Notes under the pieces: generated by a model
The model's input: the letters and a program-made list of their open reading frames with translations, nothing else
Database searches by the model: none
Told to the model about the DNA's origin: nothing
DNA from: Polytrichum commune
Taxonomy: Eukaryota; Streptophyta; Polytrichopsida; Polytrichales; Polytrichaceae
DNA: 64,000 bases
Assembly (NCBI GenBank): GCA_950295325.1
Contig: OX485806.1
Span: forward strand, 9,238,001 to 9,302,000
Reading direction: 5' to 3'
Shown here: one piece after another, positions 1 to 64,000 of the stretch
Position numbering within the stretch: the first letter of the stretch is position 1
How the letters are laid out: every line of letters begins with the position of its first letter
Made by a program: the position numbers and the translations under genes

Positions 1-285
1 AGTGGTTTTGCTTACCTTAGTGTATGTGGTTTTGTGTTGTGTGGGTGGCGGTGGCAATATTATTGCGCGTGGAGTATCCTTGCGTTGTGGAGGTAGCCAT
101 TGGTAGTAGCTTGAAGGATGCTTTGTGTAGGTTGGTTTGGAGGGGTGATCATTTAGTGGGTGGGTTGGCATTGGTGGGTGACAATATTGTGGGCATCTTG
201 GTGTGATAGAGAGTAGGCATCTTAGTGGGTATATTTTGGGTGTTGTCATTGGTGAGTGATAGCTTGGTGGGTAGATTGTGGGGTG
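1..285. other. G/T-rich left flank of the MULE, no gene
   Basis: Low-complexity sequence rich in GTGGGTGG-like motifs, lying outside the transposon. The open frame running through it has biased low-complexity composition and no recognisable domain, so I do not call a gene. The last bases carry the left copy of the MULE target-site duplication. Confidence 0.5.
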
Positions 286-296
286 TAGCATTGATG
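286..296. repeat. Left 11-bp target-site duplication of the MULE
   Basis: TAGCATTGATG is found here and again exactly at 22056-22066, each copy touching an inverted-repeat terminus that begins GGA. Mutator-superfamily elements make 9-11 bp duplications, so the length fits. The pair defines the insertion boundaries of the whole 21.8-kb element. Confidence 0.88.
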
Positions 297-345
297 GGAA
301 ACTTAGTAGTGTGAGCGTAGAGCGGAGAGCGGAGAGCGGTGATTG
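297..345 (+). repeat. Left terminal inverted repeat of the MULE
   Basis: Starts GGAAAC. After a short variable stretch it holds TGTGAGCGTAGA followed by tandem GAGAGCGG words. The complement of 22008-22055 reads GGACGACACAGC, then the same TGTGAGCGTAGA and GAGAGCGGAGAGCGG. Homology continues in patches to about 407. The tandem GAGAGCGG words could be subterminal transposase-binding repeats; that is inference. Confidence 0.85.
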
Positions 346-831
346 GAGAGCGAAAAATTTAGATTTTATTGGGTAATTTTAGGAGAAGCCGTGCCTATTT
401 CCGTGGATTTAGGGGTAGTTTGAATTCAATTTGTTGGAAAGGCACCCCATTCCCGTGGACATAAGAAACCTGAATTGTTCGAGAAACCAACGGATCCTAT
501 AGGTGTGGAAGATTCCATTTGTTCTCAAACATCCTAGAGTCTAGGTTTGAAATGTTTCATATTAAATTAGGGTTGATGTCACCACTTGAAATCAAACATA
601 AACATATGATGAACAATGTAAGTGTACATAAATGATTTCCACAAAGTGATAAATTGCGCCAAGTAGGTTGGGTAATATTTCCAAGTACGATTAGATTTCA
701 ATAATTATCATACACAAAATATTTGATTGGCCGAGAAAATGTTCATGAAGATAGGTGCCAAACTCAAGACTTACAAAAATGTGTATTCAGTTCAAGTAGC
801 TATATACAACCATCCTCTACTTTATTTCCAT

Positions 832-1341
832 CTACAGCCTATCGGCCGGGCATGTCCAATATGGGTAAAATGATTCAAAGATCATGCCATATAACTCCTC
901 CGCACACCAACAACTCTCCAATTCATCCCTTAGTTTAGCCAATGAACGCAATGATAAATCCCCCAAGTCCGACATAAGAATCCTCCGCGAAATTTTTGAG
1001 CTGACGTGGCGGCTACGAGAGAACCACATCATGTTCATTTGAAATTGTGTGATGAGGTTATGTTCGCGTGGCAAACACACCCTTAAGTCTACATTGGGAC
1101 CCATGGCGTATTCATATTGAGCCAAACGAAGAGCATTGTACTCCACACTTTTATCCACAACATTTTTCCATGATTTGCAACATAGCCTCAAATCGTGGAT
1201 TAGCGACAAACGACGTTGGGTGTCCAATACCGTCTCCCGGCCCGTATCCACATTTGCGGCACCCACCAATAAGTTGGGAACTAAGACTGACAATTGTACA
1301 TATAGGTCCAGATGTAGTACGAGTGGCTCCATGACGTGCAA
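832..1341 (-). CDS. Hypothetical protein in the MULE left arm, possible F-box-like fragment
   Basis: A 169-aa frame opening at ATG 1341, near the left terminus. The segment LCCKSWKNVVDKSVEYNALR followed by LAQYEY resembles the tail of plant F-box-type domains, where a CxSW..x(V/I)D..xEW.ALR pattern is common. The N-terminal half (about residues 1-45) is hydrophobic and not obviously F-box. No neighbouring exon was found. It may be a captured host fragment, as in Pack-MULEs, or a degraded element gene. The frame is long for such AT-rich DNA, but function is not established. Confidence 0.35.
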   Translation of the reverse strand: MHVMEPLVLHLDLYVQLSVLVPNLLVGAANVDTGRETVLDTQRRLSLIHDLRLCCKSWKNVVDKSVEYNALRLAQYEYAMGPNVDLRVCLPREHNLITQFQMNMMWFSRSRHVSSKISRRILMSDLGDLSLRSLAKLRDELESCWCAEELYGMIFESFYPYWTCPADRL

Positions 1342-1449
1342 TTAGAGCGATCTTCCACAACCTGATGAACAAATGATGAGGTACACAAATGAACTCAAAA
1401 ATCAAGTAAATTTTGGCCAAGAACTTAACCTCAACCCAAAGACTCAAGA

Positions 1450-1807
1450 ATGCTTAAAATTCACAAGAGCCTTAAACTCACACACAAGAGCATACAATTT
1501 GAAATTTTTGGCCAAGGCCTCAACCCCATATACAAGAGCTAACAATCACAAACTTTTGGCCAATGCCTTAACCTCACACACAAGAGCCACTAATCTGATA
1601 TGTTTGGCCAAGGCTTTAACCTCATATACAAGAGCCCACAATCTGAAATATTTGGCCAAGGCCTTAACATCACATTCAAAAGCCTACAATCTGAAATTGT
1701 TGGCCAAGGCCTTAACCTCACACATAAGAGCCAACAATCTGAAATTTTTGGCCAAGGTCTCAAGACCATATACAAGAGCTAACAATCTGAAATTTTTGGG
1801 CAAGGGC
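1450..1807. repeat. 48-bp minisatellite, left block
   Basis: About seven tandem copies of a 48-bp unit containing the overlapping palindromes TTGGCCAA and AAGGCCTT, with CTCACACACAAGAGC and CAATCTGAAATTTTTGG in between. Because 48 is a multiple of three, frames stay open on both strands, giving spurious 16-residue periodic ORFs. The block stops exactly at the solo LTR and resumes at 2761, so it was once continuous with the larger block. The order of unit variants matches units in the right block, which implies higher-order duplication. Confidence 0.92.
1803..1807. repeat. Left 5-bp TSD of solo LTR
   Basis: AGGGC immediately precedes the TG terminus at 1808 and is repeated at 2761-2765 immediately after the CA terminus. 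Five-bp duplications are typical of LTR-retrotransposon integrases. Confidence 0.9.
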
Positions 1808-2760
1808 TGTCGCAACCCTTGCTAGGTCCCTTAACAATCTTGCCAATTTTCGTTTCTAGCAAAGGTTACGAGCGCTAACCCTTCGCATTCCGCCATGCTA
1901 ATGGATAGCTCCTCTTACCCCGGACCAATAATTCATAAGAGGGAACCAACCCTCCTACTTTGCTTTCGGGACTCACCCCTTAATCGGTAACCCATTTCCC
2001 CAATGTGGACTTCCATCCATGGAAGTCCAATCCTATGTTGATCATCGCATTGCCGGAGCAACACTACAACAACCCGAAGCATACTAGGCAACTATGGCCT
2101 CACAATAGGCCAAAGCCCATGGAGGCCTTGCCGTTCGGCCTCGGGTGGGTGAGGCCACACCACCTCACCCATATAAGCCTCTAGGACTCTACGCGGGGCC
2201 CCTACCCCACCGTCAACCAACCTCTTGTCTCTCCACCAAGAGTTGGGGCCAAGTGGACATTTTCCTTTAGCCGCTGGGCCTAGAAGCCCCCACAGCTTCA
2301 GACCATCATAACTTCCTTGTATGATGTCTGATGCTAACACTTGACCACTCCATCTTCATCTACGCTTCACGTAGATGCCGATGGACTCCTCACTTGCCCC
2401 ATTCGGGCAAGTCTTGAGGAAGTTATGCCTGTTTGAACCTTGGCAGTCCCGGGAATCACTCCCAGGCACTGCTGTACCAGGGCGCTGTCCCGGGACAGCG
2501 CCCCACTCAAATGGCCATAACTCCTAGCTCACACCTCCGATTGAGGTGTTCTTGAGCATTCTAGAATCACCACGCCATGAGCTACGCATAGCTCATGGCC
2601 TTACCCTTGTGCCTCCTAGTCTCCGTGGGTGGGAGGCGTTCACCCACACTAGGATCACTTGGGCCCTCTCACCAACGGCGCCACAAGTCCCGGGTGTCAC
2701 TCCGGGGTCCCCCTTGTGCCCACGGTGTTTCGGGCACTCCTCATGGAGAGGTGCGCGACA
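1808..2760. mobile_element. Solo LTR nested in the minisatellite
   Basis: A 953-bp segment with no similarity to the surrounding 48-bp repeat. It starts TGTCGC and ends GCGACA, which are the TG...CA and short inverted termini of an LTR, and AGGGC is duplicated at both sides. A TATA-like ATATAA stands at 2171-2176. No internal retrotransposon coding region, primer-binding site or second LTR is present, so this is the product of LTR-LTR recombination. GC content is clearly higher than in the flanking array. Whether the family is Gypsy or Copia cannot be told from the LTR alone. Confidence 0.88.
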
Positions 2761-4205
2761 AGGGCTTAACCCCACACACAAGAGCCACTAATCTGATATG
2801 TTTGGCCAAGGCCTTAACCTCATATACAAGAGCCTACAATCACAAATTTTTGGCCAAGCCCTTAACCTCGTATAGAAGAGGATACAATCACAAATTTTTG
2901 GCCAAGGCCTTAACCTCACATACAAGAGGCTACAATAACAAGTTTTTGGCCAAGGCCTCAACCCCATATACAAGAGCTAACAATCACAAACTTTTGGCCA
3001 ATGCCTTAACCTCACACACAAGAGCCACTAATCTGATATGTTTGGCCAAGGCTTTAACCTCATATACAAGAGCCCACAATCTGAAATATTTGGCCAAGGC
3101 CTTAACATCACATTCAAAAGCCTACAATCTGAAATTGTTGGCCAAGGCCTTAACCTCACACACAAGAGCCAACAATCTGAAATTTTTGGCCAAGGCCTCA
3201 ACACCATATACAAGAGCTAACAATCTGAAATTTTTGGGCAAGGGCTTAACCTCACACACAAGAGCCCCTAATCTGATATGTTTGGCCAAGGCCTTAACCT
3301 CACATACAAGAGGCTACAATAACAAATTTTTGGCCAAGGCCTCAACCCCATCTACAAGAGCTAACAATCACAAACTTTTGGCCAATGCCTTAACCTCACA
3401 CAGAAGAGCCACTAATCTGATATGTTTAGCCAAGGCTTTAACCTCATATACAAGAGCCCACAATCTGAAATATTTGGCCAAGGCCTTAACATCACATTCA
3501 AAAGCCTACAATCTGAAATTGTTGGCCAAGGCCTTAACCTCACACACAAGAGCCCTCAATCTGAAATATTTGGCCAAGGCCTTAACATCACATTCAAAAG
3601 CCTACAATCTGAAATTGTTGGCCAAGGCCTTAACCTCACACACAAGAGCCAACAATCTGAAATTTTTGGCCAAGGCCTCAACACCATATACAAGAGCTAA
3701 CAATCTGAAATTTTTGGGCAAGGGCTTAACCTCACACACAAGAACCACTAATCTGATATGTTTGGAGAAGGCCTTAACATCACATACAAGAGCAACTAAT
3801 CTGATATGTTTGGCCAAGGACTTAACCTCACAAAGAAGAGCCTACAATCTAAAAATTTTGGCCAAGGCCTTAACCTCATATACAAACCATAGAATCTGAA
3901 AGTTGTGGCCAAGGCCTTAACCTCACATACAAGAGCATAGAATATGAAATTTTTGGGCAACGGCTTAACCTCACACGCAAGAGCCAACAATCTGAAATTT
4001 TTGGCCAAGGCCTCAACACCATATACAAGATCTAACAATCTGAAATCTTTGGGCAAGGGCTTAACCTCACACACAAGAGCCACTAATCTGATATGTTAGG
4101 CCAAGGACTTAACCTCACAAACAAGAGCCTACAATCTGAAATTTTTGGCCAAGGGCTTAACCTCAAAAACAAGAGCATAGAATCTGAAATTTTTGGGCCA
4201 TTAAA
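2761..4205. repeat. 48-bp minisatellite, right block
   Basis: About 30 tandem units of the same 48-bp repeat as 1450-1807. A 434-codon open frame runs through 23 of them, but minus-strand and other plus frames are also open across many units, which is expected for a stop-free repeat and argues against coding. Variant units recur in the same order (for example units 5-10 and 13-20 of the plus frame), giving a higher-order repeat of about 8 units. Units decay after about 3890, where small indels break the frame. Confidence 0.92.
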
Positions 4206-4619
4206 AGTGAGAGCATCCAAAAATCCTAACCAAATCAACACCTGAATCCAACTCAAGAATAAGGACTACACATCTAGGGCAATCGGAAGTGAGAGCATTC
4301 ACCTGAAACAAGGTTGACAATCTCGTAGAAACAGAGTTGAGAGTCCGAGCACTCAATAGGTTGGAGTAGCACAATGCTTGGGCTTGAAAGTATTACATGC
4401 CGAAATAGGAGAGCACGTGCTTGGAGTGGCACAATGTGAAAAGGGTGCACGGGGATGTGACCATAATTGGAAGGAGATATGCATTCAATGCATTACATTA
4501 ATGGGATGAATCTGAACTTAACTAGGGGATCTTAACTAATATTGCACATAATGACAGAGGATGTAATATATAACATTATGGCTATAATGCCACATGCAAA
4601 AATCTGGGATGAACCCCAT
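4206..4619. other. Spacer between the minisatellite and the palindrome array
   Basis: Unique AT-rich sequence inside the MULE. A short phrase, GAGAGCA followed by TC(C/A), recurs a few times, but no gene or element is recognisable. Confidence 0.5.
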
Positions 4620-6710
4620 GCCCGGGGACCCTCTCGGAACCGAGAGGGTTCCCAAATAGTCGAACCCCTTGACAAATATGAACCCCAAAAAGAAACCCCC
4701 AACCACTGGATCAAACCCCCAACCACTGGACCACTGGATGAAACCCCCAACCACTGGAACCTCTCGAAACCGAGAGGGTCCACAAGTAGTCCAACCACTC
4801 AAGTTGACAAAATCTAATTACCTACCTAATCCACATACATTCATGTAAAAATGAATACTATCAGTACTATCCCCACCTTGACCCTCTCGGTTCCGAGAGG
4901 GTCTCACTGTCAAGGATACACAAACGTTTTCAACCTAAGTACCTACGTAATGCACATACATGCACATACAGAAGGCACATAATAGTTGTGAAAATCTGGT
5001 CCTTACTATCACAACCTACACCCGAGAGGGTATCACTCTCATGCATATACAAAAATTTCAAACGTAAGTACCCACCTAGACCACATACATTCACATCCAC
5101 AAGGCACATCATAGTTGTAAAAATCTGGTCCATACTATCCCAACATTGACCCTCTCGGTTCCGAGGGGGTGGGCCTCTTATGAATACACAAACATTAACA
5201 ACCTAAGTACCTACCTAGTCCACATACATACACATAGACAAGCCAAGTCATAGTTGTCAAAATCTGGTCCATACTATCCCCAACTTGACCCTCTCGGTTC
5301 CGAGAGGGTCTCACTAACATGCACCCAAAATCAATTTCATTATTACTAACTAGATGGACCACATACATACACATAGACAAGCCAAATCATAGTTGTCAAA
5401 ATCTGGTCCATACTAACCCCAAATTCACCCTCTCGGTTCCGAGAGGGTCTCACTCTCATGCACACACAAAAGTTTTGAACATGAATAACTAGTTGGTCCA
5501 AATACATTCACATAAACAAGCCAAATCATAGTTGTCGAAATGTGGTCCACACTATCCCAACCTCGACCCTCTCGGTTCCGAGAGGGTCTCCCTCTCATGC
5601 ACTCGCAAACATTTTCAACATGAATTACTAGTTGGTCCACATACATTCACATACAAAAGCCACATCATAGTTTTCAAAATCTGGTCCATACTAAACCCAT
5701 CCTAGACACTGTCGGTTCCGAGAGGGTCTCATCCTAGTGCACAAACAAAACTTTTCAACATGAACTAATAATTGGTCCACAAACAAACATATACACAAGG
5801 CAAATCATAGTTGACAAAATCTGGTCCATACTGTCCCCAACTTGACCCCATACGGTTCCGAGAGGGTCTCACTCTCATGCACCCAAAATCAATTTCATTA
5901 TGACTAACTAGATGGACCACATACATACACATAGACAAGCCAAATCATAATTGTCAAATTCTGGTCCATACTAACCCCAAATTCACCCTCTCGGTTCTGA
6001 GAGGGTCTAACACTCATGCACACACAAAAGTTTTGAACATGAATAACTAGTTGGTCCAAATACATTCACATACACAAGCCACATCAGAGTTGTCGAAATC
6101 TAGTCCACACTATCCCAACCTCGACCCTCTCGGTTCCGAGAGGGTCTCCCTCTCACGAACCCACAAACAATTTCAACATGAATTACTAGTTGGTCCACAT
6201 ACATTCACAAACAAAAGCCACATCATAGTTTTCAAAATTTGGTCCATAGTAAACCCATCCTAGACCCTCTCGGTTCCGAGAGAGTCTCATCCTAGTGCAC
6301 ACACAAAAATTCTCAACATGAATTACTAAGTTGTCCACAAAGAAACATATACACAAGCCACATCATAGTTGTCAAAATCTGGTCCACACTATCCCCACCT
6401 TGACCCTCTCGGTTCCGAGAGGGTCTCACTCTCTTGCAAACACAAAACTTTTGAAGATGAATAACTAGTTGGTCCAAATACATTCACATACACAAGCAAA
6501 ATCATAGTTGTCAAAATCTGGTCCTTAATATCCCCACCTTGACCCTCTGGGTTCCGAGAGGGTCTCCCTTTCATGCACCCGCGAACAATTTCAACATGAA
6601 TAACTAGCTGGTCCACATACAGTCACATACTGAAGCCACATCATAGTTGTGAAAATCTGGTCCATACTAAAACCATCCTAGACCCTCTCGGTTCCGAGAG
6701 GGTCGGCCAC
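4620..6710. repeat. Palindrome array, distal block (downstream of accessory gene)
   Basis: About 16 units of a ~140-bp tandem repeat. Each unit has a 22-bp palindrome (arms ACCCTCTCGG and CCGAGAGGGT around a TT centre) and a spacer containing TGGTCCACATACATTCACAT and TTGTCAAAATCTGGTCCATA. All spacers run in the same direction. The palindrome is usually perfect while spacers vary. The copy at 4628-4649 has an AA centre, the inverted state. The first units are shorter and more degenerate than the rest. Confidence 0.93.
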
Positions 6711-6883
6711 TTATGGACATAAGATAAGTAATTGAAAGAGAGATTGAAAGGTAAAAAACACATAAGATGATGGAGTTAAATGGGGTTTTAAAAAGGGCAA
6801 TGGAAATTCAACAAGGGAATTTGTAAGTAACTCAAACATAAAGAAAACATAGAGAATAGGGGTTCCAAACGCACCAGGTGTAG
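6711..6883. other. Unique 3' flank of the accessory gene
   Basis: AT-rich sequence between the stop codon at 6884 and the distal palindrome block; on the minus strand it would be the 3' UTR. Nothing else is recognisable. Confidence 0.4.
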
Positions 6884-9800
6884 TCAACAACTAGGACTAT
6901 CATGTCTATCACTAACCTCGCCCTGGTCGGCTTCTATGTCTAGGAAATCAAATATTACTTTGTTGAGAGGGCGAATGCGACGAGGAGGTGGGGAAGGTGC
7001 TTCTGCCAAAAGATTGGCAAGGTCAGCGGCATACGAAGGGAGCTGGAAGGTTGTCGAAGGGGTTGCAAACATGTCCGCATTAAGGACACGAATGGGACTT
7101 TCATTTTGAACTCTGCACAGTCAGAACGGAAAACCAAAACAAATTAGTATAAGCCAAAAAATCCGATAGAAGAAGATACAAATACAAGCAAGTAAGAAGA
7201 CAAGAACGAACTTACGCACACAGCAAATCGAAATTGCGCTTGGCCATCTTCCGGGGAGGAGGAGCAAAAACGGATCCTCGTTGTGGGGCAGCATGCTGAG
7301 AAGTGTGTTCTTGCTCAGTTTCACGCATAGGAAGGAGGATGGACTTAAAGATGTCGAGATCGGACTCAAGCGCCATAATATGGCGTTGAATGGAACGACA
7401 TGCAATCACGGAACCTCCTATAAAAACAAAATGGCATAAGATGAGCATAAGGGAATGAATGAGAAATGAAGTAAAGAAAAAAAACAAGGAAATGAAACAA
7501 TGAAAAGAAAAACCGACCAAGGCCACATTGCCAATTCATAATAATGTCGTCCTTATCCGTGAGGGCGGAGAAAATGATGGAGAAGAACTCCGGGCGCTTC
7601 TCACGAGCACCTCTCCAAGGGACACCGTCTTCCCTCATCGACTGGTTTTTGGCATCCGCAAAACTGTTGAGCCAACCATCTCTCTTCAAATTGTAACCCA
7701 TGTCTTCGAAGTCCGAAGTCCGGACATTCCAAACCGAATCATTGCGTACGAGAACCTTGATGAAGAACTTGCGAGTCTGTAAGAAATGAAAATGGTAGTA
7801 TTAGGAAAACAAAATGGAAGAGCAAAAAAGAGAAAACTAGAAATAGATGAGGCAAGAAAGACATACCAAATCAGCTGGATTAGTAGGCGATTGGAGGTCG
7901 AGGTCATTCATCCCAAACCAGTCTTCGGCAACGTAGAAATCCTCTGTGTGTGCCCAGTTATGTATGGATCTAGAGACGTCAGGATCGGCGGCGTGTGCAA
8001 AGACAAGGACGCCGTCATCATGGAGGTTTGCGTTAGCAAATGCAAATAGAACCTCAAAGTAAGAGGAAGAACGCTTGTTCCATTGAGGAACATCGGACGA
8101 AGATGACGAGATGTCAGGAACACATAGGTTCTCCGGCACATCTGCGAAGAGAAGATCAAGCCCTGTGTGCACCTTAGGTTTGGTATTAGGACGAATACGA
8201 CCCGCTCCCACCTGGAAATAAAAAAGCCAAAAAAAAATATAAGAAACCAATTGGTGAAATAGAATGAATGAACGAGAAAACAACAGAATGTCGCACAAAC
8301 CTTAGTAAGAAATTCCTGGATGCGACGGTAAGCCGGGGGGGCAACCTTGGACCGCATGAGTTCCTCTATGAGCTCCCCCATATCGACATTCTCAAGCAAA
8401 GAGAGAGAAGACGACTTCTCCGAAGAAGTTGCGGAGGTATCCGGAGCGACGACTTTCCTTTTGCGTGGCACGGAGGGAATGGTGACACCGCTATGGGAAG
8501 GAGCAGGAACATGGTCTCGAGAAGGGACAGAAGGAGTGGCCGTTGGACTTCCGACAACTGTGGTAGCGGGAGTGCGCTGAACAGAGGCCTTGGTGAAAGA
8601 ACGGGTGGAAACTTGACTAGAAGCTACCCTCTTACCCTTGCCTTTGGCCTTCACCGGTGCTACCTCTTTGTCAATGGCGGCAGGAGTAAGATTCTCATCT
8701 TCATCTGGCTCTTCCTCCAATTCAATGACCTCAGGGGCAGCGGAAACAAGGCTCATGTAGAGGGGTTCTTCAACTTCTGGAACAAATCCACGAGAACAAT
8801 CCAGGTACCAACCACCAGCGACCAAATGGACGTGTGGAAATTTTGCAAGTTGCATGGGCGTGTACACAAAAAGGTTGGAGTTGTCATCGACCCACTCGTG
8901 AAGGAAAGACGGCAATGACGAAGCTGGAAGAGCATTCTTAACGACAAGCTCACGGTGAATGTACCTACGAAGTGAAGAAAATTAGAACAAAAGAATGTAG
9001 TGAAAAGAAACGAAGATATGAAGCACGAAAGAAAAAGAAAAAATGATTACCAGTAAGCAACGCGCTTGATAGCAATTGGTCCTTCCTCGAACTCCATGAG
9101 ATTGAGCCCTTTGGTGAACTTGAAGTCACCTTTGTCATCAAAATATACTCGAAATGCCTTGTCCCACAAAATGAGCCTCCAATGCTCGACAAAATGAGCA
9201 GGTGGGAAAAGGTCCTCCATAGAAACCCAGTTAATGTCGATGGAGCATTCATTTTCAAATGAGGCAATCTCACCCTCAACACCTTTCTCCAACTAAGATA
9301 ACAGAAAAACAAAGTAAGTCCAAGATGGAAAGCCGACACTAAAAATCTCAACTTTAGTACCATCCTAGTCCACATACAATGACATACAAAAGCCACATCA
9401 AGGTTGTCAAAATCTGGTCCATACTAAAACCATCCTAGACCCTCTCGGTTCCGAGAGGGTCTCATCCTAGTGCACACACAAAACTTCTCAACATGAATAA
9501 CTAGTTGTTTCAAAAACAGGTCCATACTAAAACAATCCTAGACCCTCTCGGTTCCGAGAGGGTTCGTTGCTAGTGCAGAAACAAGAAATTTCAAAATGAA
9601 TAACTGGCTTGTCCACATACATTCACATATACAAGCCACATCATAGTTATTAAAATCTGGTCCATACTATTCCCAACTTGATCCTCTCGGTTCCGAGAGG
9701 GTCTCATTCTAATGCAATCACAATCCATTTAAACATGAATTACTAGTTTGTCCACATACATTCACATACAAAAGCCACATCAAGGCTGTCAAAATCTGGT

Positions 9801-12800
9801 CCATAACAAAACCATCATAGACCCTCTGGGTTCCGAGAGGGTCTCATCCTAGTGCACAGCCAAAAAATTTCAAAATGAATAACTAGCCGGTCCACATACA
9901 GTCACATACTCAATCCACATCATAGTTGTCAAAATCTGGTCCATACTAAAACCATTGTAGACCCTCTCGGTTCCGAGAGGGTCTCATCCTAGCGAACACA
10001 CAAAACTTCTGAACATGAATTACTAATTGGTCCACAAACATTCATATACACAAGCCACCTCATAGTTGTCAAAATCTGGTCCTTACTATCCCCACCGAGA
10101 GGGTCTCATCCTAGTGAACACACAAAACTTCTGAACATGAATTACTAATTGGTCCACAAACATTCATATACACAAGCCACCTCATAGTTGTCAAAATCTG
10201 GTCCTTACTATCCCCACCGAGAGGGTCTCATCCTAGTGAACACACAAAACTTCTGAACATGAATTACTAATTGGTCCACAAACATTCATATACACAAGCC
10301 ACCTCATAGTTGTCAAAATCTGGTCCTTACTATCCCCACCTTGGCCCTCTCGGCTCCGAGAGGGTCTCACTCTCATGCACACACAAACAATTTCAACATG
10401 AATAACTAGCTGGTACACAAACACTCACATACTGAAGCCACATCATAGTTGTCAAAATCTGGTCTTTAATATCCCCAAGTTGACACTCTCGGTTCCGAGA
10501 GGGTCTCCCTCTCATGCACCCGCAAACAATTTCAACATGAATTACTACTTGCTCCACATACATTCAAATACAAAAGCCATCCTAGACCCTCTCGGTTCCG
10601 AGAGGGTCTCATCCTAGTGCACGCACAAAACTTCTCAACATGAATTACTAATTGGACCACAAACATTCATATACACAAGCCACATCAGATGTTGTCAAAA
10701 TCTGGTCCATACTAAAACCATACTAGACCCTCTCGGTTCCGAGAGGGTCTCAACCTAGTGCACACACAAAACTTCTCAACATGAATAACTAGCTGTTTCA
10801 AAATCAGGTCCATACTAAAACAATCCTAGACCCTCTCGGTTCCGAGAGGGTTCGTTGCTAATGCACAAACAAGAAATTACAAAATGAATAACTGGCTTGT
10901 CCACATACACTCACATATACAAGCCACATCCTAGATTTTAAAATCTGGTCCATACTATCCCCAACTTGACCCTCTCGGTTCCGAGAGGGTCTCACTCTAA
11001 TGCACCCACAAGCAATTTCAACATGAATTACTAGTTGGTCCACATACATTCACATACAAAAGCCACATAAAGGTTGTCAAAATCTGGTCCATAACAAAAC
11101 CATCCTAGACCCTCTCGGTTCCGAGAGGGTCTCACTCTCATGCACACACACGAAGTTTGAACCTAAGTTGCTACCTTGTCCATATACATTCATATACACA
11201 AGTCACATCAGAGTTGTCAAAATCTGGTCCACACTATCCCCACCTTGACCCTCTCGGTTCCGAGAGGGTCTCCCTCTCATGCACACGAAAACAATTTCAA
11301 CATGAATTACTAGTTGGTCCACATACATTCACATACAAAAGCCACATCATATTTTTCAAAATCTGGTTGATACTAAACCCATCCTAGACCCTCTCGGTTC
11401 CGAGACGGTCCCACTGTCATGCACACACACTCAATATCATGATGATTGCCTAGATGGTCAACAAACATTCATAGACACAAGCCACATCAGAGTTGTCAAA
11501 ATCTGGTCCACACTATCCCAACCTTGACCCTCTCGGTTCCGAGAGGGTATCACTCTCGTGCACCCACAAATTAGTTTCAACCTAAGTACCTACATAGTCC
11601 ACATACATTCACATACACAAGCCACATCATAGTTTCCAATATCGCCATCCTTGACCCTCTCGGAACCGAGAGGGTCTCACCTCAGTGCATTCACAAAACT
11701 GTTCACCCAAAGTCCTACCTAGTCCACATACATAATTCCCACCATATGGTACACAAATCCAGCACGTAGACCCTCTTGGTTCCGAGATGGTCTCAATATT
11801 GTGCGTACACAATAAATTTCACCATAAATACCTGCCTTTTACATATACATACCCCATTATTGTCAAAATCTGGTACAAAACACCTCAAGGTATACCCTCT
11901 CGGTTCCGAGAGGGTATCATTCTAGTGAACACACTACAAATTTCAACCTATGTACCTACCTAGACCACATACTATCACATACACAATGCACATCATACTT
12001 GTTAAAATCTGGTCCAAATTGTCACAACCTAGACCCTCTCGGTTCCGAGAGGGTCTAGCTCTTATGCACCCACAAGAATTTTGAACCAAAGTCCACACAC
12101 CTTGTCCACACACTTTCACATACCTTGACCCTCTCGGTTCCCCACCTTGACCCTCTCGGTTCCGAGAGGGTCTCATCCTAGTGCAAACACAAAACTTCTC
12201 AACATGAATAACTAGCTTGTCCACATACAATCACATACTCAAGCCACATCATAGTTGTGAAAATCTGGTCCTTAATATCCCCACCTTGACCCTCTCGGTT
12301 CCGAGAGGGTCTCCCTCTCATGCACCCACAAAACTTTTGAACCTAAGTTTCTACCTTGTCCACACACATTCACATACACGAGCCAAATCACAGTTTTCGA
12401 AATTTGGTACATACTATCCCCAACTTGACCCTCTCGGTTCCGAGAGGGTCTCCCTCTCATGCACCCGCAAACAATTTCAACATGAATTACTACTTGGTCC
12501 ACATACATTCAAATACAACAGCCATATCATAGTTTTCAAAATCTGGTCGATACTAAACCCATCCTAGACCCTCTCGGAACCGAGAGGGTGTCATCCTAGT
12601 GCACACACAAAACTTCTCAACATGAATTACTAATTGGTCCACAAACATTCATATACACAAGCCACATCATAGTTGTCAAAATCAGGTCCATACTATCCCC
12701 ACCTTGACCCTCTCGGTTCCGAGAGGGTCTCCCTCTCATGGACACACAAAGAATTTCAACATGAATAACTAACTGGTCCACGAACAATCACATACTGTAG

Positions 12801-15800
12801 CCACATCATAGTTGTGAAAATCTGGTCCATACTAAAACCATCCTTGACCCTCTCGGTTCCGAGAGGGTCTCATTGTAGTGCACAAACAAGAAATTTCAAA
12901 ATGAATAACTAGCTGGTCCACATACTGTCATATACTCAATCCACATCATAGTTGTCAAAATTTGGTCTTTAATATCCCCAACTTGACCCTCTCGGTTCCG
13001 AGAGGGTCTCCCTCTCATGCACACGAAAACAATTTCAACATGAATTACTACTTGGTCCACATACATTCAAATACAAAAGCCATATCATAGTTTTCAAAAT
13101 CTGGTCGATACTAAACCCATCCTAGACCCTCTCGGTTCCGAGAGGGTGTCATCCTAGTGCACACACAAAACTTCTCAACATGAATTACTAATTGGTCCAC
13201 AAACATTCATATACACAAGCCACATCATAGTTGTCAAAATCAGGTCCATACTATCCCCACCTTCACCCTCTTGGTTCCGAGAGGGTCTCACTCTCATGGA
13301 CACACAAACAATTTCAACATGAATAACTAAGTGGTCCACGAACAGTCACAAACTGTAGCCACATCATAATTGTGAAAATCTGGTCCATACTAAAACCATC
13401 CTTGACCCTCTCGGTTCCGAGAGGGTCTCATTCTAGTGCACAAACAAGAAATTTCAAAATGAATAACTAGCTGGTCCACATACTGTCATATACTCAATCC
13501 ACATCATAGTTGTCAAAATCTGGTCTTTAATATCCCCAACTTGACCCTCTCGGTTCCGAGAGGGTCTCCCTCTCATGCACCCGCAAACAATTTCAATACT
13601 TGGTCCACATACATTCAAATACAAAATCCACATCATAGTTGTCAAAATCAGGTCCATACTATCCCCACCTTCACCCTCTTGGTTCCGAGAGGGTCTCACT
13701 CTCATGGACACACAAACAATTTCAACATGAATAACTAAGTGGTTCACGAACAGTCACATACTGTAGCCACATCATAATTGTGAAAATCTGGTCCATACTA
13801 AAACCATCCTTGACCCTCTCGGTTCCGAGAGGGTCTCATTCTAGTGCACAAACAAGAAATTTCAAGATGAATAACTAGCTGGTCCAGATACAGTCACATA
13901 CTCAATCCACATCATAGTTGGCAAAATCTGGCTCTTATTATCCCCACCTTGACCCTCTCGGTTCCGAGAGGGTCTCATTCTTGTGCACACACAAAACTTC
14001 TCAACATGAATTACTACTTGGTCCACATACATTCAAATAGAAAAGCCATATCATAGTTTTCAAAATCTGGTCGATACTAAACCCATCCTAGACCCTCTCG
14101 GTTCCGAGAGGGTGTCATCCTAGTGCACACACAAAACTTCTCAACATGAATTACTAATTGGTCCACAAACATTCATATACACAAGCCACATCATAGTTGT
14201 CAAAATCAGGTCCATACTATCCCCACCTTGACCCTCTCGGTTCCGAGAGGGTCTCCCTCTCATGGACACACAAAGAATTTCAACATGAATAACTAACTGG
14301 TCCACGAACAATCACATACTGTAGCCACATCATAGTTGTGAAAATCTGGTCCATACTAAAACCATCCTTGACCCTCTCGGTTCCGAGAGGGTCTCATTGT
14401 AGTGCACAAACAAGAAATTTCAAAATGAATAACTAGCTGGTCCACATACTGTCATATACTCAATCCACATCATAGTTGTCAAAATTTGGTCTTTAATATC
14501 CCCAACTTGACCCTCTCGGTTCCGAGAGGGTCTCATTCTTGTGCACACACAATACTTCTCAACATCAATAACTAGCTGGTCCACACACATTTACATTCAA
14601 AATCCACATCATAGTTGTCAAAATCTGGCCAATACTATCATAACCTACACACTCTCGGTTCCGGGAGGGTCCGCCTCTTAGCACCCACACAAAATTTTGA
14701 ACCAAAGTTTCTTCCTTGTCCACACACATTCACATACACAAGCCATATCATAGTTTTCAAAATCCGGTCCATACTCTCTTATCCTCGAACCTCTCGGTTC
14801 TCAGAGGGTCGGCCTCTAAGCACCCACACAAAACTTTGAACCAAAGCTGCTACCTTGTCCACACACATTCACATACACAAGCCATATCATAGTTTTCAAA
14901 ATCTGGTCCATACTATCTTCACCTAGACCCTCTCGGTTCCGAGAGGGTCGGCCTCTAAGCACCCACACAAAATTTTGAACCTAAGTTTCTTCCTTGTCCA
15001 CACACATCCACATACACAAGCCATATCATAGTTTCAAAATTTGGTCCATACTATCCCAACCTCGACCCTCTCGGTTCCGATAGGGTCGTCCCACACAAAA
15101 TTTTGAACCTAAGTTTCTACCTTGTCCACACATTCACATACACAAGCCATATCGTAGTTTTCAAAATCTGGTCCATACTCTCTTGACCTCGAACCTCTCG
15201 GTTCCGAGAGGGTCGGCCTCTTATGCACCCACAAAAATTTTGAACCAAAGTTTCTTCCTTGTCCACACACATTCACATACACAAGCCATATCATAGTTTT
15301 CAAAATCCGGTCCATACTCTCTTATCCTCGAACCTCTCGGTTCTCAGAGGGTCGGCCTCTAAGCACCCACACAAAACTTTGAACCAAAGCTGCTACCTTG
15401 TCCACACACATTCACATACACAAGCCATATCCTAGTTTTCAAAATCTGGTCCATACTATCTTCACCTAGACCCTCTCGGTTCCGAGAGGGTCGGCCTCTA
15501 AGCACCCACACAAAATTTTGAACCTAAGTTTCTTCCTTGTCCACACACATCCACATACACAAGCCATATCATAGTTTCAAAATTTGGTCCATACTATCCC
15601 AACCTCGACCCTCTCGGTTCCGATAGGGTCGTCCTCTAAGCACCCACACAAAATTTTGAACCTAAGTTTCTACCTTGTCCACACATTCACATACACAAGC
15701 CATATCGTAGTTTTCAAAATCTGGTCCATACTCTCTTGACCTCGAACCTCTCGGTTCCGAGAGGGTCGGCCTCTAAGCACCCACACAAAATTTTGAACCT

Positions 15801-16948
15801 AAGTTTCTTCCTTGTCCACACACATTCACATACACAAGCCATATCATAGTTTCAAAATTTGGTCCATATTATCCCAACCTCGACCCTCTCGGTTCCGATA
15901 GGGTCGGCCTCTAAGCACCCACAAAACTTGTGAACCTAAGTTTCTACCTTGTCCACACACATTCCCATACACAAGCCACATCATAGTTGTCAAAATCACA
16001 TACACAACTCACCTCTAAAGTGAGAATTGATGTATACACAACCGCCCCAAGTCCACTCTCGGAACCGCGCCCACTACACACTCGGAACCGCACCCACCAC
16101 ACTATCGGAAACCTAGTTCCTTCTCAAAGACCTCCAACTAGTTCAGAAGTCGCCGCTTTTTAGTCATAACCTACGACCTCAACCCAAAACCCGAGATGGT
16201 CTGGCTCTCGTTCATACACAAATAATATGAACATATTATCCTGTCTTTTCCACATACCTATAGACACACACCGCACCTCTTCCTCGTCAACATGTGTTTC
16301 ACCCAATACCCTCTCGGTCTGTCCCTAGTGCATACCAACCAACCCAACCCTCTCGGTTCCTAGTGTGTCGTCCCCTTGTGCATTCCCAAAGATTTCCAAG
16401 TTATCGCACTACCTACGTAACACATATTACAACCTATTCAAGTGAAAACCCCACGTACGCGCAAGTTTCTTGTTTTCAAAATGCAGACCCATATCTGAAT
16501 TGCCCTATTGTCTGCAAGTCTTCTTCTTTATTTAGAGTTTTGAATTTCCTTTGTCTTGTTCCCATAAACCTATATCTTTAAGTGCCCCTTGTGCATATAT
16601 CCTCCACGACAAACTTACAGTAATCATCGAATTCTCCCTTCTCTCCTCGCGAGACCCGCTCTGATTTGAACTGTTCGGATGCTTGCTCTCTTCCATAGAT
16701 ATTGCCTGTGAACCACTGTCCTCCGCTTCTTCGTCTATCGATATCAGATTCAAGCCTCCCTTGTCCACTGCACACGTGTTCTGTGAGTCTGTAGGGGTCC
16801 CTCTTCCTTCTATGCACGTTTCCTCCTTCTTCTTTAGTTCTCTCCGTCTCCTCTGTTTCGAATTGCTGAAACTAGTCCCTCCCTTTCTCTTCTTCCGCTT
16901 CTTTCCTGGATCTATTGTGGAATCTGTAATGTGCTCTGGTTCCTTCAT
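6884..16948 (-). CDS. MULE accessory gene: N4/N6 methyltransferase-like protein with giant array-filled intron
   Basis: Exons on the minus strand: 16948-16619, 9292-9051, 8964-8301, 8211-7867, 7776-7518, 7417-7216, 7112-6884. All introns are GT-AG and the last five are 86-103 bp. Phases agree throughout, giving 756 codons plus stop. Linking exon 1 to exon 2 (phase 0 on both sides, GTAAGT donor) is inference; the other six are firm. Exon 1 is basic with an NLS-like KKRKKRKGG. Residues about 111-400 are unrecognised, including an acidic and Ser/Thr/Pro-rich linker. Residues 430-635 resemble an amino-methyltransferase of beta order: LLFADVPENL (436-439 is DVPE where DPPY/SPPF is usual), then REKRPEFFSII and NWQCGLGGSVIACRS, matching the EKP and GxGxT signatures of the N4/N6 DNA methylase family. 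The altered motif IV suggests a binding rather than catalytic role. It is transcribed divergently from the transposase. Confidence 0.66.
10095..10338. repeat. 122-bp tandem duplication with half palindromes
   Basis: Two essentially identical 122-bp units start at 10095 and 10217. Each retains only the CCGAGAGGGT arm. The preceding unit (from 9960) and the following one (about 10344) have full palindromes. This is a recent local expansion after loss of the left arm. Confidence 0.85.
12540..14535. repeat. Higher-order duplications in the palindrome array
   Basis: A block of about 470 bp (12540-13010) recurs nearly identically at 14065-14535, and a related copy lies at about 13089-13560. A part of it (13241-13500) recurs at 13648-13910. 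The blocks contain several 140-bp units each, which shows that recent growth was segmental rather than unit by unit. Confidence 0.8.
14700..15785. repeat. About 542-bp segmental duplication in the array
   Basis: The stretch starting near 14700 is repeated near 15243 with almost no change, including a shared mutant palindrome CGGTTCTCAGAGGG at 14790 and 15332. Sharing a rare mutation shows duplication by descent. Confidence 0.82.
16011..16618. other. Decayed edge of the palindrome array within the intron
   Basis: Scattered half-palindromes such as CTCTCGGAACCG (about 16061) and ACCCTCTCGGT (about 16340) in otherwise unique sequence. On the minus strand it runs up to the GTAAGT donor at 16618, so it would be the 5' part of the accessory gene's giant intron. 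Confidence 0.6.
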
Positions 16949-17154
16949 GTGTGCGTCCAACTTCCCCTCTATTGCTCTCTTCTGTTCTCCCTACTCTCTG
17001 GGCAGCCTTCTCCTTCGCTCACAAAATGACCCCTTTCGTACCTCTCAGACCTATATATTACCACTGTTGAATCTTTAGGGTTTCCAATCGTTCGGTAGCC
17101 TTCCCTCTTTTTCCTTTTTTGGGGTATTTTTCTTATTCGTCCATCTCTTTATCC
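16949..17154. promoter_or_regulatory. Divergent promoter between transposase and accessory gene
   Basis: A 206-bp gap separates the two opposing start codons (ATG 17155 plus, ATG 16948 minus). A TATA-like CTATATATTA at 17050-17059 is nearly symmetric and could serve either strand. Pyrimidine-rich tracts precede the transposase ATG. Co-regulation of the two genes from this interval is inference. Confidence 0.5.
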
Positions 17155-20100
17155 ATGGCTTCCTCGTCCACAATGTCTTCTTTAACGGAAATGGTTGAGC
17201 TCCGTGCCACTGGCATGGGCATCCCCCTTCTTTTCCCCATAGATGCGCACGGTTTTGCATCTGTCTCTTCTCTGGACCTTAGTATTAGGTTTTCTTTGCA
17301 AAACAGTACAATGTGGGTCGAACGCGAGATTTATGATACTGTTACTTCTCTTTTGTCATTGTCCATTCGTGAGAATCCTAGGGTTGCCGACAGTGGCTCG
17401 TCAACGTGGGAACTCTGCGCTGGTAAATACAGGGTGTACGGACTCCCATGTCCTTGCACGAATGTATCCACGGATATCCGTACCCCTCCCCATTCCTCTG
17501 TGTCCACTTTCAATACTCCTCCCTTGGTCAAAGTTAAGACTGAGCCCGGTACGCAGACTGTCATACATCTTTCCGATTCCTCCGATGGTGATGATTCCCC
17601 CCTTTCCACTCCCATTCACAAGCCATCCCCATCCTCCGTCCGTTCCACCTTTGTTACCCCCCTTCCTCCGTCTCCTCTTCCTCCCTTTCCAGGCAAACCC
17701 CCGATTTCCATTCTTCAATGTCTACGTTCTCTTGCCTCCATGCCCGGTAGGAAGAACATCCTCAAGAAGTTGGATTATGACACCTTGCAAATTCAAGAGG
17801 TTAATTACCTGCCGCCTCGCTTTGATGGTGATCTCATGTTTGTCCTACCCCCACTCGGTGTCTCTTCCTCTCATAAGAAGGCCCAGTCCATGGACGGCAT
17901 GGACAAACGCTATGACGGCCATGTTTGGACTAAAACCCAGACCACCAATATCACCAATGACATGGGCCTTGCTTTTCGCTCCTCCTGTTGTGTTGGCCAC
18001 CTCGAATGCCAAAATCCTCTGTGCGATTACCTACAACGTGCTCATCGGACTTCCCCGGTCAATGATATTGATTTCGACGGTTTCACCAAGGAGCCCTTCC
18101 CCGTTGGTGGACCCTTGCCTCTGGGATCCACTCTAATGTGCCGGATATGTAAGGAGCCTCCCAAATGCATTGCTCCATGTCATGCCAGAATCTTCTACGT
18201 CCACGGCAAAGGCACCACTCAGCGTGCCTGTATTCATCTTGGCAACCATCATCATCCCGTCAAGGTTGGCAATTGTAGAAATAGCCAACAGCGCATCAAC
18301 TCCCTCATCGAGGAGCACGTCGAGCGAACGCCCCAAGCCACTCATAGCAAAATCGTCCTTGAAGCCAGCAAGGACCTTGTGGGTGAGTTCCTCCTCCGCA
18401 ATGATACTGATCCTCATCACCTTCTCTCGTTGGAAGAACTTGAACCAGTTTTTGATCGTTGCAAAGAGTTGAATTCCCCCCACCTCCGTAACAAGGTTAC
18501 TAGTTTCAAATACTTGCGTAGGTTAGGGGTTATGGATGGAATCGCCAAACTTCGAGGTGTCAGCAACTGGGCCTATGTCCAGCGTAATCAATTTCTGGGC
18601 CAGGGTGACGAAAAGGACAAAGTTTTCGTTTTCAAGATGTCCGAGGTTGGCCCTGGTAGTGGGGTCGACTTGGTTAAGCGTATGCAACCTGGTGGGGATC
18701 TCGAGCATGCTTGGATGATGTCTGACCATGTCAAACGCGTCGCCAAGTGGACCACCATGGCCTGCCACGTATACGACGGTACCTACCAGCGCATCATGAC
18801 CATCGCTTGCTGCGACTTCCAATCCGAGGACAAGGATGCTCAAGTTCTTTTCTGGCAGAACCTCAACCAAGTCATGGCCCGGCACGGTGTCCCACATCCA
18901 AACTTCATTGGCTTCATGGCAGACAGTGCCCAAGCCAATTGGAACGCTGTGCGAATTGTGTATGGTTCAGGAGATCCTAAAGTTCCACTGGAAGGCCGTG
19001 AGCGCACTTGTTATTTTCATTGGAAACAATCACTCGAGAAACATACAAAATCGTATATTAAACATGAGTTACAAGACCAACATAGACACCTTTGCCTTCA
19101 ATATCGGAATGCGTCGTCTATGGAAGAGGCCGAGACTAGGTACCTAGCTATCAAGGCTTGGTGGTCTTCATCGAATTGTACAAGTGAAGACGGTCTCAAG
19201 CACCTCCAGCTATGGCTTGCTTTTTGGCACTTCCGCTACCTTCAATGGGGTGGTTTCATGGAACTGGTACATCTCCCTTCTCTTTCTTTCTTGTTTTTTC
19301 CTTTCATTATTTTCATGTTTCTGTGCTCGCTCTAATACTCCATTTTTTCAATCAGGAAAAGGTATTGACCCCAGACCAGTTGGCCGAGATGCCGTCGTGC
19401 AATCTTGCGGAGTCCGTCCACAACAAGTGGCTTCAAGCCTCCGGCAACAAGGGTGGAGACCTATACGTTGCTACCGTGGACGACTACATTCGCGCCTTCT
19501 TACAAGTTGTTGCATACTTCCAATTCCTTAAAGGTGGAGTTGGCGGTGATGGTCCAAGCAAAGAAGAACTCAAGCTTAGGGGAGCTCAACGTCGAGCTCA
19601 GCGTACTGGCGACCCCACAGTATTGCAGAAGGTGTTGCTTGACATGCCTGGTGGGGAAGAATTTTGCACTCGCGATCCACACCTGGAAGGCGCCGAGGTG
19701 TTTGGATCGCAGAAGCGAAGACCGGACACTCCAATTGGCGATGATGGCGAGACCCACCGCCCCGATACCGTCAACTTCTCTCGCCCTCCCCCCGCGAAGC
19801 GCATCACTCGATCTCAACCTGTATCACTACCTATTATCATTGAGGAGTATTCCCCGTGTGTTCAAGAGGTTCAAGTGCCTTCTCCAACAGGAATTGGTTT
19901 TCAGCGTGTCACTGCCGTACAAGAAACTAAAGTAGATGTCTCTCTTTGGCATATTGCCCGTATACCCCATACCTCAGGAAAGTCTTGTTGGGCTAATCAT
20001 GCTGGCACAAAGAAGAAGTGCACCGCAAGAATCATCACCAATAATAAGAGCGTCCCTGCACCGACCTACACCGGTATGTGGCATCATTACACACTCCAAG

Positions 20101-20813
20101 CGAAGAAGCGAATGGAATTCGTCTTTTGCCCAGATGACATCGAACGTTGTGTAAAGGGCCCTCGTCGGAAATGGGTCATACCGTTCTCTGCTGATGATCA
20201 GAAACCTCCTATTCCCCCAATTTGGCCCGTCAAGATTGGGACCAACCTCACCCGTTCGGAGATCTTTGCGCTTGAAAACGCAGGTTTTCAACTCCCACCA
20301 AATGAACGCATCACACCAACTCGACTCTTCACCAATTCCGCTCCCCCACTGGATATGTCTGGAATCCGTATTCCAGACAACCCAGACTTCATCCCTCCGA
20401 CAAGATTGTCCAAGGTTGTTCGACGATCCACCAGCGCACCTTCGGCAAAGCAGAGGCAGATGGTTGCCTCTGCTGAAGCTATGCATGGTACTGTTTTGAA
20501 GTTAACAATGATCCCTCAACCGGGATTTGGTTGCATTATCACTCTGCAGTCCAAGGCAGAACCGCACCCCCCCATCTACCAAGTGACAGTCAGTTCTCTT
20601 CCAGAGTGCAATTGCGCATTTTTCTTGGATATGATTTCCAAGTTCGGCCGCAAACGAAATCCTTATCTGAATTGTAAGCATCTCTATTACATCTTCAACA
20701 AGGTTTCTAATTTGGATCTTGAAGTGAATTTGTTCATTCACACCCCGACCTTTAGCTTCAATGAAGTCAAACTCATCCTCGAAGGGGGTTTTTTGACACA
20801 TTCTACTTCCTAG
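17155..20813 (+). CDS. MULE transposase with SWIM zinc finger
   Basis: Two exons, 17155-19266 and 19356-20813, joined in phase 0 across an 89-bp GT-AG intron, encode 1189 aa with no internal stop. The start is the first in-frame ATG (MASSSTMSSL). Order: a Ser/Pro-rich acidic N-terminus; a Cys/His-rich region about residues 283-366 (CCVGHLECQNPLC, CRICKEPPKC, NHHHPV) like the GCM/WRKY-type or FLYWCH-type DNA-binding fingers of MULEs; a MULE DDE core with D541 in HVYDGTYQ, D590 in FMADSAQANWNAV and CYFHW at 619-623; a linker; and a SWIM motif CxC...CxH near 1120-1155 (ECNCAFF ... LNCKHLYYI). The third catalytic acid was not pinned. It is longer than most MULE transposases. The intact frame suggests recent activity. 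Confidence 0.9.
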
Positions 20814-20888
20814 AATTCATCTCAGCCTACCAATACATTGGGTCCTACTAGACGTGCCAATTGTGAACATCATGTGAACTCATAATTG

Positions 20889-20911
20889 TTTGCTATAATA
20901 AATAAAATTCC
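20889..20911 (+). terminator. Polyadenylation signal of the transposase
   Basis: AATAAATAAAA lies about 90 bp after the transposase stop codon and is the closest canonical AATAAA downstream. A plant 3' end here is plausible; there is no transcript evidence. Confidence 0.45.
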
Positions 20912-20984
20912 ATGCATTGTTTTTATTCCCTTCAAGATCTTTTATTACAATACAGAATTGTATCAAGCATGCATACTATGTCTA

Positions 20985-21527
20985 TCAACTATACTTCCGT
21001 GTTTCCATCCTCCTACATGCTTCGGACTTCTTTTCATCGTCCCTTCTTGATGGAGGTGGACCCGGTCGAAGCAAATCAACGTACGAAACCGTTTTATCCC
21101 TCATTCGATCCTTCAATGGACGACGATGCGGTGATAATCCTCTCATTCTATCGCGAAACGACAAAGACCTCGAAAATTCGCCTACCATCTTGACTTCCTG
21201 CTCCGTGTCGATTGCCTTGTCTTCATTCAAATTAGCCGCATCATTTGCCTCACTATTCATGCACCTTGTTTCCTCCTTCTCCTGCACATCACCTCGCCTT
21301 TTATCTTTTTTTGCATATCGTTTCTGCTCCTCCTGCATCCTCCACCTCCATGCTTGTGTGGACTGCGAAAATGGAGTGAGCTCGTAGTCATCACTATGTT
21401 GATTTCCAGCACCTATGTCATGTTTCGACGATGTATTAAAGGGAACATGGGGATCTCCTAGACTTCTAATATCTTTCTCCCATCCTAGGCCAACAAACAT
21501 GTCTCTCTCCTCTCCCATTGTGTGCAT
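20985..21527 (-). CDS. Small charged MULE protein, function unknown
   Basis: A 180-codon frame starting MHTMGEERDMFVGLGWEKD, convergent with the transposase. It is rich in Arg, Lys, Glu and Asp (for example WRMQEEQKRYAKKDKRRGD) with no transmembrane segment or known domain. A TATATAAA box (21573-21580, read on minus) stands 46 bp upstream of the ATG, and the stop is 172 bp from the transposase stop. A third gene in this position recalls the three-gene VANDAL type of MULE, though no homology is claimed. It could also be an upstream exon of a longer gene. Confidence 0.55.
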   Translation of the reverse strand: MHTMGEERDMFVGLGWEKDIRSLGDPHVPFNTSSKHDIGAGNQHSDDYELTPFSQSTQAWRWRMQEEQKRYAKKDKRRGDVQEKEETRCMNSEANDAANLNEDKAIDTEQEVKMVGEFSRSLSFRDRMRGLSPHRRPLKDRMRDKTVSYVDLLRPGPPPSRRDDEKKSEACRRMETRKYS

Positions 21528-21572
21528 ATGTCTCTACATCCGTATTGGATGCGAGTATAACTTATGTCCTCA

Positions 21573-21580
21573 TTTATATA
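21573..21580 (-). promoter_or_regulatory. TATA box of the small convergent MULE gene
   Basis: TATATAAA on the minus strand, 46 bp before ATG 21527. Spacing suits a short leader. It is the clearest TATA box inside the MULE. Confidence 0.55.
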
Positions 21581-22007
21581 CAGCTGAAGATAATATCACA
21601 AACAATAATTGTTGGAGTCCAAGTTCTAGAGTTGACTCACACATAGGACAAAGACAAAATTTATGGAATAAAAACGAAGCAAGTTGATCGTCCTTTGTAT
21701 TTTGATTGACTCATTCTTCAATTATACCAACCTCCATATAATTATTCTCATTCGTTCTTTCTTGGTTCATCATTGGTTTTATCATATACTTTTCTGTTTT
21801 ATCTTAATTTTATCTCTTCCTGATTTCCAAATGTAATGAGACCCTTTCAAATTCTGGGCCTTTTGTTTTATTTTTTGACCTAAATATTCCACGGAAATAG
21901 GTCACGATTATATTCTATTTTTAGGAGAATCTGGAATATATTGAGAATATTCGACCCTTTTTTAATACTTCTAAATTTGGTATGAGAAGTTTACTAAATT
22001 TAATTCC

Positions 22008-22055
22008 TTTCCGCTCTCCGCTCTCCACATCTACGCTCACATAGCTGTGTCGTCC
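22008..22055 (-). repeat. Right terminal inverted repeat of the MULE
   Basis: The complement begins GGACGACACAGC and contains TGTGAGCGTAGA and GAGAGCGGAGAGCGG, matching the left end. It abuts the second TSD copy. Confidence 0.85.
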
Positions 22056-22066
22056 TAGCATTGATG
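22056..22066. repeat. Right 11-bp target-site duplication of the MULE
   Basis: Exact copy of TAGCATTGATG at 286-296. The next base is G in both places, so the duplication could be read as 11 or 12 bp; 11 leaves both termini starting GGA. Confidence 0.88.
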
Positions 22067-25000
22067 GAAGAGCATTATGGTGTGTGTATACACACAAAGC
22101 AATGGTACTTATGAGCACCCATTTTATAAGCAAGGGTAAAACCCTAGTGTTGATAGTGCGTGTTGGTGCCGAGTGTCTCCCTTCTCTTCCATTTCTTAGA
22201 TCTAGATATGATATGCTCTGCTTCTCTCCTTTGGGCCCAGCTCTAGATCTTTGTTGTGAGCATATTGTTCCATTTGACCATTTGTGGCTTCGATTGAGAG
22301 TGTGTTGTTGATATGTGCTTGCTTCATGTCTATCGGCCCTATAAGTCGGGTTCGGTGTTGTATTCTCTTTCTGTTTGCTTGCTCTGCTATGAGGCGTGTG
22401 AGCCCAATGTTGTGCCCACATGTGTTCTTAACCTTAAAACCATTAAAACTGTAGGCTTTGGATTTACATTGAATATGCAAAAGATAAAAAGATTGAATTT
22501 TTTAAGTTTAAGTTGAAATTGCGTTTAAATAATTGTTTGGGCATAACATGGGTTGGAGGCTAGGGGAATCAAATTAGTGATTGATTAGTTGTTAGTTAAA
22601 ACTTAGAGTTAGGAGGGTTATGACTCAGGTGGTAAGTGTTTTAGTTAGTGGCTTAGGGATGGTTAATTGTTCGTTTTAGGATAGGAGTTATGTCGTTTAG
22701 AGGGGTCGGACCCTCCCGGATGGATTAGACCTCGGATTTCTCGAATCAGGAAGGGAGGCCCAGGGGGTTGTTTGGTGGCTCGGGGAAAATCTCTCTCTCT
22801 CTCTCATGTGGATGGTTGAGGTGGGAAGCGGATGGAGGCGCCGTGGTGGGGGCAGGAGTAGAGAATGTTGGGAATGCTGGTCACAGAAGGTGCGAGGTAG
22901 GATGGGATGGAGCGAATACAGCTTGGTTCGGTGATGCACATCCTTGCAAGGCCCTGGGTGGCGAAAAAGAAAAGGGAATGAGAGGCTGTGAACTAAATTC
23001 AGGTAAGCTACCGTGACCAGAGAGGCACTGGAGTGTTGGTTGGAGTGAAATCGCCGAAGTTTAGAATGCCGAGAAGACTCGCTCCTGGCACCTAAAGGGG
23101 AGCTGGATGCAGAAATCGCCCGAAGGGCGAAACAACTTGTGTTGGCCTTGAATTTTGACTGCTCCTTACCGCCATTGGGGCTGGTTAGAGTTTTGTGTGT
23201 GTGGCCAGAGCAAGGTGTGTGTGTGAGTGCGATGAGAGCACTCACATTGTCAGAGACAAAAATCTGTAAATGTGGGTGGAAGAATGCTTGTGGGGTGAAC
23301 GGGTGAGCTGCCAAAATCGGCATCTGCGACATCGTACTGGGGGGCAGGAGGACTTGACTGCAAGTATTACAGTAGTTGCGGAGTTGGGAGAGAATTGTGA
23401 AGGATGGTGCTGGGTGCGGCAGACAGGGTCACTAGTAAGCGTTGAAAAGGATCAAAGGATGGGTTGATGCTGCTGGCTGGATGTGCCTTCTGAGACGCTA
23501 GGAGGATCCGAACCCTTCCTGGGAGGGGGAGCTGAAGTATTACACTCTGTGATGGGAAGTTTACCCTGCAGCCCCGACACTAGTTGGGAGGTGTGAGGAA
23601 CCGGTGAGAGAAGGTAGCAAGGTCAGCTTACCCCACTGGGGAAATTCAACAAGGTGGAAGTAAGGTCAAAGAAGTAGTGTGTAAGGGGGGGGGGGGTAAT
23701 TTCTAGTTTATTGCTGGTTACTAAGGACAGATATAGTGAATGAGTGAAAGGGGAAAAAGGGGAGGGGGCCCTTGAAAGCGATGTTCATCATCCTTGGGTG
23801 TGTTAAAAGCATTTGTGAATGCTCACTAATTTATTGTAATAAATGGAAGGGTGTTGAGTACAACCATCCGCCTAAATGGAATGAATTGAAATTGTGTGTG
23901 CGTGTGGAGAGTAAGGTGTGGAAGGGGGATCCCTCACCCGGACTACAACGCATTTAAGGGTGGGGGTGATCTTGGCTCACAAGGCGCTTGTCTGTGAGGC
24001 TCTCGCATTCCCTATAAAAAAAATTGTACAATTTTTCAAAGTGGAAAGTTTGTCAAACCCCTTACTTGTTCACTAGATTCTTCTTAAACCGAACACGGTA
24101 ATGCTCATTTCCACCAAAACATCACCTAAACCGGTAAACTCTTGAGTATATTAAACTATGATTGATGATAATCCAACATGACTGAATTTGGCTAAACTGG
24201 CTATACACGCATTTCAAGCTGCCAACCTCGTAATTATCGGTTTCAAAAATGACACTTCACTATTTTGACTAAAGTCTAGTGCACGGGTAGAGAGTAGTTT
24301 ACGGTTTAGGGTATTTCTACCTTATCCATCTTGATTCACATCAATGCCAATGGTGTGGGAAGCTACCAATGGGCCCTTTTTGGACATGATCATATTGTAC
24401 CTTTAAAAAGTTTGAATATGGTCATGTTAGTGCTTTGGAAGCTGCATTCCCCATGAACTTTCCTGCCCACATTCTCTTTCACCTTAACAATTTCTAGGAA
24501 GGATTCGGAACACAATAGAGTGTTGGTAAAGCAAAGCTGATGAAACCATGTCTTTAGTCCTAAACCATGAATTTATGAGAATAAACACAAAGTCACCCAA
24601 TTTTTCATAATGCTTAAATTATGATACAGAAAGAATGGTGTCGGGCTATTAAAATTTGAGGTTTTAACTTGTCCAACTAGAATGGATGGGTCAATCCAGG
24701 ATTGTATAGGCCGGTTCCATGGAACACAACCAAGGCTTTGAGTGATGTTATGTAGACTCCAACTTCACATGTTCTTTTTGGTATAGGTATTCTAATAAGA
24801 AATGTGACTGAATAAAAATTGTCTAACTTACATTGTAATCTCATTCTTTAAGAGGGTGAAAACATGACAAATTATTCTATAGCAACTATGTAGTTATTTC
24901 CAGGTGGTCGAACTCCAAGTAAGGCATCATATGCCTGGAATTATTGATGGTCCACTTAAACTAAATTGATCCTCGACCTTATAAGGGTTTCTTTTCTTTT

Positions 25001-25967
25001 CTTCTCTTATTGTAACCCTTCTATGCATGATGAATGAGTTTACAAAGACACCACGGCATCCAAACCTAATGTATGACCTCTATATATACTTTATGTGATT
25101 CCTCAATAAAAAAATTTAAATATTCTTATTTACATACATGGGTTTAAAATTTATTTTGTAGATTATCTTACATCAAGAAGAAAATTAAGCTATACTCATA
25201 TGTGACATCAGGCTTAAACAAGAAATAAATATGTTTTTGTTGGCAAACGCACCCATGCCATGTATTTGAACTCAAATCTTCAATTAAATCAAGATGTTGA
25301 ACCAATTTAAAAAAGTGCACTTCATGAATGAGTTAGCAATCGGTGTAATTTACTTTGGCATGACGAAGGAGAAAACCAAATTTTGTAGCACCAATGTACT
25401 ATTTCGTGACATAAAAGCTCACAGTGGGCCTATCGGATGCAACAATTCATCATACAATTGGATTTGATGATTTAAGAAAGAACGGTATGTATTTGTCATG
25501 TCAGAGAGAGTGTTGGACTACATAATATGCCCTCATGTGGCTGCTCAAGATCATTCTTTCACTACCAACATATGAGTCCTAAGAAATCGTCCTACATATT
25601 TTCTAGTGACCCAATACAATTACCCATGAAGCATATGCTTGTAGTGTTTATGACCCAGTGAATACCATGCAAAGTAGAAACTTTGTGAAGGATACCTTTC
25701 CTAGAATGGTCAGATCTATTTACTTTAGAATGTCAAATCTTGGATACTTGTACATTGATATTTGCTTTACAAATGACGTCCGTAATAAGGTATTCACAAT
25801 AAAAAAAACACACTACTTATTAAGCCTCTCCACCATATGTACAAACACACATGATTCACAATCCAACATTTGACACCCGCAGAGTAAATCTGTCATTCAA
25901 AAGTCACTACACTTGTATGCATGTTTGATTTAGAGCAACATAAAACATGGGGGTGCCAAGTTAACTG
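22067..25967. other. Intergenic, no supported gene
   Basis: AT-rich DNA with a GC-richer island at about 22690-23700. The island contains a CT-repeat and several overlapping open frames on both strands, none with recognisable domains or convincing splice structure. A G12 tract lies at about 23686. The remainder has only short frames. Confidence 0.5.
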
Positions 25968-26587
25968 CAGTAATCTCCCGCTTAAGTACGCATCCCGGTT
26001 AAGTGCGCAAATTTTTTGACAAAAAATCGGGTTCAAACTTTATTGTTTGAACATGTCATGCAGACTCATTTGCCGCGAATGCATGAATTTCTTATGCTTG
26101 AAAATAAATGTCAGTTTGTTAACGTTTTGTTGAAACGTCTCAAATGATCGTCGCAATTCATCATACATTTGTCCAGCTTCCGTTTGAACATCAGAGCACA
26201 TCAATTGGCCGTTGATGTCGAGAACAGTGTTGTGTAGAGCTTCAAAGCCTTTGAAGTCGTTAGCACTTTCAGATTCAGCAAATGTCTCGATAGGTTTTAT
26301 TTCATTGCAATATGTTCTCCTGATTGTCCCAAACTTTCCGGATAGCGCCTTCACTGACTTCATACTCCTGCCCCAATGCTTGCTTGCTCGGCGCGTTCAG
26401 CTTGCTCAACTTTGCAATGATTTCACATTAATTGTTGGGCTTCGGTGAAGCATGTTGCCTCAATTTTCATCCGTTTCCCATTGCGATTCATCGAATCAGA
26501 GGGTCTAGAAAGCGATATGAGCAAAGTACGCACCTACGCGCACCAACAACTCCAATTCAAAATGGATACTTAAGCGAGAGATTACTG
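25968..26587 (-). mobile_element. Deleted pogo/Tigger-like Tc1-mariner element
   Basis: The left end CAGTAATCTCCCGCTTAAGT is matched in inverse at the right end, whose complement reads CAGTAATCTCTCGCTTAAGT. CAGT-starting inverted repeats are usual for pogo/Tigger elements. Only about 620 bp remain. The expected TA duplication is present on the right (TA after 26587) but not clear on the left. A 107-aa minus frame (26363-26040) may be a transposase C-terminal remnant. The right flank TAAAGTGGCATCC resembles the left subterminal sequence, suggesting a second, broken copy adjacent. Confidence 0.62.
26040..26363 (-). pseudogene. Possible transposase C-terminal fragment in the pogo-like relic
   Basis: A 107-aa frame inside the 620-bp inverted-repeat element. 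It has no recognisable catalytic motif. The link to a transposase rests on position only. Confidence 0.3.
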
Positions 26588-27923
26588 TAAAGTGGCATCC
26601 TTGCCTTGTTAAGTGGCAACAAGTGTTGCATGCAACCTTTTCTTGTCGCAACCCACTAATTGCAAGATCATTTACAAGGGTCAACAATGAATAGAGTGCA
26701 CCATACTAAATTAGATGTATAGGTAATGTATAATAGAACCGGGAAAGTTGTTTGCCCTTATTGGACCAATGTTATAAGAAATTCTCATGACAAGTCACTT
26801 TGTATCATGTGCATTGTGCGGTCAAATATGTACCTCTTATTCTAGAGTCCCTGCATGGGCTTCCATCGTTCTAATGTAGCTCACACGCAAGGCCCAAGCA
26901 TTGGGCTCAAGTCAAGCTTCTTGTGGTGTCTAGGTTATTTATTCCATTATGGTTGAAAGTGCCAACCACAAGAGGCATGTGCCTTGATCATATCATAGCC
27001 TATGAGACATACCAACTCTTTCATGCCTAACCCCTTAACCGGCTTCCACATGTATCACCAAACAATGTGCGACATCCATAACTCAAGAATTCGAGTACAC
27101 ATGGTGAAGTGGGTTGCAAATAATGCTCAATGTATAAAACAAGGTACATGTCACATGTAAATTACATTGACCATGTACAAATTAAATCGCTCATTTTTTT
27201 TTGTAAGAATTGTTGTGAGAAGATTTGCAAGCCACATCTTTGACACATTTAACAAGAAGTGTGGACAAGTGAAATCCACGAGAAGACAAGAGAATGGTAA
27301 AAAATGTCCTTTTTGGACATATATCAAAAAATCAACACATTCACTTTTTGGTGTGCATGGTCATTATTCTTGGTCCATATTTGGTTTACACCTATTTAGG
27401 GGCCCAAGACTTTGTAAATTGAATTTTTATGAATTCAGACCATGAAAGTTGGACCATCAAGTCAGACCATGGAAAAAGGTCATCTTCATGGTCCATGGTG
27501 TAAGCCGGCCCTAAATATCATATTCAGTCTAGTTCCCAAGTGCCAACATTGTAGCAACGTTCCCTTCTTACCACCAACTTTCCGGGAATCCTTGGTGTTG
27601 TCTGTCACGAAGATTAAAGTACAAGAGGTCAAGTCCTTTTCGCAAAATAAGAACCTGAGCAGCAATGGAGAGGGGCCAACTAGGCCAATACTTCATCCAG
27701 GCTGAGGATCATCCAGCACAAGGGGATGAAGTTCATCCACCAGGTCCTGCCATGACGACATAAAGGCAAGCTAAGTGTTGGAGGGAAGGCAAAGGGCTTC
27801 GAAGCCACAGCTCTCGCAACAACAGAAAGACTCAAGTCACTCTTTCACTCCAGGCTTCAAGAAGAGCGCCATTTGCATTGCTTCTTTTCTTCGGAGCTTG
27901 AATTGCACTAAAGTCCTGCGGCT
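26588..27923. other. Intergenic upstream of the aldo-keto reductase
   Basis: AT-rich sequence with scattered short frames. The last 150 bp are GC-richer and probably hold the 5' UTR and core promoter of the reductase. No clear TATA box was identified. Confidence 0.4.
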
Positions 27924-30900
27924 ATGGCGACCGTCCCCCGAGTGAAGCTTGGATCGCAGGGCCTGGAGGTTTCTGCCATCGGGCTGGGATGCATGGGAAT
28001 GTCAGACTTCTACGGCCCCGCCGGGAAGGACGAGGACATGATTAAAGTCCTTCACAGGGCAGTGGAGCTCGGTGTCACGTTCTTCGATACTTCTAATCTC
28101 TACGGGCCCTACACTAACGAAGTGTTGCTTGGAAAGGTCGGGTGCTGGCGGTGTTCAAAACGAGATGTGGTCGTTGATTGTTGATGCCAGTAGCAGCTTC
28201 TCAGTTTTTGGTACATTTGATGTACTAGGATGTATTAATGTGTAGGTCGACAAATTTGTGCAGAGAGAAGTAGACATGGTAGTACGCTTATGTTATGTCC
28301 CCGTGTTTTGATAGGGAAGGATCAATGTTGTTCAAGAAATTTTCTGTAGTTCACTAATGTTAATTTTGTCTCGGGCGGAGTAGAAATAGGAGACGCAAGG
28401 GCACTGAGTTCTGTAAGTGTACCGAATCGCTGTGTTTTAATATTGGCTTCTCTGTTGCTTCAATGTCCAAAAAGGGATTTCCTGTGGTCGTTGATTGTGG
28501 ATGCCACTAGCAGCTTTGAGACATATGATACAAGAGGAAATCTTATGTGTAGGTAGATAAATTTTGCAGTCAGAGCTGGAAACGGTAGTCATCGTGTTCT
28601 GATCCGGGTGGTTTAGTCTTGCTTAAGAATCTGCAGGTTACTGGTGCAATGTTTTCTTGTCGTCGGGTAGAGTAGAAGTAGAAGATGCAGGGCCACTGAA
28701 AATTTGTAAGTATCCCGATGTCTAGGGAGAGAGTTTGTTACCAAATGTGAGACATCATAGTAAGGAGGAGTTTATACTGGTCGTTGTTGATGGCAGTAGC
28801 AGCTTCTAAGGATTTGGTACTACTGATACACGAGGAAATCTAATGTTTAGGTAGGCAATTTGTGCACAAAGAACTGGAAACGGTAGTATGCATTTTTTTT
28901 TATCCCCGTGTGTTGATCCGGGTGGTTCAATCTTGCTTAAGAATCTGTAATTTACTGGTGCAATGTTAATTTAACCCTCGGGCAGAGCAGAAGTAGTAGA
29001 AGACGCAAAGGCACTGAATTCTGCAAGTACATGGAGTCAGTGTTTTGTGTGCATTTGATACATCGTAGTAACGAGGACATGTAATGTGAAGGTAGACAAA
29101 TTTTGTTGTTACGTGGCTATAGCTATGGTTGTGGCAAGTGTGCATCGATCGAGTGAATGCTCTTGAATTAATTTTTATAGCTCGCGGAGGATATTGTTGC
29201 ATGTGGTGCAGGCATTTAAGGATATGCGCGACAAGGTGCAGATTGCGACCAAGTTTTCGTTTTACCAAGACGAGAACGGCAATCGGTCGGTGCGTGGAGA
29301 CCCGGAGCATGTGCGCGAGGCGTGCGAAGCCAGCCTACAGAGATTAGGGATTGATTGCATCGACTTGTATTACCAGCACCGTTTGGATCCTAAGACTCCC
29401 ATCGAAGTGACTGTAAGAATTTCTCTTCTCAATCCTGTGTCTATATTGTATTTACATTGCTAAGGATTAGTGGAAGCGCTGGGAATGCATGAGCTACTCT
29501 TCCTCTTAAGGTACACGGCTCTTAAATGATTTACTTTTTTCCTCTGCGCAATGAAAGACAAGAATGGACTATGTGCTAAAAATATAAACCCGAATTTAAA
29601 CACCATTCAAGGTCCAATAGATAACATTGATGGGAAGGCCTACGTGATAGGTTAAAGAGAAGGAGAATCTTCACTTTGACTTCTTATAAGTTTTGCATCT
29701 CAACTTCAAATCTAAAATGAGAAATGACAATTTTAATCATTTGTGATTGCTAACTGAATGAAACAATTTGCAATATGATTTGATGGCCAAAATTGTGTTG
29801 GAGTTGAAATTGTCCATGATAAGAGCCGAATGCCTTACTTGTACATTAGATTTCATGTGCAAGTATCTTCAGATGCTCAGTTAATAGGTGCCAAAACTTT
29901 GGAATTAATGCATGTGTGTTAACAATGATTTTTCTTTTTGGTAATTGTCTCCACTAGGTAGGGGCGCTGAAGAAATTGGTGGAAGAAGGCAAGGTGAAAT
30001 ACCTTGGACTGTCCGAAGCCTCAGCATCCGAGATTCGACGTGCTCATGCAGTGCATCCCATCACTGCGGTGCAGCTTGAATGGTCCCTTTGGGTGCGTGA
30101 CGTAGAGAGCGACATCATTCCTACATGCATGTATGAACAATCCTCACTTTGAATTTTTTTTTACATTGTTGTTTGGAAGAGGATTTATTATTTAATAAAA
30201 TTTAATAAAATTATATTTGTTGTATTGTCATATAAAAACAATGTCTTTAGTCTTAAGTGCCGCAACAAGGTCCCCATGGAACATGGCATCTCTTCTATTC
30301 AGAATGGGATGAAGGAGCATGAGGTTTAATATTGTGACGATTACAATAGTGTTTTGGGGGTCTTTTGTTTCTTGATCTTAGATTTCTAGATCACTTGAGA
30401 ACATAATTTTGTTGATTTGTGCATGGAACTGACAGTGTAAATTTCAGCTGATGTACTTAATATTTTGGATTGTTGGAGACAATCATGTGGAGTGATCGGT
30501 GGATTTATCTGTTTGTTGATCGATGTTGCAGGGAGCTGGGTATCGGCATTGTACCATATAGTCCACTCGGTCGAGGTTTCTTTGCCGGGATCAAAAAGGA
30601 AGAGCTTACCAACAATGACTTCCGAAAGGTGACTACCTTTTCTCTTTATTGATGTCCTTTGCTTCCAATAGTCCAGCAAGAAACTTTTATAGAGATGACA
30701 CGTCACTAGCAAAATGATTACATGTAGAATAATATGAACAAAGCAAATCTATCTCCCTCTTATAAACTGACCTCATGCATTCCTTGGATTTTACCTTGTC
30801 CTCATTCATTGTGGTCACGTAAGCTCTAGTACCCTTGAAGATTATAAGTATGTCTTTGAAAGAAAATCCAGAGGCATGCAAAATGAACAAGGAAACTGAA

Positions 30901-31792
30901 AAGACATCAAACTATTCCATAATTTATTTAATGTATATTGGCTCAAAAATCGATGTGCCATGTTGATTGAAGTGGCCTCCATAACTTGTCACGAAACAAG
31001 TGTTGCCACCCAATTTTTACAAGATCAATGATGTGGGTTGCTGATGAATAGAGTGGGTCATTCTACATCATATACAGTGTAGTAAACTCCATTGCCAATT
31101 CATCCATCAATTTAAATTGAGCGGCTTTGATTGCCCAAGGAATGTGCATGTAACCTAATAGTTCCTATTCCAATTCATCTAGCCTGATTCCAAGGTTCCG
31201 TACCCTGTCTCATTTGTTGTTGCTATTTAATTGAATTTACTTCGGGAGCTCAAATGGAATAAGGCCCACATATTCTATTTCAACACACTCATCATACATA
31301 AGTAACTTTTGCACGGAATGCAATAAAATTCCAGACACAGATTTAACTTACAACAAAGCACCTCCTTGCAATGGAACTAACATGTTGTTTCTCTGGTTGT
31401 CATGGGTGATAAATTAATGTGGGAGAATATATACCTTGCAGATGGCCGTCCCATTTTTTGATGGTGACAACTATGAGAAGAACAAGGTATTATTGGCACG
31501 TGTTGCAAAGATTGCAGAAGAGAAGAAATGCACCACCAATCAGTTGGCTTTGGCATGGGTTATCCACAAAGGGTCTCCATTCACAGTTCCCATTCCAGGG
31601 ACTACAAAGATAGCCAACTTGGAATCGAACGTGGGTGCATTAAATGTGAAGCTGACTGATGAAGAGATCAAGGCACTCGAAGCAGCCATCCCTATCGAGG
31701 AAGTGTCTGGGGAACGCTACACAGCCCCCATGTTGAATATGGGCTGGAAGACTGCAAAAACTCCCCCTTTGTCCTCATGGAAGGGCAACTAA
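27924..31792 (+). CDS. Aldo-keto reductase (plant perakine reductase/auxin-induced type)
   Basis: Five exons: 27924-28136, 29212-29412, 29958-30130, 30532-30628, 31442-31792, all GT-AG, totalling 344 aa, the usual length for this family. It is a cytosolic NADPH-dependent reductase of carbonyl compounds folding as a TIM barrel. The catalytic tetrad is visible: D55 and Y60 ([10 protein letters not shown]), K85 (IATKF) and H127 (YYQHRLDP). Other family marks are [32 protein letters not shown] and the cofactor-binding end [20 protein letters not shown]. The exon 3/4 join creates Met in CMELGIGIV where relatives usually have Arg. The first intron (1,075 bp) holds a degenerate triplication. Substrate cannot be told from sequence. 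Confidence 0.93.
28160..29070. repeat. Degenerate ~300-bp triplication in AKR intron 1
   Basis: TCGTTGATT-initiated units start at 28171, 28488 and 28781 (spacing 317 and 293 bp). Each contains a GATG(C/G)CA(G/C)TAGCAGCTT motif, a (G/A)TGTAGGTAG(A/G) motif and a CGGGNNGAGTAGAA-like motif. Together they make up most of the intron, so it grew by tandem duplication. Confidence 0.75.
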
Positions 31793-34194
31793 CTTTCCTA
31801 AAGTTAGCGTCCATTTCAATTCAATTTTCTTCAAATGTGTGAGATATTGTTAAATTCCATCCGGCTGTGAATCTTTCAGATTGCGAATCTGTACTTCTAA
31901 ACTTTGAAGATGACGACTAGCCCATTAAGGATTAGCAGACAGGTCAAAGTCCTCACCCACCAAGAGAACTATTCAGGTATTTAAAGTAATTGTACAATGC
32001 TTCATCATCATGGGTGTCACCTTTCTGAGGTCTCGACATAGAAGCAGAAGTTTCTAGAGACTAGAGTTAGACCTCTATGCCCAAAACTTTGAGCATGAAA
32101 TTACTCATGAGGAAAATTTGGACTCATTTACTATGTGTAAGCAACAATAATAATAAAATATTGCGAGTGATTGCACAAAATGTGTCCCTGAATGTTGGTA
32201 TATTGCAGTTGTCTCATTCTACTGTGTAAATCGGAATCGATGAAATGAATAGACACCAACATGATATTGGCCTTCTTCCTCAAATTGTGTGATATTGATC
32301 TTGAAATGATTTTAACTTCAATGCCATCATATGACTTAACATTGCAACTTCAAATGAACTGGTAATGAACTTCAAAATGCACATGATGATTGTACACTCT
32401 AGTTTCAAAGGAATTTCAAAATTATGACATGATTATGATAGCAAAACTCTCTTTTGTAAGAATACACTTGATATCATATTGTGCATGCAAAGGGATCCAT
32501 TTGGTATAATTTCCCAAACATTTTCAACCATCTCTAGGCACTCACGTCGGCATTCAATTTAGATAAGTATCTGAATCAAATCCACTTACCTTAGTAGTAT
32601 CGCAAGAAAACTTGATCCTTGATACCCAACATGTCATTATACTAATTGATTTTTTTTACGAAATATTCTAGAATACATGGATGGGTAGGGGACAAATTAG
32701 TTTTGGGAGTTAAATTTTTTTTTTTTAAAATATTAGGTTTGGGACTATTTTCAAATCTTTAATGTCGGAGTTTTCTTTTTCATTTTTTCGTGTGTCAATT
32801 GAGAGTTTAAGATGGGTGGATGTTCATAACCCGAACATGGGAAGGAGAAGGGTGAAAATGTTGCTTACCATTGTAGGACTAGCTAATCTCTAAATCAAAA
32901 TTAGGAACCTTGAATTAGTCTAATGAGCTTATAGTTGGTATGTCAATCAACAATCAACCTATAGGGGACAAGTTTTTACTATTACTCTTACAATTTATGA
33001 AACCAAAGCCCTTGGGGACGTGCAATGCAAAAAGAAGCTTTGTGTAAGGTACCCAACCCATTCCCGATCACCACCCCATGTTTGTAGTTTAGGACAACCT
33101 ATTTCTGTGCAACACAATTTCAATGTCTAATCAGTGTTGACATGTTATGGTTGAAATCCAACTTAACTAAATGTTAATGATTAAATTGACAGTGCTACGC
33201 TCATATCGCGAGCATATTTAGGTGCCACAATTATCAAATACGGAAACTATTGACTAATGATTGGAAATAAGGTAGCCTATATCACGAATATAGGTCGAAG
33301 AGAATATCCAAGTGGAAAATTTACAATAATTTAGTTATTAAGAGAAACAATTTGAAAAAACATGGGAATTGGATCTTATTACTATTTCTCTACATGGGAA
33401 GAGTTTTCTCTAATCATACCTAAACCACAAGTATACTAAATTGCTTAAGTGGTCAGGAATGGGTCGACTACCTTAAAGTCGGCCTAAGGGCCACTTCACA
33501 CACGAGCCAAGCACCATGACCATTATTCTATGGAAAGAGGTTGGACCTAAAAAAAAGTTGATAAACTTGGGCTGGATTAAGGGCTTACTCCTTGAGAATC
33601 ATGCTGGTGCTTGGGTCAACCCCAAGCCGTGTATGAAGTGGGCCTTAAAAAGAGTGAATTATGGACTTACTATTTGAGCTAGATGGGTGAAATCGTTTAA
33701 TCATTCAATGATATTTTAAGTGTTTTATATTGACATGATTGGAAGAGGCAATTAGAGGTCTTTCTTGTTCTTGAAGGTAGGTTTTGGTGGTGAGCACCAC
33801 CTTCACTAGGCATGTGTTCACATCATGGAGAGGAAGTCACTTATCGATAGAATAAACATCACAATGCATAATATTTCTAATCCAATAAAAGAAGATAATC
33901 TACAATGTGGACCTGTGATGTTCAACATTGTAGGTTGGTAAATAGTGCGCACTCACATTGTTATTCCCATTGTTGTGTTATGTGGATATATATAAGCAGA
34001 TTAATGTGACCCACAATATTTATCATTGTTAGTGGAGCTTCTTTGTGTTGTTTCAATATCCCTTCTCCTCTTTGCTTTCATTTCTTCAACCATGATGTAA
34101 ACTAAATTATCCTATTTGTGTGGACTACTGTAATTCTATAAAACCCACATCAACCCATTGTTGCCACTAAGAGTTCCATGGGCTATCTCTACCA
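31793..34194. other. Intergenic, nothing recognised
   Basis: AT-rich DNA downstream of the reductase. AATAATAATAAAAT near 32147 could act as a polyadenylation region for the reductase, though about 350 bp from its stop. No gene or bounded element is seen. Confidence 0.4.
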
Positions 34195-34560
34195 AAAAGA
34201 AAAGCCCATGTCAACATGTAACCAATTGGGTTTGGAAACACAAGGATTTCAACCGATTATGCCCAAAATTCTCCCCGGACACTGGTTCCTTGAAGACTCG
34301 TAGAACTAAAACACACATGGGCAATGATCGGGGAGAACCGGCAGTTAGTTACAAATGAACCGGTTGAGTTTGAGAACTAATCGGTTGAAGTTCAAGACTG
34401 CAAGAAAATTACCAATCACTTTAGAGGAATTTATAGAATATACCCCAATTTAAAAAAGGAAAACCGGAGGACGTCAACATGTAAACCGGTTGGACTTGCA
34501 AACACTAGGATCTCAACCGATTATGCCCAAAAATCTCCCCGATCACTGCATATGGGGACA
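34195..34560 (+). repeat. Dispersed repeat with AACCGGTT-type motifs
   Basis: A partial unit (34195-34290) is followed by a fuller one (about 34327-34560). Both end in a CAACCGATTATGCCCAAAA...CTCCCCG phrase. The fuller unit is present in inverse orientation at about 58392-58609, so this is an interspersed family. No coding capacity is seen, and the ends do not show a clear TSD. Confidence 0.65.
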
Positions 34561-34630
34561 ACATATAAAGTTAGAGAATGGAATCGGCAGCTCCTAAACA
34601 GTGGGCAGCCATCCAATTTGCTCCTTGAGG

Positions 34631-34639
34631 ATTTAACAA
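34631..34639. repeat. Left 9-bp TSD of the Mutator-type MITE
   Basis: ATTTAACAA, repeated at 35435-35443. Nine base pairs is the classic Mutator duplication length. Confidence 0.82.
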
Positions 34640-35434
34640 GGCAAACGCTAAAAGGACCCCAACGAGCTCTGTCATGCGTGACAGACACTGGTGGGGCCCA
34701 CCACTGCCTCTGCCCCCCGAAACTTTTCGCGTCCCTACCCACGCAGTTCGGGCAACGCTGCCCGACATCTCTTCCCAAATGCTTCTCTTCCTTGATGTCT
34801 GCCACTTCAATAAAATAGCAATTTCCTTTTAGCAAAAAAAATTCAATACCATGGTGTTGTCCTTCACTACAATTGTCCTTCAGTAGGATTGAAAGCCGTT
34901 TCTCCATATAATCCATATTGAATGCACTTCATCTTCAAGGTCCAAAATCCAATATAAATGTTCACTTCTAGTGAATAAATAAGCAATTGATTGGGATTTC
35001 CTTTTCAAGGTGAAATCGACAATAAAGCATGTAATTAACTTGGAAGTCAAAAACATTACAAAAGCCTCATTAACATTGACGCAATATCTATTGAGACTTA
35101 CCATTGAAAGGGACATTGTCATTCTAAAATGAAACTAAAATTAACGTTTCTATTTTTAGTATATAATTAATAATAATCTAGTTAATGCCTTCTATTTCCG
35201 CAAGTATTTATACACATTGTCCTTCGGGACCGATTGTCCTTCATCACTCTTGTCCTTCACTGCAATTGTCCTTCAGGACTCAGTTTTGTCCTTCATGTGT
35301 GTTGTCCTTCACAATAGGATTCAAGGTTGCTTCTCCATATAACCCATATTAATTTCACTTCATTTTCAAGGTCCAAAATTGAATATATATATTCACGCCG
35401 GACAGAGCTCGTTGGGGTCCCTTTAGCGTCTGCC
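34640..35434. mobile_element. Non-autonomous Mutator-type element, 795 bp
   Basis: The left end GGCAAACGCTAAAAGGACCC and the complement of the right end GGCAGACGCTAAAGGGACCC continue as 34-bp inverted repeats ending in CGAGCTCTGTC with only two differences. A perfect 9-bp direct duplication flanks the element. The interior has no transposase. It contains many copies of TTGTCCTTC and two direct ~100-bp copies (about 34855-34970 and 35305-35397), so internal sequence has been amplified. It is unrelated in TIR sequence to the large MULE at 297-22055. Confidence 0.85.
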
Positions 35435-35892
35435 ATTTAACAAGAGTCAAAAGAATGTTGTATGTCTCTAATATAACATAAAGATTGGGAATCTAGGACA
35501 GGGAGTGCAAAGAAAGTAATATCAGAAATGGCAGGTAAGAACTTACTCGAAAATGTTTTGCCATTAATATATTGTGTGGATCCCATGAGAGTGTATCGCT
35601 GATGCAACCTTCCTGATTCAATATCCCAAGAAACAGGATCAACGTCCTGTTCAACAGCGCAACATCACCACTGTCAATGGCAACAGATATATACAGACAA
35701 GATTCGAGGTAAAGGACACAACTGATGATCTTAAGACTTGAAAATTCATCTTCCAAGCGTGAGCTTCTTAGGTTAGTCTTCAGGACAACGTCATGGGTAG
35801 GGAAGCGATGGTGTTATGTTAAGAGCCGAGCAAGGACGGTGTGGCAGCTTTCAGTTTCATCATGGAAGTGTGTTTTGTTGTGTCATTGAGAG
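35435..35892. other. Intergenic, nothing recognised
   Basis: AT-rich sequence with short frames only. Confidence 0.4.
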
Positions 35893-36040
35893 CATAACAT
35901 TACTTAGATCCATAACAATGTTTTGTGGGACTGACAGTATTCCACGGAATATTCTTCACATTCAGACTGAATGTGGGGGATATTCCGTGGAATGTTGTCA
36001 GTCCCACGGAACACTATTATGGATCTGAATAATGTTATGA
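35893..36040. repeat. Near-perfect foldback, 73-bp arms
   Basis: The arm from CATAACATTA (35893) through CACATTCAG pairs with the arm ending TAATGTTATG (36040), with almost no loop. About 11 positions differ between the arms and every difference is a transition. It could be a foldback MITE or a small-RNA hairpin. No clear TSD was found. Confidence 0.8.
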
Positions 36041-36625
36041 GGTTTTCGTGAGAGGTTGGTGGTTGCTCTATGTATTCGTTTGTGATATTTGAAAACGGAA
36101 GAGCCCACATGATTGTTAGGTGTTGCTCTCTTGTTTTTTGGAGGACACCAATTGGATTGCGGTACTAAGGACCTTGTCTAGAAGGATTGGGGTTAGGACT
36201 TGTAAAGTCATGTGCACATTCCTTACACAATTATGAACTAAATTGAAGGATGCAATGGACAATCAAGGCCATCAATGTAGTGTTTCTTGTGTTAGCTGCA
36301 CTAATATTGTATTTAGAGTTACCAAATCTAGTTGTCTTGCTCAATACTAATTGTAAATTGCTCGTGTAGTGTCAATGCACCAACACTAAATGTGAACCTA
36401 ACATTATTTGTCATTCCTTGCAAAAGAATTTGGCCATTGTAGATTTGCAATGTTGCAATTAAATTCGCTTAGTAAGTGATTTTTCATCGAAATTTCAATC
36501 ATTCATGGCCATATTTCAATACAAAAAAGGTTAGGCTGCGGAATATACCAAAAGTGGATATCAGTTGGGATGATTGTATTTGTGAGCTTATTCATAAGAA
36601 GTGTCATTAGGAAATTTACCACGGT
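36041..36625. other. Intergenic, nothing recognised
   Basis: AT-rich sequence between the foldback and the hAT-type element; no frames worth calling. Confidence 0.4.
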
Positions 36626-36633
36626 GACATAAA

Positions 36634-37195
36634 CACGGGTAGGTCACTCTAAGGCATTTTTGTGCACCACGTGCGGCTGGGGGTTTTTTGTTTTGGGGCT
36701 ATTTACCTTCAAGGGCTGAATTAAAGCCTCCCTATAATTACTTAAATTTCAAAAATGGCCCATTTGTTTGCACCCTTCCATTACTTATATTGTCCAAGTC
36801 ATTGCAATTTTTTGTACTCTATATTCCTTTTAAGTAATAAAAGCTAATCTACTTCCTAACACATTGACGAGTGTTAAGGGAAACCATGGAAACAAAGAAG
36901 GGTGCAAACAAGTAATATCATTGCAAACAAAGTTATGAAGAAAACACATAGGAGACCATAGCAAACATACTAAACATACCTTCTAGGATCCTTATCTTCA
37001 GCCCCTATATTAATTTTACAAAAAAATAATGGCCCACATTTTATGTCCATCTAACTTACTTATAATGGGATTGTCTACATTTAATGGCCCCTTCATTATT
37101 TGGAATTCCTTTATAATTTTTATTTCAAATGATTTTAATCCTCTCTATATTATGCCGCACGTCGTTTTTAAAATGCACTAAGTGACCTACCCGTG
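36634..37195. mobile_element. hAT-type MITE, 562 bp
   Basis: Ends are inverted repeats: CACGGGTAGGTCACT on the left and its exact complement on the right, with similarity continuing for about 42 bp to ACGTGCGGC. An 8-bp duplication GACATAAA flanks it at 36626-36633 and 37196-37203. Eight-bp duplications and CA...TG ends are hAT traits. There is no coding capacity. Confidence 0.85.
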
Positions 37196-37203
37196 GACAT
37201 AAA

Positions 37204-39850
37204 TACCATATAACACTAAATACAATATTTACTATAGTAGTAGTTGCAATTAATTTATCCACTGATTATTCTTTTCCTTCTTGCTTGCCTCTTCTTTTTC
37301 CTTGAGCTTTTAATGATAGCAATATATATAAAGGAGAAGGGAAGACTCATCTAATGCATAACCAAGAAAGGAAGGAAGGGAGGGAGTATTGGATGGGATG
37401 TAGGGACATAAGAGAATTTTTACTTGATTTTGTCAAACATTTTTTGTCATCTTTCAAATGATGTGGCATCTCTATAGAATATTCTTTCCTTTAATGTTTA
37501 TAAAATATTTTTTTGAGAGGGAGGGGAATATTGGAAAGGTGAAATAAGTAGAGGTGAACCTAAAACTAGAAAGCATGGAATGGAACACAAGACAAAAAAA
37601 TCATACCGTTTAGCATCATCCCATTTTTGTGGCTTTGAAAGTGGAAGCTACACATCAAGTGTTTGTAAAGAATTGCACTATCTACAAACACAATTCATAG
37701 GTGGTTCATATATTTATCTCAAATCGATTAAGCAGAAAATTGCTTCATTATACTAGACGTAACACATTACATGTTTAAAAATTTAGGAACCAATAATCCG
37801 ACTATCAAAGTACCTATAGATAATAGACTAGCCACCTTGCATTTGGAGTATGTGAACTGTCTCATATCTCTAACCACATAAAAGGAATTCCTTGAAAACA
37901 AAAGAGTGTCCAAATGTTGCATCGAGTGGACGATATGACCCCAAAGGCCGTTTTTACATGAACATGAACATAAAAATTAGAAATTAAATTAAATTAAATA
38001 ATCACTTTTGACAAAATAAACATCTTTGATGTTCACGCAAAGTTTGCATTGAAGTGGAAAACCATCGATTGGAGCGAACACTCTCACATGAGCTCCTAAC
38101 ACAACAAAACATGACCACTTTCCACTTTGACATTTTTTGAACACATTCCAATGATCTTCAAATTGCACAGCTCATGAGTCAGATATGCATGTTGGCTTAA
38201 TGTTTATATTTATGTTAATTGCAGATGAATGTGTTAGGTAGGGCTAATGTAGGAAAAAGAAGTACCATCAACCCAAAATGGGTTGCTTAGGAAGTTAGTG
38301 GTTAAATTTGTTACAAGTAAGTTCAACTCTAATCAATTCACGAAGATGGAAGTTGTGTATTAATTAGATATAGAAAGTTGTGCAAGGTCACTACTCTAAC
38401 AAGATGGTGTGGCCATGAGAGACTTCGTCCCAATAATCTATTCAAAGTCTTTATTAAATAATAGTTAGGCATGCTTATTATAAATTGCATTGAATGAAGT
38501 TATAATTGTGAGTATTTTTATTGTACATAGGTATATGATTTGGAGGTTTAAATGCAAAATAGATAGGTTTATGATGATCTAGCCAATAAGCTTCCGTCGT
38601 CTTTGCTTTTGAATCATTTCCTGGAACATTTGTCAAAACATAATCAAGCAATGTATTACATTTTGTGGTACTATTATTTGTTTTTATATTTAAATCATGT
38701 CGGTTCATAAAACTTTGAAGGTGTAGTTTAGACTTTGGTTACAAACAGACCCAGGGAAACAATCAAGGTAGACTTAAAAGATGATTTGTGTATCATCTAG
38801 GTGTCTCAAGTAAGTTTGTTTATGGAAAACACAAGGTTATTTCATATCATTTCGGGTTTGAATTGACAATTAGGTGAGGATCTCAATGTCAGTACATGCA
38901 TTTGTGATGCTCATTCAATCTCACACTTTATACCCATTGCTCAACAATTGGGTTTCTTCCTTGGCTTTCTCAAGTTGTCTTCCACTTCTAGAGACTATTG
39001 ACCTTTCGCCAACCGCCTTCCTTAGACATACCTCCCTTGTAATATGCAATCCATAGTCTAAAATATACTACAATGACGGATAACCCTGGATATCCACCAG
39101 ATTACATGCATCACAAAACTATGCTCTTCCTCATTGAACACTTCATGGTTGAAATTATCCATTATTCTTCTATGATAGGGGAAAATATCAAAAGTAACTT
39201 CATCAGGTTGTATAACATTCTAGAATCACTCCAGTTCACATCCTCAAAACAATTTTCCTTCTCACAATTAATTCTCTGTACCCCGCCCCCTGTGGGCAAT
39301 TGATCTTGAGTTATACTTACTAATTCAGTACATTTTCACAGAAATTTCCCCCAATCACTCGCTTGAACTACAGTGATCAAAATCTCAACTTATATTTTCA
39401 GTTATAGACCATTGACTTCAAATCTCTTCAATCCCAAATTTGTTTGTCCATAGTGAAACCCCGAAATATGGCCTCCTAATTTCATTGTAAAAATGCTCAC
39501 ATCCAATTCGCTCCCTTTACTGCTACCCCTTCCATACTCACTGGTTAACTCACAATGTCTTTCAACAGGAAGAACCTTACTTCAATCCAACGTCTACAGA
39601 GTGCATAGTCGGTGTGAATATTTCTCTAAAGAATATACCTTATTTGCACTGGTTTTCACAGTAAGCATGAGAATGATTCCCTCCAAAATAGAAAGAGAAT
39701 GCCCACTTTAGTATGTCAATTTGCCACTAGGAGTAGTAAAGAGTGGTATCAATTCACCTGGATCCCAACATACTTCCACATTTTTCAATATGCACATCCC
39801 TCACAATTTTTTCTCCGCTGCCATTTTCAGTGGCCATAGTAATGGAGTTG
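37204..39850. other. Intergenic, nothing recognised
   Basis: AT-rich sequence with GGAAGGAAGGGAGGGAG near 37365 and short frames on both strands with no domains. Confidence 0.4.
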
Positions 39851-39990
39851 AGCTATGCCATTTAAGGTATGTAGTGTCATGTACACTATTTGTGAAGGGA
39901 CTAAACTAGATGCCTAGAGGTTTCAAAGTGTCACACCAACCTAATTGCCAACATGATTCCATTCATCAACATGAGTAACTTTTTTTTTTA
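39851..39990. repeat. Diverged single copy of the right-end 250-bp repeat
   Basis: TTTAAGGTATGTAGTGTCAT followed by GTACACTATTTGTGAAGGG and CCTAGAGGT parallels part of the units at 62894-63875 (ACGGTATTTAGTGTCACATA, CACTATTTGTGGAAGGG, TCTAGAGGT). The tandem repeat therefore belongs to a dispersed family. Confidence 0.6.
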
Positions 39991-42900
39991 AGTGAAAAAA
40001 TACCTACATTTATGGCACATTGGCATGCTTTAGATGATAGTCTTGCCTTTTAGTATGTAAGGGAAAATATTTTTGAGCATACTAACGACAAGCGTCATGT
40101 GTTTACATTTTAGTATGCAAGAGGAAGATATTCTTGTGCATACTAATGGCAACTATCATGTTTGTACACTTCAATCAACTTGTAGACCATTGTTTAGCAT
40201 AGGCACGCACCTCATAACACGATTGAACATACTCACATGCCAAAGATATTAGTAAGCGCACTTGAACGCCAAGTGTCATGAGGTGACACTTATGGTGAAT
40301 TTGTTAACCATCAACGTAACCTAGCAATACACCTCACAATAGAGTAAGTACGTGACACTCTTACACATGTAACACTTAATACTATATAGGTGTAGTCCTT
40401 GTATATTTAACTGAAATATAACCAATTGGCACAATTAGCCCCTGATGGTTTCGAAACCCAATTTGGGTTTCTCATACATACAATACTTTTTGAAACTGTC
40501 CAATGCGAACATACAATGTGTTGTGATTTTTTTGCACATATTGATAGCTTATGGTCCCATACAGAATAACTTGGAAAGAAGTTTATGAACTTGGGTTTCA
40601 TATCATCCAGTATAAATAGAGACTACGCAGCAAGTCTGAAATTGCTGGAAAGCTTTGAGGGGTTAACCAGAGGAATGCCTGGCCCATGGATGTATGTACA
40701 ACTATGCATTCTTCTAATATTCATTTTGCGCCAATGTAATCTCACCTAACCATTTTATCACAATGGGCCATGTAACTGTCATGGCCATCCATCGTCAAAG
40801 CCATATGTTCCTAACCTTTGTACACTTCCCAAAGACGTAAGAGTTATCCTCCAACTCAACATGACTTTTTGTTGGGAATTGGTTGTTTTTGCATACAACA
40901 CCTTCCATGTTCGCGGTATGTTTTCGGTGCACGCTTGGAGATAGTGTGGAGGTTTGAACAAAGAACATTCTATATCAGTTCATTGAGGGTCAAACTCATT
41001 TTGGCATGCCAAGAGGTGCTAAACTGCGTTTGGCCCTCATTGAAATGATATGGGTTCCCCTTCATTCAAACACTACCTCCAAGCACGCACCACAAGTGGA
41101 AAGAAATTGATGACGTCGTATGCAAACAACCAATGGAAAATTATAGGGGACCAACTCCCGACAAAATGTCCCATTGACTTGAAGGATAACTATAACTTCA
41201 ACCTTTGGAGACATTTCTTGAAGAAAGGAGAAGATGATCAACTGTAGAAACGTTTTTGCAGAGATGATGCAATCTTGCTTCACCAAACTCAGTGTCCACT
41301 CATAACACATGAGGAATTTCCCGTATCCCCCTAAACTTCCTGTAATGATTCTCATGAATCAGCTCAAAGATCTCCAAAACCAAAACCATTCAGCAATTAC
41401 CATGAAGTGAAGGAGGATACACATGAGGAATATGAACTACTCCAGGATTCTGTCATAAAAAGAAGAAAAGGAACTAAATATGGACCCAACACCCAACCTT
41501 TGCATCGTCAGGCTGAATCCCCAAGTAACCTGAAAGTCCCCACTGGGTTTCGATGAAACTACAAATACAGAGCCAAAGGCCCAAAATACACGAGAGGATA
41601 CATGTCATCATCCTAGCCCTGAAGAAACAAAATTGACTTATCAGTACAAAAAACACTACCCCGGTCCCAATCTGGTGGCTTGGGGAGTAAGTTGCTCAAA
41701 AGCTATAGCTCTTTGATGGTGGGGATGTCGGGCCAAATAGAAGACAAAACCTGCAGTTACTTGTGGCCCCAACTGAAAGCCAATACTTCCAATGTCCAGA
41801 TTACTTGAAAACATGGCCATCAAGGACTAGGACAGACCACACAAGCAGATGGATAACGAAATTCAACAGTTTTCAATCTACTGTATCTCTGGAACAATTG
41901 ATTGAAAGTGCAGACCATGTGCATCCGTCTGCAGCAATGGATTTAATGTTGACCACAACACCTTCAGAGAATTGAAGTGGAAATTTACCTCGCTGCTAGA
42001 ATGAAACTCGTGTCAGCACGGGTGGTGCGTGAAGGCAACTTCCGCGTCGTAAGCATTGGGTAAAAAGCGCTTTGTCAGGCAACTCGAGTGACGTGAATCA
42101 CCTGGGGCAAAGAGGGGAGAAGGTTGAGGAGGTGGCGTCCTTATCCATACTGAGGTCTCCATGGAGATTACTGGGGGGACTTGAAGGAATTGAGCTCGCA
42201 ATGACAAACAGCAAGAAATGCTTTCATAGGGTGATCGAGGTCAAAAGTCCTGTGAAGCTCTGATTAAGCTTCATCAAAATTCAAAACATCTTCGCTGACC
42301 ACCTCTCATGGCCACAAAGGTTCAGGCGCATGAGTAACAGTAACTACTCAGCAATGTCATTGAGAAATTCATCAACACCCTGGTATTTGAGAAATTTGAT
42401 TAGGGGGCCGGAAATTTTCACCAACAGGTTACTCCATCAGCCTAAGAACTTGGGAAGTGCAGACCTGCCAAAGCTTGCGAGAGCAATTTTACTTGATGGA
42501 GGTAGATACCATATAACTTTGTCATGGAGGGACACAAGTTCAAACCTGTAGGAAAGTGTCCATCTTCTCTGCCTTCTTGTCAGCTGTTTAGGGATGGCAA
42601 CAAATTGCTTCCCATGCTGCCAGAGCCACATGAATCATGGATTGTCAGGCATGGAGACAGAACCTCCGGGATGAAGTGCCTCTCTTGCATGTCATATCCA
42701 AATTTTGACACCAAATGTTCCATGCAAATGGGAAGTCTGAGAAGATCCAGATTCTTTGACTCGTCCAACCTGAGACTAAGCCCCTGCCGGGACATCCACA
42801 GAAGCGTGAAAAACTTCCTGCCAAGAATTATACAGCTGTGGAAGGCCTTAAGAATCCCATCAAGAAGCCCAGGAATATGTCCACGCTTTGAACATTAAAA

Positions 42901-43087
42901 AGCCTGCCATTGAGAAGCCGAGTACCCCAACCAAAGAAAATGAAAATTCCGACAAATGTGGATTGGCTACAAAGACCGATACGGTAGGTAGCCATGCTTG
43001 TCTGTATACCCAAAAAAATTGATGAAGTTACAGATGTCCTTCGTAACCCTCCACAAGCATCAGCAGATACCAAATTTGGCACCGGCA
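39991..43087. other. Intergenic and 3' region of the GT61 gene, no gene supported
   Basis: Short frames on both strands. The part nearest 43087 is downstream of the GT61 stop and may be transcribed 3' UTR. GC content rises above about 41.7 kb, but I found no coding motif there. Confidence 0.4.
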
Positions 43088-44683
43088 TCAAATGTTCTTT
43101 TCCTTTTCCTTTGAGAGCATCTCCTGAGTAGTAGTCCACCCATGCTGTTTTCGCCATCTTGGCAATGCCCTATGATCAAGAGAGAAATCGCTTTTTACCT
43201 GACTATTCTCGATTTTTCCAGGCACTTGTTGTACATCTGTGGAACAGCCCTCTCCCACCACGATTCTGCAGCTCGATGTCAGTTGTTTCAAAAGCCACTC
43301 TAATTGGTCAATGTCGATTGCAACTTTCTGGTTCTTCGCATAATTCATGCACCCGCGGGTGGAGAAGCAGTTTTTCCAACCATACAAATTGGCGTACATT
43401 CGCATCTTGAAAGGCATGCTACCTTGCTCAGCCAGCCAGGTCCCATACAGCTCGTAGTGGTTTAAATTCGCAGCGTGAACGTAATTTCCAAACCAGTCGA
43501 TGTAGTATAAGAGGGGGAACACTTCAAGAACTGTCGCAAATCGCCGAGCAAACAAGAAATTTACGTTGTGAGAACCGTGGGGCGTCAATACAACGTCTGT
43601 ATCAGCTATCAATTTAACCTGCTCACAAAAACCGCCACCGCCGCTCGTCACAACCTTTGGAACTACCGCCAATTCCCTCTCCAAGGTGAAAAGCACCTCT
43701 TCCATATTTGCAATGGACCGTGACGAGTTCACCCGCTCCAAAACAACAACATTCTTGACAGGCCTTGACGCATCCGTCACAGGAACCTTGCAAAACCCTA
43801 GAACTTTCTTTCTCAGCCACGCATTTGCCTCACGTCCAGGAATGTACCCCGCATTCGTCAACCCTGAGAACAAGATCGCATCCTCGAAGCAAATTTGTGG
43901 TTCACCAGCTCCAGGAGTGTTCAGAAACTTAACCATCAAGCTTTCGCGAAAAACCTTCAACAAACCTAACGACCAGCGTGAAACCGTACTCGGGTCTTGA
44001 GATGCGAACCAATGTAATGTGGAGTTTTGGAGACCGTACAAGTGGGATAGTAGAATCGCAGGAATGAGTTTCTCAGCTTCATGGTGAGGGTTCGGGCCAA
44101 CATTTGGACCATCAGGCATTAGCTTTACATCTGCAACCATTTGCAACCCCCTAATCCATTCTCCCTGTAATTTACTGCCTTCAACTGCAACCGGTTTGTG
44201 CGATGCGGAGTCCCAGCCAGGACAAATTCCTCTTTTTACAGGAACTTGCGCCCTTGGCAATAAGTTAGTAATGAGGCGTAAAACATCTGGAAGACCGCCT
44301 CCCGCGTCGACGACATCTTTTTGGAGATACGGCTGATCATCACAAACTGTGACTTCTGTTTGAGAAATGCACATCCCGTGCACGCGAGGAAAACATATTT
44401 TCCCACACGAGTCCGTGCACACGTAATTCTCGAAAACCTTGTAACTATGCTCTTCCTCGGAGCATGTGGTCGTCTCTTTGGATTTGAAGTGAGGAGGGGG
44501 TAATGACAAAAACCACAAAGCAGGGTACAGTGCAACAAGGCAGAAGAGAGGAATCAGTATGAAAGCGCGACGCAACCTCAACTTGTGCCTGCCTGACCTT
44601 GTGCTGGAGCGTTCAAGCAGCTTCCGTGACGTCCTCGACCTATCCAATGGAGAAGAAACTCTCGGTCTCTCCATTGTGCCCAT
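43088..44683 (-). CDS. GT61-family glycosyltransferase, Golgi type II membrane protein
   Basis: A single 531-aa frame. Residues 1-39 are a basic cytosolic tail, 40-60 a hydrophobic anchor (FILIPLFCLVALYPALWFLS) and the rest a lumenal domain, the Golgi type II layout. The GT61 (DUF563) core shows VVVLERVNSSRS (about 313-323), TDVVLTPHGSHNVNFLF (362-378) and FPLLYYIDWFGNYVH. Family members transfer xylose, arabinose or GlcNAc to glycans (for example N-glycan beta-1,2-xylosyltransferase and xylan-modifying enzymes); which applies here is unknown. The start at 44683 is followed by a second Met three codons later. A possible splice donor CAG|GTAAAA near the C-terminus (after residue about 492) means the last ~39 residues could instead be intronic. 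Confidence 0.9.
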   Translation of the reverse strand: MGTMERPRVSSPLDRSRTSRKLLERSSTRSGRHKLRLRRAFILIPLFCLVALYPALWFLSLPPPHFKSKETTTCSEEEHSYKVFENYVCTDSCGKICFPRVHGMCISQTEVTVCDDQPYLQKDVVDAGGGLPDVLRLITNLLPRAQVPVKRGICPGWDSASHKPVAVEGSKLQGEWIRGLQMVADVKLMPDGPNVGPNPHHEAEKLIPAILLSHLYGLQNSTLHWFASQDPSTVSRWSLGLLKVFRESLMVKFLNTPGAGEPQICFEDAILFSGLTNAGYIPGREANAWLRKKVLGFCKVPVTDASRPVKNVVVLERVNSSRSIANMEEVLFTLERELAVVPKVVTSGGGGFCEQVKLIADTDVVLTPHGSHNVNFLFARRFATVLEVFPLLYYIDWFGNYVHAANLNHYELYGTWLAEQGSMPFKMRMYANLYGWKNCFSTRGCMNYAKNQKVAIDIDQLEWLLKQLTSSCRIVVGEGCSTDVQQVPGKIENSQVKSDFSLDHRALPRWRKQHGWTTTQEMLSKEKEKNI

Positions 44684-45289
44684 TGCAAGAGGATGAAGAC
44701 ATGAGGCTATTTCTCTTTGACTCCATCTCCATCTCCGTCTCCGTATCTCACAAATTGCCCCACGATGTCTACCTCACATGGGTCCATTTAATCCATTCCA
44801 GACTCTATTGATCTCCTCAGCAAACCTCAGCAATCAACCAACTGAAGCAAAAGGGAACAAAAAAAACAAGTTAGGTCACATTACATACCTGCTGGAGGGA
44901 AAATGCAAATGCTCTCCAACACGAGGATTATAGGCTCTCAACCAACACGATAGCTTCCGCCTGTGAAGCCATTTAGACTGAAGATGCTCCAACTAAAGCG
45001 GCCTACGTACTAGATAATGGCCATCGGGTGGACCTGACCGAGCGGAGGGTGGCCACGAGCCAAGTGCACCCAATGGCCATTATCTAACAGAATCTCCATC
45101 GGGACAAGATTATGCACATTTTATATGAACTTTGTAAACAATTTGTTGGACAACATGACATTTTCTGAATGACGCGGATGTGTTTGAATGTGTGGTTCGC
45201 CCTAAGAAACTTCGAATGGAGGGCATAAATCTCTTTCCCATAGAATTTGCGCTCACAACACAAACAAAGAATCGCAAAACCCTAAGGCC

Positions 45290-46340
45290 CTAAACCTTTC
45301 CAGTCTTCCGATCCAGCTCGAGCTATCAGAGAAACAAAACATTGCTTAGAACGGAAACAATAGCAACCGATGAAGCACTTCAAATATACAACTTACCTAA
45401 TGCCCTCCAAACAACCTTCCCAAGCGTTCAATAAAAATCACTTCTGACATCTTCATGAGGAACTTTCATTGAAAACTCACACACTTGTCTCATTCGAACC
45501 ACCATCATCGTCATCATTCTCTAAACTCCATGCCAGCATTTGAGTGGATAACTTATGCGGAACATCCAAACCCTAATCTCCACAACAAGCGTCGCTCAAT
45601 CACTACCATCAACAAATATTCCTGACAAAAATCCTCGTCCATGCTTGAGCCTCTCCAAGAACAATAGACTTTCCACAAAATCCTGTGAAACCATTTAGTA
45701 GACTGGGGAAGCTTCAACTAAAGTGGCCTACATTCACAAAACAAAACAAAACAAATAAAACAAACAAACAAACAAACATAAACCTCTAAAACTTTCCAGT
45801 TCTTCCAATCAAACTCGAGCTATCAGAGGAACAAATACATTCCTTGGAACGGAAACGTGAACAGAAACTCGAGCAAACAAGCACCTCAAGTCTTACCAAA
45901 AAACTAGTTCCCTCCGAGAAGAAGAAGCCTTTCTAAGCACTCAAAAAACCACTTCTGACATCCACATGAGGAACTCCATTGCATACTCAAACATTGAAAA
46001 CCCATCTCACTCGAACCAAACCAAAACACATGCGTGAGTCAGCAGTGCACCTGGAGAAATTTTGTCTCCTCAAAAAATCTATCTTTCAACGTCATCTAAC
46101 TTAAACCGCGTGTCAAACAATCAAGTGGATAGCAAGTTCTGCAGATGATGCAAACCCTAATTAATCTCCACAACGAACAAGTGCTCAATCACTTAGCTTA
46201 CCATCAAAAAATATTCCTGCTGATTCTCTTTATCCGAATTTGAGCTTCTCCAAGAATAAAAATAATCCTCGATAATCCTATGAGGTGCAAAAGGTACACC
46301 CATAAGGTACACAACAAGCAACCGATCAGCAAGTAACTTC
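45290..46340. repeat. Imperfect ~500-bp tandem duplication
   Basis: The stretch 45290-45735 (CTTTCCAG, CTCGAGCTATCAGAG, CACTTCTGACAT, ATGAGGAACT, CAAACCCTAAT, ATATTCCTG, TCTCCAAGAA in order) recurs in the same order at about 45785-46300. A fragment of the end of the unit (CCTGTGAAGCCATTTAG, CAACTAAAGCGGCCTAC) is also seen at 44960-45008. It is old and heavily diverged. Confidence 0.65.
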
Positions 46341-48601
46341 TTCAATTGAAATACGAACCTGTGGAGCTCTAAGTAGCTCTAACTTCTGTCTCCTTTGCGT
46401 TCGGATGAAAGCATGTGATATGAATTTACCGTTCCAGTTACCGGTGGAGTTCCTCTTACGCCAACGGGCCTTAAATCCACACCCCAAGACACTTTGTGTA
46501 ATTTTGGGGACTTGTCATCGGAGGAAAAAAGGGCGAAAAAAACAGATAACAATTTGAAGTTCGTATGCAACTCTTGGAGATCAGCAAAATGACAGACAAA
46601 ATGGACCTTTAAGTGCCATCTATGGGGTCCACTAATGATGGACTTTAGGTGGGGATGACCACAAAATCAACTTGGTAATGTGTGTGAGTCTTTGTACTCA
46701 AGGTGGGTATTGTTAACCCTTTGTTTAAGCCTGCTACCACCACCTCGTTAAGTGATTGGGCACAGTTGGTGCTCTTCTTAAACCCATTTTACACTTTTCT
46801 TACATCACCACTACGATTGGTCAAAGTTGGTGGTCTCTTTGTACGTTAGTAGACATGTGTCTCAGGGGATGTACCTTTCTAGGCCTATAAAAAAAACATA
46901 CATGAGTACATAACCAAGGGGGAGGGGGGGTATTGGGATAGTGATGTACCAGATGAACTTTTAACTTACAAATATTGTAAATGAAAAAGATATAGGTGTA
47001 TGAGGGCTGAAAAGGAGTTTCAATGGAGAATTTGAATGGAATTATTTTGGATGAGTGTTGGTGGGTGTTTAGGGTTGGGGGTGGATATGGACAAGATGTC
47101 CTGATGGTATCAAAAGGGTGTTGGCAACAAATGGACTTACGATTTAAGCGATCACTTGATGGTAAACTTAGACAATGTCAGTGCGTCAACTTATATGACG
47201 TGTAGCATGGATATGAATACATACGAACTATTCCTAAAAAGTTTAATGGTTTTAGAAGTGGAAATTGGATTTCAAGCATTATACACATGAAGGATTATAT
47301 TTTTCCCTCGTACACAACTACCATATGCTTATCATGTGGCCTTTAGTTCATTGACTTTATTTTTGTGTGCACATATCTTGAGATAATTTCTCCAACATTA
47401 GAATGCATATAAATTTGTTTTTCCTACAAATTTTGCATATAGGGGGTTTTAAGAGAACCCTACGAACACATGTGCATTAAAGAAGGGTGCATCCCCATAG
47501 GAACTTTGTTTATCCAACATTGGACACCTATGTTTCAGTGCTATATGGTCACATGTTGATCTAAGAATAGACACTAAGAAGATATGTGTCTAAAAGATAT
47601 TCAACAACATGCTTAAAATAAGCTAACCATTCTAGGTCCAATGGTCAACATGATTGGGGGACCTGTATGACCACTTAATGAGCACAAGAATCTTCACTTT
47701 GATAATAAAGTATATGAACTCAAGAAACTACGAGGCAAGTGGTTCTAGGCACGATTTGGATTTGCTAATCATCTCACACTAATTGCATGTTTCATAGCCT
47801 ACGAGAAGTGAATGCAAAGAGAAATATCCAAATAACACACATCTACCTTAATGCCACACATGATTGTGGCTTTTAGCTTTGACTTACATAATGAATTCTC
47901 AGATTCACCAGTGGGTTGAGAACTAAGCATCTCAAAAAGGTTGGTGTTACATTTCAACACACAAATAGATAGAAACACCAGCCTCAAATGGAGGCAAGCA
48001 TAAATGAAGAGTCGCTTTATTTTAGCACACATATCTTTCTTGCAGTGACATAAGGTCAAATGTGGGTCTTATGGCAAGGCTCGTGGTTAAGAATGGACAC
48101 TAGAAAACACATGTTACGATGAGACTGGACTATGTGCTCGGATATAGGCACCATTCTAGATTCAATATCAAACAATATACTGTGAACATTTTGAAGAAAA
48201 ACAAATTTTCATTTTGGCATGTTAGATAGTTTTTACATATAATGACCCAAATTACCTATGACATTCGAAGTGGTCACAACACAACGACATAATTGGTCAC
48301 TCATCAAAAGCAGAGGGCACTCTGTCAACAACTCTCTTGCAGATTCTATTCATGTTCAACATTACATTTCATTCATAATCTATGATTTGCATTTAGGAGT
48401 AGACTGATGACGTCCCATAACATGCAAGAGCCAATGAATGTTTCGTTGCTATCATAACTCATCATCCACTCTTCACTCACCAATTTTGTGGTCCATAGCT
48501 TTGAGCTTCTTCATCTACCACCACCAAGTTCATTGGTGTGCAGTACATACAATTTATAGTTAATGCAAATCGTCTGAGATAGAAATAAAATCGGACAAAA
48601 G

Positions 48602-48606
48602 AAAAA
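48602..48606 (-). terminator. Pol III terminator of tRNA-Val
   Basis: Five consecutive T in the minus-strand transcript, 7 nt after the tRNA 3' end. Confidence 0.75.
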
Positions 48607-48613
48607 GGTAACA

Positions 48614-48687
48614 TGTTTTCGCCCGGGTTCGAACCGGAGACCTTCAGCGTGTTAGACTGATGTGATAACCAACTACACCACGAAAAC
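48614..48687 (-). tRNA. tRNA-Val(AAC)
   Basis: A 74-nt cloverleaf on the minus strand, ending in discriminator A at 48614. The acceptor stem pairs GTTTTCG with CGAAAAC (7 of 7). The A box is TGGTGTAGTTGG and the B box GGTTCGAACCC. The anticodon loop AGTCTAACACG reads AAC (wobble A, normally inosine). It is intronless and lacks encoded CCA, as in plant nuclear tRNAs. A T-run in the transcript (complement of AAAAA at 48602-48606) just downstream would stop RNA polymerase III. Confidence 0.95.
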
Positions 48688-51654
48688 TTGATGCTCATGG
48701 TTAAGGTTCTTAAAGTTTATTCTGACTATAATTCCTGCAACAATCCTTTCAAATGATTCTCTTAATAATCGGCATTCTAAGTTCTTTTGAACCGAATCTA
48801 CGTTTCCCATCTCACCTACAAAGTTCAAATGGTTTTCAAATCTTTGTTGCCCACCGATTAAGAGAAGAGAGGAATTGAAGAAATAACAAAGAACATCTCA
48901 TAATTGTTCTTACATCACCAAATCACAACAATGCATGCCTTTCATTTCATAACACACATGCTGCTAAAAATTGCATTCCTGCACATAATCTATCTTCCAC
49001 ATAATATTGCTCCATTTTCTTTTTCTTTTTTCTTTTTCAAAGTGGTTAACTCTGGGTAAACCACTACTCTATCCATTTGTCCTCCTCGCCACAATGCATC
49101 CATTCTTGGCTACCCGTCATCCCAAGATGGTTCTTACAAAGCATTGTTGAATAATTGATTGATTTATCAAGAATTCATTTGGCAAATAGACTATACTATC
49201 AAATCCACATCTTTTTCTTTACAAAAATAAGTTCTTTGACAAAAATAAATTTGAAGGTTATCAACAAATCCCAAAACAATATAATAAACGCTGAAACCAC
49301 CAGGGTACTAGCTAGCTTACAGTTTTTGGTTTGGACAGCCTTCCATTCATCCCCTGCACATAACATATAGCTTAATGTAAAAGGATCTGATTATGATTGC
49401 ATGCGTGCCAGGTAATGACTGAATTACTTTTTTACTTAATTAGCCGATATGAGGATTGAGCATTGCCAGGCCTGGTTGCGAATTGACACAGGCTGTCAAA
49501 TAGAGCTTAGAAATTAGAGCACAGGAACCTCATGAAGATAGTCCGGAAATTGCAGTTTCTGTGCAATTCCAGAGACGATGAAACAGATAGTGAAAGTGAC
49601 ATTATTGACAATAAATAGATTGAAATGTGGGATTCACCGCTTTATGCAAATTGTTGCGCTTATGTCCTTCAGCCACTCTGCAAGACATTTTTCCCAGATT
49701 CGTCTACAAATGTTCAGTCAAGACGCAAAACCATGCCACATCAGAAACAAAAGACTTTTAACTTGTAATTTTAACGGATAGACCTACCTGCCTGCAAGTG
49801 CGACAGCCCCCAATACGGCTGACCTTTAAAGACAGTGTGAGGGAATTATTGTATGCAAAAGTACCTCCTCTTGCTCATTCAATGAAAACACTTTGACACA
49901 GGATGTCCTCTGGAGATTGCTTTTTCTTAGTTGATATGACATCAAGAATCAGCTACACAGACCCCAAATTAGCTTACAATGGCACAATTGGGATGAATTA
50001 TCCCCAAATTCAAATATCTTAGAATTTTAAGCTGGTAAGTGCTTAACATGGATGGGCGAGAGGTGACGTTTGTATGCAACAATATCTTCTTGCCCACAAA
50101 GTCCATCTTTGTACATTCTCCTATAATTGCAATGACTCATAATGACGGCAAGGATAAAGTTTCATGACATTTACCATGGAGGAGATGAAAACTCAAAGAA
50201 AAGATCAGACAGTCCAAAAAATTATAAATTTTAACAAGTTGACTCCTAGGTCGAGGTTAGATACTCCAGTTTAGTCTAGACTTAGTGAATCCCAATTGGA
50301 ATGAATTAACAACAAACTTGGGAGAGGCAGGTGTGAACCGAAAACCTGGTCACAGCCTCCCAACAGAACGTGGGCTGCATGTGACAAGACCACTCTGCCA
50401 GGAATCTGAAGCGATTGCTCCCTTCCAACTACCAGGCACTGGATGACAAGAGTAAGTAACTGGTGTGTACAGCTACCCATTCAACTTAACTTATGTACAA
50501 CCAGTTTTTGATAGAAGGAGCAGCCTGTCTGGACCACCTTTGGTGCACCGATTATAAAAACCCTTCTTCACGTTCTCTTGTCATACTCTGCAGGCTCCAC
50601 ACAATAGAATATTCACCAGACATCAATGGAGTCAGAGTCACACATCACCAATAGGGTCAGCTACGTATATAATACTTGAAAAATGAAATGAGTCCAAATA
50701 CATATGAATGGAAATAATTCACTTTCAGCATCTGAATTTCTGAGAAAGGACAATGTTGTGTACCTACTCCACACTAGGTATGAGTGCACTCAAGTAATTT
50801 TCTGACAATTATGTAGTCAAAAAGGGACAAGGACCTTGTAGAGTGTAAATATAATTGCACTATCAGCCAATCCTGGATCCTACATATATGATATGAACAT
50901 TGTGCAAGTCCAGTGGATGTCACCACCAGATTGCTGTACAGGACGTCAGACACGGAAATATTTCTTGCCTAACCCTAAGAACCTTTTAATACAAACTTAA
51001 CGTACTCCCGTATCAAATGGCATGAAGACATAGCAACCCTGCAGTGGACAGAGCATACTCCAGGAAAAGCTTCAGTACCGGGTTCTGGAGTACAATTAAA
51101 AAGGACCCACACTACTATGGAATTTGGTGGACATGTTTGCACCAGTGTATTACTAGAAGTTATCGGTCTTTGATATTTGCAAAAGAATGTGTGTAGGATA
51201 CAAGTGAACCACCATTGGGAGCCAGCTGGAGCAACCTGGTGACCTGTCTTATGCTCTACCTCGATAATTTCAGGCTCCACCCTGGATCTAGGACTTATCC
51301 ATCTGTAGCTGGATAGAATTGGGGAATAATTTCCGCGTCCCAAGGAGATGTTTTTTGATACACAAGGGGGTCGTCAATGATAAGCCAGGATGCCTCATAG
51401 TTTGGCCTCAGAACAAAGAGAATTTCTGGAATTACTGACCAGAGTGACCGGTTCCAGGTGGTTGTGGGTAGGAGGGTGTTCCTGGAGCCAGTTCCAAGAC
51501 TCTGCTTATAAGCAGGGCTCTAAATCAATGGAAGAATGTGCCTTGTGCCCAGAAAACTCAAAAAGAAAAATCAATGTCGGCAATAGAATTAGATGGTGGA
51601 GTTCGCAGGTCACGATCTGCGTCCTGCTTCGAAGAATTGCCCAGTCAAAAGAGT
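48688..51654. other. Intergenic and 3' region of the IQD gene
   Basis: No gene recognised. The 51-51.6 kb part lies just downstream of the IQD stop and is likely 3' UTR. Short frames elsewhere have no domains. Confidence 0.4.
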
Positions 51655-54258
51655 TCAATTCTCCACGTTACTCTCGATTGAGCCAGAAAACCTCCTGCCA
51701 CTATGACCCTTCTGAGGACGAGCACTCGGTTTAAAGGGCCGCGTCGATATCCCAGTATTGCTCATAACGTCTTCAGAGATTGGAAAAGAGAGACGTTTCT
51801 TAAAGTCCTTCTCAGGAGCATCTGGCCTCTGTTTCGGCAGGCTTCTAGACCTGGCTTTGTTCCTCATACTCTGTGTTGCTTGCATGTAGCTGGGTACATA
51901 ACCTGCAAAACTTTCCAAGCTTTCATCATCACGAATAGAACCATCACGCACGGGGCCACAGTTACTGTACCGAGTTCCAAATTGCGGATTGGCAGCCGGC
52001 ATACTACTTGTAGATCTTGCTGTTGTTGAAATTACACTTGCACCTTCATCCAGATCTTCTCTTCGAGCATTTCCTTTTGGGCTAACTGGACGTGTCTGCT
52101 TGATACTTGATAAGGAAGGAGACACCTTCGGTTGACTTCCTGTCCTCTGAATATTTTGATGGCTCGTTCCATTGGAGCCTTTGGATAACAGCCCACTTGC
52201 ATGAGGGCCTTTCGAATGTAGTCCTTTTGTAGAAGCCCGAGTTTCACAACTCTTCCGTAGAGGAACAGGAGGGACCAGACTCTTCCGCCTTGTGTAACCA
52301 TTCTCTGGTTTCTGATGAGGTTCTGCTTCTTTGGAGTTTCCTGGAATGTTCGTATCTGTACCCTTGATTAGGTGGCTATCATTGACATCTTTGGATGTTG
52401 CGTAGTTGTCGAAAATGCGATTCTCCCATGGCCGTGCTGCCATCCACCTCTCCAACCAGCTCCAGCCCCAGTGTGGCTTCTCAGGTTCGCAGTCTATTAC
52501 GTTTGGAATATTCTGCTTTGGTTGTGCTCTCCACCGTTGCTGAATTACAAGATTGAAACCAATTACAAGAATAACACTATTCGTGAGGATTATTCACAAT
52601 CTGCTTATCCTCTACCAAACTGCTCGCCGAGAGTTGAACAACTGAAGGAAACAGATAAATCTCATAATGAACCGAAAGTCGGAATCGAAATCCTCAATTA
52701 TCACATTTAGAGATTGGGATGACAACGACAAACCTGCTGTGTATGTGCATAAGATAAAGCTCTCTCCCTTTTCAAAGCTGCCACTTGCTTCTCCTGCACT
52801 TTGGCCTCAAGTTGTTGTACACTTGCAACGCTATCATTCCACCCAATTTCGGTCAAGCCATCCTACACACGTTCTCTTATGAGTTGCTTGAAATCTTTTG
52901 GTTTATGATTCACTACTAAGTAGAGACGTTAACCAGGATTCCGCAATATGAAAGATGGAGATTCCCACAGACTGAACGGACAAGCCTAGGACAATGACCA
53001 AGAATTGGTTTCCCAGAATCCGGTATTGTATGTATCCTTCAGAATAGATATGTTGAGGACATCCTCCACACATCAGATAGCTTATTCTCATAGACATATC
53101 CTTTCAAAAGATAGAAAGATTACCGAAGATTTCCTGGTGCGAAGCTGCTGCCGCCGTTGCCAGATCTGCCGTTGCACAGCTTGACCTTCCTCCGACATAC
53201 GAACTCGTCGAGCTCTCACCCTCGCCTGTACTCGGACAAGGGCTTGCATACATCTGAGGCTGGCTGTTGCCTGCCTCCTCACCGTGTGGCCTCGGACTAA
53301 TGCTTGGAGTCTAACTAAACCCCTCAATGCACGTAGAGCTCGTCTTGCCTGTCAAAGTTAAAGAACTTGGCAATTTTAACATAGCACGCACAACCCTCAG
53401 CACAAAACTATCAGTCTGTACATTAATGTCCTGAAGATCAAGTAAAGAAAGAATGCGAAGAAAAACCCAATTAGAATCTGAAAGGTATGAAGCCTGTTGC
53501 ATTGGTCCAGTTCATACCAGATAACCACGGAAAGCTGTTTGAATCCTGACAGCTGCCCACTCTTCTTGAGATGTGTACATGGACATAGAAAAATGGGTAT
53601 TTGACTGCCGTACTGGAGTCCCCTTATTACTAGACCATGGAGTTGGGTATTCTTCTTCCCCCTTCTTGTTCAGATCCTTCCCTTCTACGTTAGATGATTT
53701 GCCGAAGCTCCATCGTCGTACTCTGTGCTTTGGTCTCTCCTGAAACGTCTCAAGAAATAAAATAGTGAGTACGGCACCTCTGCAGATAGTTCACCTCGTG
53801 AACAAACCTGGAAAGCAGAGACAAACTTGACAAATCATGCCAAACAATGTAACTGCTAGCCAAGCGAGCAATTATTGCAACAATGTCCACAGATGTATTT
53901 TTCTTTCTGCAATTACTTCATACTGGTTGCCTGCAGAGCGTTCGGAAGTGAGCGAAAGTGAGTGGGACCTGTGCCCAATAGGAAGAAAGGAAGCAATAAA
54001 TCGCAACCACAGCTTGGAGTAACGGAAACAGCTCAAACTTCTGGCAGGTACCTATAGTAAAGGGTGAGGAAGCCATTAGATTATTCGTGACTAGCAGTAC
54101 AGGTTCTAGAATTGTGTGCAAACAATTACCACTATCAGAGGAGGCAAATCGCCAAGAAGGTCTAGATCTATGGGCGCAGAAATCTCAAATTCTTTCTCCT
54201 TTGTTGGCGAGCGAAATGCTTTCTTGACAGCACTTATCCATTTCCCTTTCTTCCCCAT
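51655..54258 (-). CDS. IQ67-domain (IQD) calmodulin-binding scaffold protein
   Basis: Five exons on minus: 54258-54130, 53739-53518, 53348-53124, 52862-52734, 52539-51655; all GT-AG and all phase 0; 529 aa. IQD proteins bind calmodulin and link calcium signals to microtubules, membranes or nuclei. Visible marks: the N-terminus [30 protein letters not shown]; the IQ67 region about residues 102-170 ([13 protein letters not shown] then [20 protein letters not shown] and [17 protein letters not shown]); GWNDSV; and [19 protein letters not shown]. The C-terminal DUF4005-like tail holds [17 protein letters not shown] and KKRLSFP. The phase-0 intron splitting the IQ67 domain after GYL is a hallmark of the family. 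The protein is very basic, as expected. Start chosen because MGKKGKW is the conserved N-terminus. Confidence 0.95.
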
Positions 54259-55796
54259 CTCTCTGCAAGAACCAACAGTACAAGCAAGATCGTTCAAATA
54301 CATCCCGTGCACCAGAAGCAACTTCGAAGCCATCCTCAAAGAGTGAACCCGAAGGGCGAGGCGAGCACAAATATCCTACAAGCATTGTGAACACCAATGC
54401 GAAGCAAGCTCGAAAAGCAGATTAGGAAGGATGCTGGTTATGAGAATAAAAAATAAGGCCCGTACATTAGCGGGCATTGGTTTGTTAATAAGCTCGTCAA
54501 AAATCCACTGGACCTAACTTAAAACAACTTGCATGGACTTTCTAATTAATATTGACTCTTGAGCATTGATGACCTCAAACTCACGTAGTCAACTAGATGA
54601 AATGTTCTTTTTCTCTCTTGATTTATACTAGAACGAACCTACACCATGAAGATCATAATATACAAGTTACTCGCGTTCTGCTCCGTTGCTTTTCAGGGTT
54701 ATAGATCAGACAACAACATACGTGATCACAGTGAGTTAGATGTCAAGTGTCCTTGCCTTGCTTTTCGAAGAATTCGAAACCAGTTGATTGTCTCGTCTTG
54801 AATACAAATGGCAAGCAGCTCGCAACAGACGATAATCACTTAGCAGAAGTAGAGGTGTGATATAAGCTGGTTGCTGCCGAAGGAAACCTGTTGTAAAAGA
54901 GTCATCAATTGAGCATCAAAAAGAGTAAAACCGCCCTTGGAAACGGCAATAAAGAGAACAAGCAATAGCTAATTAACATTGTGCAAAATACTGAAAGACG
55001 CGGAAAAACCAAGCTTCGAAGTCGGAACTCATTCACATTGCTGCGCTTCCGAGTCCGTTCGAGGAACAACGTAGATTGACTAATATATGTGTATATACAT
55101 ATACATAAAAAACGACTTAGAAGGAGGCCCGGAAGCCCTACTAAGGTGGATTTACACCCTCTACAGCTCGAAGAGAACTAGCTCTAGATTTTTTATCCGG
55201 CACATTGTGAATTTCTGTTTTAAGAGAGGAAGGGCCATCAAGCTATATTCACCAACGTAAGTTAGCTTTGCTCGATCAGCACTGATTCGCGCTACTTATA
55301 TATCTGGTGAGCACTATGAAGAGGGAAAACTACCTGACTCGCAAATAGCATAAGCAATGAGAATTGAAACGTCGGGCAATCAAGAAATTGTTTGACTAAC
55401 CTGGAAGGAACGAACAATCCCGCCGAGGCTGCCAGATGGCTTCAGCGTTCAGGAGGCACTGTCAATGTTAACATTGAGGATATTGTGTGCTCTCATCTCA
55501 TCGTCGATTCTTTTAAGCAGATACTAAGTCATTCTCACAAGGATCATCGAAGCCTCCACGTTCTTCAACAAACACGCCTCAATGTAACGATGACAAACCT
55601 CCGCTCAGTGACTTGGTTTGATGCAAGAACCATAGTTCATTAACAGAATTGCGTGAGATAATAACTTGAAGCCGTAAGAGAAACTTCCTAGTGTAAGAAG
55701 AACTTGTGAGATGGAAGGACGTTGACAGCAAACCAATGGGTGTCCCTTGATTCCTCCATATTCTTCAAGCTGCACGAAAGCGCAAGAAGTGTGGAG

Positions 55797-55800
<4 letters not shown>

Positions 55801-55837
<37 letters not shown>
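55801..55837. repeat. (TC)n microsatellite
   Basis: Uninterrupted TC dinucleotides, GA on the strand of the IQD gene. GA tracts are frequent in plant 5' UTRs and promoters and are bound by BPC-type factors; function here is inference. Confidence 0.9.
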
Positions 55838-55838
<1 letters not shown>

Positions 55839-56237
55839 ATCCTCGCTCGTGGAAAAGTTTGGCCACAACAGACAGATCGAGTTGCAAACGAGAGAGGAAA
55901 GAGCTTGCCAAACGATTTGTCGAAGCGAAGAAGAAGAGGCAATTTGAATCAACACAAATCCTGTAAATGTAGCATTCAAAACTTGTCGCAGCTGAATTTG
56001 GATTTGGATTCGGACCAGAATCGGCAGAGAGAGTAGGTAGATCAAGATCACATCGTCACAGAGCTGGTGCTGCGAAGATAGGAAACCGCAATTGCAGAAT
56101 GAGATTGCTCCAAATCTGAAAAAGACAACTAACAGAATGATACAGAAAACAATGCAGTCTTCTGGCAGCACTTACACAGCGCTCAGTCCCTCAGGGGATC
56201 AATCTCGAACCAAGAAATGAAACAAATGTCTTCAAGA

Positions 56238-56474
56238 TTATTGAAGAGCAAGGCACTCGCTTACTTCGATGACCGTATGTGCTCGATACGGCACCAAATT
56301 GCGCGAAACTGGTACCCTTGGAAACCTGAGGATAGCGGCGATCCAGCTAAGCGGCCTCCGATGCAAGACCTCGGATGTCGAGACGGGAATCGATCGTGGA
56401 AAGAGGGGACGTGGAGACGACGAAGACGCCAGTCTGGCGATGGTGGCAGCAGCCATCCATCTCTGCCACCCCAT
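56238..56474 (-). CDS. Possible first exon of an unrecognised gene (organelle-presequence-like)
   Basis: A 78-codon frame reading MGWQRWMAAATIARLASSSS, then Arg/Ser/Pro-rich, with almost no acidic residues at the start, as in mitochondrial targeting peptides. A plausible donor AG|GTTTCC lies within it. It overlaps another open minus frame (56568-56347), so codon evidence is weak. No downstream exon was found. Confidence 0.2.
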   Translation of the reverse strand: MGWQRWMAAATIARLASSSSPRPLFPRSIPVSTSEVLHRRPLSWIAAILRFPRVPVSRNLVPYRAHTVIEVSECLALQ

Positions 56475-58391
56475 TCCTGCGAGGCGAGCTCCTGTCCTCG
56501 TCGTAAATCTCCGTCACGGGCTGATTCTGGAGAATTCCATCTCCAGTCCCCATAGATAATGCCACCAAATCTTCATCGGCTTGTGAAACCTCGATCGAGC
56601 CGTTCTTCTCTGTTACGATCGGCAGAATTGGTAGATATCCGTGGGGCCAGTCCGTGCAGACTCTTTATCTACTGCAGTAGCAAAGCAGCAGCCATCCCTG
56701 CCACCCCCATGTTGGCGAGCTCGTGTCCTTGCAAGAAATCTCCGTTACAGCCTGATTTCGGACACTTGTATCTAGCCCCTCAGTAGATTTCTTCCTCGAA
56801 TCTCCGTTATTTCGTGAAACTTCGAGCCGTTTTTCTTTGTCACCATGAGTGCAATTCGTAGATACTCAGTGGGCTAGTCCGTGCAAACACTTCATCTACT
56901 GCAGTAACAAACCAGCCATGCATATGATAGAACCTTCCAATGGGACTTTTGGTTTAAGGGTGGGTTTACACACTATAGGGTCAAAGACCAAAGAAACTCC
57001 AAACTCGACCGATTCTATTGGTCGAGAGATTAATAGGGTTCTAAGATATGATAAATGGAAGAGTTGCACCAATGTGGCATCACTTTCATGTCGAAGTTCA
57101 ATAGTCTCAGTCAATAAAATACTCCTCCTAGTTTGAGAAACTAACATTCAAGCATGGGTGCAATTATGAGTGTGAAAGCAAGGGTCATCAAGGTTTATCA
57201 TTTTGGACCCTGAGTTTCTTGGAGCCACACCCTAATAGAATTTCACCCTCTATGTTTATGATGTCCATGATGTATTTGTTGGGATGTAATGTTTATGTCC
57301 ACACAAGCTAGAAACCCCCTTTCATCTGATATTAGACCATAAAACACCCTTTTGGCCTTCCATCCCCCACTTCCACCCAACACGATGGCTCTGTCAAAAA
57401 CTACATCAAAAAAAAACACAAAAGCACGATCATCTCCCGGGCAACAAACACCTTCCCATATTTTTAAAAAATAGCTCTCCAATAAAGACCTCCACCTAAA
57501 AGGATCCAACCTCTTTTGGGATGCCAAATGGAAAACCTATGCACAAATCTCACAAATACTAAAGTTCACATACTTACAATACATGAATGGTAAGACATGT
57601 ACTCAAACACAACATCCCTCCAATGTGCAACCAAAGGTAAAAACACAATGACCACATGTCTAACTTGTAGTTATATTTGCAAACGATTTGACTATGGCGA
57701 TGGATTCAAAAACCCCAAATAAGTTTCATGGAGTTTGATTAACATGTTATAACAAACCGACCCACAACCCTATTTGGGGGGGGCGAAGGGGGGGGGATTA
57801 AAGCCCCTTTATCCAAGATGGATGGGTTTACGACCTACACAGACCATGAAGCTTGAACCTTCCAACTCTATGTAGCTACTCCATAGTAAGGGTCCGATTA
57901 TAGGTAGTACCTTGTTATTTGAGACCCCTAATGGTTTGAACATTCATTTATTATTAGCCATAGGTATTGGGTTGACCATGTTCAGTTTTAGCAAGTTTGT
58001 TAAGTTGCATGTACCTTATTCAAACAATTTCTTTCTACTACTATTTGTACCAACTACTGGAACTCGATAAGACTAGAGATGAGATTGCACAAGCAAGAAC
58101 ACATACACAAAGGCATATGAACAATGCTTGGAGTGAGATGGTATCCTGCACCCCTTGCCTTGCCCTTTATTGTTCATTCTCACCTTGGTTGATACAAACA
58201 ATATGGTATAACTTTTCTCCCACTATAGGCCAACCTTGTAGGCTTATTACAACCTTATTACCTCTCATATTACAGTTCCATGACTACGAGCAATCTAATG
58301 CTCCACCTTCAACACCAACTCAAATCGGTTGTTGATGGTTGGATCAAAACCATCGCACACATCTTCCTTGATTTTGGAGCAATTTATTGTT

Positions 58392-58609
58392 AATGTCCGG
58401 GGAGATTTTTGGACATAATCGGTCGAGACCCTAATGTTTCCAAGTCCAACCGGCTACATGTTGTCATCTTTTGGTGTCCCTTTATCAATTTTAGGTATGT
58501 TATCTAAATTCCTCTAAAATGATTGATAAATTTCCCGTAGTTTTCAACTCGAACAAGTTATTTTCTCATTCAAACCGGTTCATCTGTAATTAGCGGTGGG
58601 TTCTCCCCC
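58392..58609 (-). repeat. Inverted copy of the 34.3-34.6 kb dispersed repeat
   Basis: Read on the minus strand, it follows the order of 34327-34560: GGGAGAACC, AACCGGTT, GAGGAATTTA, ACATGTA(A/G)(A/C)CGGTTGGACTT, CGACCGATTATG and AAAAATCTCCCCG. Divergence is moderate. The two copies sit 24 kb apart in opposite orientation. Confidence 0.7.
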
Positions 58610-59278
58610 ATTCATTGTTTACTACAATAATTGGCTTTTGTCGTCAACGACCCGTCTTAACTCTTAATAAGAACTTCAAGGACTTCTTTTTGTCCAAATC
58701 GGTTGTTTTGGAAGGGTAGATGGGATACAATGAAGTTGTTTCCGTTTAAAATTGCCACACTACACATATAACAATTGAATCATTTTGTACACTTTTATGT
58801 GTTGAAATTGTGCACAACCATTAGTTCAATGCAGCATAAACATGATTTTTTTTGAAATAAAGAAGGTTGCCATATCCAAGGTCAACTCTCAAATGACATA
58901 ACTTATAGCTAGGTTTTCATAAGAGAACTTAGTGCGACTAAAACATGATTTAGAGTCTAAATTTGCATTTTCTTTCACAATGCAAAAGATTCAGGCATAT
59001 TACATAACACGTTGTACAATATATGAGTTTTGCCCACGTACTGTGTTCAGCATTAAATATGCCCGTTGTTCTTTATGATGTGAATATATGTGCATTAACC
59101 AAGTATTCAAATGGGAGCTATTATGTTGGATTCTAGGAATTTTGAGACCCTTAAGTCATGAAAAGTTGCACTTTCAGTCATTATTTGGTACCCTTTGCTT
59201 ACTTAAGGATTACAAGGCCCTTGTTTTTTTTTTCCAACAATGCTACATCACTCTAATTTCACTCTCTAATTAATATCA
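58610..59278. other. Intergenic, nothing recognised
   Basis: AT-rich sequence with short frames only. Confidence 0.4.
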
Positions 59279-59540
59279 GGTCCGAAATGATCCTGAACTA
59301 CTGGGTGATACTGGAGAGGTACTCATTTCCGAATGGAGTGGTTGGCGGTTTGATTCCCACAGTGAAATCTTCTCTACGTGACGGGGGGGGGGGGGGGGAA
59401 GTAGGTAGGTAGGAAGCCAAGAGCCCACCCACCGCAGGGTAGGCAATAAACCACACCCTACACCAAGAGAATTCTTGAGCAGGGTAGGACCAATAGGCTC
59501 AAATTCATGTTGGATTGTCCAACGTTTTTTTTAAAAAAAA
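59279..59540 (+). mobile_element. SINE-like element, copy 1
   Basis: About 260 bp starting GGTCCGAAATGATCC and sharing its whole length with 60711-60978. It contains a pol III B-box-like GGTTTGATTCCC (about 59347-59358) and ends in a T/A-rich tail. A poly-G run (about 59383-59399) interrupts the middle. No clear TSD was found. The B box and pairwise copies suggest a tRNA-derived SINE. Confidence 0.65.
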
Positions 59541-60699
59541 TAAAAATAAATTTATGGATGGATGGATGTTGTCAGGTGAGTATGTATGATTTACGAATCA
59601 TTGCAAGTGAGCATGCTTCACAAAGAGTTACGTCAAGACCCTACACTTTATATCATCAACTCTATATTGCATGGATTCTTCAACCACGCTCACTCTTTGG
59701 TTCTATTCACAAAAAAAATTTCAAAATTAAAAATTAAAAATTAAAACCCGATTCTCCTTTGTTGCAAATTGTAGTTTGAAACTACTTGTCTAGCATCTAC
59801 ATGGACCCTACCAATTATAGCATCTACCCAAATCTCATTAAAACAAAATGGTATTGTTGAAAAGTATAATATTATAGGAGGAAGTAATTTGGGTGGATAA
59901 TTTTCTTCTCCGAGTCCCATAGGCCTTCTATGTAAAAGGAACACCCTCGAACTCCCAACCTAGGGAGCTCTTTATATGTGGAAAGCCCTTACCTTATGCA
60001 CTTATACACATGTGACACCCACAAGGAACAACATATAGTTCTACATTATAGTGATGTGTAGTGATTGTCATGATTGTGGAGTGCGGGATTGTAGGAAACG
60101 CATTTGGAAGCAATCGGGCCTCTTTCATTGCACACCCTTATTGGATCTCTATTGGTTGCTATGGTCATATGAGTGGCCGCACTCGCTTGGAAAAGGGCTT
60201 GGCACCGACACGTCACCAATATTCTACCTATTCATTGGCTCTACCCTATACCGGGGAAGAAATTACATCGGATATGTGTATGAATGTTTTCTTGAAGTTT
60301 CATAACATACAACGTACGTTTGGAAAGCTAGGGTTGATTAGTCGGATCCATCATGATGCATGGATGTCAAGGATGTTCGTATTGGATGACTCACAACAAG
60401 TTGGACGAATCTTTATATCCATTGATGTGGGTGGATGATGAATTGTTTGGATGAGTTGAGCCCATGACATATGGATGTAAAGTTGGGTAAGCGTGTATAT
60501 TATGGGCAATGGTCTACGATGGTTCCTAGGATGTTAACGATGTACATATCAACAAACATAACAACATAGATAGTCTATGACTTCGGCTTCAAAAACCAAA
60601 AGAGATTCACTTGGATTTCAAGTATAACAAGCTTGACTTTTTCCGTTCCTCGTTTGGATTTCAAATGTTGCTTAACAAATACTTAGTTTGTTCTCATAG
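59541..60699. other. Intergenic between the two SINE-like copies
   Basis: Contains AAATTAAAAATTAAAAATTA simple repeat near 59724. Two overlapping plus-strand frames (60051-60305 and 60061-60438) have no recognisable domains and are not called. Confidence 0.4.
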
Positions 60700-60710
60700 A
60701 GGTTTGATGT

Positions 60711-60978
60711 CGGTCCGAGCTGACCCTAAAGTACTAGGTGATAGTGGAGAGGTACCCATTTTCAAATGGAGTGATTAGTGGTTCAATTTCCAATGTGAAG
60801 TCTTCTCTCTACTTGACAGGAAAAAAAACTAGGTACATAGGTAGAAAGCCAAGAGCCCATTCACCGTAAGGTGGACAGTAAACCCCACCCTGCACCAAGA
60901 GGATTTTTGAGCAAGGTAGGGCCAACTGGCTCAAATTCACGTCGGATTGCCCGACGTTGGTTATTTATTTATTTATTT
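60711..60978 (+). mobile_element. SINE-like element, copy 2, with TSD
   Basis: A 268-bp copy beginning CGGTCCGAG with a B-box-like GGTTCAATTTCC and ending in a (TTATTTATTT) tail. AGGTTTGATGT is present directly before (60700-60710) and after (60979-60989). Long A/T-tailed ends with an ~11-bp duplication indicate LINE-machinery retroposition. Confidence 0.8.
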
Positions 60979-60989
60979 AGGTTTGATGT

Positions 60990-62893
60990 ACTTTTGAAGA
61001 GTGAGATGATTGAGATGGAAGGCTTCATGGTAATGAAATCCATTCCCTCATAATATAAATTGTTGAAATTGATTGAAGACAACCTCAACACAATTGGCAG
61101 TTGTATCCGCTCCCAACTGGAAGACAATGACTTAACTAGGATTTAAGTGTATTTGGATTTATGGATGAAATTTGGACAATTCCAACTACCAACATGGTGT
61201 GTATTAGATCGCAAAATTACGTTAATATAGTGGTTGGCATGGAATAGAAACTTTCAAAATTGTAGTTGTTGTGTTGTTGCTTTTGTTGTTGTCATTTGAT
61301 GTTTTTGTCCCCACAAAGAGGCATAACGCCCCATACTGCATCATGGGTAACATGATCAGTATCGGGCTAACGGGCTCACATTCATGCCGGTACATGGTAC
61401 ATGCGTTATTTTTTCTTTTCTTTTCTTTTTGTCCCCACAATTGCACATCCTTGTTTATTTTTGGACAAGTGGTTTGTCCAAATATACTTGCATGCCAGTT
61501 AATTTCATGATTACGAGTTCCCTTATTTTCTCCGTACAATTCACATGATAGTAAAGTGAATGGAATCCATGAGTTCGAATCTCTATTCAGCAAGCAAAAA
61601 TGTCACAAGTACCAAGCAATGTGAAGTTGTAGCATGTGATTGGCATGAACTAAGTTATAGGTTCAATAGTAAACACGACCGAGAGGATATATGTGGTCAC
61701 TTAAAAAGAAAAAGAAAAAAAGAATGCTCATTTTTTATTGCTTATAACTTTTTCATATGAACCTCAATTTTGACACTTGGAATGACAATCTTTATTATTC
61801 ACAATTGTTACCCTAATGAGACTATTTATGTTCACTTCCAGAGACAAAATTTCTTTTGTGGACCAGGATATTTCCATTATAGGCTACCATGCCTTAGCAA
61901 GATAGATGTGCGTAATTCAATTATTGATCTTAATTCAACACCTATATCTGAGTGTTATGTGGTAAGATTTGAGGCTCCAAGAATGGGTACCAAAATCGGT
62001 CTACATGTTCAAGATATGATCAACGTTATAGGCTCACCATTCAACATCACCACCCGGGGGGGGGGGATGTTGCTGCTATATAACCACTTAACAAACACAC
62101 TAATTGTCACTTTGAATACATGCTCCAAAAAAATGATGAAAGTTGGCTATGGCCTTGATTTGGATTTGCTAACCAATTTCTACTAAGCACTTTCGAATTA
62201 AATTATGTATATATAACGAGCTTATAGCATGCCCACGTCAACAATTGGCTCAAAACACTGGGAGAGTTTCCATCTTCATAGGACTTTCTATTGAAATGGA
62301 TGGGTGAAACGGAAATACATCTAACAAAGTTATTGTGAGTAGGACGAAAAATCCTTACTAACAACAATAAAAACAAGAAAGAGATGAACTTTCCCTATTA
62401 AGAAGAACTTCTCATGTTGCCAAAGAACCAACTTTTGGCCCAAACACAAACATGCTTTTCAAAGAGAAGAATAAAAGAAAAAGGAAAAGAACCGACCGTC
62501 GAAGACCCATCAATCTTCCTTAAGTGATTTGGAGCTTTGGAAACGAACTTCCGAATAGCTTAGGTGTTGTTGCATTTTTGTGTAGAGATTCTCGCGGTGG
62601 CTTGGATCCCTATTCTAAGTTAGTACCGAGATGTCATATTACCCAAGGCCCCCTTCGGCATGGTACATTAATTACTACACTAGCCCCACATAGAGTAATA
62701 ATAATAATGGCCGAGAGGACAAGAAGTTACATAAAGCTGCGAGCCATTTATATATATGTGGCCAAAATTTGCCACGTGGCAGTTGGGAAACTGCCCCAAT
62801 TTACTCCATTGTTTGACTCCCCCCTTCACGCTTCCACTGCTCGGAGAGGGGCAATTATGGGGTAATAACGGACGGGCCCACGGAAGCAAATGC
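60990..62893. other. Intergenic, nothing recognised
   Basis: AT-rich; a 138-codon plus frame (61770-62186) contains a poly-G run and no domain, so it is not called. A fragment near 61357-61385 (GGGCTAACGGGCTCACATTCATG) resembles the 3' part of the SINE-like family. Confidence 0.4.
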
Positions 62894-63875
62894 CTTGTCA
62901 ACTCGTCATTGCTTTGTCCGCTACACCGTTTACGGTATTTAGTGTCACATACACTATTTGTGGAAGGGCTTAAATTACGCAATCTAGAGGTCTAGTGGTG
63001 TCATGTCTGCTAACCGTCAACATGACACTGTCCATCTGTCAAGGTAAGCAACTTTTTGATGTGCAAGGTTGTTTTCATTTCATGACATGTAGTGTAGCAC
63101 ATTGGAGTGTTTGGGATGATAGTTTTTTTGACAAGTTTTTTGACTTGTCAACTCGTCATTGCTTTGTCCGCTACACTGTTTACGGTATTTAGTGTCACAT
63201 ACACTATTTGTGGAAGGGATTAAATTACATAATCTAGAGGTCTAGTGGTGTCATGTATGCTAACTGTCAACATGACACTGTCCATATGTCAAGATAAGCA
63301 ACTTTTTGATGTGCAAGGTTGTTTTCATTTCATGGCATTTAGTGTAGCACATTGGAGTGTTTGGGATGATAGTTTTTTTGAAAAGTTTTTTGACTTGTCA
63401 AACTTGTCATTGCTTTGTCCGCTACACCATTTATGGTATTTAGTGTCACATACATTATTTGCGGAAGGGCTTAAATTACACAATTTAGAGGTATGGTAGT
63501 GTCATGTCCGCTAACCGTCAACATGACACTGTCCATCTGTCAAGGTAAGCAAGTTTTTGATGTGCAAGGTTGTTTTCATTTCATGACATGTAGTATACCA
63601 CATTGGAGTGTTTGGGATGATAGTTTTTTGACAAGTTTTTTGACTTGTCAACTTGTCATTGCTTTGTCTGCTACATTGTTTACGGTATTTAGTGTCACAT
63701 ACACCATTTGTGGAAGGGCTTAAATTACACGATCTAGAGGTCTAGTGGAGTCATGTCCGTTAACTGTCAGCATGACACTATCCATCTGTCAAGATAAGCA
63801 AGATTTTGATGTGCAAGGTTGTTTTCATTCAATGAAATTTAGTGTAGCACATTAGAGTGTTTGGGATGATATATA
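62894..63875 (+). repeat. 250-bp tandem repeat, four units
   Basis: Units start at CTTGTCAACT 62894, 63144, 63394 and 63644, exactly 250 bp apart; the last is cut short by an AT-rich tract. Each has GTTTACGGTATTTAGTGTCA, CTATTTGTGGAAGGG, TCTAGAGGT, a repeated CAACATGACACTGTCCAT and TGTTTGGGATGATAG. Short frames within are repeat artefacts. A diverged relative is at 39851-39990. Confidence 0.92.
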
Positions 63876-63945
63876 TTTTAATTTAATTTAATTTTATAAT
63901 TTTATAATTTTATAATTTTTTATAATTTTTTTTGGGGGGGTATGT
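63876..63945. repeat. AT-rich simple repeat and poly-G
   Basis: TTTAATTTAATTTA followed by TTTATAATT repeats and then a G-run ends the 250-bp array. Confidence 0.8.
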
Positions 63946-64000
63946 GTTGATACTATTGAGCATGGACATGAAAGTATGGTGTGGTTACATTGGTGGTCGA

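Follow-up and report, generated by a model that had tools for sequence, protein, structure and literature searches.

To our knowledge, VANC is the one transposon protein known to undo silencing by way of a motif that is spread over its own element; extra open reading frames (ORFs) also occur in other Mutator-like elements (MULEs), as exemplified by maize MURB. In the Arabidopsis VANDAL elements, VANC21 binds YAGTATTAY and the targets of VANC6 carry AGTTGTCC or AGTTGTAC, and such motifs, which differ between families, are repeated in tandem within introns and ahead of genes (PMC5735166). The locus presented here lies in a 64-kb window, the whole stretch of DNA analysed, on contig C4 of the 408-Mb Polytrichum commune genome (G000), to which all genome-wide counts below refer. 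It resembles the VANDAL/VANC system, as portrayed in PMC5735166 and PMC10398659, in that a MULE again carries an accessory gene and in that a short motif has multiplied into tandem repeats within noncoding stretches, introns among them, and varies by family together with the accessory protein. The likeness is one of architecture and does not by itself imply membership in the VANC family. Among the differences, the accessory protein falls into no Pfam family, the motif is 22-28 bp long, mostly palindromic and endowed with CpGs, unlike the YAGTATTAY and AGTTGTCC/AGTTGTAC motifs reported in PMC5735166, and the element has a short terminal inverted repeat, whereas VANDALs are described as non-TIR in PMC6446971. 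Anti-silencing, moreover, is here a prediction from sequence and analogy. Other MULEs likewise bear an extra ORF beside the transposase, but their description in the available text of PMC6446971 includes no motif array, and in the open-licence literature, as covered by titles and the beginnings of abstracts, we found neither a palindrome array nor a methyltransferase-like accessory gene described in a MULE.

Results

Boundaries of the element and its transposase

The 21.8-kb element (Table 1) is a MULE, as its transposase yields an RNase H-like structure model (pLDDT 84) and as an 11-bp target site duplication without mismatch, TAGCATTGATG, borders it on either side and occurs nowhere else in the window (286 and 22056). 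Target site duplications of MULEs measure 8-11 bp (PMC6446971). Homology to sister copies stops at 22055-22058 in six of the eight compared (L012, L016, L018, L020, L022, L024) and earlier, at 22038 and 22026, in L014 and L028. Comparison of the two ends returned one inverted match of 31 columns at 93.5% identity, with diverged outermost bases; some MULEs are missing the terminal inverted repeat. The initial annotation had recognized a divergent accessory gene together with an amplified CpG-bearing palindrome, and this layout is borne out, with the accessory gene on the minus strand (6884-9292), the transposase on the plus strand (about 17155-20813) and 63 palindrome copies; the span of 6884..20813 then assigned to the module was too narrow, however, as the element covers 297-22055 and palindromes extend to the left of 6884, on both sides of the gene.

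Table 1. Coordinates of features in and around the element, as positions in the window
Feature	Position	Strand	Remarks
Left target site duplication, TAGCATTGATG	286..296	.	11 bp
Whole Mutator-like element	297..22055	+	21,759 bp; delimited by sister-copy homology ends, target site duplication and short terminal inverted repeat
48-bp tandem repeats, two blocks (1464-1805, 2759-4196)	1464..4196	+	within element
Left palindrome block, 3' of accessory gene	4627..6704	+	tandem units from about 4865
Accessory exon 6 (C-terminal)	6884..7111	-	conserved in relatives
Accessory exon 5, GSVIACRSIQRHIMALESD, region of methyltransferase motifs I/II	7213..7415	-	profile match to adenine methyltransferases 5hek/5hfj
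Accessory exon 4	7516..7776	-	
Accessory exon 3, degenerate motif IV DVPEN	7867..8211	-	
Accessory exon 2, variable, basic PRKRK stretch	8301..8965	-	
Accessory exon 1 of window copy	9050..9292	-	sister copies have further exons 5' of exon 1
Main array, palindrome-bearing units mostly 139 bp	9407..15997	+	
Transposase exon 1, RNase H-like core and GCM-like zinc domain	about 17155..19266	+	
Transposase exon 2, starting with EKVLTPDQLAEMPSCNLAESVHNKW	19356..20813	+	
Right target site duplication, TAGCATTGATG	22056..22066	.	11 bp

In the folded transposase piece, D411, E437, C440 and H443 are invariant, and D362 nearly so, among 40 relatives. Foldseek ranks the ISCth4 transposase (three chains), a GCM domain and the P element transposase first to fifth against the model, with low TM-scores (≤0.48) and E ≤0.001 in 2 of 1350 matches. 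Pfam support is weak, with Transposase_mut matched in two of the 40 relatives (best E 0.034) and not found in a scan of the window transposase itself. L025/L026 contain a 1.9-kb transposase fragment only. At least seven copies of a transposase subfamily of 88% identity have the same score, 782.6 bits, and an open frame of 766 aa and thus hint at a recent burst, and type 3 arrays (see below) lie upstream of both copies read there (L037, L038). Elsewhere in the window, the 48-bp repeat block at 2759-4196 is nearly CpG-free (observed/expected 0.05), genes with Glyco_transf_61 and DUF4005 domains are situated to the right of the element, and a 250-bp tandem repeat occupies 62894-63871 in four copies with 91% matches.

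Palindrome arrays and motif types

The palindrome of the window element, GACCCTCTCGGTTCCGAGAGGGTC (type 1), is present in 63 window copies at up to 5 mismatches (4627 to 16346), 30 of which are exact, at a spacing of mostly 139-140 bp; its exact form occurs 505 times genome-wide (339 + 166), and the reversed, uncomplemented control not once. When 59 units are aligned, the palindrome columns average 97% and the remaining columns 82%, and in the unit consensus of 140 columns CpG occurs just twice, both times inside the palindrome. Outside the palindromes, CpG observed/expected ratios in the two window arrays are as low as 0.21 and 0.23, as compared with 0.55 to the right of the element and 0.75-0.84 across its two genes, and each window palindrome nevertheless keeps 1.85-1.89 CpGs.

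Related elements carry other motifs. Type 1b, CACCCTCTCGG..CCGAGAGGGTG, has 660 exact copies genome-wide (none of the control) and is arranged in units of 95-108 bp. The type 3 motif reads GAGGCCTCGGATCCGAGGCCTC, type 1d (element C5_18.2) is an imperfect palindrome, CCTCTCGGAACCGAGACC, and type 1h (C1_65.5) a half-site, CCTCTCGGAATC. In C3_43.1, ACCCTCTCGGAATCGAGAGGGT stands in the repeat consensus, with two copies at up to 4 mismatches within the 1.6 kb read. Types 1 and 1b have a 22-bp palindrome core in common without detectable likeness of the remaining unit: once the palindrome is cut out, the score between type 1 (window, L009) and type 1b (L017, L014) units is reached by 71 to 272 of 300 shuffles, as against 0 of 300 for type 1 versus 1d and 1h units. 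Palindromes are 95-98% conserved as opposed to 60-81% for their flanks, the flank values being lowered by ungapped measurement, and the selection of copies that differ from the motif at no more than 5 or 6 positions somewhat favouring the palindrome in the conservation and CpG figures. CpG ratios of the array flanks amount to 0.35 for type 1b, 0.46-0.55 for type 3 and 0.49 for type 1d, and the CpG contrast between palindrome and flanks is strong in types 1 and 1b alone, because the flanks of types 3 and 1d barely differ from the level to the right of the element (0.55).

Dyad symmetry is present in types 1, 1b, 2 and 3, as it would be if the palindromes acted as RNA or single-stranded DNA hairpins, whether as a small-RNA source, a decoy, or a hotspot of replication or recombination. 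Compensatory change speaks against this: among 160 type 1 palindromes there are 3 complementary double changes, each at the outermost pair and against 2.8 expected, none occurs in 214 type 1b or 127 type 3 palindromes, and C1_65.5 retains a half-site only. As the arms show no co-variation within arrays, we discarded an RNA hairpin function and regard hairpin action at large as very improbable.

A separate, divergent MULE family with a transposase of about 45% identity stands at L021 (G000:C4:5022309-5032308) beside type 2 palindromes, GTTTGGGTCGANCGACCCAAAC, and has an accessory gene of its own, at 25-46% identity per exon. We had considered type 2 as a motif of elements with a 97%-identical transposase, and dropped this assignment; L021 holds a separate element beside type 2. 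The type 2 arrays at L015, L022 and L030 are assumed to come from the L021 family, and type 2 is excluded from the concordance count below. At L015 (C6_19.1) the type 2 array adjoins an A-type transposase, with no accessory gene in the DNA read, and at L030 (C3_43.1) three type 2 palindromes lie 3' of the accessory gene. Another palindrome, GGGCGCTGTCCCGGGACAGCGCCC or its core, occurs once or twice, and not as an array, near accessory or transposase copies at L011, L012, L029, L031 and L041.

Structure of the accessory gene and selection on it

The accessory gene of the window consists of six minus-strand exons, divergent from the plus-strand transposase, and is truncated relative to its sister copies, which have extra 5' exon pieces (U0, U2, U3 and U4, about 390 residues). 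A tblastn search for U0-U4 at a relaxed cut-off found none within the window element, the best match in the window (E 0.022, at 48054) lying outside it. We define the N-half as U0-U4 plus exon 1 (about 470 residues) and the C-half as exons 2-6; of the former the window copy thus retains just exon 1, about 80 residues. In L009 the array also fills the intron that separates U4 from exon 1, and loss of the 5' exons from the window copy would be accounted for by deletion from one repeat to another. A basic PRKRK stretch, which we take to be nuclear-localisation-like, is present around exon 2 in several relatives as well. Many of the accessory exon matches listed, often with stops, are concentrated at about 41-59 Mb of contig C4.

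The gene is under purifying selection between lineages, with dN/dS of 0.08-0.30 in all 11 half-comparisons of more distant copies; near-identical copies, with few changes, give 0.12-0.65 (0.39-0.65 in five of six half-comparisons). The N-half returned no recognised domain from Pfam, NCBIfam, PHROGs, PDB profiles or phage tblastn, the sole row of the PDB profile search (E 0.56) being an unrelated protein. A GNHRLxAW stretch had led us to suspect a ParB/sulfiredoxin-like domain there, and this candidate was rejected, ParB having no match in Pfam, NCBIfam, PHROGs, the PDB profile search or phage tblastn.

Methyltransferase likeness of the C-half

When a profile of seven C-halves is compared with the PDB, the only matches up to E 10 are the adenine-specific DNA methyltransferases 5hek/5hfj (labelled DpnA, E 0.0013), which we take to be beta-class enzymes, and the matched stretch surrounds motif I. 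In PHROGs, two of three scanned C-halves match methyltransferase families (E 0.0065-0.36) plus one family of unknown function, and the divergent third C-half and the N-half have no match; among 16 phage records found by tblastn (E 0.04-9), 9 are methylases or methyltransferases, 6 other or hypothetical proteins and 1 unannotated. The methyltransferase-like fold proposed in the initial annotation is therefore sustained in part, by weak PDB-profile, PHROGs and phage matches, and finds no counterpart in Pfam, where the joined accessory protein reaches no family above cut-off; a structure model of exons 3-4 (pLDDT 45.5) is too low in confidence for fold assignment. Overall, the C-half appears to resemble beta-class DNA methyltransferases weakly but repeatedly.

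Active enzymes carry a motif IV of the form [DNS]PP[YFW]. An accessory protein that methylates the palindromes as an active DNA methyltransferase would fit the motif I glycines (GxG region), retained in six of the seven aligned proteins, the profile match to adenine methyltransferases and the purifying selection on the C-half between distant copies. Its catalytic motif IV is nevertheless degenerate in all seven, reading D[VI]PEN in six and LQFPDG in the divergent seventh, and we consider marking of the palindromes by an active enzyme the least probable of the explanations weighed here. The C-half probably represents a degenerate, non-catalytic methyltransferase-like domain, akin to beta-class N6-adenine DNA methyltransferases in the C-terminal stretch around motif I and different from them in its motif IV and in its fusion to a long N-half with no recognised domain.

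Reassortment of modules and co-segregation of motif and N-half

The transposase, the two halves of the accessory gene and the array are combined differently from one element to the next, and so behave as reassorting modules. Over 4 kb, the window element matches the type 1b copy C5_50.4 in its 3' part at 97.2% DNA identity, and yet the accessory N-halves of C5_10.96 (type 1) and C5_50.4 differ at a dS of 1.2; in the two type 1b copies, the C-half exons are 50-67% identical to those of the window. A-type N-halves, which accompany types 1 and 1b, C3_43.1, C5_18.2 and C1_65.5, are 78-99% identical to one another, and type 3 elements have B-type N-halves at 59-69% to A. Three elements, two of type 1b and C3_43.1, join B-like C-halves to an A-type N-half and motif. 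In AU tests, the C-half data reject the N-half grouping (p 1.3e-6) and the N-half data marginally reject the C-half split (p 0.045-0.050).

The co-variation of palindrome and protein across families, which the initial annotation had put forward as a check, holds at the sequence level for the N-half and not always for the transposase or C-half. This lends its proposal partial support. Motif family (CTCTCGG-type, A, versus GGCCTCGGATCC, B) and N-half type coincide in 10 of the 10 elements for which both were read, a sample of two motif families in which A takes in the imperfect palindrome of C5_18.2, the half-site of C1_65.5 and the few-copy C3_43.1, a thin case without which the count is 9 of 9. 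The concordant elements are C5_10.96, C1_37.0, C5_50.4, C6_24.8, C3_43.1, C5_18.2 and C1_65.5 for A, and C5_45.1, C1_39.9 and C3_35.7 for B; the motif family is at odds with the C-half in three of the ten and with the transposase in two. The window element and C6_12.4, placed by exon 1 only, agree as well (A-type with A motif), and the B-like N-halves of C1_46.8 and C4_33.6, which have no known motif, stand outside the count. Left out of the typing were arrays whose 5' accessory exons were not seen, namely C7_7.65 (type 1), C1_24.6 (1b), C6_19.1, C4_5.0, C1_34.5 and C3_8.7 (type 3) and C7_39.4, the last with two half-site units as in C1_65.5 and an A-like C-half. At L027, the accessory gene and array were assigned by orientation to the transposase at C1:39897781(-) rather than to that at C1:39912116.

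Of the accessory loci compared on contigs C1-C3, 6 of the 13 in class A and none of the 10 in class B have an exact type 1 palindrome no more than 10 kb away (Fisher p 0.019), the loci being drawn from the matches listed of a total of 267 and the palindromes being cluster representatives of the 92 listed on these contigs. Four class-A-like loci known by exon 4 only (C1:33716804, C2:878632, C3:42844047, C3:55169117) were left out of this test; none is near a palindrome by eye, and counting them gives 6 of 17, a weaker result. In eight 5-kb pieces around accessory genes (L029-L036), an array is absent from L032 and from L033, also in an extra 1.6 kb on the 5' side of the latter (L043); L029 has none within its piece and one farther out (L041).

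Multicopy sites within an element are a classical transposase feature, and the main array ends about 1.2 kb ahead of the transposase gene, so that the palindromes could be transposase binding sites, like the subterminal repeats of other DNA transposons. Reassortment argues otherwise, as C3_35.7 pairs an A-type transposase core (94%, with an intermediate N-terminus) with the type 3 (B) motif, and C1_65.5 pairs a B-type transposase N-terminus (81-82% to type 3, 51% to type 1) with the A motif. The arrays also sit in accessory introns, and between the outermost palindromes of the window and the ends of the element there are 4.3 kb and 5.7 kb. We therefore judge transposase binding improbable.

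Because array and N-half are neighbours in the typed elements, linkage could also produce the co-segregation, the palindromes then being a fast-evolving satellite that travels with the adjacent N-half, as recombination breaks fall elsewhere, and that has no protein partner. Arrays do lie beside and inside N-half introns (L009, L013, L019, L035), and a break between array and N-half is seen in none of the ten elements, few breaks having been sampled. Against linkage alone, the palindrome stays conserved while the unit flanks turn over, and its CpGs are kept amid strong depletion in types 1 and 1b. Furthermore, A-type palindromes are placed after exon 3 of B-like C-halves in two type 1b elements, at 6246, 6782 and 6993 between exons 3 and 4 in L019 and at 8203, 8739 and 8950, 3' of exon 3, in L013 (three each, with 0-5 mismatches). 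We hold linkage without recognition to be doubtful.

Discussion

Since the motif family co-segregates with the N-half, that half is the candidate motif reader, and we consider it reasonably likely that it recognises the palindrome. In the mechanism we propose, the accessory protein would act on the array of its own element: in the full-length protein the N-half would recognise the motif, probably in dimeric form where the palindrome is full, and the degenerate methyltransferase-like C-half would be the effector, acting on chromatin or on DNA methylation. Binding at the many sites in introns and in the intervals separating the genes could then coat the element and counter silencing along its length, a VANC-like action by a different protein. 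If the proposed motif recognition is right, the accessory protein would work like VANC. We infer binding, dimerisation, loss of catalysis and anti-silencing as steps of this account, and to the account as a whole, an array read by its own accessory protein and silencing thereby countered, we would give even odds at best.

In its broadest form, the proposal is that sequence-specific anti-silencing has evolved in plant MULEs a second time and independently, as a system in which an exchangeable N-half reads a family-specific palindrome, the C-half is a domesticated dead DNA methyltransferase, and the motif is changed by swapping gene halves; we put its probability at roughly one third (0.33). If it is true, the use of another protein to the same end would make motif amplification with a private reader a recurrent transposon strategy. 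The reassortment of modules points to the protein half that would read DNA, and the N-half may possibly provide a swappable reader for targeted epigenome editing.
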